Source: a virus
Virus record (IMG/VR): IMGVR_UViG_3300010883_018031
Location: 1-36,622 of that record
Direction: 5' to 3' (one strand)
DNA length: 36,622 bases
Every line of letters begins with the position of its first letter. Position 1 is the first letter of the stretch. The notes beneath the pieces were generated by a model. The model saw only the letters and a list, made by a program, of their open reading frames with translations, searched no databases and was not told where the DNA came from. A program made the translations under genes and the position numbers. Shown in pieces: positions 1-36,622 of the stretch.

Positions 1-1
1 A

Positions 2-673
2 AAAGCTTATCCTAACTGTGTAGTTATTATTGATTCAATATCTAGCTTAATAGCACAACGAGATTTAGATGAAGAAGTCCGAGGAGATTATAGGCCCGGA
101 GTTCCAAGAATTCTATCTAACTTTTGTAAGAAGATGAGTAGCGTAGTTCCTAAACAAAAAGCTATTATCATCATGATTACACACTTCATTGCTAACACTG
201 GAGGAATGGGGAAAAAGAAAGTTGCTGATGGAGGCGTTAAAGTTCGTTATCAGGCAGATACTATTCTTGAGATAGCTTGGATTCAGCCGTGGAAAGAAAA
301 GAACGATGGCCGTCAAATTGGGCAGGTTCTTCATTGGAAGATTGTTACTTCAGCATTAGGTGGATTCACTGGTGGAGAAGCTACTGGCTGGCTTCGTTAT
401 GGAACGGGTATTGATTTTAAACAAGAGATGTTTGACCAAGCAAATGATTTCGATTTAATTTCCGCTGCTGGAGCTTGGTACACTTGTGACTTCCTTGTAG
501 ATGAACCACAGTTGATAAAAAAGATTCTTGAAGAAGCCAAAATAGATATAGAAGATGAAGAGAAGATTACTAAATTCGTTAAATTTCAAGGGCAGCAAAA
601 GCTCAGAGATTTCTTGACTAATAACGACCTGTGGCCGACTTTACAAAATTCATTAAAGGAAATGTTGTCTTGA
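2..673 (+). CDS. recA: RecA-family recombinase, 5'-truncated by window edge
   Basis: Homologous-recombination ATPase that forms filaments on ssDNA and drives strand exchange; in a phage it serves recombination-dependent replication and repair. The frame is open from base 2, so the start, N-terminal domain and Walker A lie outside the window. The visible part begins just before a Walker B strand (VVIIDSISSLI), then the region equivalent to loop L2 (ITHFIANTGGMG). The C-terminal part has the RecA-like order YGTGID, GAWYT, and a final segment matching the bacterial RecA end (KFQGQQKLRDFL). This resembles bacterial RecA more than T4 UvsX. An internal ATG at 134 is not the true start because coding similarity runs well upstream of it. 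The stop overlaps the TTG start of the next gene (TTGA), suggesting translational coupling to the nuclease downstream. Confidence 0.85.
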   Translation, partial: KAYPNCVVIIDSISSLIAQRDLDEEVRGDYRPGVPRILSNFCKKMSSVVPKQKAIIIMITHFIANTGGMGKKKVADGGVKVRYQADTILEIAWIQPWKEKNDGRQIGQVLHWKIVTSALGGFTGGEATGWLRYGTGIDFKQEMFDQANDFDLISAAGAWYTCDFLVDEPQLIKKILEEAKIDIEDEEKITKFVKFQGQQKLRDFLTNNDLWPTLQNSLKEMLS

Positions 674-1092
674 AAGCTATTGGTTTTGATGGCCGAGAAC
701 GATTATGGAACTTGTCAAAATGTATAGTGTCCGGTGACCAAAAAAGACCTCGAAGTAAATTGCATATTCTTTCAAGAAAGATCTTGCATGAACAATTTCC
801 GTATGATACAATTTTCGAAGAAGCTCCGTTACCGGGCTCAAATAAACCATCAAGAAAATCTACGCTATTTGTTGACTTCTTGATACCGTCTCATTCGTTA
901 GCGGTAGAAGTACACGGGCGGCAGCATTTTGAATTTGTCGCCCATTTTCATGGAAACCAACAGGGCTTCAGAAAATCAAAAGCAAGAGACCGAGACAAAG
1001 CTAGATGGCTTGAAAACAATTCAATAACACTAATAACATTAAGCTATGCAGGAACAGAGGATGACTGGCGACAAACTATTATCAATAGATAA
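670..1092 (+). CDS. Vsr/EDxHD-like nuclease next to recA
   Basis: Small (140 residues) predicted nuclease of the very-short-patch-repair/EDxHD branch of the PD-(D/E)XK fold. Visible candidate catalytic residues, numbered from the TTG at 670: E50/E51, D69 in LFVDFLIP, E80 in AVEVHGRQHF, H86, and D107/D109 in RDRDK. The start is taken as TTG at 670 because it overlaps the upstream TGA (TTGA) and has an AAAGGA ribosome-binding site at 655-660 nine bases before it; a GTG at 631 would give 13 more residues but sits deep in recA. There is no obvious DNA-binding domain beside the nuclease core. It could be a free-standing homing endonuclease, since this family is known from phage recA introns, or a recombination/repair nuclease co-expressed with the recombinase. 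The tight coupling favours the second slightly. Confidence 0.65.
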   Translation: MKAIGFDGRERLWNLSKCIVSGDQKRPRSKLHILSRKILHEQFPYDTIFEEAPLPGSNKPSRKSTLFVDFLIPSHSLAVEVHGRQHFEFVAHFHGNQQGFRKSKARDRDKARWLENNSITLITLSYAGTEDDWRQTIINR

Positions 1093-1546
1093 ACTAGATC
1101 AGTTCATGTCTAACTTAGACAGCTATATGTCTGATGTGATTAAGGTAGAACCAAGCGCCGAGGTTGAAAAAATATTAAACCTAACTAGTCTTGATCTTAA
1201 GTCATTAACTTCAGAAGAGTGTTGCGAAAAGGCTTACGTCCTTTATAGCTATTGTGGATTTTTGCAAAAACGACACAATGCAGAAGTCGCTCGTTTAAAA
1301 TGGTGTGAAGGGTTTATTAACCATGCTGTTGCGGGTAGGTCGGATAACTTTGATAAGTTTACTAAATGGGAAGTCAAAGTTAACCATGTAATAAAAGAAG
1401 ATGATTTTGTTCAGAAGGTTTGGAGAGTTAAACGAGTAGTTGAAGGCAAGGTTATTATGTCTTCTGATACAATTCGAGATTCAAGAAAACAAGCCGACAC
1501 GTTAATAGAACTTAGTAAGAAAAAACATTATAGGGGTCAATCATGA
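1061..1546 (+). CDS. Hypothetical protein, 161 residues
   Basis: I do not recognise this family. The protein is mixed charged and probably mostly helical, with no signal peptide or membrane segment. It contains a short central segment with two Cys (EECCEKAYVLYSYCGF) and a Lys/Arg-rich C-terminus (KKKHYRGQS). I place the start at ATG 1061, with AGGAACAGAGG directly upstream, rather than at ATG 1046, which has no Shine-Dalgarno sequence. It overlaps the end of the nuclease gene by about 30 bases and its stop overlaps the next start (ATGA at 1543-1546). Its position between recombination genes and the DnaB helicase suggests a replication accessory role, such as helicase loader or mediator, but no motif supports this directly. 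Confidence 0.7.
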   Translation: MTGDKLLSIDKLDQFMSNLDSYMSDVIKVEPSAEVEKILNLTSLDLKSLTSEECCEKAYVLYSYCGFLQKRHNAEVARLKWCEGFINHAVAGRSDNFDKFTKWEVKVNHVIKEDDFVQKVWRVKRVVEGKVIMSSDTIRDSRKQADTLIELSKKKHYRGQS

Positions 1547-1986
1547 GCGTTTCGCCATTACAACTTATAAAAGATGGAATCATTAAAGACGACATGGAGA
1601 AAGTTATTAAAGGCTACAGGCTTCTTACGGGAGAAACTATCAAACAGCAAACAGAGTCAGTCGTCACAGAAATAAAAGAAGAAGAAGAAGAAGAATTAGA
1701 AACACAAACATCGAGTAAGGGGTTAGATTTTTCTACAAGCCCCAGAGAACAAGATAAAACTAAATTTGGCAGAAGAGAGTCAATAAAAATTGGTGAAAAT
1801 ACCTTTGTTGACGACCGAACGGAATCTACCGAAGAAGAATTAAAAACTCCTGAAGTAGGCAGAACACCACGTAGAAAAGGGATTTCTCTTGTTGAAGTAA
1901 AGTGTCATGTTTGTGGTAACGTAGAAGAAATCAACCCTGTCTACAAAACCGGAAGCTATCACCGATGTGATAAGTGTGTCGGTTAA
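1543..1986 (+). CDS. Acidic protein with C-terminal zinc ribbon
   Basis: 147 residues. The N-terminal 30 residues form a predicted helical segment (SPLQLIKDGI...). The middle is long, low-complexity and acidic, including a run of Glu near residues 46-51, and is probably disordered. The C-terminus has a zinc-binding pair, C-x2-C in VKCHVCGN and C-x2-C in YHRCDKC, as the last structured element. Such small zinc ribbons in phage replication operons often bind nucleic acid or polymerase, but no specific family is recognised. The start ATG overlaps the upstream TGA, and the stop TAA shares its last base with the start of the helicase gene (TAATG), so it is tightly coupled to dnaB. A transcription or replication adaptor is an inference only. 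Confidence 0.7.
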   Translation: MSVSPLQLIKDGIIKDDMEKVIKGYRLLTGETIKQQTESVVTEIKEEEEEELETQTSSKGLDFSTSPREQDKTKFGRRESIKIGENTFVDDRTESTEEELKTPEVGRTPRRKGISLVEVKCHVCGNVEEINPVYKTGSYHRCDKCVG

Positions 1987-3479
1987 TGACTAAAGAAATT
2001 AATGACATCACGGCTGAAAGAGCCGTCCTAGCAGGATTAGTACGACATGGTTCCGAAGCGTTTATTGACGTTGACGATCTTGTGAACGTTGATTCATTCA
2101 CTGACGATAAGCATCAAATATTGTTTGCCTGTCTCAAGAAAGTGTTTGAAGAATCCACAACTGTTGATCTTCCTTCTTTGTTTAGTGCCGCTAAGTCTAT
2201 AGGACTAGATGGTGTATTTGTTGATAAGGTTCCTAGCGATTACGTAAAGAAATTATCTAGCATATACATAGCTCCCGAAAATGTAAGAAGTCAGGCTAAA
2301 AAGTTAGTCAAGTTTACAATTGGCAGAGAGCTTGATAGAAGGGCTTTAAAAGTTCGGTCTGATATTAGAGACATGACAGGAGACGAAACTGTCAGTCAGA
2401 TAATAAACATTGGAGAGGCTCCTTTTCTAGAGCTATCTTCTGATTTAAATAATCAGGTAGAAAACAAACCTGTTGACATGAGTGAAGATATTGAAGAGTA
2501 TATAGACCACCTGATAAATAATCCATCTGAATCGATGGGTATAAGCAGTGGGTTTCCTAGATTTGATAAATCTATAGGTGGTGGCTTTAGAAGAAAATCA
2601 GTAGATCTAATAGCAGCCAGACCAAAAACGGGCAAGAGTATGTTCGCTGATGCAGTAGCATTACATGTAGCTGGAAAGCTTGGTCTCCCAGTTTTGATGT
2701 TAGACACTGAGATGTCAAAAGAAGACCATGTAAATAGAATACTAGCCAATCTTAGTGATATAGAAATCAATGACATAGCTACTGGGTCTTTTTCAAAAAC
2801 AAAAGGCAGAGAAGAAAGAGTTAGACAGGCAGCAGAGCGTATAAAAGAAATGCCTTGTGACTATGTAACCATTGCTGGAAAATCGTTTGAAGAGACCATC
2901 TCTATTATGCGTAGATGGGTTATTAAAAAGGTTGGATGCGATGAGAACGGAAGAACTAAGCCTTGTTTAATAATTTATGATTACTTAAAACTAATGCACT
3001 CAGACCAGATGTCTGGTGGAATGCAAGAATTCCAAGTGTTAGGATTTCAGATGACTACACTTGTTAATTTTATGATTCAGTACGATGCTCCGTGTTTGAG
3101 TTTTGTTCAATTGAACCGAGATGGCGTGACAAGAGAATCTAGTGATGTTATTAGTGGCTCTGACCGTTTAGTATGGCTCTGTGCTAGTTTAACAATCTTT
3201 AAACGAAAGTCAGACGAAGAGATAGCAGAAGATGGTGGAACGAGTGGAAATAGAAAGTTAGTACCAATTGCCGCTAGGCACGGCGGGGGATTAGCTGACG
3301 AATATGATTATATCAATATGAACATGATGGGTGAGTATGGAAGAATAGACGAAGGTTTTACTAAGTCTGAATATATACTAGAACAGAAGAGGCAAAAAGA
3401 AGGATTCGACAACGAAGTAAGTAATGAAGAAGAAGATTTTATTGTTGAAGAAGAAGTAGATACGGAGAAACCTTTTTGA
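1986..3479 (+). CDS. dnaB: Replicative DNA helicase, DnaB family
   Basis: Hexameric 5'-3' helicase that unwinds the fork ahead of the phage polymerase; 497 residues, near the usual length for DnaB. The N-terminal DnaB domain (AERAVLAGLVRHG, then a helical bundle) is followed by a linker and a RecA-like core. Walker A is at residues 211-218 (ARPKTGKS) and Walker B ends at D332 (LIIYDY). Further conserved elements are FVQLNRDG, the DRLVW segment, and RHGGG near the C-terminus, equivalent to the arginine-finger region. The C-terminal tail is strongly acidic. The start is ATG 1986, sharing a base with the upstream stop; a GTG at 1974 would add only MCRL. No intein interrupts the ATPase core. The next gene, primase, overlaps its stop, the usual helicase-primase pairing. 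Confidence 0.93.
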   Translation: MTKEINDITAERAVLAGLVRHGSEAFIDVDDLVNVDSFTDDKHQILFACLKKVFEESTTVDLPSLFSAAKSIGLDGVFVDKVPSDYVKKLSSIYIAPENVRSQAKKLVKFTIGRELDRRALKVRSDIRDMTGDETVSQIINIGEAPFLELSSDLNNQVENKPVDMSEDIEEYIDHLINNPSESMGISSGFPRFDKSIGGGFRRKSVDLIAARPKTGKSMFADAVALHVAGKLGLPVLMLDTEMSKEDHVNRILANLSDIEINDIATGSFSKTKGREERVRQAAERIKEMPCDYVTIAGKSFEETISIMRRWVIKKVGCDENGRTKPCLIIYDYLKLMHSDQMSGGMQEFQVLGFQMTTLVNFMIQYDAPCLSFVQLNRDGVTRESSDVISGSDRLVWLCASLTIFKRKSDEEIAEDGGTSGNRKLVPIAARHGGGLADEYDYINMNMMGEYGRIDEGFTKSEYILEQKRQKEGFDNEVSNEEEDFIVEEEVDTEKPF

Positions 3480-4543
3480 AACAATTATCAAACAAAGAGC
3501 TAAAAGCGCTATCTGACAAAATAGCGTCAAACATACAAAGAGTTCTCGGTCATTTTGGAATACCAATCCAAAATTTTGGTGAATACATATCTTGCGCATG
3601 CCCTATTCACGACGGAGACAATCCTAACGCTTTTACAATGACGATTGATTCAGAACATTCATATTTTGGAATATGGAAATGTTGGACTCAAGGATGCGAA
3701 GAAGATAATATCAACACTCCAATTGGTCTTATCAGGGCTTTACTCAGTAAGTTCCAAGATAAAGAAATAACATTCAACGAAGCTGTTGACTTCTCAATGA
3801 AGTTAGTTGAAACTAATTTTGAAGATCTCGTAAAAAGTTCTAACAATATGGATTTTAATAAGAAATCATTTTGTGGAATTGAAAATAACTTCAAGAAAAG
3901 AGAGCAGAATAAAAAGTCTGGCGTTAATAGAAGTGTTGCAAGAAAAGCATTGTCTCGTCCCGCAAAATATTATCTTGATAGAGGATACTCAGAATCTGTA
4001 TTAGACGAATTTGATGTTGGGGTTTGTTCAGATTCTAGAAAACAAATGAGAGACAGAGTTGTTGCTCCTGTGTACGACGACGACTTTGAATGTATGGTAG
4101 GATGTGTTGGAAGAATAATGCACGAAGACTATAATGGTCGCAAGTGGGTAAATTCTAAGAAGTTTTATGCTGGAGCTTGGCTTTATGGATATTGGCTCTC
4201 AAGAGATTATATTAAGAGTTCAAGGATGGCAGTATTGGTTGAAGGACAGGGAGATGTCTGGAGACTTTGGGAGGCGGGAATTAAGAATGTAGTCGGCATG
4301 TTTGGTTCTGGACTGACAGATACGCAAATAAGAATACTTGAAACTTCAGGAGCCACCACTTTAGTATTATTGCCAGATAATGATGAGGCTGGAGCAAAGG
4401 CTAATCGTAAAATATATAAGAAGTGTGGCAGTTTATTTGATATAGTAACCATAGATATTGATTTAAAAGATGTCGGTGAAATGACTATAGAACAAATAAA
4501 TAAACAAATAAAACCAATCATAAAGGATATTGACAATGACTAA
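3476..4543 (+). CDS. dnaG: DNA primase, DnaG type (zinc finger plus TOPRIM)
   Basis: Synthesises RNA primers on the lagging strand, working with the DnaB helicase encoded just upstream. 355 residues, much shorter than bacterial DnaG (about 580), because there is no C-terminal helicase-binding domain. N-terminal zinc-binding motif: C42-x2-H45 and C69-x4-C74 (CHC2 type). The primase core follows (YYLDRGY, then RDRVVAPVYDD). TOPRIM acidic residues are visible as E256 in VLVEGQGD and D301/D303 in LPDNDEAG. Translation starts at TTG 3476, overlapping the helicase stop (TTGA), with GGAG about eight bases upstream. The 3' end overlaps the kinase gene start by a few bases. The family assignment is firm; direct contact with the helicase is inferred from gene order. 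Confidence 0.9.
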   Translation: MKQLSNKELKALSDKIASNIQRVLGHFGIPIQNFGEYISCACPIHDGDNPNAFTMTIDSEHSYFGIWKCWTQGCEEDNINTPIGLIRALLSKFQDKEITFNEAVDFSMKLVETNFEDLVKSSNNMDFNKKSFCGIENNFKKREQNKKSGVNRSVARKALSRPAKYYLDRGYSESVLDEFDVGVCSDSRKQMRDRVVAPVYDDDFECMVGCVGRIMHEDYNGRKWVNSKKFYAGAWLYGYWLSRDYIKSSRMAVLVEGQGDVWRLWEAGIKNVVGMFGSGLTDTQIRILETSGATTLVLLPDNDEAGAKANRKIYKKCGSLFDIVTIDIDLKDVGEMTIEQINKQIKPIIKDIDND

Positions 4544-5306
4544 GATAATAGGATTTTCTGGAGCAAAGCAAAGTGGAAAGACTACTTGCAGCAAATTCCT
4601 TCATGGGTATCAAATGAGACTTAACGATGTCGTTGAGAAATTTCTCATGAACGAAGATGGAAATCTATTAGTCAACGCTATTCAGTTAGACGAAAAGGGT
4701 AATGAAGTAGAAGGACTGGGAATACTAGATATCGAACGTAAAGATAATGAATTCATGTCATATGCAGATGTTTCAATATGGCCATACGTTAAACCTTTTA
4801 GCTTTGCAGACCCATTAAAGATTATCTCTATGCAATTGTTTGGATTAACAGAGTCTCAATGTTACGGCACTGACGAAGAAAAAAACACAACAATTAGCGT
4901 CAACTGGGAAGACCTACCATCTTCTTCTTCTAATAAAGGAGAAATGACAGCTAGAGAATTTCTCCAATACTTTGGAACTGACGTATGTAGAAAAATGAAA
5001 TCTACTATATGGGTTGACAATTGCATAAATAGGATAAATGTTAGTGGCACAGATTTGGCTATTGTTCCAGATGTCCGTTTTCCTAATGAGGTTGAGTCTA
5101 TTCAAAAGGCTGGTGGAAAAGTAATTAGACTAACAAGAAAGCCTCATGAAGATAGTCATCCTAGTGAAACCGCCTTAGACGGAGAAGAATCTGACAGCAC
5201 TTTCGATTACATTCTAGACAATGAGAAACTGAGTATAAACGAAACTAATATTAAACTCATGGAAGTATTAAGAAAATGGGGATGGATAACAACAAAAAGC
5301 TCATAA
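4536..5306 (+). CDS. Deoxynucleoside monophosphate kinase-like protein
   Basis: Predicted phosphotransferase that converts dNMPs, including those from host DNA breakdown, to dNDPs for phage DNA synthesis. 256 residues. P-loop GAKQSGKTT at residues 9-17 next to the N-terminus. Family-typical segments follow: TAREFLQYFGTDVCR, the TIWVDNCI helix, and the VPDVRFPNEVE strand-loop ahead of a long C-terminal region. This layout matches phage dNMP kinases (T4 gp1-like) rather than adenylate or thymidylate kinases. I choose ATG 4536 because AAAGGA lies eight bases upstream; a TTG two codons earlier would be too close to it. It overlaps both neighbours. Exact base specificity cannot be read from the sequence. 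Confidence 0.85.
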   Translation: MTKIIGFSGAKQSGKTTCSKFLHGYQMRLNDVVEKFLMNEDGNLLVNAIQLDEKGNEVEGLGILDIERKDNEFMSYADVSIWPYVKPFSFADPLKIISMQLFGLTESQCYGTDEEKNTTISVNWEDLPSSSSNKGEMTAREFLQYFGTDVCRKMKSTIWVDNCINRINVSGTDLAIVPDVRFPNEVESIQKAGGKVIRLTRKPHEDSHPSETALDGEESDSTFDYILDNEKLSINETNIKLMEVLRKWGWITTKSS

Positions 5307-5857
5307 GTATACCTTGGGATGATAGAATGGTAACACGGGCCCAGAAAAAAGCAAAGCAGCTGGGTGGAATTAGAAATTCTATTCTTAAAGGTGGTGGTAA
5401 TGCCGCCGGTTACTTAGGAGAAGAAGCCGTAGCGAGTTATATCGAAGCTCAAATAATTAGCTGCGATAAAGGCAGTAACAAATACGACTACGACATCTGG
5501 GCAAGAGATGACCGTAAGATCGAAGTTAAAACAAAAAGACGAACAGTTAAACCTTTGGATTATTATGATGTGTCTGTTGCTAAAACAAGCACTCATCAGA
5601 GACCAGAGTTATATATTTTTGTAAGTATTGAATTTGAAAATATGACGATGAAAGAGAGCCGTAGGCTTTATCGTGGTATTAAAAGTATTTGGATAGTCGG
5701 GCAGGCAGAGCCCGAAGATTACTTTGCGAGAGCAAAGATTTGGAAGACTGGCGAAATTGATAAACGGAATGGTTTTAAAACTCATGTAGATATGTATAAC
5801 CTGCCCATATCGGAAATAGAGCCCTTAGATGATAGTTTGTTACCACCGAAGCAGTAG
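5276..5857 (+). CDS. PD-(D/E)XK-type nuclease-like protein
   Basis: 193 residues. An N-terminal Gly-rich helix start (GGGNAAGYLGEEAV) supplies a candidate first acidic residue at E49/E50. The core has D73 in YDYDIW followed by E83-x-K85 in KIEVKTK, the classic D-x9-E-x-K spacing of PD-(D/E)XK nucleases. A C-terminal beta-rich part (SIWIVGQAEPEDYF) completes the domain. Likely roles are restriction-like or Holliday-junction/flap cleavage during recombination, or host DNA degradation. The start is either ATG 5276 or ATG 5282; neither has a strong Shine-Dalgarno, and both lie inside the end of the kinase gene. It sits directly before a second, Cas4-like nuclease and overlaps its start. Confidence 0.65.
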   Translation: MGMDNNKKLISIPWDDRMVTRAQKKAKQLGGIRNSILKGGGNAAGYLGEEAVASYIEAQIISCDKGSNKYDYDIWARDDRKIEVKTKRRTVKPLDYYDVSVAKTSTHQRPELYIFVSIEFENMTMKESRRLYRGIKSIWIVGQAEPEDYFARAKIWKTGEIDKRNGFKTHVDMYNLPISEIEPLDDSLLPPKQ

Positions 5858-6854
5858 TTTAGGAACGTTAGAGTTTTGTCAGCAAAAGTATTTTTTGCAG
5901 TACAATCTATCTTTCAGAGACAAGACTAATAAAAAAGCCTTAATGGGAACAATAACCCATAAGGTAATGCAGACTCTTGGAGATAAAAAGGTTGCTATCC
6001 TTAATAACCTTGATGTGGTAGAAGACGAAGAAACAGGAAGAACTCTTACTTTAGAAGAATGCGATGATCTTGAATTGCTCAATGATATCGCTTTTGAATA
6101 TTACAGTTCTGCTTTTCCAGAAGTCAATATAACCCAAGCAGACAAAAGAAAATGTTTGTCATGGGCCGAAAAAGCAGTAGCTTATGAAGGTGGAGTGTTA
6201 GATCCTAGAAACCAAGATGTGGTTGCTACGGAATTGTTTTTCGACTTCGAAATTAAGAAGCCGTGGGCTAAGTATTCATACGAGCTTGGTGGAAAAACTA
6301 TTGAAGGGTATTTATCAATCAAAGGAACGGTTGACTTAATACTTAAACAAAACGAAGAGTATTACGAGATACTAGATTACAAAACAGGGAAGAGGCTAGA
6401 CTGGGCAACTGGCGAAGAAAAAACATACAGTAAGCTACAAAACGACACTCAGTTATTATTGTATTACTATGCCCTTAAAAATATGTATCCTGATCGTGAA
6501 TTCTCAGTAAGCATATATTACATTAACGCTGGTGGTTTGTTTTCCTTTGTATTTGACGAAGACGATTACAAAAAAGCGGAAGACATACTACGCAAGAAAT
6601 TTGAACAAATCAGAGATATTCAAAACCCCAGACTTCTTTCTAATGAACATAAACATTGGAAGTGTCAAAGGCTTTGCAAGTTTAGCGAAGAGTATGAAAA
6701 CTCTGGGAAAAGCGTTTGCCAACACATACGAGATGAACTCGTAGAAAAAGGTGTAAACGCAGTTGTTGAAGAGTATGGAGTTATTGATAAAATTACTACC
6801 TACGGAGACGGTGGCGGTAGATTAGTTGACGACGATAAGAAAGATAAAAAATGA
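5829..6854 (+). CDS. Cas4/RecB-like Fe-S exonuclease
   Basis: 341-residue PD-(D/E)XK nuclease of the RecB/Cas4/AddB type, expected to resect DNA ends. The order of motifs is typical: HRSSSLGTLEFCQQKYFL at the N-terminus, GTITHKVMQ supplying the motif I His, GTVDLIL supplying an Asp, EILDYKTGK as the D-x-K motif, and DTQLLLYYYAL as the QxxxY motif. Four Cys fit the iron-sulfur staple of this family: C17 near the N-terminus and C279, C283 and C297 at the C-terminus. The tail is Asp/Lys-rich. Context with RecA, SSB and an annealing-type protein suggests a recombination-dependent replication role rather than CRISPR adaptation; no cas1/cas2 or CRISPR array is present. The stop overlaps the start of the polymerase gene. 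Confidence 0.85.
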   Translation: MIVCYHRSSSLGTLEFCQQKYFLQYNLSFRDKTNKKALMGTITHKVMQTLGDKKVAILNNLDVVEDEETGRTLTLEECDDLELLNDIAFEYYSSAFPEVNITQADKRKCLSWAEKAVAYEGGVLDPRNQDVVATELFFDFEIKKPWAKYSYELGGKTIEGYLSIKGTVDLILKQNEEYYEILDYKTGKRLDWATGEEKTYSKLQNDTQLLLYYYALKNMYPDREFSVSIYYINAGGLFSFVFDEDDYKKAEDILRKKFEQIRDIQNPRLLSNEHKHWKCQRLCKFSEEYENSGKSVCQHIRDELVEKGVNAVVEEYGVIDKITTYGDGGGRLVDDDKKDKK

Positions 6855-8767
6855 CAAATTGGACTCCCATTCACCTTCATAGCCACTATTCTTTGCTTGA
6901 TGGCCTTAGCAGGCCCGCACAGATAGCCTCACGCTGTTCTAACCTTGGTTATGAGTCTTGTGCCTTAACTGACCACGGGACTATATCAGGAGCTGTAGCG
7001 TTTACACAGGCTATGAAACAAAAAAATATTAAGCCAATATTAGGGTGCGAGTTTTACCTAAGCAAGCAAGATACAACTATTCACAACGAAGAAAATAGGA
7101 AGCTTAGTCATCTATGTGTTCTGTCTAAGAATAAGAAGGGATGGGACAATCTAATACAAGCGGTCTCTAAGAGTAATGATGAAGAGAATTATTACTACAA
7201 GCCTAGATTAGATTTAAAAACATTAGGCGAATTTGCTAATGGAGACCTGATTGCTTTTAGTGGTCATCTTGGAAGTGATCTAGCAAATGTAATATTTTCT
7301 GACGCTAGGTCTGCTTATAATTCTAGAACAGAAGAAGAAGCTAAAAGATTCACCCATCCTGATTGGGTAGACAATGTTGTCGCAATGGCTAATCAGTATA
7401 TAGATATTTTTGGTAAAGAAAACTTTTTTGTTGAAATACAAGCAATTGACCAAGAGAATTCTCCGGCAGCCAGTTTAGTAGCTCAGGGTTTAAGGTACGT
7501 AGCAAAGAGGTACGGATATCGTACTGTAGCAACTGCTGACTCACATTACCCAGAGAAGAAAGACGCAGAAGACCAACTTCTTTTATTGTGTTCTTCAATG
7601 AGAACAACTTTACGAGACGTAAGAAAGAAGTTAAAGGAAACAGGAGATGCTTCTTTTTCTGGTTTTATCAGGTCTAATAATTTCCACATTCCTTCTTTAG
7701 AAGAAATACAAGCTGTTAACACTCCACAAGAAATAGAAATGTCAATGCAGATAGCTTCTATGTGCGAAGACTATGATATTCTTGGTAGGCCAATGCTTCC
7801 TAAATTCAAATGCCCGAAAGAAAAATCAGAAGACACATATCTTCGCGAGTTATGTAGACAGGGTTGGAAAAGCAGGTTAGAACCAACGGGTAAAATTAAT
7901 GGCGTAGAAATTAAACAAATATACACAGACCAGATTAAAAAAGAACTTGATGTAATCAGCGAGGCAAATTTAGCTGGGTATTTCTTAATTGTTAGAGACA
8001 TAGTTGATAGTGTCGTAAAGAAGAATCATATTCCCGGGCCGGGTAGAGGAAGTGCAGCAGGTTGTTTAATATCTTATTTAGTAGGTATCACACAGGTAGA
8101 CCCTATAGAGTACGGATTACTATTTGAACGATTTTATAATGCTGGTCGTAATACTGCTGACAGAGTTTCACTTCCTGATATCGATATTGATGTACCCGCA
8201 AATAAACGAGACGAAACAATAGATTATATTCGAGGGAAATACGGATCAAAACGTGTTGGACAAATGGTTACTTTCGGAAGACTTCAAGGAAGAAGTGCTT
8301 TAAAAGAAGTTCTCAGAATGAATGACGCTTGTGGTTTTGAAGAAATGAATTCTATCACCAAAAGTCTACCTCACGAACATGAAGTATCTGACCAATTGTC
8401 TGAAATGGATAATCCATCTGTTATCAATTGGACATTAATGAATCAACCGGATGCCCTTAGAGACTATTGTAGATTAAATGATGATGGCTCTCTTGAAGGC
8501 GACCACGCTAAGTTCTTTGAACAGGCGATGAGAATCGAAGGGACATTTAAATCACAAGGTAAGCACGCCGCTGGTGTTGTTATATCTTCTCACGACCTTA
8601 ACGACGTATGCCCTATGGTTAGGGACAAAAGAGGTTCTGAAAAGATAGCCGGAATGGAAATGAACGACCTAGAAGCAATGGGTCATGTTAAGTTTGATAT
8701 TTTAGGAATTTCTTTAATGGATAAAATGATGAGTATTAGAGACCAACTGAAGGAAAGACATGTCTGA
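6851..8767 (+). CDS. dnaE-N: DNA polymerase III alpha subunit, N-terminal half (PHP and palm)
   Basis: N-terminal half of a C-family (DnaE type) replicative polymerase, 638 residues. A PHP domain opens it, with metal-binding motifs H8-x-H10 in HLHSHYSLLDG, LTDHG, GCEFY, FSGHLGS and DSHY all retained, so the PHP site may be active. The palm follows: GPGRGSAAG, then D443 and D445 in LPDIDID, equivalent to E. coli D401/D403, and D616 in VKFDILG, equivalent to D555. The chain stops 22 residues later, exactly where full-length enzymes continue into the fingers. The missing part is encoded at 9663-11255. No intein sequence is seen at the end. The start ATG overlaps the upstream stop (ATGA); the end overlaps the next ORF by eight bases. 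Confidence 0.95.
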   Translation: MTNWTPIHLHSHYSLLDGLSRPAQIASRCSNLGYESCALTDHGTISGAVAFTQAMKQKNIKPILGCEFYLSKQDTTIHNEENRKLSHLCVLSKNKKGWDNLIQAVSKSNDEENYYYKPRLDLKTLGEFANGDLIAFSGHLGSDLANVIFSDARSAYNSRTEEEAKRFTHPDWVDNVVAMANQYIDIFGKENFFVEIQAIDQENSPAASLVAQGLRYVAKRYGYRTVATADSHYPEKKDAEDQLLLLCSSMRTTLRDVRKKLKETGDASFSGFIRSNNFHIPSLEEIQAVNTPQEIEMSMQIASMCEDYDILGRPMLPKFKCPKEKSEDTYLRELCRQGWKSRLEPTGKINGVEIKQIYTDQIKKELDVISEANLAGYFLIVRDIVDSVVKKNHIPGPGRGSAAGCLISYLVGITQVDPIEYGLLFERFYNAGRNTADRVSLPDIDIDVPANKRDETIDYIRGKYGSKRVGQMVTFGRLQGRSALKEVLRMNDACGFEEMNSITKSLPHEHEVSDQLSEMDNPSVINWTLMNQPDALRDYCRLNDDGSLEGDHAKFFEQAMRIEGTFKSQGKHAAGVVISSHDLNDVCPMVRDKRGSEKIAGMEMNDLEAMGHVKFDILGISLMDKMMSIRDQLKERHV

Positions 8768-8987
8768 TAAAATTAAAATGAGTTATAAGCAATCAATAAG
8801 ATGCAAAATAACGTCTGGAAGATATGTAGAGTATAAAAACCTTTCCATATGTTGCATAAATGACTTTTATTCACCAATGAACAAGAAAATAAGATACCAA
8901 GTTCATTCAAAGTTCTTTAGCGAGCTTTATGATGACATTGAAGAAGCGTTAGGTAAATTTTTTGAAATTAGAAGAAAAATTAGATAA
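8760..8987 (+). CDS. Hypothetical 75-residue protein between polymerase halves
   Basis: Small basic protein with no recognised family. It starts with MSDKIKMSYKQS, has two adjacent Cys (SICCIND) in the middle, and ends in an amphipathic, Arg/Lys-rich helix (EEALGKFFEIRRKIR). AAGGA stands six bases before the ATG, and the start overlaps the dnaE-N stop by eight bases, so it should be translated with the polymerase half. It has neither homing-endonuclease motifs nor intein blocks. A role as a linker or clamp for the split polymerase is possible from location only. Confidence 0.6.
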   Translation: MSDKIKMSYKQSIRCKITSGRYVEYKNLSICCINDFYSPMNKKIRYQVHSKFFSELYDDIEEALGKFFEIRRKIR

Positions 8988-8998
8988 AGGGTGTAGCT

Positions 8999-9682
8999 AT
9001 GAATTATAGGGATATTATCGTTTTTGACTTTGAGACTGGTTCTCGAAATCCAGACAAAACACAACCAGTGCAAATAGCCGCAGTGGCCATTCATGGTAGG
9101 AAATTAACTATTCAACCAGACGGATATTTTGAAAGTTTAATTCGACCTATCTTAGATGACGACGAAGCTATCGAGATGGGATTAGATCCTATTGAAGATG
9201 AAGCTTTAGCGATTAATGGAAAGACTAGAAAAGAGCTAGCAAAGGCTCCATCAGAAAGAACTGTCTGGAAGAAGTTCGGGAATTTTGTAAACAAATACAA
9301 TTTTAAAGGGACTCCTTACTATGCCCCAATTGCAGCTGGGTACAATATCGTAGGTTTTGACATGCCTATCGTGCAGCGAATGTGTGAGCTATACGGCCCA
9401 ATTGATAAGAAGACTGGTAAACAAACTCTTTTTAATAAAATCCATCGAGTTGACGTTATGGATAATGTCTGGATGTGGATGGAGAACAATGCAGATATTA
9501 AATCTTTAAGCATGGACTCAATGAGAGACTTGTTTGGTATGAGTAAAGAAAACGCTCATGATGCTTTACAAGATGTTAAAGATACTGCTAATTTGATGAT
9601 AGGCTTTATGAAGCTCTATCGACGTGTTGCCCCTAAGGTTCAATTTGAAAAGGCTTTTGCTGATGGAAATATCCACATTTAA
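8999..9682 (+). CDS. dnaQ: DnaQ-like 3'-5' proofreading exonuclease (DEDDh)
   Basis: 227-residue exonuclease expected to remove misincorporated nucleotides during phage DNA synthesis. DEDDh motifs are visible: ExoI as FDFETGS (Asp and Glu), ExoII as GYNIVGFDMPI (Asp), and ExoIII as HDALQDVKD (His and Asp). The chain between ExoI and ExoII carries an acidic loop (LDDDEAIEMGLDP). The gene lies between the two halves of the C-family polymerase and overlaps the C-terminal half by 20 bases, so proofreader and polymerase halves come from one transcript. In bacteria DnaQ is a separate epsilon subunit or, in PolC, is inserted in the polymerase chain; here it is inserted at the gene-order level. Family certain; physical association inferred. 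Confidence 0.92.
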   Translation: MNYRDIIVFDFETGSRNPDKTQPVQIAAVAIHGRKLTIQPDGYFESLIRPILDDDEAIEMGLDPIEDEALAINGKTRKELAKAPSERTVWKKFGNFVNKYNFKGTPYYAPIAAGYNIVGFDMPIVQRMCELYGPIDKKTGKQTLFNKIHRVDVMDNVWMWMENNADIKSLSMDSMRDLFGMSKENAHDALQDVKDTANLMIGFMKLYRRVAPKVQFEKAFADGNIHI

Positions 9683-11255
9683 CCCACTTGAATTAAAGTT
9701 TGACGACGAAGTTACTTGGGAATTAATTTGCGTAGGAAGAACTAAGGGTGTCTTTCAACTAGAAAGCAATCTTGGTAGGTCTTGGGCTAAAAGAGTTCAG
9801 CCAAAGAACATTGAAGAGTTGGCTGCCTTAATTTCTATTATTAGACCGGGAACATTGAAAGCTATTCAAGATGGCAAATCAATGACTCAAAGGTTTGTTG
9901 ATAGAAAAAACGGTTCTGAAGAAATAACTTATTTACATGAATCTCTTGAGCCTATCCTAAAAGGAACTCAAGGAGTTCTTGTATATCAAGAACAAGCTAT
10001 GAAAATAGTACAGCAGCTCGCTGGCTTTAACCTTCAAGAAGCAGACGATCTTCGTAAGGCTATTGGTAAGAAAAAAGCAGACCTTATGGCTAAGGTTAAA
10101 AAGAAATTTTTAAAGGGAGCCATTGTAGAAAAGATTGTTAGCGAAGAAGAAGCTGAAGAAATCTTTAGTTGGATTGAAGCTTCAAGTAGGTATTCGTTTA
10201 ACAAATCTCACGCTGTGTCTTATGCCATATGTGCTTATTGGAGTGCTTATGCTAAAGCTCACCACCCTCTTGAGTTTTATTGTAGTTACTTGAAACATTC
10301 AGGAGGCAAGCCAGACCCTCAACAAGAAGTGAGAGAGCTTGTCAATGACGCCAAGAATAATGAAATCTATATTAATCCACCTTCCATAAAAGAGATTAAT
10401 GTAGGTACTGCTATTATTGACGACAGGATTCACTTTGGTGTTACTGATATAAAGTCTGTTGGAATAAAACAGGTTGCAAAATTTAGAGATGCTATTGTGT
10501 TTTTAGAACAGTCCTCTGGTAGAGAGCTTTGTGATGCAACTTGGTACGAATTTCTTGTGTTAGCTTCTAACAAGGCAAACTCAAGAATGTTAACAGGTCT
10601 TATTTCTGTTGGTTTCTTTTCTCATCTTCCGGAATCTCGTCAAAGAATGTTGGACGAGCTAGATACTTGGTCTAACATGACTAAAAAAGAGATTGAATGG
10701 GCAGAAGACAACTTTGATAGATTTGATAATCTAATATCACTGTTAACAGCGATGTCTCCCACAAAGAAACAGGGTGGTTCAACTTTTAATTCAAAGCGTT
10801 CTCAGATTTTAACAGACCTAGTAAAACATTGTAAAAATCCGTCGTATGCATTAAATGATGATTCAGGCTGGGTTATACGAACAGAACAAAACTATCTAGG
10901 GGTTGCTTTAACATACTCCAAAGTAGAAACCTATGACACGTCGGTTGCTAACACAACCATAAAACAGTTCGTGGAAGGTAAACGTGGTAACATTAAAATG
11001 GCTATAACTGTTAGCGAGGTTAAAAGATACGTTGCTAAAAAAGGAAAAGCTAAAGGTTTAGAAATGGCCTTTTTAAATGTAGAGGATAATACTGGAACTC
11101 TTGATACAGTGACAGTGTTTTCTGACCAATGGAAAAGCTTTAAGAATTTGCTTTACGAAGGAAGCGACGTAATCTTAGTTGGTCAAGATTCTAAAAAGAA
11201 ACGATATCAGTTAGACGACGGGTTTATAGTTAATAACGTGATAGAATTAAGTTGA
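9663..11255 (+). CDS. dnaE-C: DNA polymerase III alpha subunit, C-terminal half (fingers to OB fold)
   Basis: C-terminal half of the split polymerase, 530 residues; with the 638-residue N-half it adds up to a normal DnaE length (about 1160). It starts just before the fingers motif GVFQLES, then IRPGTLKAIQDG, VLVYQEQAMKI, DDLRKAIGKKK and YSFNKSHAVSYA, all hallmarks of DnaE fingers. The middle, equivalent to the beta-clamp binding region, is divergent. The last 90 residues form an OB fold (MAITVSEVKRYVAKKGKAKG to the end). I take ATG 9663 with AAAGG upstream; the frame extends back to 9624 inside the exonuclease gene but has no similarity there. The stop TGA is embedded in the -35 hexamer of the next promoter. 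Confidence 0.93.
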   Translation: MEISTFNPLELKFDDEVTWELICVGRTKGVFQLESNLGRSWAKRVQPKNIEELAALISIIRPGTLKAIQDGKSMTQRFVDRKNGSEEITYLHESLEPILKGTQGVLVYQEQAMKIVQQLAGFNLQEADDLRKAIGKKKADLMAKVKKKFLKGAIVEKIVSEEEAEEIFSWIEASSRYSFNKSHAVSYAICAYWSAYAKAHHPLEFYCSYLKHSGGKPDPQQEVRELVNDAKNNEIYINPPSIKEINVGTAIIDDRIHFGVTDIKSVGIKQVAKFRDAIVFLEQSSGRELCDATWYEFLVLASNKANSRMLTGLISVGFFSHLPESRQRMLDELDTWSNMTKKEIEWAEDNFDRFDNLISLLTAMSPTKKQGGSTFNSKRSQILTDLVKHCKNPSYALNDDSGWVIRTEQNYLGVALTYSKVETYDTSVANTTIKQFVEGKRGNIKMAITVSEVKRYVAKKGKAKGLEMAFLNVEDNTGTLDTVTVFSDQWKSFKNLLYEGSDVILVGQDSKKKRYQLDDGFIVNNVIELS

Positions 11256-11280
11256 CACAAATCATTAAATAAGCTATAAA
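11252..11280 (+). promoter_or_regulatory. Near-consensus sigma70 promoter for ssb
   Basis: TTGACA (11252-11257), a 17-base spacer, then TATAAA (11275-11280). A perfect -35 with optimal spacing and a one-mismatch -10 indicate a strong host-type promoter. The -35 overlaps the stop codon of dnaE-C. The predicted transcript start is near 11287, about 30 bases before the ssb ATG. This lies in the only + strand intergenic gap longer than a few dozen bases. Confidence 0.75.
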
Positions 11281-11316
11281 TTATTAATAATACTTCATTT
11301 TGATTACGGGATAATT

Positions 11317-11673
11317 ATGAACACTATTTCAAATTACTGTAGATTTATTGGAAGATTAGTAGCAGATCCTAAAGTTGTAGAGTTTGAGAATACCAAACTG
11401 TGCACTTTTACACTCGCCATTAATGAATACCGAAAAGAAAAAAATGGCGAAAAAAAGAAGACAGTCAACTACTTTGACTTTGAAGCTTGGGACTCTGGCG
11501 GAGAAACTATTGGGCGTTATTGTCTTAAAGGCGATATTATTGATTTAGTAGCTTCTGCTAGAAACAACTCTTGGGTTGACAAAAATGGAAACAAAAGACA
11601 CTCTACAAAGTTTAGGGTAAAAGAATTTAAACTATTCAACTCATATGAAAACCAAAAACAAGAATCTAAATAA
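11317..11673 (+). CDS. ssb: Single-stranded DNA-binding protein
   Basis: 118-residue OB-fold SSB that coats ssDNA at the fork and during recombination. The N-terminal part has the family order: YCRFIGRLVADPKV, CTFTLAINEY, NYFDFEAWD, then YCLKGDIIDLVAS and the TKFRVKEFKLF strand. It is shorter than bacterial SSB (about 175 residues) and lacks the acidic C-terminal tip that recruits host partners, ending instead in NQKQESK. It is the first gene after the strong promoter, so early high expression is expected. A short ACGGGA precedes the ATG by six bases as a weak ribosome-binding site. The sigma-factor gene starts within its last 30 bases. Confidence 0.88.
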   Translation: MNTISNYCRFIGRLVADPKVVEFENTKLCTFTLAINEYRKEKNGEKKKTVNYFDFEAWDSGGETIGRYCLKGDIIDLVASARNNSWVDKNGNKRHSTKFRVKEFKLFNSYENQKQESK

Positions 11674-12139
11674 AAGTAAATTCAGAACTCAAGAAGAGCT
11701 TGAAGAAGAACTCGTTCATAGACATTATGGACTTGTTGTTTTTCAGGCTCTTTCTTTTTTAGAAAGTTCTCACTTTGACGATTACGTTCAAGCTGGATTA
11801 ATTGGATTGTTAAAAGCTATTAGAGGACATGATGAATCTAAATCTAAGTTCAGTACATTTGCTACAGTATGTATAAGAAACTCTATATCAAAGCTTAGAG
11901 ATAAGATAAAGAAAAATGAACAAAGACTAGTTGCTCAAGTAGATCGTTTATATAATACACAAGATAACATACTTGACTATTTGCCTGAATATCTTTCCGA
12001 AGAAGACTTATTTATAATAAAACTAAAGACACAAAACTACACCAATAGCGAAATTGCTAGCTATACATCTTCTAGTAAAGATGAAGTAAAAATCAAAATA
12101 AAGGCAATAATAAAATTGTTAAAAGAAGTAAACAAATGA
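11645..12139 (+). CDS. Small sigma factor, gp55-like
   Basis: 164-residue RNA polymerase sigma factor likely to redirect host polymerase to phage promoters. A sigma70 region 2 is clear: DDYVQAGLIGLLKAIRG (region 2.1/2.2) and SKFSTFATVCIRNSISKL (2.3/2.4). The C-terminal third (LSEEDLFIIKLKTQ... to the end) resembles a much degenerated region 4. There is no region 1 or clear region 3. Length and simplicity are like T4 gp55, the late sigma factor that reads -10-only promoters. The start ATG lies inside the ssb end with no clear Shine-Dalgarno; a TTG at 11699 is a less likely alternative. Expressed from the ssb promoter, it would appear before late genes. Late-sigma function is inferred. Confidence 0.78.
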   Translation: MKTKNKNLNKSKFRTQEELEEELVHRHYGLVVFQALSFLESSHFDDYVQAGLIGLLKAIRGHDESKSKFSTFATVCIRNSISKLRDKIKKNEQRLVAQVDRLYNTQDNILDYLPEYLSEEDLFIIKLKTQNYTNSEIASYTSSSKDEVKIKIKAIIKLLKEVNK

Positions 12140-13755
12140 AAAAGAGAATCCTGTTTTGCGGAGAAGCTACATATTTAAATACGGGATATGCTACATATCT
12201 CCGAGAAGTTATGAAGAGGTTGTACGCTACTGGAAAATATGAACTTGCAGAATTTGCTAGCTATGGTCGAGATGAAGAAGCTAAGAAACATGGCATACCA
12301 TGGACTTTTTATGGAAACATGCCTGACAAAGAAGAACAAGAAAAATACGATGAGATCCCCACAAATCAATTCGGAGAGTGGAGATTTGAATCTGTAGTAT
12401 TAAATTTCCAACCAGACATCGTATGTGACATACGAGACTTCTGGATGTTTGAGTATCAAGAGAGGTCTCCTTTTCGCCCATACTTCCATTGGGTTTTAAT
12501 GCCAACTGTAGACGCTGCTCCCCAGAACGAACAATGGATATCTACTTTTTCTAATGCTGATGCCGTATTTAATTATTCGGACTGGGGACATGATGTATTA
12601 GAAAAAGAATCTAGAGGAACAATCAATTGTCTAGGTAGCGCTCCTCCTTCTGCTGATGAAGCTTACAAGCCAGTAGAAGACAAGAACAAACACAAAGAAG
12701 AGATGGGTTTTAGTGCAGGGACTAAGTTTGTTGGGACTGTCATGAGAAACCAAAGAAGAAAACTCTTTCCAGACCTCTTTGAGATGTTTAGCAAGTTCTT
12801 AGAAACATCAGGAAGAACTGATGTCTATTTATATTGCCATACTAGCTATCCAGACTTGGGTTGGGATATACCAAAACTTTTAAATAAGAACAGAATTGCT
12901 AGCAAAGTATTATTTACCTATTCATGTATTCAGTGTCAGCATGCTTTTCCAGCCTTCTTTTCTGACGCTAGAAGTAAGTGCCCTAACTGTGGAAGTTTTT
13001 CTGCTGGGTTATCGAATGTTCAAAAAGGAGTATCGTATGAATACCTGTCAAAGATAATGAATCTATTTGACTTGTATATTCAGTATTCCAATAGTGAAGG
13101 TTTTGGATTGCCTCAAGTAGAAGCCGCTGCTTGTGGAGTTCCCGTTATGAGTACAGATTACTCTGCAATGAGTAGCGTGGTAAGGAAGTTAGGAGGAACA
13201 CCATTAAAGCCAAAAGCTTTATACAACGAACTAGAGACAGGTTGTAATAGAGCAGTCCCTGATAACGACGACGCTGCCAAAAAGATAAAAGAATTCTTTG
13301 AAAATTCTGATGCGCAAAATGAAACATTATCAAAAAACACAAGACTTAACTTTGAGAAGTATTACCAATGGGACAAAACCGCTAAGAAATGGGAAGACCA
13401 TTTTGATTCCGTAGAAGTAGTCCCCGGAAAATGGATGTCTCCACCAAGAGTCCATACTCCTGTAAGAAACGAACAAAAAGAGATATCTAACTCTGAGTAT
13501 GCTAGATGGTTAATCATTAATGTTCTCGGTGAGCCAGATAAGTTAAACAGTTATTTTGAATCACGTTTAGTGCGAGATTTAAACTATGGAATGTTTATAA
13601 ATGGCGCTGGAGAAATGTATCTAAACGAGGACTCATACAAGTTTGCAAAGCCTGCATATGAGCCTTTTGACAGAGATAAAGCGTATAATATGATGTCCAA
13701 TCTTTGTCACCGAAGGAATCATTGGGAATCTGTAAGAAAAGAATTTATCAAATGA
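12136..13755 (+). CDS. GT-B glycosyltransferase with inserted zinc ribbon
   Basis: 539-residue glycosyltransferase of the GT4/group 1 type. The C-terminal Rossmann domain is evident: GTVMRNQRRKLFPDLFEMF, YLYCHTSYPD, then YIQYSNSEGFGLPQVEAAACGVPV with the E-x7-E sugar-nucleotide motif. Between the usual VLF strand and that motif is an extra zinc ribbon: C264-x2-C267-x14-C282-x2-C285. I know of no such element at this point of GT4 enzymes. A further roughly 140-residue C-terminal extension (from about residue 400) follows the GT fold and is of unknown role. It opens the sugar cassette; its ATG overlaps the sigma-factor stop (ATGA). Target and donor sugar cannot be told. Confidence 0.82.
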   Translation: MKKRILFCGEATYLNTGYATYLREVMKRLYATGKYELAEFASYGRDEEAKKHGIPWTFYGNMPDKEEQEKYDEIPTNQFGEWRFESVVLNFQPDIVCDIRDFWMFEYQERSPFRPYFHWVLMPTVDAAPQNEQWISTFSNADAVFNYSDWGHDVLEKESRGTINCLGSAPPSADEAYKPVEDKNKHKEEMGFSAGTKFVGTVMRNQRRKLFPDLFEMFSKFLETSGRTDVYLYCHTSYPDLGWDIPKLLNKNRIASKVLFTYSCIQCQHAFPAFFSDARSKCPNCGSFSAGLSNVQKGVSYEYLSKIMNLFDLYIQYSNSEGFGLPQVEAAACGVPVMSTDYSAMSSVVRKLGGTPLKPKALYNELETGCNRAVPDNDDAAKKIKEFFENSDAQNETLSKNTRLNFEKYYQWDKTAKKWEDHFDSVEVVPGKWMSPPRVHTPVRNEQKEISNSEYARWLIINVLGEPDKLNSYFESRLVRDLNYGMFINGAGEMYLNEDSYKFAKPAYEPFDRDKAYNMMSNLCHRRNHWESVRKEFIK

Positions 13756-14867
13756 AAGTCTTATACATAGGTTGTTATAGAGATGGCACAGGCTGGGGAA
13801 ATGCCGCAATTGATTATATATTATCTCTAGATGCTGCTGGAATTGACGTAGTTCCACGCCCCTTAAAGCTAAATGCAGTAACCGACACGAAGCTTCCTAG
13901 TAGATTACTTGAGCTGGAAGGTAAAGATAGCTCATCTTGCGATGTGTGTATTCAGCATACCCTTCCGCATCTAATGGAATATAGCTCATCTTTTAAAAAG
14001 AATATTGCTCTCTATGCTACAGAGACTAATAACTTTATAGATTCGGACTGGTCTAGAAAAATTAACATGATGGATGAGGCTTGGGTCATTAACAACCAAA
14101 TGGTAAGATCCTCAGAAGATAGCGGAGTGACTATTCCTATTAAAGTAGTGCCGCATGCCTGTGACTTCGCTAAGTTTGAAAGAGGTCACAAAAAGATAAA
14201 CTTTCCTAGTGCAAAAGAAAACTTTATATTCTACACAATTGCAGACTGGAATAAGCGGAAGAACCTAGAGGCCTTCGTCAAGGCTTTTCACGCAGAGTTC
14301 GACCCCTCAGAAGACGTCTCTATTCTAATAAAAACAGGACATCATAATACCAGCCCAGAAGATTTAGCTTTGGAAGTCAGAGATTTATGTAACTCAGTTA
14401 AGGTTGGACTAAAAAGATTTCCAAATATAGATGACTATAGAGAAGATTTAATAATAACAAATACTTTAGAAGAGGAAAACATTTACCAGATTCATAATAG
14501 TTGTGATTGTTTTGTCATGCCTAGTTATGGAGAAGCTTGGTGTATACCAGCTTTTGATGCAATGGGTTTTGGTAAAACTCCTATATGCACAAACATTGGA
14601 GGAATGTCTGACTTTATTGGACAAGGTGGATTTTTGATAGAAGGAGTAATGGAGCCTGTTTATGGAATGACAGAGACATTTTCTAATCTGTTTACTGGAA
14701 ATGAGGACTGGTGCTCTGTTAGTATTCAAGGGTTAAGAGAAGTAATGCGTCATGTTTACGAAAATAATGAAGATTTAAAAAATATGAAGAGAAAAGGTTT
14801 AGAGCAAGCCTATGAATATTCTCATCAAAACATTGGAGAGTTAATGAAGGGACTGCTTAATGATTAA
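13752..14867 (+). CDS. Glycosyltransferase, GT4-like
   Basis: 371-residue GT-B glycosyltransferase. It opens with a Rossmann strand and Gly-rich loop (VLYIGCYRDGTGWGNAA) and carries the typical second-domain signature: IADWNKRKNLEAFVKAF, then FVMPSYGEAWCIPAFDAMGFGKTP, the equivalent of the EGFGLP...EAMA motif. The start ATG overlaps the stop of the preceding glycosyltransferase (ATGA); a frame extension to 13704 lies inside that gene and is not used. No membrane segment or signal peptide is seen, so it acts in the cytoplasm. The acceptor could be phage DNA, a virion protein or a lipid/polysaccharide; context does not decide. Confidence 0.82.
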   Translation: MKVLYIGCYRDGTGWGNAAIDYILSLDAAGIDVVPRPLKLNAVTDTKLPSRLLELEGKDSSSCDVCIQHTLPHLMEYSSSFKKNIALYATETNNFIDSDWSRKINMMDEAWVINNQMVRSSEDSGVTIPIKVVPHACDFAKFERGHKKINFPSAKENFIFYTIADWNKRKNLEAFVKAFHAEFDPSEDVSILIKTGHHNTSPEDLALEVRDLCNSVKVGLKRFPNIDDYREDLIITNTLEEENIYQIHNSCDCFVMPSYGEAWCIPAFDAMGFGKTPICTNIGGMSDFIGQGGFLIEGVMEPVYGMTETFSNLFTGNEDWCSVSIQGLREVMRHVYENNEDLKNMKRKGLEQAYEYSHQNIGELMKGLLND

Positions 14868-15873
14868 CCCTGTATCTAGTATCATAAGAGCCTCTACAAG
14901 AGAACCAAATGAGAAGTTAAACATATTGACTTTTCCTACTCATGAACGATACGAAAGCATGTTGGCAAAAACCGGACATAGTTTTTATTCGTACAGAGCA
15001 GAAGGTATAAAAGACTGGAATGAAACATACGCTAAACTTCCAGATAATTATCATCTTCTAAATCCCGAACTTGGAAATGAACAAATACCAAGTCATGTAG
15101 ATTTTGATTTAGTCCTATCTCAGAATAAGTTTGGACAATTTCAAAAAGCTCTTGAACTGTCTAAGTTGATGCATCTTCCTTTGGTAAGCTTAGAACATAC
15201 TCTTCCAGTGCCTCAATGGGACGGAGACATATTAGATCAAGTCAGAAACATGAGAGGAGATTTAAATCTTTTCATATCTGGACATAGTATTGGCGAATGG
15301 GGATGGGAAGAGCAAGATGACACCCAAGTTATTAATCATGGTATTGATACTGACTTATTTTGTTCGCATGATGGAGAAAGAGGAGACGAAATCCTTTCAG
15401 TGGTAAACGATTGGATTAATCGTGATTGGTGTTGTGGGTTTAGTATTTGGCAAAACGTTATTCAAGGACTGCCGTACAAGGTGTTAGGAGACACGCCGGG
15501 ACTTTCTGAACCCGCAGCATCAACCGCAGACCTTGTATCGGCTTATCAAAACAGCTCCATTTTTCTTAATACATCTACAGTGTCTCCAGTGCCAACAGTC
15601 TTAATGGAAGCAATGGCTTGTGGGTGTGCAGTTGTGTCAACAGAAAATTGTATGATTCCTGAAGTCATTAAGCATGGAGTTAATGGCTTTATGACTAACG
15701 ACCCTAACGTAATGAAACAACACCTTGTTGATTTATTAAATGATAAAGGCATGGCTAAAGAGATTGGCGACAATGCCAGACAAACAATACTAGACAGGTA
15801 TTCTACTAAACAGTTTGTAGATAGATGGCAAGAAGTATTATACAGCGCAGCTAATATAACATTTAAGGGATAA
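14860..15873 (+). CDS. Glycosyltransferase, GT4-like
   Basis: 337-residue glycosyltransferase. The first half is divergent (LTFPTHERYESMLAKTGH, LPLVSLEHTLPVP). The second half has INHGIDTDLF, SSIFLNTSTVSPVPTVLMEA and MACGCAVVSTENCMIPEVI, which matches the GT4 donor-binding segment with a variant loop in place of EGFGLP. AAGGGA is eight bases before the ATG, which overlaps the upstream stop by eight bases. It is the third consecutive GT-B enzyme, suggesting sequential addition of different sugars to one acceptor. Confidence 0.8.
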   Translation: MINPVSSIIRASTREPNEKLNILTFPTHERYESMLAKTGHSFYSYRAEGIKDWNETYAKLPDNYHLLNPELGNEQIPSHVDFDLVLSQNKFGQFQKALELSKLMHLPLVSLEHTLPVPQWDGDILDQVRNMRGDLNLFISGHSIGEWGWEEQDDTQVINHGIDTDLFCSHDGERGDEILSVVNDWINRDWCCGFSIWQNVIQGLPYKVLGDTPGLSEPAASTADLVSAYQNSSIFLNTSTVSPVPTVLMEAMACGCAVVSTENCMIPEVIKHGVNGFMTNDPNVMKQHLVDLLNDKGMAKEIGDNARQTILDRYSTKQFVDRWQEVLYSAANITFKG

Positions 15874-15874
15874 T

Positions 15875-16339
15875 ATGAAGATAAGAGTAACTGTTGGAGA
15901 AACAAACAAGCTTAATGGATATATTAACGTAGATCCAGTTTCTAAATTTGATGATTTATCTACAGATGTTCGTAATTTAGATGACATCGCCGCAGATGCG
16001 GAATGTACAGAGATTATATCGGAAGGTGTTATAGACTTCTTAGAGAAGAGCGATGTAGCAAAAGCCCTCACTAACTGGACAAAAAAAATAAGGCACGGCG
16101 GTAAGATAGTAGTAACATCAATAGACGCTCGTGAAGTTTCAAAAGCTTTTTATCGAAATCAAATGACTGCTGATGAGTTTAACCGACTTATTCATGGCGG
16201 ATTTTCAGGAGCTTGGGATGTTTACCTTAGCCATACCACGGCAGAAGAACTGTCTAGTTTTTTTGAGGCTCAGGGGTTCAAGGTAACAAAAAAGAGAATT
16301 AACAATTTTAAACTATTAATAGAGGCTTGCAGACCATGA
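15875..16339 (+). CDS. Degenerate SAM-methyltransferase-fold protein
   Basis: 154 residues resembling small SAM-dependent methyltransferases found in sugar clusters. The opening (VTVGETNKLNGYINVDPV) aligns by eye with the usual LGCGTNKLDGYINVD pattern, then SDVAKALTNWTKKIRHGG and KIVVTSID match the L-x-PGG strand. The SAM-binding G-x-G motif is not intact (VGETN). This could mean altered cofactor binding, a catalytically dead scaffold, or simply divergence. Its C-terminal part (HTTAEELSSFFEAQGFKV) is also typical of the fold. AAGGGA precedes the ATG. It lies among glycosyltransferases, so sugar O-methylation would be the expected role if active. Confidence 0.55.
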   Translation: MKIRVTVGETNKLNGYINVDPVSKFDDLSTDVRNLDDIAADAECTEIISEGVIDFLEKSDVAKALTNWTKKIRHGGKIVVTSIDAREVSKAFYRNQMTADEFNRLIHGGFSGAWDVYLSHTTAEELSSFFEAQGFKVTKKRINNFKLLIEACRP

Positions 16340-17163
16340 CCGCAGAAATTATAGACGATTCTTTTGAAGAAGTGGAAGTAGAAGAGCAGGAGCAGATTAT
16401 AACCACTTCGTGTCAAAAATGCGTGTTTTCTGTAAAAGAAGAAAAAACACAAGTGGGATGTGAGCTTGGTAAGATTGACATACTCATTGCGCAGGGTGTC
16501 AATGTTATTGAAGCAGAAGATTTAGAAGAAAATGAATTCTATGTCTTAGAACACGGATGTCGAACATATAGAGAAGAAATTTGGAAAACGGCAAATAAAG
16601 GTAAAGATTTAAGAGAAGTTTTAGAACAAGAAACTCATCCTAGAATAACTTTTATTATTTTAGTACGAGATGATTTAAACGAAATGGAAATAACCGTAAG
16701 ATCAATCCTAAATCAAGAAAAATTTAAACCTCGTCAAATATTGATAGTAAATACTAGAAGTCAAAGCTATCTAGATTTGATTGAAAAATCTAAGTCTTTA
16801 TTAGAAGATAGCGGAGTTCCCTACAAAGTTCAAAATCTTATTAACGAATTAACAGACGATGAAATTATAGACGAAGTATTTGGAAATGTCGTTAACGGTT
16901 TTTATAGCGTGTTTGAATCTGGAAAAGAAGCACCTACCGACCTAATAAAAACATTAAACCAAGCATTAAGCTATGATGTTAAAAAAGCCGGATATGTAAA
17001 AGGGTTTGATGGAATCAATGGTCTTACTGTTCAGGCGGCTCTTCATAAATTCTTATATGGTAATAAAGGCGCTAGCTTAGAAAAGAAAATTCGAGAGGGT
17101 GAAGAATATGATGAAGTTGAATCAACAAACTCTCTAATCAAAACTTGGGATGAACTAAGATGA
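16336..17163 (+). CDS. Cys-motif domain fused to GT2-like domain
   Basis: 275 residues. After an acidic N-terminus comes a compact Cys motif, C26-x2-C29-x12-C42 with C75 in HGCRTYREEIW, probably binding zinc or an Fe-S cluster. From about residue 97 a GT-A/GT2-like strand-helix pattern follows (RITFIILVRDDLNEMEI, VRSILNQEKFKPRQILIVN), but no DxD motif is visible, so it is probably catalytically impaired or non-enzymatic. The C-terminal part is helical and charged. I choose ATG 16336, which overlaps the previous stop (ATGA); a TTG at 16327 is less favoured. The next gene is a complete GT2 enzyme overlapping its stop, so the two may form a pair. Confidence 0.6.
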   Translation: MTAEIIDDSFEEVEVEEQEQIITTSCQKCVFSVKEEKTQVGCELGKIDILIAQGVNVIEAEDLEENEFYVLEHGCRTYREEIWKTANKGKDLREVLEQETHPRITFIILVRDDLNEMEITVRSILNQEKFKPRQILIVNTRSQSYLDLIEKSKSLLEDSGVPYKVQNLINELTDDEIIDEVFGNVVNGFYSVFESGKEAPTDLIKTLNQALSYDVKKAGYVKGFDGINGLTVQAALHKFLYGNKGASLEKKIREGEEYDEVESTNSLIKTWDELR

Positions 17164-17948
17164 CACTCTCTACAGTCACTATATTAATAGCTAACTATAA
17201 TGATGAAAATTATATTGATAAAGCTATAGAAAGTGCTATCAACCAAGACTATCCCGGAAAACTCAATATCTGCATTGTGGACGATGGGTCTACCGACGGG
17301 TCTTGGAAAGTGATTCAATCCTATTTAAAAAATTCAAAGAGAGATGAATCGCACGATTTAGAAGTTTATAAAACAACAAATACAGGTAGGTACGGCAATA
17401 CTAATATTATAGCTATTAAATCTCCTAATGGCGGGCCAAGTAGCGCTAGAAACATTGGGATAGAATATACCATTAGCTTTACTGACATATACGCCATCTT
17501 GGATTCTGACGATGAGATGTATGAAGATAAAGTTTCATCATGTATAAAAGTTTTCTCTCGTGGCGAAGGAATGATTGGTGTTGTTTATGGGGACTACGAC
17601 ACCCTTCATTCTGATACAGGAAAAATTATTAGGGAATATAAAGAGCCTTACAACAGAAAACGTTTAGTCCAAGAATGTATAGTCCATAGCGGATCTTTGA
17701 TTTCAAAACAAGCCTTAGAAGCAGTGTTAGAAGAAACGGGTTTCTATGACTCTACTATGAGGACATGCGAAGATTACGATTTATGGATGAGAATTAGCGA
17801 AAAGTTTATAATAGCCCATGTGCCCAAATCTTTGACCAAAGTAAGAGTAACAGGGAATAATTCATCTTTTATTGTTAACCAAGAAATATGGCGAAACAAT
17901 TGGGTAAAAGTCATGGAAAAACGACAACAGAGGATGCATGCCCAATAG
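17160..17948 (+). CDS. Family 2 glycosyltransferase
   Basis: 262-residue GT-A fold transferase. Hallmarks in order: VTILIANYNDENYIDKAIES, ICIVDDGSTDGSW, NGGPSSARNIGIE, the metal-binding AILDSDDE (DxD motif), and CEDYDLWMRISE, the ED catalytic-base region. No C-terminal membrane helices, so a soluble enzyme. The start overlaps the preceding stop (ATGA). It should add a single sugar from a nucleotide-sugar donor. It is the clearest active GT-A enzyme in the cassette. Confidence 0.88.
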   Translation: MTLSTVTILIANYNDENYIDKAIESAINQDYPGKLNICIVDDGSTDGSWKVIQSYLKNSKRDESHDLEVYKTTNTGRYGNTNIIAIKSPNGGPSSARNIGIEYTISFTDIYAILDSDDEMYEDKVSSCIKVFSRGEGMIGVVYGDYDTLHSDTGKIIREYKEPYNRKRLVQECIVHSGSLISKQALEAVLEETGFYDSTMRTCEDYDLWMRISEKFIIAHVPKSLTKVRVTGNNSSFIVNQEIWRNNWVKVMEKRQQRMHAQ

Positions 17949-18645
17949 ATTCACAACATCAATAAAAAAAGAGGGAGCAGGAAGAGAAAAAGGCTTACCT
18001 TTAACCGTTATTATCCCCGCTGCGGGAATGGGTCATAGAATGAAATCTTATGGCCCTAAATGCTTGCTGCAAGCAAACCAAAAAGAAACAATATTAGAAA
18101 AAACCGTTATAAATATTAAACGTGAGTATCCTTATGCGGATATAATTGTTGTAGTAGGTTTTGAATCAACAAAGGTTATAAATTCACTTCCTCATTACGT
18201 AAGGATTGTAGAAAATACAAACTTTGAAAAAACGAGCGTTGTTGAAAGCATAAGATTAGGAATAAATGCTTCTTCTACTAGAAACCTATTGTTAATATAT
18301 GGTGACTTAATATTTAATGTTTATTCAATAAGAAACTTGACTTCTTCTGGCCCCTGCTCTGTGATTGATTCCAAATCAAGATTCAAAGAAGAAGAAGTAG
18401 GAGTAACGGTAGTGGACGATTTAATCACTATGTTTTCTTATGGGCTTCCTAATAAATGGTCACAGATAATATATTTTGAGAATGAGTCCTTTGATATGTT
18501 AAAAGATCTCTGCTCAGACAAAAGAAAAAACAAACTTTACCCTTTTGAGTTATTTAATATTATTATAGAAAACGGAATTGATATAGAAGCTAAAGAGCCA
18601 AAAGGCATGATTATAAAAGAAATAGATTCATTAAAGGATTTATGA
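17938..18645 (+). CDS. Sugar/alditol nucleotidyltransferase-like protein
   Basis: 235 residues of the NTP-transferase fold that makes nucleotide-activated sugars or related compounds. The signature nucleotide-binding segment is near the N-terminus: IIPAAGMGHRMKSYGPKCLL (G-x-G-x-R...PK). DIIVVVGFES and LLIYGDLIF provide the second strand and the metal-binding Asp region. Substrate is unknown; CTP-dependent (choline or glycerol-type) and hexose-1-phosphate types are both possible. The start lies within the end of the GT2 gene, with AGAGG upstream. It likely supplies a donor for the cassette's transferases. Confidence 0.75.
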   Translation: MPNRFTTSIKKEGAGREKGLPLTVIIPAAGMGHRMKSYGPKCLLQANQKETILEKTVINIKREYPYADIIVVVGFESTKVINSLPHYVRIVENTNFEKTSVVESIRLGINASSTRNLLLIYGDLIFNVYSIRNLTSSGPCSVIDSKSRFKEEEVGVTVVDDLITMFSYGLPNKWSQIIYFENESFDMLKDLCSDKRKNKLYPFELFNIIIENGIDIEAKEPKGMIIKEIDSLKDL

Positions 18646-18646
18646 T

Positions 18647-18796
18647 ATGAAAGAATTTTGGGGTTATATTAACACAAACGGAATATGGTATGCTTGGTAT
18701 TTTGTAGACAAGATTCCGCAAAAAAAACTAGGCCCATTTGAAACAAATACAGAGGCTAGACAGGCAGTAAAACACTATGAAGATTCTAATAAGTAG
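18647..18796 (+). CDS. Hypothetical 49-residue protein
   Basis: A short ORF filling the gap between the nucleotidyltransferase and the next glycosyltransferase. It begins MKEFWGYINTNGIWYAWYF, is rich in aromatic residues, and has a KLGPFET...EARQAVKHYE end that resembles small phage proteins with a GPF-x-T-xx-EA pattern. AAAGGA stands eight bases before ATG 18647, which supports translation, and the stop overlaps the next gene by 20 bases. No function is recognised. Confidence 0.6.
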   Translation: MKEFWGYINTNGIWYAWYFVDKIPQKKLGPFETNTEARQAVKHYEDSNK

Positions 18797-19823
18797 CGAT
18801 GGCCCTCATGCTCACTATTACATAAGGTTATCTTGGTCTAAAGTGTTCTCCTCTATGGGACACGAAGTCCAATTCTGGCATAAAGACCAAAAACCGGCAT
18901 TTGATGCTTTTGACGAATTTGAGCCAGACTTGTTTATGGGTCAAAGTTATCACATTAGTGAAGCATTAATTAAATGTATAAAGTCTAGACCACACATGAA
19001 GGTGGTAATGCGAGCCTCTGATTGGGGCGACATGCAGAAGGAAATCGATTTAGAAAAGTATCCTATTCTTGTAGCTCAAGAAAAAGAGAAAAAGTTGATG
19101 GAACGATTGAAGATAGAAACCGGAAAGCCGGATTTTGTTCACAATCATTACCACGATAACTGGATAAAAGTAACGCATAACAAATGGAACGATATAGGTA
19201 TAAGGCCTATTTCTCTAATACACGGGGCAGATGTATTCGACTTCTCCCTTAGGCCTTCAGTAGAGGCTCTTAAGTGTGACATAGGATTTGTAGGAGGTTA
19301 TTGGCCATATAAAGCTATAAACCTAGATAAATACTTGATTAATCTATGTCATCCTGTTGGGGATTATAACATTAAAATATTTGGAACATCAGATTGGCCA
19401 GTCACTCAATACTTAGGGAGGATAGCCTCTGAGAATGTTGGGTCACTATTTGCTTCAGCAACGATCTCTCCTAATATAAGTGAACCCCATTCGCAAGATT
19501 TTGGATATGACATTATCGAAAGACCCTTTAAGATTCTTATGTCTGGTGGTTTTTGCATCTCCGACTATGTAGAGTCTATGGTAAATGATGTATTCATCAA
19601 TGGCGAAATGGTCTTTGCAAAAACCCCTGAAGAATTCAAACAATTAGCAGACTACTATATTAAAAATCCTGATGAGCGTTTGAAGTATATGAAGGCTGGA
19701 TATGAATCGGTTGTAAAAAACCATACATACTTCCATCGTGTTGCAAAGATATTTACCGAGTTAGGTATGGAACAAGAAGCTGATAAATGTATTAAAGTAA
19801 TGAGCAGTTTATTCGAGGTATAA
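18777..19823 (+). CDS. Glycosyltransferase, CgeB-like GT-B
   Basis: 348-residue protein with a GT-B layout. The first half has ILISSDGPHAHYYIRLSWSK and GHEVQFWHKD; the second has DIGFVGGYWPYK, ISPNISEPHSQDFG, IIERPFKILMSGGF and a C-terminal helical segment (KTPEEFKQLADYYI...DERLKYMKAGYE). That C-terminal part matches the glycosyl-transferase domain shared with CgeB/spore maturation proteins. The start lies within the short ORF upstream. It is the fourth GT-B enzyme of the cassette. Acceptor unknown. Confidence 0.78.
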   Translation: MKILISSDGPHAHYYIRLSWSKVFSSMGHEVQFWHKDQKPAFDAFDEFEPDLFMGQSYHISEALIKCIKSRPHMKVVMRASDWGDMQKEIDLEKYPILVAQEKEKKLMERLKIETGKPDFVHNHYHDNWIKVTHNKWNDIGIRPISLIHGADVFDFSLRPSVEALKCDIGFVGGYWPYKAINLDKYLINLCHPVGDYNIKIFGTSDWPVTQYLGRIASENVGSLFASATISPNISEPHSQDFGYDIIERPFKILMSGGFCISDYVESMVNDVFINGEMVFAKTPEEFKQLADYYIKNPDERLKYMKAGYESVVKNHTYFHRVAKIFTELGMEQEADKCIKVMSSLFEV

Positions 19824-19824
19824 C

Positions 19825-20754
19825 ATGACTGTACTAGTAACCGGAGCCAGTGGGTTCATAGGTAGACACTTAATAAAAGAACTACATCAACATGAGCGTG
19901 TTTTTGGGGGTATCGTTTGCGTAAACAGACAACCTTTCTCGTCTCCGTTTATACAAAAATCATATAGGTGTGATTTGGGAGATTCCGACAGGAGTGAAGC
20001 TAGTTTTTATGGCTTGAAATACATCATGAAACAGTACAACCCTAAACATATCTTTCATCTTGCTAGTAAGGCAACCGTTAAGATGGAAGGTGACGAGCCA
20101 TTTTCGATGCTTGAAAGCAACATACTCAGCACGCAGAAGGTCTGTCAATGGGCTCCGAAAGGAGCTAAGGTCGTGCTGGCTTCTTCTGTTATCGTTTACG
20201 GCGATAGAGATTCCTCAGGGGGATATACAGAAGAAGACATTACAGACCCAACTTCGATATATGGAATGACCAAAAGAGCCTCTGAGAGTATCTTAAATTA
20301 CTATACTAGCACGGGGCAAATAAGAGGTGTTTCGGCCCGTATGTGTGCGACCGTTGGGCGTGGGTTAACCCACGGGGTTGTTTATGATTTTATTAGAAAG
20401 TTGAAAAATAACCCAACTTTAGAAGCGCTAGGGTCTCATCCGGGTTCGGTTAAACCATACTGCCATGTTGACGATTTAACTCAAGCCCTGATGTTATTGT
20501 CTATGGGTGAAGCATCTGGTGTTTATAATATAGTTCCTGATGATATGATAAACATTGAAGAAGTAGCAGAAACTGTAATGGCGAGTTTAGAGATTTACAA
20601 AGATATAGAATGGCTTGGTGAAAAATCAAATTGGAAAGGTGACAACAAACTAATATCTGTTGACAATGCAAAAATAAAACATTTGGGATGGACCCCTAAG
20701 TACAAGTCAAAGCAAGCTATCGTCAAGGCTGTAAAAGACATAATCAAGTCATAG
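19825..20754 (+). CDS. NAD-dependent sugar epimerase/dehydratase (extended SDR)
   Basis: 309-residue nucleotide-sugar-modifying enzyme. The Rossmann NAD motif TGASGFIG is at the N-terminus, HLASKAT follows, and the catalytic triad elements are present: ASSVIVYG (Ser) and SIYGMTKRA (Y-x3-K). The C-terminal substrate-binding part is normal (KPYCHVDDLTQAL, GVYNIV). Exact reaction (4-epimerase, 4,6-dehydratase or reductase) is not readable. It is the first of three consecutive SDR genes, so a multistep conversion of one NDP-sugar is likely. Confidence 0.85.
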   Translation: MTVLVTGASGFIGRHLIKELHQHERVFGGIVCVNRQPFSSPFIQKSYRCDLGDSDRSEASFYGLKYIMKQYNPKHIFHLASKATVKMEGDEPFSMLESNILSTQKVCQWAPKGAKVVLASSVIVYGDRDSSGGYTEEDITDPTSIYGMTKRASESILNYYTSTGQIRGVSARMCATVGRGLTHGVVYDFIRKLKNNPTLEALGSHPGSVKPYCHVDDLTQALMLLSMGEASGVYNIVPDDMINIEEVAETVMASLEIYKDIEWLGEKSNWKGDNKLISVDNAKIKHLGWTPKYKSKQAIVKAVKDIIKS

Positions 20755-20772
20755 ATAAGTTACGGAGAAATT

Positions 20773-21705
20773 ATGAAAATTCTAGTTACTGGAGGTGGTG
20801 GTTACGTAGGAAATGTTCTATGTCGCCAACTATTAGACAAGGGATATAAAGTTAAATGTTTAGACAACTTTAACAAAGGTCAATGTGATGCAATCATACC
20901 ACTGGCTATCAATCCTAATTTTGAGTTTGTATATGGAGACGTAACAGTTTCCACGCAAATAAATGAAGCCGTTAAGGGGTGCGATGCAATCATTCACTTA
21001 GCAGCTATTGTAGGATTTCCAGACTGTGCAGCTCAGCCAGCACTTGCTGAAGTTGTTAATGTTCAAGGAACTATGAACGTTATAAACGCAAGAAATCTAC
21101 AATCTAAAGACATTCCAATTGTTTACGCTTCTACAGGCAGTGTCTATGGTAAGGTGGAAGGTACATGCACAGAAACTTCCCCATTAAATGCGGTATCTGA
21201 ATATGGCTTAAATAAACTAGTCGCAGAGAAGATGATGAGAGAAGAAGAAAATACTGTATCTTTTCGTTTCGCAACTGGGTTTGGAGTTAGCCCATCAATG
21301 CGGGTGAACCTTCTTGTAAATGATTTCGTATATCAGGCAGTCACAAATAAGATTCTTACTATTTTTCAAGCTGATTTTCGCAGAACCTTTATCCATGTTC
21401 GGGATATGTCCAAGGCTTTTATAATGGGCTTTGAAAATATGGGCAATTGGAGCCATTCTGTGTATAATTGTGGGGCGAATCACCTGAACTGGACAAAGAG
21501 AGAGTTAGCAGAGTATGTTAAAGAGCATACAGGATGTTTTGTTCATTACGAAGAAATTGGCACAGACGCTGATCAAAGAGATTATGAAGTTAGTTATGAT
21601 AAACTAGACTCCGAAGGGTTCTCTTGTGATGTTGACATGAAAACCGGAATACAAGAATTAATCAAAGTAGCACCCCTTTTACAAATAAGACATCAGTACG
21701 CATGA
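20773..21705 (+). CDS. NAD-dependent sugar epimerase/dehydratase (extended SDR)
   Basis: 310 residues. NAD motif TGGGGYVG, HLAAIVG, Ser in ASTGSVYG and catalytic EYGLNK (Y-x3-K) are all intact; C-terminal segments RRTFIHVRDMSKAF and VYNCGANHLNW fit the family. GGAG lies eight bases before the ATG. The pattern is close to NDP-glucose/UDP-hexose epimerases and dehydratases, but specificity is not clear. It works within the cassette, presumably on the product of a neighbour SDR. Confidence 0.87.
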   Translation: MKILVTGGGGYVGNVLCRQLLDKGYKVKCLDNFNKGQCDAIIPLAINPNFEFVYGDVTVSTQINEAVKGCDAIIHLAAIVGFPDCAAQPALAEVVNVQGTMNVINARNLQSKDIPIVYASTGSVYGKVEGTCTETSPLNAVSEYGLNKLVAEKMMREEENTVSFRFATGFGVSPSMRVNLLVNDFVYQAVTNKILTIFQADFRRTFIHVRDMSKAFIMGFENMGNWSHSVYNCGANHLNWTKRELAEYVKEHTGCFVHYEEIGTDADQRDYEVSYDKLDSEGFSCDVDMKTGIQELIKVAPLLQIRHQYA

Positions 21706-22655
21706 TAGACTTAAAAGACAAAAAGATATTAGTTACTGGCAGTCAGGGATTCCTAGGTTCTGCTATCTGTAAGAAGATAGAAGAAAAAGGTGGAATACCG
21801 ATACTAGTTAAAAGTGAAGAAGTAAACCTACATCATGTAGAAGCAATTATACATTTCTTGACTGCCTCTAAGCCAGACTACTGTATTCACGCTGCTGGCT
21901 ATAACGGAGGAATTGAATTCAATAGGATGTATCCCGCAGATATACTATATTCAAATACTATAATGGGATTGAATCTTCATTATGCCTGTCAATATGTAGG
22001 TGTTAAAAAGATGGTATCTATAATGACCTCTTGCGCTTATCCAGATACGGGTATGGATTTATTAAAAGAAGAAACCTTCTGGGAAGGTCAACCGAATAAA
22101 ACTATTAGAGCACACGGAATAGCAAAGAGAACATTACAAACCGCAGCAGAAGCTTACAATGAGCAATACGGACTAAATGCCGTAACAGTTTGTGTTACCA
22201 ACCTGTATGGCCCAAATGACACCTTTAATCTTATTAGAACAAAAGTTGTCGGGGCTTTAGTAAAGAAATTTGTTGAAGCAATGCAAGAAGGCGAAGATAG
22301 CGTAGAATGTTGGGGGACTGGTGACCCAATGAGAGAGTTCATGTATGTGGACGACGCTGCCGAAGCGATAATTCAAGCTTTACAGAAATACGATGATCAT
22401 AGCCAACCACTTAATATAGGTACGGGGAAAGATATATCTATTAAAGAACTGGTAGAATACATATCTAAATCTATTGGCTATCAAGGTAATGTACACTGGA
22501 ATACAGACAAGCCTGACGGACAACTTAAAAAATTGCTAGACACAACAAGAATGCAGGAGTATATTGACATTACTCCTATAGATATAGAAGACGGTATTAA
22601 AGCAACTGTAGAATGGTACATAGAGCACAAAAAATATGCCGATAGTAAAAAATAA
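21702..22655 (+). CDS. GDP-L-fucose synthase-like SDR with Tyr-to-His change
   Basis: 317 residues resembling GDP-4-keto-6-deoxymannose epimerase/reductase (Fcl/WcaG). Matches: TGSQGFLGSAI (NAD motif), HAAGYNGGI, NTIMGLNLHYAC, TSCAYPD (the Ser/Cys catalytic region), TNLYGPNDTF and GTGDPMREFMYVDD. The usual catalytic Y-x3-K is H138-GIA-K142: the codon is CAC where TAC would give Tyr. This may change or abolish the reduction step, or the Tyr role may be taken elsewhere. No GDP-mannose 4,6-dehydratase (Gmd) partner is obvious, although the two SDRs just upstream could supply a substrate. Start overlaps the previous stop (ATGA). Confidence 0.78.
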   Translation: MIDLKDKKILVTGSQGFLGSAICKKIEEKGGIPILVKSEEVNLHHVEAIIHFLTASKPDYCIHAAGYNGGIEFNRMYPADILYSNTIMGLNLHYACQYVGVKKMVSIMTSCAYPDTGMDLLKEETFWEGQPNKTIRAHGIAKRTLQTAAEAYNEQYGLNAVTVCVTNLYGPNDTFNLIRTKVVGALVKKFVEAMQEGEDSVECWGTGDPMREFMYVDDAAEAIIQALQKYDDHSQPLNIGTGKDISIKELVEYISKSIGYQGNVHWNTDKPDGQLKKLLDTTRMQEYIDITPIDIEDGIKATVEWYIEHKKYADSKK

Positions 22656-23115
22656 GCAAATAGGATTCTTGGTTAATGAAACTAGTTCTAGCCAAATGTC
22701 CTTTTTCTTAATAAAAAATATAAATGAATATCTTGATGATACAAACGATGACTTTGTCTTGTTTTTTGAAGACTCAGCATCGAGTGTTTTAAATCCAAAT
22801 TTTGCAACAATGTCATTTAATGAGATATGGAGTTTTGATGGAGTTCTAATCTCAACTAGTATTTCAACAACCTTATCACTGATTAAATCTTTTTCTCCTG
22901 TGAAGAAGTTTTTCTATGTGTGGGATTTAGAATGGATGAGACGAGACCATAAAGATTTCGAACAGTCAGTTCAAGCTTTTATTAATCCTTCAGTGGAATT
23001 AATTGCTAGGAGTGATGAACACGCAAAAGCAATAGAAAACTATTGCAACAGAAAAGTAAAACATATAGTAAACGACTTTAACATAGAAAATATAGTGAGG
23101 ATCACAAATGAGTAG
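22636..23115 (+). CDS. Hypothetical protein, glycosyltransferase-like fragment
   Basis: 159 residues, not firmly recognised. It begins with a Rossmann-like strand (IGFLVNETSSSQMSFFLIKN), has DFVLFFEDSASS and a central FFYVWDLEWM followed by ELIARSDEHAKAI and VKHIVNDFN, which look like the first domain of a GT-B enzyme without the donor-binding half. Its place directly after the SDR genes supports a sugar-cassette role, possibly as an accessory subunit. It overlaps both neighbours; no strong ribosome-binding site is visible. Confidence 0.5.
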   Translation: MPIVKNKQIGFLVNETSSSQMSFFLIKNINEYLDDTNDDFVLFFEDSASSVLNPNFATMSFNEIWSFDGVLISTSISTTLSLIKSFSPVKKFFYVWDLEWMRRDHKDFEQSVQAFINPSVELIARSDEHAKAIENYCNRKVKHIVNDFNIENIVRITNE

Positions 23116-23896
23116 TGCATTTATCAACAAGCATAAAGAATATATCATCTTGCAATACACCGACAAGAAAAAGAGCACTTATGAAATTGCTCAGGAATTA
23201 AAAACCTATCCGAATAAAATTCGACGGGCTTTAAATACTCTTGGGGTTCCGCTTCGAGACAAGAGTTCCGCACAAACAGTAGCTATTGAAAGCGGTAGAC
23301 ATGAACATCCAACGAGAGGCAAGAAGAGAACAAGTGCCGAGAAGATAGCTATCAGTAACGGCATGGCGACTTACTGGGATAACATGGAAGAAGACGAAAG
23401 AGAACGAAGAGCAGCCATGTCTAAGAAGCAATGGGACGAAATGTCGGATGAGGACAAAGCAAATCTTCGTAAACTAGCCGCCGAAGCTGTTCGAAGAACC
23501 AGTAAAGAAGGATCAAAGATTGAGAAATTTATTTATAAGGGGTTGACCGAATCCGGATATGATACTATATTTCACAAAAGAGGTTTGGTTCCTAACGAGA
23601 AGTTAGAAATTGACTTGTTTGTCCCGTCTATCAATACGGCAATTGAAATTGATGGACCAGCTCATTTCTTGCCAATTTGGGGTCAAGAGAGTCTTCAGAG
23701 AAATATTAGGTCTGACGCTCAAAAGGCTGGTTTATTAATAACTAGAGGTTTTGTTATTTTACGGGTTAAAAACATTATCCGTAATCTATCCCAAAAGAAT
23801 ATGCGAGATACCCTAGCTGCCATCTTGATAGAGTTGGATAAAATCAAAGAAAACTTTCCTCCAGCAACAAAAAGATTAATTGAAATAGAGGCATAA
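23108..23896 (+). CDS. EDxHD/Vsr-like nuclease with HTH and NUMOD3-like front end
   Basis: 262 residues with modular architecture typical of homing-type endonucleases. Residues about 5-50 form an HTH (STYEIAQELKTYPNKIRRAL). A NUMOD3-like DNA-binding segment follows (TRGKKRTSAEKIAISNGM), then a charged helical linker. The nuclease core has D169 in LEIDLFVP, E180/D182 in AIEIDGPAHF, H186, and a later SDAQK, matching the E-D-x-H-D order of the Vsr-like EDxHD family. GTGAGGA stands eight bases before the ATG. It may be a free-standing homing endonuclease inserted in the operon, or a recruited recombination nuclease: the next two genes are an annealing-type protein and its zinc-ribbon partner. It shares the nuclease core with the gene at 670-1092. 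Confidence 0.68.
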   Translation: MSSAFINKHKEYIILQYTDKKKSTYEIAQELKTYPNKIRRALNTLGVPLRDKSSAQTVAIESGRHEHPTRGKKRTSAEKIAISNGMATYWDNMEEDERERRAAMSKKQWDEMSDEDKANLRKLAAEAVRRTSKEGSKIEKFIYKGLTESGYDTIFHKRGLVPNEKLEIDLFVPSINTAIEIDGPAHFLPIWGQESLQRNIRSDAQKAGLLITRGFVILRVKNIIRNLSQKNMRDTLAAILIELDKIKENFPPATKRLIEIEA

Positions 23897-24822
23897 TGAA
23901 TTACAACGATAATAGCATTAAAGAGCTAAAAACAATATTGGAAGAATATAATTGCGCTATTCCGTCCGGCGCAAAGAAAAAAGATTTGGTTGAACTAGTG
24001 GAGGCTGTCATGGCTAAAGATGAAGATTTTGTAACAATGCAGGTTAATATTGAAGATGACATTTTTGAGGACATGACCGAAGAGAGTCAGGAAAATGTCG
24101 CAGTCATAAAAGAAACCGCTGGACAAACAGAAGAAGAAAAACCTTCTATGTTTAGTGACGAATGGATTGATTATGTCATGGGTCATTTTAAAAAGAATGA
24201 ACTAATCGACGGTAATCCCATTTGTGCTGGACTACGGCGGGTAGCTGAGTTATTATTAGGAGACATCATTGAATCTGGCCCTGAAACGGTATTTCCGTCT
24301 ACAGATGGTTTATCTCCGGGTCGTGCCACTGTAGTTTTTAAAGTAGTGTTTAACTGGATGAATTCAGGCGATAACAGAATCTTTAAAGAAGTGGCTGATG
24401 TTTGGCATGGAAATACAGACGATTTATTTTGCGCACATCCAGTAGCCACAGCAAGCACTAGAGCAGAAGGTCGAGCTTTACGCAAAGCCTTGAAGCTTCG
24501 ATGTCTTGCTGCGGAGGAACTGGCAAAGAAAGACATTGTTAGTATTGTTAAAGATTCTATCAAAAAAGCACCAGCTTCTGGTGAATATGAATCTAACACA
24601 AAAATTAGCAGTCAACAAATCCAATTTATTGACAATAAATGCGGTCAGCTAGATATTGACGCTTTTGCTTTTATAAATATGGGAAATAGTTCTTTTGCTA
24701 ACGTTGGCGAAGTTACGAGAGATAGTGCTAAGAAAATGATTAAGGTTCTTAACACTTATCAAAACGATGGCGGGATAATTCCCGAAAATATTAAAGGTCA
24801 CAAGACTAATTGGAGAGAATGA
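23896..24822 (+). CDS. Candidate Rad52-fold ssDNA annealing protein with SAP-like N-terminus
   Basis: 308 residues. The N-terminus (SIKELKTILEEYNC...KKKDLVELVEAV) resembles a SAP/HeH DNA-binding helix pair. The central domain has RATVVFKVVFNWM, then HPVATASTRAEGRALRKAL, a pattern like the S/T...A-x-GRA-RKAL segment of Rad52/Sak/ERF annealing proteins. A separate C-terminal helical part begins at QQIQFIDNKCGQL. If correct it would promote single-strand annealing alongside RecA and SSB. The start shares a base with the upstream stop (TAATG). The assignment rests on pattern memory without a search; an unrelated DNA-binding protein is possible. Confidence 0.45.
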   Translation: MNYNDNSIKELKTILEEYNCAIPSGAKKKDLVELVEAVMAKDEDFVTMQVNIEDDIFEDMTEESQENVAVIKETAGQTEEEKPSMFSDEWIDYVMGHFKKNELIDGNPICAGLRRVAELLLGDIIESGPETVFPSTDGLSPGRATVVFKVVFNWMNSGDNRIFKEVADVWHGNTDDLFCAHPVATASTRAEGRALRKALKLRCLAAEELAKKDIVSIVKDSIKKAPASGEYESNTKISSQQIQFIDNKCGQLDIDAFAFINMGNSSFANVGEVTRDSAKKMIKVLNTYQNDGGIIPENIKGHKTNWRE

Positions 24823-25151
24823 TGAAGATTACTTATACGGTTGGTAGCATTACTTTAGAAATCGATGCAGACACGCAGGTTGAAGTTTTTCAACAGCTTG
24901 CTAGTTTTCAAGAAATCTTTGCAGAAACCAAGTGTGGTAAATGCGGCAGTGAAAACATACGCTATCAAGTTAGAAATGTAGATGAGAATCTATATTACGA
25001 AGCTCGGTGTGCAGACTGTGGGGCTAAATTAGCCTTTGGAGCTATGAAAAAGGGTGGAAGACTATTCCCTCGACGTAAAGACAAGGACGGCAACTGGCTT
25101 CCTGATGGTGGATGGGTTAAATGGAACCCTGAAACTAAGAAGGAAGAATAA
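24822..25151 (+). CDS. Zinc-ribbon protein, partner of the annealing protein
   Basis: 109 residues. N-terminal beta strands (KITYTVGSITLEI) lead into a zinc ribbon, C-x2-C in TKCGKCGS and C-x2-C in ARCADCGA, followed by a conserved-looking KGGRLFPRR segment and an acidic tail. I choose ATG 24822, which shares a base with the upstream TGA and has GGAG six bases upstream; a TTG at 24810 is less likely. It follows the annealing-type gene directly and ends the + strand operon 10 bases before the terminator. Function unknown; DNA or protein binding in recombination is inferred. Confidence 0.7.
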   Translation: MKITYTVGSITLEIDADTQVEVFQQLASFQEIFAETKCGKCGSENIRYQVRNVDENLYYEARCADCGAKLAFGAMKKGGRLFPRRKDKDGNWLPDGGWVKWNPETKKEE

Positions 25152-25160
25152 CAAGGATGT

Positions 25161-25197
25161 AAAAAAACCCTCGTCAAGTGATTGGCGAGGGTTTTTT
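25161..25197. terminator. Bidirectional intrinsic terminator
   Basis: A perfect-looking 10-bp stem (25168-25177 with 25182-25191, one T-G wobble) closes a GTGA loop of the GNRA type (25178-25181). Seven A's precede and six T's follow the stem, so it can end transcription from both sides. It lies between the convergent + strand replication/sugar operon and the - strand virion genes. Confidence 0.92.
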
Positions 25198-25226
25198 ATT
25201 TGTCTTGAAACAGCACAGATTGTGGT

Positions 25227-25937
25227 TTATAGGTACTCTAATTCTACATAGAGACCATATTGGGTTTTACTTCCAATGCTGTCAGGAGAAGCCGTGAGGC
25301 CCACATACCAGTCATGCTGAGTGTATTGACCCGTATTGGCAGAACCATTACCAGAATAGTAACCACTTGGTCCCGGCGATTGAGCAAGCGGCACAAAAAT
25401 ACCACTTCCACCCACAGTATTAGTACCAGTAGGAAGCCTGTCACTAGGGTTAGAAGACCCAGCATAAGTACCCTGAGCATCTGAGCCATCGTGAGTAGAA
25501 CTTCCCCACCAAGTGGTATCTCCAGAACCTTCTACTGAATAAGAAGTAGATGGGTGTAGCAATTCTGCTACTCTAGTAATAACACCACTAGCAGCATGAT
25601 CTTTGTTGACTCTATCAAAGATTCGAAGCTTACAGTTCTGAGTTCTAACAGCAGTGTCGTTAGTGAACCTGACATTTAAACTAGCTTTTTCATTTGGGAT
25701 GTATTTCAAACCCGTTGCAGGAACGATTCCCCCAGCAAAAGCTTTAGCATCTGTTGAATATTTAACGTTATTTCCAGCACCACCATTAGTACTACCATTA
25801 CCATTAGTAATGTATGTAGTATCTTGGAAGCTGTTTAATTGTACTGATTGACCAAAAGAACCACCAAAAAAACCTAATCCAGAACCAGATAGGTTGTTTA
25901 TAGAAGTGCTTCCAGCAAAGAAACTTATTGAGGCCAT
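25227..25937 (-). CDS. Putative virion structural protein, 236 residues
   Basis: Gly/Ser/Thr/Asn-rich protein, probably beta-structured, with low charge and no Cys clusters. It starts MASISFFAGSTSINNLSGSG and ends in a beta-rich DWYVGLTASPDSIGSKTQYG segment. Such composition and the - strand late-gene context suggest a virion decoration, baseplate or fibre-associated protein. AAGGAG lies eight bases upstream of the ATG, a strong ribosome-binding site, so high late expression is expected. No specific family is recognised with confidence. Confidence 0.6.
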   Translation of the reverse strand: MASISFFAGSTSINNLSGSGLGFFGGSFGQSVQLNSFQDTTYITNGNGSTNGGAGNNVKYSTDAKAFAGGIVPATGLKYIPNEKASLNVRFTNDTAVRTQNCKLRIFDRVNKDHAASGVITRVAELLHPSTSYSVEGSGDTTWWGSSTHDGSDAQGTYAGSSNPSDRLPTGTNTVGGSGIFVPLAQSPGPSGYYSGNGSANTGQYTQHDWYVGLTASPDSIGSKTQYGLYVELEYL

Positions 25938-25964
25938 GTTTTAATCTCCTTAGAGCTTTTTTCT

Positions 25965-25975
25965 ATTATATTATA
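25965..25975 (-). promoter_or_regulatory. Candidate -10-only (late-type) promoter
   Basis: On the - strand the gap before the 236-residue protein reads TATAATATAAT, two overlapping -10 hexamers, with no -35 at proper spacing. T4-type gp55 sigma factors read -10-only late promoters, and a gp55-like gene is present at 11645. The gap is only 43 bases and AT-rich, so chance cannot be excluded. Confidence 0.35.
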
Positions 25976-25980
25976 CACCA

Positions 25981-26544
25981 TTAGTCAAAAAAGCCTTTTG
26001 TTTTAGTAATTTCTTGTTGCCCATTCTTATATGGAAACATTTTATTAATCTTACGCTGTCTTTCGCTGCATCCACAATCTTTGTTAAATGCATCAAATAC
26101 AGTTTTAACAACTTTCTTAACGCCGGTTACTTTATTAAACTTAGCTAACGTATCCCCTAAACCCCTAGATTTTAAAGGTATTTCAGGATCTCCCATAAAG
26201 AACTTCTGCTCTTTATCTTCTGCTTCCTCTTTTGTGATCGTGACAGACCTGTCAAAACCACCTTGTGTTATCATATCCTGCATTGGTCCTTCTCCAGATT
26301 CCCATAAGTCAAAATAAACCTGTTTGTATTTGCATAAACCATGTAGGGATTTACTTTTAATACATTTATGCCTATTGCAAAGTAGGCTCTCTTGGCCTTC
26401 TTCCATCTTACATTGACAAGGGGTGACAGCAGGGAATTCTTTATTAGAAGTTGAAGCCATGTCAAAAACTTGCGGCTTTTGCTTCTTTGGGTGCTTCTTC
26501 TCTAAGAAATTACTGTCGTCTTGTTCCTCGAAAAAACCTTTCAT
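25981..26544 (-). CDS. Cys-containing virion-associated protein, 187 residues
   Basis: The N-terminus is charged (EEQDDSNFLEKKHPKKQK), followed by a Cys-rich stretch (PCQCKMEEGQESLLC...HKC...LCKY) that looks metal-binding or disulfide-bonded. The C-terminus has GVKKVVKTVFDAFNKD and CGCSERQRKINKMFPY, a motif I associate with small proteins near phage structural genes, though I cannot name the family. An excellent AAGGAGG site lies six to seven bases before the ATG. Its start is one base past the stop of the giant gene, so it is probably translated from the same message. Confidence 0.6.
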   Translation of the reverse strand: MKGFFEEQDDSNFLEKKHPKKQKPQVFDMASTSNKEFPAVTPCQCKMEEGQESLLCNRHKCIKSKSLHGLCKYKQVYFDLWESGEGPMQDMITQGGFDRSVTITKEEAEDKEQKFFMGDPEIPLKSRGLGDTLAKFNKVTGVKKVVKTVFDAFNKDCGCSERQRKINKMFPYKNGQQEITKTKGFFD

Positions 26545-26545
26545 T

Positions 26546-29500
26546 TTATCCTCCTTGTATAGTTTCGTGTATGTTGCAATGAATTACTGAATTTCCTTGT
26601 TTTCCAAATGCCAATTCTAAATCTTCAAACGCAGGCCCATCATAATGATGGGGATAACATTTACCCTCACAATTCCAAAAACTTAGTGGACCTCTTGAAT
26701 TACAACATATCTGGGGGAAGTCCAGCCAAAAATCTAAATTAACAGGGCTGTCACTATTTGCATCTCTGCAATTATTTTCAGGAACAGGAGCTCCTACAAT
26801 CACATCAAATGCTCCTCCATGCCTAGTCCAATAAGAAAATTTGTCTGCGTTTTCTTCAGTTGTGTATTGTGAGTAATCTTCTTTGTCTTTTGCCCCACCA
26901 TTAAAATCTGTTACGGTGCAATTAGTCAAGTTTTCAGTAATTGTAGTATTGCCGTTAGCTCCAGCCCCTCTTTGAGTTAAAGTTAATACTCCAGAGCCAT
27001 CATGCTGTACAGAAATCATTCCGTTATGACCGTTTGCATGTCGGATAGAAGCTTGGAGTGCCGAAGCAGCTGCAACTTTAGTAGTATTAACAAAATGACC
27101 ATCTGCGGCAAGTGATGAAGCTTTAGCAGTATAAGTTTTAACAACCCCGTCAGCGTCTTCGATAGTAATAGTTTCATCAATATTGCAATCACCGGTAAAA
27201 GTAATAGTCGCGGTAGCAAAATTATCCATGAATTGGTTGCCTGCAATTTCTCCAATGTATATAACACCTTTCCACTTTCTTTTTGATGGCCCATAATTAT
27301 ATACAGATGGTTTTCTTTCCAAGGTGTCTAAATATACCCTATCCCTGCCATCTTCATTGACTCCCATCTTAAACATGTTCGCTTTATCTCTAAACAAAGA
27401 GTCTCTAACAACACGTTTAGAATAAGGAAAATCAAAAACTTTATCTGCTGCGTCGTTGTCTACTCTACTTCTATAAACTTTTCTTGCCGGAGTGTTAAAA
27501 TACCCGTCATATAAAACTGTGTGATCCGCAGCCTCACAGTCTTGTGGGGTTTGGACTGCTACATATGCTTCAGGTTTCGGGTTGGGTAAGCCCAGCGGTG
27601 TTGAATCAAAACAGATAAAATTATAAATTACCTTTTCATGACAATTTTTAGATTCTTGTATTCCCAAGTGATATCCTTGTTGGGGAAGTATAATATATCC
27701 GTTTATGTCGGTGCATTGTTTTATAGTCTTTTCAAATAAACAATGTTCACGGAATTCTTTTTCGCATTCATCTATGTTTGATACATATGGTGAATAAGGC
27801 CGAAGCCCCGGAGGGTTATTTGTGGGGTCTGCGTACCAGCCCTTGTAATCAAATATCGTAGCTCCATACAATATCTCATCTTCAACATCTGGGTATGGAG
27901 CATCTTCAAGTGACGACAAATTTCCTTCGTTATTAGTCGTTATGTGATATTCGTCAGTTATTATAAAACCATATGCCTGAGGTAAAGGTTCCAGTTCTTC
28001 AGCATCTTTAGTCTCTATTTCGCCTCGTACGCTTGATGGAGATAAATACTTGTATATTGATGAGCTTCTAGCAACAATATGAGCTCCATCAACGGGAGAT
28101 AAAGGACATCCTATTAGAGTTCCATCAAGGTCTATAATGCAATCATGACATTCTCCTTTAGGGTTGTCGTCTGTTAATGGATCACATGCGTTCTCTGTAT
28201 AAAAACCTTTTAATTGACATGATACAGGGCATCCCTTTTCAAAATCTTCTTGTCTCCCCGGTAAATCATGTGGTCGAAGATTATTTGGGTCAACATAAAA
28301 ACCATTTGCATCAAGGTCATCGTTTCTAATTCCTACTACCCATTCTCCCTCAAAAGCATCGCACAGTCTTTGGTCTCCATCTGGATAATCATTGACAACC
28401 TGAACCCATTTTCCTCCATATCTTGAACATTGATTTATATCATAGCTTTTTCCAGAACCACTAGGTGTTGAGCAATACCCCATTCTAGAGTTTCTACATG
28501 TCGCTCTATAAGCTATGGTTGAGCTAATTATAATCTTTTCATCTTCTTTAAAAGGAACTGCACCCAATGGCGATGTCTCATTACTCATCTTGTTGTACAC
28601 CACAGTGTGTAGAAAATTAGGAATCCACACGTACCTATTATTCGTGCAATCAGTAAATGTTTTATAATTTTGGTTTCCTGCGCAATACCCAGCCTTTTCA
28701 TCTTCGTCGTATACGTTTTCAAAAGACGTTATTTCTAACTCTGCTTTTACTCCAATCTTGCTTAATCCTACAAATTTGTCCGTAATTTTTTTATTACCAC
28801 GCAAATACTCAAGAGAGCTAAGAGTGACTCCAGTTCTTCCCGGATTATTGATGTCTCCTATCGTTCTAAGACTTTCTAAATTGTCTGAAAGAATTTCTCC
28901 TCTTGGCCACATTGTACTTTCTGAGAGACCTGATTTAGTTTGTGTTCCTACTGGATATGGATTAATCCCAAAAGGATGCGGCATCTCTTTATTGGTTTCT
29001 CTATTAGTATCGGTAATTTTTAAGAATTTTGTCTCATCGTCACCACCGCCTACTTTCTCCCCATATCCTATATCTCCGTATTTTAAGTGTCTATTTTTTC
29101 TTGGGTTTTTGGTGATAAGCTGTGTCACGTCTTCGACATCAATAAGCATATAGTTGTTCTGACCATACTCTTCCCTTCCTACACTATCACCAATGCCAAG
29201 CAGCTCTGGGGCATAGTAAGTACCGGGCGGTGTCCCTGTCCAAGCATGAGCTTGACCGTCCTTTATAGGACTAGTTAATACAGTACCTCTTAACAGAGGG
29301 TTTTTTGACTTATTATTTCTTGGATAGCTACCAAGAGTATCAGATTCTGCATCCTGTAAATCAGCTAAACCCACGCTAATCGTTGTGCCTGCGGAATAAC
29401 TACAGTTTCGTTGTTTTCCTTCACGCGGAATATCTACAACTACACCACCCACACCATGAGAATTTAGCGGATAAGCGTTGACAACAAGGGTTCCAGCTCC

Positions 29501-32500
29501 TGTTTCATGGTCAACATTAATTATGTCATAAACAGTAAACGTTTCTGGTGGTTTTTTAGGTGTTGGATCAAAGCCTATAGTTTGGCATTTATGAGATATA
29601 TCCCCGCCTGTAGAACAAGCAACTGCCCCAGACCATAATGGCCCCTCTAACTGGTATTGGTGGTCATTACCTACATATGTGCAACATATAGTTTTGTGAC
29701 AAGGGCCTTTTGGTCCACAATGATGAGAATTTACACAAGTTCCAGCAAAAGCATACTTTCTTTCATCATCCGGAATATCTACAACTACACCACCCACAAA
29801 AGGATACTTCACAGGAGCGTTTAGTCGGGAATCTTTAGTAGTACACCCTACCAACTCCGGAAAACAAGGATAGTTACCACGAACTCCATCACTTACACGA
29901 TTAGCTCGTAACGTCTCTGATATATTATTATTATGGAATGTGCAATTAGTAATCTCAGCCCATAGCTTTATCCCGTTATCTTTATAAGAATGAGGACCGG
30001 GTCCAAAACCACCGTCATTTAAATACCCGTCTTCTATAGAAGGTATAGCATTACCGCAGCCCATTATTAGTCTAATAAAATGACCATCTTGTTGATTCAC
30101 TTCCCCGTGGGAAGTAGCTTTTGTTGGGTCGATAGGATTTTTTACTTCACTCCATTTGCCTGAGTTTTTGTTAAATACTCCTCTTCTAATTGCTTGAGGC
30201 ATATCACATCCATTGCAATCAGCATTTATAGGAATGATCTCCTTAGGGTTACCATTACCGTCATTTATATGACAATTTGTGTCCCACTTTAATTTCTTAC
30301 ATTGTTTAGTGCCTACCTCTTTCATAAGAGTCCATTCAGAACGCCAGACAGTTCCGTCATATTCTAAATCAACATCTAAAAGAGAGACAGAACCCGGAGA
30401 GCTCGCGGTAGCAACCTCTTTCAATGTTGGAAGACCCGGACAGGTGTTATCTACTGGCACTCCTCCATAGCTATAGTTATAGCATGAATCATCCACCGTC
30501 GCGCTTTTAGATTCTATAAAACCACATCCAGTTGACGCTGCATTATCATAAATGTGTATTCCCGACAGCGGCGGCACCTGCTTTGTCTTCTGTTGTTCAC
30601 ACGAATTCGAACCTTCAGTATCGAAAGGATGTACTATATCCGGTTCACATTGCATAGCAACATTGTTAGGATAACAAACACATGGGTCAAAATCCCAATA
30701 ATAGGAAAACGTTGCTGGCACGCCGCCCCCTGCGGGAACGACTACTTTTCGTTTACAAGTTCCTGTAAGATTACCCTTGGTTACTATATCCCCAAAGGTT
30801 GTAAAATCACATTCTCCCGCCCTTGAAACAAATTGTTCACATGTAGGAAATTCATTTTCATCTTGAACGCAATCACATGGATCAAATCCCGACCAACCTG
30901 TGCAGCAAGATTGCCCATTGTTACTCATAGGACCACCCGGCGGCCCGGTGACGGCATTGCCTGTACCGTCATGTAACGGTATCTTGTTTTGTTCGGTATG
31001 TACATGAGCACAACTTTTTTGTGAACCACGGCCACTCGACCCACAGCAACTACCATTGTATCTGATTGCCAGCAGATCGTTGCTCGCCATGTCTCTGGAG
31101 TTGTAATCTTCAATCCAAACATGATCTACGCCTGCGCCTGCACAATCAGCCGCATTCTTAAAAGCTGTTGTATTTCCCTTATCGTCTAAACAAACTTGTG
31201 GTTCAAAACATGTGTCTACACCACACCCCATCAAGTTTAAAATCTCACTAGATTCAGCATTTAACGTAGCGGTTAGTTTTTCTGGCATAAAATGATCACA
31301 ACAAACTGGACAAATACCCTTTTGTTCAATTTGCACATAGTAATCGTTGGCATCAGGTTCTGAACGTTTGCTAGTCCCACCAAAGTTTTCTCTGTATTCT
31401 ATATTAAAGGAATCAGGGCTTGCGTGAATCATGTAGTCCGGAGCAAGGTTTTGATTGTAAGTTATCCATTCTCCGGTAAATGGACACGCCTTATAAATAG
31501 AGCCGCCGTAAAGTCCAGTTCCACCGCTCGAAATTACTAATCTCTTGTCAGCCCACGTTGCAGGATTCCAACATTTGTCAAAGTTTGTGCCGCCAACAAC
31601 ACAGTTGTTATATAAGTTTGTTGAAACAGTGGGTTCTTGCCATATGCCACCATAGGCTGAACACATTGCCTGTGTGAGGTTGGGATCAACTTTGCCAGCA
31701 ACAATACATGCCGAATGCTTCGTTCTACAAACTTTGGCAAAGTCTGCAAAATTAAATATGTTATCTAGAAGTTCTTGACTATTATCTCTATCTCCATTTA
31801 TATCAAAGCAGGCGTTGATGTATTTTTGTTTAGTGTCCGTGTATGGTAAACCCGGATGAACTTCAGAAAAAGCCTTTGCCAATTCAGTACAATCTTCTTT
31901 ACTCATAAAAGATTCGTCAATGCCCTCTGCGTTAAAGGGTATAACGCACATTCCATAGTTGGCACATGTTGATGCGTTAAAAGGTCCTGCTTTAGGCCCT
32001 GAAATAGTGGGTAATTGAACATTCCCATAACCTTTAGGATCAACTTCATAGAATTGACTTACGATTTTTTCATACGTTGCTACTCCATAATTAGAGACGC
32101 AAACCATGTCGATAGGAACAGTGCTACATTTTAAATCTCCCGCAAGGTTTATCCTATTTGTGATTTGTCCATCAACAGGAGTTTTATCGCAAGTGTATAA
32201 ATCAAACGTATCTATAGTTGTATTTTTAGCTACAAAGAAGGGAGCTGGGTCAGGTTCTTCTCCACCAATTACAGACCCGTCACAAGCAAAGAATTTATTA
32301 CTATCGCAATACTCAACCCAAGTTCCGGGATTAAGCCATGCTGATCCTCCGCATCCTAGCGCGCCTCCTTTATTACAGGCGTACACAGCTGGAGTCCATT
32401 CCCAGTCATTGGAAGGACTACAGTGACCCTCATTCGCCGGGTCTCTTGGGTGTTGTCTGCCCGATGGAAGCCATTTATATTGTGGGTATATTACCCATTG

Positions 32501-35500
32501 ACCCGGCGGACAGTCTTGTAGTGAAAAACCCCCGCATCCGACGCATACGCATTCGGGGTCTTTTGTTACACAGCTAGCCTCATTCAGATTAACTGGCACA
32601 TCTCCCGCAGTATTTATACATTGACCAGCTTTGGCTAAACATGAAAAGGTTTTTGTTACGACTTTACCATATCCACTAGGGCACTTGCACCCTGCTTGCG
32701 TTGTTGATCCTTGGCAAGGAACCGTCTTTGCTTTACTATCAAGGCACTCTTTTTTTGACAAACAGGTGCTAGCATCTTCTTTAAGTGTCTCTTTGCCGTT
32801 TGCGTCTACGCATTCTCCAGTACGACAGCTTAAAGGATTTTTATTTGGTATTTTGTTTCCGTTAGCATTTTGACATACAGTTTCGTATGGGCAAATCGAG
32901 TTAGGCCATGTTATTTTATCGCAAGTCTCTCCAAAACAAGGTTTGTAAATAGTATCTTCCCATTGAATCCCCATCCGCTCTCTATTAGACATGACGTTTG
33001 CGGCAAAGTTTCCTAAGACTCCTTTTACGTCAATTAAGTCTCCATCATGAAGAAAGTGGTTTCGAGAAGTTATTTTTATAGGACTGCTATTGCTTGCGTA
33101 TTGAATTCTTCCACTACCGATAGTTCCTACACAGCTATTATTAACATAGCTGGCTATTTCTCCTTTAGGAAATAAACCAGTTTCATGCCAATACTCCATT
33201 GAATCTCTGGTGCCCGCAGCGTTTGATCCTATTAATTCGTCAGGAGAAACTCTTAACTTAATAATGTTATCTAACTCTCGTAGTGGATAACCCGAATAAT
33301 CATTGGTTTTCCCAACCTTTCCCAATTTAGCAGGCATCCAAATTCCGCCTGCGGCTTCACAGTCAGTTTCGTTTGGTTCGTTAATTATAATTCGATTTCC
33401 ATTTACATCAAAGCCTTTTGCGCATTTGCCAATGTCGCCATTCGCACAAGCGGGGTAAGGTATTCCTTGTACAACAGTTCCATCGTGAAATACACATTGC
33501 CTTTCTCCCAATACAATGTCAGCAAAATCTTCTGGAATTAGTTCTGGCTCAATACATGTCTCAAATGTTTTAATACTTACGCATTCTTCTGTCCATTCTC
33601 CTCCAGCTCCCGGCGGAGTATCATTTACAGATCTTTCACATTCATCTTTGTCTGCCGCATCTCTAAAGAAATAAACCGGTGTCCCAGCGGCTAAACTCGC
33701 TGCTGCGTCATATTGTTGTACTTGTTCATTACAACGTTCTGACCATTCGCAACACGCCTCCCATTTAGCAGGTTCCCAAGTTTCGCCTGCCAAAATACAA
33801 GTAGTTTCATCAATTATGCCCGGCTGCCCAACGCATTTACCTTTAGTGTCACAATCAGCTTCTTTCGCGTGTTCAAAGGTATCATCATGGAATTTACAAG
33901 TCCCAGTAGTCGCACACGTAGCTTTAATAAGTTTTTCACACTTAGGGCAACTAAAATCGTTATTAGCAGAGTCACTATGAGGATACCACCCAACCCACTG
34001 AGCAAAACCGCAGGTGCTTTTTGTCAAAAATCCAATATGGTCTTGTATATAACCTCTAGCTAAATCAGAGACTCTTTCACAGTTACCTCCGGGTTTAATA
34101 CCTGTGTTTGCTGGTCCCCCTGAACCAGTAACAAGAATTTCATCGTTGGCTATGAAATCATAGTATAAGAAATAGTCTGGACCGTAGTTCCAGAACCAAC
34201 CGCCGCCGCCTGTTCCAACACCTTGAATCCATTCAGCGTTACAGCTATTTGGGTTTATTACCGGATCAGCTTCACAATCATCTTGGCTGCATCTTCTTCC
34301 GGGTATCCACGATCCATCACAACCACCAGTTGCTTTAGCTAGATGACAATTGTTAACGTCACATTCACCCCCAGCAGTCCATGTTCCAATACCTTGGAGA
34401 ACACCGTTCGCGTCATATTTACAGTCATCTCTGCAAGAAGTTTCATCTAGACATTTAGCACCGTCAGTCCATCGTGATTTACATATATTTGCATCTTGAC
34501 ATTTATCTTTAGTGTCGCATTGTACTGCATCAACCCATTCTGAATCACAACCTCCATTGGTTATAGAATCTCTACATTTTTGTTTGTTTGTACAGTTTGA
34601 ATTCCATGTTCCACCACACGTATTAACACGGGCGTTGTTTCTGGCAACAGGGTTTTCACATGATGTTGAGTCTTTACATATATGTTCTGGTTGGAAATAC
34701 CCTTCGTAACCCAGATACGCTAGCTCCGCTATGCAGGCCGCTTCGTTATCAATGACGGCACCCCCAACGGCCTCGAATCCAAAAATTTCCGTATCTGCCG
34801 CAGCACCATTTTTCTGCCAGCATCCTGCTGGTATTGATTCGCTACAAGACTTCTTACAATACGCCGGCACTTCTGGTTTCGCACAACTTCCTTTTTTAAA
34901 CTGATCGCATTCTCCTTGTTTAAGTTTGTCACATGACCCCGGATATGTTCCTGTACAATATGACTTGCCTAAAGCGTGGTCTACACATAACTGCCAGTGC
35001 CTATGGTCTATAGCTGCTTGTTCTAGAGTCTTGGCTCTATTTTGTTTTTCTTCAGTGGCTTTAAATGGCTGTGGCTGTAAATTAAAACCATAGAATCTAT
35101 CAGCTCCTTTAGCATTAAGCATATTGCCAAAGAATTTGTGGTTTAAAGTTGAATCAGCTTTGCGCCACCAAGTGGGACCGGCGTCATAATAGGTCCATTG
35201 GTCACAATGAGAGCCCCAACCCGGTGCCGCAGAGCCACCGTTTTTATCTTGATTCAAATGATCTCCTCCTGATTCCAGCACTCCGTCTGCAATGCCGTCC
35301 ATATTAGCATCAGGCCAACTACACCACCATTCCCATCGATTTTTGTTAATGGCGTCTCCGGGGAATGGTCCAGCAACTCTTCCGGGATAAACAGAACTAA
35401 ACAATTGCTCAGCAGGATTGCCCATAATGCTACCCATTGTGTGATTCCACAATGGTTGCGGTTCTCTCCATTTGGTTCTGCTTTGAAAACCTGATCTATC

Positions 35501-36622
35501 CGTAGTTCTTCCAGAGTCAAACGGGTCTGTTGGAGTAATCTCGTCACTTAGTGTTAGATTAAAGTTAGAATCATTCAATAACTGGTTTACCGGAATGTTT
35601 AAAACTATTTCTTCTCCGGCTTGACTATCTCCCTCCGGGTTGTTTGGATTTCCACAGCTTCTCCAAAATGCGCATGGTCTTATAACTAAAGTCCAATAAT
35701 CCTCAGTATCAATTAAGAACGTTTCACGATCATGTTGATTATTAATCGACATTGTTGGGGCAGTAAGGGTATATTCTGCATGAGGAGTAAAGCAAACTGG
35801 GTTTTCCATATTAGGATCATCAGCTTTTACCATCTGCGGGGTTCGTGAAGGGTGATCGTAGTTTAATATCGCACCTCCGCAACAGGATTTCCTGTCATAA
35901 TCCCAGTCAACCCATTCATAATTTAAAGTTAAATTTTTAACCCATACATTTTCCGCGTCTACACAATCATCTCTAGTTGAGTACTGAAGCTCTTTATCCC
36001 CTTGGGAGTTTACGCAATGATCAGTGCCGCAATTGGGGCATTCGGGAGAACTAATGGATTTTATCCCACCTTTTATACATTTTGATTTAGTGTCCCATAG
36101 CATTGTCTGGGCCATATTCAGCATGCGTTCTACAACCTCTGTTCCATATATAGGATTTCTACACCATCCATCTTTTTTATTTGGAGTAAATCCATCTACA
36201 ATACAAGTATCCTTATCGTGCATTTCAAGAGACTGAGAACTAACAGAAACCTTTTGATTGGCAAAATTAATTAGAGGGTCGGCGGGTTGTCCAGAATCAA
36301 ATTTTTTCCCATCAGCCCCTACTAGCTTCTCATCTAGCTCTAATAGGTCTCCTATTTCCTGATTAGGAGACCAGTCTTCTTCTCTTGTCCTGTAAGCATT
36401 TGCTCCCAAGTCAAACTGATCATTTACTTGGTCGTTGCTGTCTAAGAATTCACCTTTAAACGCGCCTTTTTGGGAAGCAAATCGGCCATTTGCATAATGA
36501 CAGTTAGAAGGATCTCCATTAGGAAGAGTTGTTACTTTGCACGGGTCGCAATATTTTTCGTCGCCGCAACAAGCCCTGCCTCTCCAAGCCCCCTTGGAAT
36601 ATTGTAAATGTACTGTAGTACC
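26546..36622 (-). CDS. Giant Cys-rich virion protein (fibre/adhesin-like), N-terminus outside window
   Basis: The - strand frame is open from the right window edge to a TAA at 26546-26548, at least 3358 residues; no true start is present (a TTG at 36409 is internal, since coding continues 71 codons upstream). By a hand count it has about 168 Cys, roughly 5 percent, very high for a phage protein. A degenerate unit recurs: Cys, then a D/N-x-x-G turn, 6-15 residues, Cys, then G-G/E-x-W, for example CSAYGGIW, CEAAGGIW, CSRYGGKW, CTNNRYVW. Ca-binding-like loops occur (DANMDGIADG near 35300, DINGDRDN near 31800). A stretch of about 240 residues near 28690-29395 has no Cys. Near the C-terminus (about 26890-27225) lies a beta module (ITFTGDCNIDETITI...TENLTNCTVTDFNGG). 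Likely a virion fibre, tape or surface adhesin; exact role unknown. Confidence 0.8.
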   Translation of the reverse strand, partial: GTTVHLQYSKGAWRGRACCGDEKYCDPCKVTTLPNGDPSNCHYANGRFASQKGAFKGEFLDSNDQVNDQFDLGANAYRTREEDWSPNQEIGDLLELDEKLVGADGKKFDSGQPADPLINFANQKVSVSSQSLEMHDKDTCIVDGFTPNKKDGWCRNPIYGTEVVERMLNMAQTMLWDTKSKCIKGGIKSISSPECPNCGTDHCVNSQGDKELQYSTRDDCVDAENVWVKNLTLNYEWVDWDYDRKSCCGGAILNYDHPSRTPQMVKADDPNMENPVCFTPHAEYTLTAPTMSINNQHDRETFLIDTEDYWTLVIRPCAFWRSCGNPNNPEGDSQAGEEIVLNIPVNQLLNDSNFNLTLSDEITPTDPFDSGRTTDRSGFQSRTKWREPQPLWNHTMGSIMGNPAEQLFSSVYPGRVAGPFPGDAINKNRWEWWCSWPDANMDGIADGVLESGGDHLNQDKNGGSAAPGWGSHCDQWTYYDAGPTWWRKADSTLNHKFFGNMLNAKGADRFYGFNLQPQPFKATEEKQNRAKTLEQAAIDHRHWQLCVDHALGKSYCTGTYPGSCDKLKQGECDQFKKGSCAKPEVPAYCKKSCSESIPAGCWQKNGAAADTEIFGFEAVGGAVIDNEAACIAELAYLGYEGYFQPEHICKDSTSCENPVARNNARVNTCGGTWNSNCTNKQKCRDSITNGGCDSEWVDAVQCDTKDKCQDANICKSRWTDGAKCLDETSCRDDCKYDANGVLQGIGTWTAGGECDVNNCHLAKATGGCDGSWIPGRRCSQDDCEADPVINPNSCNAEWIQGVGTGGGGWFWNYGPDYFLYYDFIANDEILVTGSGGPANTGIKPGGNCERVSDLARGYIQDHIGFLTKSTCGFAQWVGWYPHSDSANNDFSCPKCEKLIKATCATTGTCKFHDDTFEHAKEADCDTKGKCVGQPGIIDETTCILAGETWEPAKWEACCEWSERCNEQVQQYDAAASLAAGTPVYFFRDAADKDECERSVNDTPPGAGGEWTEECVSIKTFETCIEPELIPEDFADIVLGERQCVFHDGTVVQGIPYPACANGDIGKCAKGFDVNGNRIIINEPNETDCEAAGGIWMPAKLGKVGKTNDYSGYPLRELDNIIKLRVSPDELIGSNAAGTRDSMEYWHETGLFPKGEIASYVNNSCVGTIGSGRIQYASNSSPIKITSRNHFLHDGDLIDVKGVLGNFAANVMSNRERMGIQWEDTIYKPCFGETCDKITWPNSICPYETVCQNANGNKIPNKNPLSCRTGECVDANGKETLKEDASTCLSKKECLDSKAKTVPCQGSTTQAGCKCPSGYGKVVTKTFSCLAKAGQCINTAGDVPVNLNEASCVTKDPECVCVGCGGFSLQDCPPGQWVIYPQYKWLPSGRQHPRDPANEGHCSPSNDWEWTPAVYACNKGGALGCGGSAWLNPGTWVEYCDSNKFFACDGSVIGGEEPDPAPFFVAKNTTIDTFDLYTCDKTPVDGQITNRINLAGDLKCSTVPIDMVCVSNYGVATYEKIVSQFYEVDPKGYGNVQLPTISGPKAGPFNASTCANYGMCVIPFNAEGIDESFMSKEDCTELAKAFSEVHPGLPYTDTKQKYINACFDINGDRDNSQELLDNIFNFADFAKVCRTKHSACIVAGKVDPNLTQAMCSAYGGIWQEPTVSTNLYNNCVVGGTNFDKCWNPATWADKRLVISSGGTGLYGGSIYKACPFTGEWITYNQNLAPDYMIHASPDSFNIEYRENFGGTSKRSEPDANDYYVQIEQKGICPVCCDHFMPEKLTATLNAESSEILNLMGCGVDTCFEPQVCLDDKGNTTAFKNAADCAGAGVDHVWIEDYNSRDMASNDLLAIRYNGSCCGSSGRGSQKSCAHVHTEQNKIPLHDGTGNAVTGPPGGPMSNNGQSCCTGWSGFDPCDCVQDENEFPTCEQFVSRAGECDFTTFGDIVTKGNLTGTCKRKVVVPAGGGVPATFSYYWDFDPCVCYPNNVAMQCEPDIVHPFDTEGSNSCEQQKTKQVPPLSGIHIYDNAASTGCGFIESKSATVDDSCYNYSYGGVPVDNTCPGLPTLKEVATASSPGSVSLLDVDLEYDGTVWRSEWTLMKEVGTKQCKKLKWDTNCHINDGNGNPKEIIPINADCNGCDMPQAIRRGVFNKNSGKWSEVKNPIDPTKATSHGEVNQQDGHFIRLIMGCGNAIPSIEDGYLNDGGFGPGPHSYKDNGIKLWAEITNCTFHNNNISETLRANRVSDGVRGNYPCFPELVGCTTKDSRLNAPVKYPFVGGVVVDIPDDERKYAFAGTCVNSHHCGPKGPCHKTICCTYVGNDHQYQLEGPLWSGAVACSTGGDISHKCQTIGFDPTPKKPPETFTVYDIINVDHETGAGTLVVNAYPLNSHGVGGVVVDIPREGKQRNCSYSAGTTISVGLADLQDAESDTLGSYPRNNKSKNPLLRGTVLTSPIKDGQAHAWTGTPPGTYYAPELLGIGDSVGREEYGQNNYMLIDVEDVTQLITKNPRKNRHLKYGDIGYGEKVGGGDDETKFLKITDTNRETNKEMPHPFGINPYPVGTQTKSGLSESTMWPRGEILSDNLESLRTIGDINNPGRTGVTLSSLEYLRGNKKITDKFVGLSKIGVKAELEITSFENVYDEDEKAGYCAGNQNYKTFTDCTNNRYVWIPNFLHTVVYNKMSNETSPLGAVPFKEDEKIIISSTIAYRATCRNSRMGYCSTPSGSGKSYDINQCSRYGGKWVQVVNDYPDGDQRLCDAFEGEWVVGIRNDDLDANGFYVDPNNLRPHDLPGRQEDFEKGCPVSCQLKGFYTENACDPLTDDNPKGECHDCIIDLDGTLIGCPLSPVDGAHIVARSSSIYKYLSPSSVRGEIETKDAEELEPLPQAYGFIITDEYHITTNNEGNLSSLEDAPYPDVEDEILYGATIFDYKGWYADPTNNPPGLRPYSPYVSNIDECEKEFREHCLFEKTIKQCTDINGYIILPQQGYHLGIQESKNCHEKVIYNFICFDSTPLGLPNPKPEAYVAVQTPQDCEAADHTVLYDGYFNTPARKVYRSRVDNDAADKVFDFPYSKRVVRDSLFRDKANMFKMGVNEDGRDRVYLDTLERKPSVYNYGPSKRKWKGVIYIGEIAGNQFMDNFATATITFTGDCNIDETITIEDADGVVKTYTAKASSLAADGHFVNTTKVAAASALQASIRHANGHNGMISVQHDGSGVLTLTQRGAGANGNTTITENLTNCTVTDFNGGAKDKEDYSQYTTEENADKFSYWTRHGGAFDVIVGAPVPENNCRDANSDSPVNLDFWLDFPQICCNSRGPLSFWNCEGKCYPHHYDGPAFEDLELAFGKQGNSVIHCNIHETIQGG
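29426..29453. repeat. 28-bp exact direct repeat, copy 1
   Basis: Identical to 29771-29798, starting CGGAATATCTACAACTACAC. Both copies are in the same frame of the giant gene and encode VGGVVVDIP. The copies are 345 bases apart, and the flanking protein sequence differs. Confidence 0.9.
29771..29798. repeat. 28-bp exact direct repeat, copy 2
   Basis: Second copy of the repeat at 29426-29453. Identity at the base level, without identity beside it, suggests recent gene conversion or a selected short module rather than an old domain duplication. Confidence 0.9.

Follow-up and report, generated by a model that had tools for sequence, protein, structure and literature searches.

A giant cysteine-rich open reading frame at the edge of the window, a 36,622-base viral contig, likely encodes a virion protein of the distal tail, of the tail-tip, central-fibre or adhesin type, made up of disulfide-pinned mini-domains. 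The frame is open throughout its span (Table 1). A first-pass annotation had put the protein at more than 3358 residues with about 168 cysteines by hand count; the exact count is 168 (5.0%), together with 68 tryptophans, in the 3358 visible residues. Comparison with orthologs makes the protein longer still, as these start upstream of the window edge and the window copy is short of approximately 100-200 N-terminal residues. GC content at codon positions 1, 2 and 3 is 0.49, 0.45 and 0.30, respectively, and dN/dS is 0.15-0.28 for close ortholog pairs and 0.26-0.29 for more distant ones. Codon-position GC and ortholog dN/dS values of 0.15-0.29 thus establish the reading frame as a real protein under purifying selection.

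The gene was found in 11 further IMG/VR contigs (L093/G002, L094/G001, L106/G013, L109/G014, L113-L117, L123 and L124), two of which were reached via the 187-aa gene downstream and the others through searches with the 604-type, core and C-terminal blocks. Where both ends of the gene lie within the contig, the copy measures 3424-3810 aa; those of L123 and L124 run off the contig ends at 3327 aa. The orthologs are 33-55% identical to the window protein. A direct pattern search of the viral contigs with the whole protein gave no match. Searches of Pfam, PHROG and NCBIfam returned nothing up to an E-value of 1, and there was no match to PDB sequences or to GenBank phages. The same was true of tblastn searches of named phages with giant, hub-like, 604-like and cassette-rich pieces, and bacterial and archaeal genomes scanned with the core block yielded no relative. 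As a family the giant is new to the curated libraries and the named-phage collection searched, and it probably functions in the manner of known tail-tip or fibre proteins. Residues 3129-3250 weakly resemble a domain of the upstream 1115-aa tail protein (E-value of only 0.013).

Table 1. Features of the giant gene and its downstream neighbours; all lie on the minus strand of the window.
Feature	Residues	Position	Strand	Remarks
Giant Cys-rich ORF	3358 aa visible	26546..36622	-	5' end lost at window edge; orthologs 3424-3810 aa
Cys/Trp cassette 1	203-230	35933..36016	-	CVNSQGDKELQYSTRDDCVDAENVWVKN; profile 25.3 bits (seed)
Lineage-specific stretch	546-848	34079..34987	-	26 extra Cys (24 in G002, 0 in other orthologs)
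Tandem Cys/Trp array	649-801	34220..34678	-	common only to closest ortholog; self-BLAST
Cys/Trp cassette 2	930-951	33770..33835	-	profile 14.7 bits (seed)
Cys/Trp cassette 3	1071-1098	33329..33412	-	profile 22.5 bits (seed)
Cys/Trp cassette 4	1643-1664	31631..31696	-	profile 17.4 bits (seed)
Conserved non-repetitive core block	2175-2390	29453..30100	-	query for finding relatives
Cys/Trp cassette 5	2717-2741	28400..28474	-	profile 16.4 bits (seed)
Stretch missing in closest ortholog	3129-3250	26873..27238	-	present in window protein
Conserved C-terminal block	3250-3358	26549..26875	-	
187-aa gene directly downstream	187 aa	25981..26544	-	conserved neighbour; C-terminal CGC domain widespread in viral contigs
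Last gene of cluster	236 aa	25227..25937	-	conserved

The window ends inside the giant gene, and the operon is seen on the longer related contigs, where the order is tape measure, ~900, ~780, ~1800-2035, ~604, giant, 187/205 and 236 aa; the giant thus occupies a distal position after the tape measure. The tape-measure protein is 2500-2700 aa long and matches the PHROG tape-measure family with an E-value of 1.7e-25. A very long tape measure implies a long tail, and this uncultured phage group is probably long-tailed. The product of the ~604-aa gene upstream of the giant contains 13 cysteines. The names hub-like and Dit-like for the neighbours are suggested by gene order only, and these proteins gave no convincing PHROG match. 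The C-terminal ~60 residues of the 187-aa product, with the CGC motif, recur at about 80 viral loci whose gene contexts differ widely.

Gene order supports the predicted assignment of the giant to the virion. That it is not a tail virion protein might be argued from the gene's place, with only two further genes between it and an opposite-strand replication block, and from its being missing in relatives whose tail operon is similar. However, wherever the contig reaches, it immediately adjoins the 604-aa and hub-like tail genes on the same strand and in the same order, and its recurrent cassette, described below, also occurs in PHROG-called tail proteins and in the products of the 2035-aa and 785-aa tail genes upstream. 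We therefore consider a non-virion role improbable. The fibre or adhesin function proposed in the first-pass annotation draws support from the tail-gene context: by position the giant is likely such a protein, and probably host-facing, as a predicted function.

A 604-type gene preceded by similar genes is also found in ten more distant contigs. Among those reaching beyond it, most have no same-strand giant after it, and one of the ten (L128) ends too soon to show. The giant is not a universal tail part, given its absence from relatives whose tail operons are similar. In another of the ten, L127 (10800-17279), an unrelated-looking protein of 2160+ aa with 3.8% cysteine takes the giant's slot, here downstream of a fused hub/604-type gene.

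The recurrent element of the giant is a two-Cys unit of ~28 residues with the pattern C...T-x3-C-x3-GG-x-W. A degenerate Cys/GG-Trp repeat had been described at six places, and it is real at five of them, all five copies having served as profile seeds; at the sixth, 28615-28685, there is no clear cassette, only a weaker variant scoring below 4 bits. The cassette profile, which was built from inserts with seeds taken partly from the window giant and its orthologs, gave 53 matches of at least 6 bits in the giants and neighbouring upstream tail proteins, 26 of them non-seeds, and none in local shuffles. Self-BLAST of the giant returned one significant internal repeat, residues 649-718 against 724-798 (37.7 bits, compared with a shuffle maximum of 27.7), the remainder being noise. 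Internal repetition is thus upheld by the profile and by this one self-alignment, but not by the other self-BLAST pieces. A single novel repeat fold running along the whole length, as originally envisaged, would agree with a profile well above shuffles and with the tandem array. Yet the 3358 aa contain no more than about five clear copies of some 28 aa each, the majority of the conserved blocks show no repetition, and insert positions vary between orthologs. A continuous repeat protein is accordingly very unlikely, and the cassettes are better described as insertions scattered among non-repetitive conserved blocks.

The first-pass annotation had suggested looking for the repeat in other viruses, and it is present there in proteins of unrelated phages. 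A DNA pattern for C-E-A-A-G-G-x-W matched at least 120 viral stretches, and the majority of ten pattern-bearing ORFs that were scanned have matches in PHROG tail families, among them tail fibre, gpJ (E-value of 5e-227) and baseplate wedge. This recurrence in gpJ, tail-fibre and baseplate-wedge proteins means that the cassette is not unique to the giant. Two of the fibre proteins also contain CBM_5_12 matches, which do not coincide with the cassette. Compared with gpJ of Bcep176, Vibrio phage NF and ZQG1, some gpJ homologs (L150, L166 and L193) carry the cassette as a cleanly inserted loop of ~26 residues. A two-Cys cassette inserted into unrelated tail proteins offers a source of new disulfide-pinned surface loops that can be put to the test.

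The gpJ protein of lambda-like siphophages, which acts as the central tail fibre or tip attachment, resembles the giant in being a large distal-tail protein encoded late in the tail operon. However, no sequence relation was detected, the giant having no match to PHROG 31, Phage-tail_3 or FNIII-A_GpJ (Pfam) up to an E-value of 1, and it is approximately three times the size of the annotated gpJ genes seen and far richer in cysteine.

AlphaFold models of residues 1-560 (A6) and 1600-2480 (A5) were poor overall, with a mean pLDDT of 35, and Foldseek and VIA-align returned no structural match for the giant models. Segment-wise prediction, which had been proposed as a check, thus left the overall fold without a model but did produce confident stretches of module size. 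In A6 the sole confident stretch is cassette 1 (pLDDT 67-75), and in A5 the first 70 residues, including cassette 4, are confident at a pLDDT of 66-86, as is a region around residues 1930-1980. The two separate models agree in placing the first cysteine on a strand, the second in a short helix and the tryptophan on a second strand.

The evolution of the cysteines is consistent with disulfides. Across eight near-complete orthologs, the gapless alignment columns hold 102 cysteines, of which 78 (76%) are invariant, compared with 17% of all residues and 38% for tryptophan, the next highest; in five orthologs the figure is 102 of 113. Between invariant cysteines, extra cysteines are even in number in 59% of cases in the eight-ortholog set, against 33% under random scatter (maximum 44%), and in 57% against 29% in the five-ortholog version. 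Gains in length-variable intervals were even in 40 cases and odd in 13 (binomial P 1e-4), although these events are not fully independent, as orthologs share ancestry, and MAFFT tends to align cysteines. Duplication of two-Cys units further weakens the parity signal, but a two-Cys unit that is complete in itself is just what would be expected from one internal disulfide. The even-number bias fits the prediction that disulfides are gained and lost in pairs, and together with cysteine conservation above that of other residues it gives the pattern expected of a disulfide-rich protein. To this extent the earlier suggestion that many of the cysteines could pair gains support.

The cysteines could instead be ligands for zinc or iron-sulfur centres. 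Invariant CxxC/CC pairs at residues 25/28, 892/895, 1771/1774/1775 and 2136/2139, and synthesis in a reducing cytoplasm, speak for a metal-binding protein. Against this, gains most often comprise exactly two cysteines (15 of 53 events), no more than two are present in the cassette, and histidine is barely conserved (10% invariant), which makes metal binding an unlikely explanation. The gene lies at the end of a conserved tail operon, and its product alternates conserved blocks with variable Cys/Trp inserts. In the preferred disulfide-pinned architecture, the cysteines would pair inside small mini-domains and would probably be oxidised during or after lysis. Such a chain would resist proteases and shear, and the cassettes inserted in it may vary the surface meeting the host.

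Disulfides are known to stabilise phage tails outside the cell. In Agrobacterium phage Milano, which has a contractile tail, the tail structural proteins are reported as cysteine-rich and are joined by disulfides that link sheath and baseplate chains, and cysteine averages 2.1% across the phage's structural proteins (PMC10811340). The giant differs in being one chain with 5% cysteine, far above even such disulfide-rich virions, and its pairing would be expected mostly within inserts. Inter-ring disulfides in the T1 tail tube (PMC11945409) and disulfides in the crassvirus tail hub (PMC10172136) are few bonds between known folds, with no giant cysteine-rich chain. Having as many as ~80 disulfides in a single chain would pose the problem of how a phage could oxidise them.

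Adjacent tandem thioredoxin genes are present in seven of the 12 giant-bearing records, all of them the longer ones. In all six thioredoxin loci read, WCGPC is followed by WCPHC; CPHC is the active-site motif of DsbA. The tandem loci L258 (G002:12869-13442), L259, L260, L261, L262 and L263 lie near a ribonucleotide reductase (RNR) gene. The five giant-bearing records without the pair are fragments; one of them, G020, is 73 kb but is also without the RNR region. No thioredoxin match was found in the ten relatives that lack the giant, and in one relative, G023, RNR is present although thioredoxin is not. Because RNR (PF02867) occurs in the same seven giant-bearing records, it confounds the link between the pair and the giant, and the pair may simply serve RNR. 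The CPHC protein had no homolog in named phages, and a search for an Erv/ALR-type sulfhydryl oxidase found none. It is doubtful, if conceivable, that CGPC and a signal-less DsbA-type CPHC protein form a cytoplasmic oxidative-folding system dedicated to the giant's disulfides inside the host; if so, the pair would be a phage counterpart of the redox pathways encoded by large eukaryotic DNA viruses.

Elsewhere in the window, the DNA polymerase III alpha frame at 6851-11255 appears split into parts of 638 and 543 aa, with a 227-aa exonuclease-like ORF (8999-9682) between them. Positions 12136-22655 on the plus strand hold a long run of genes that, from their translations read by eye only, look like glycosyltransferases and sugar epimerases.
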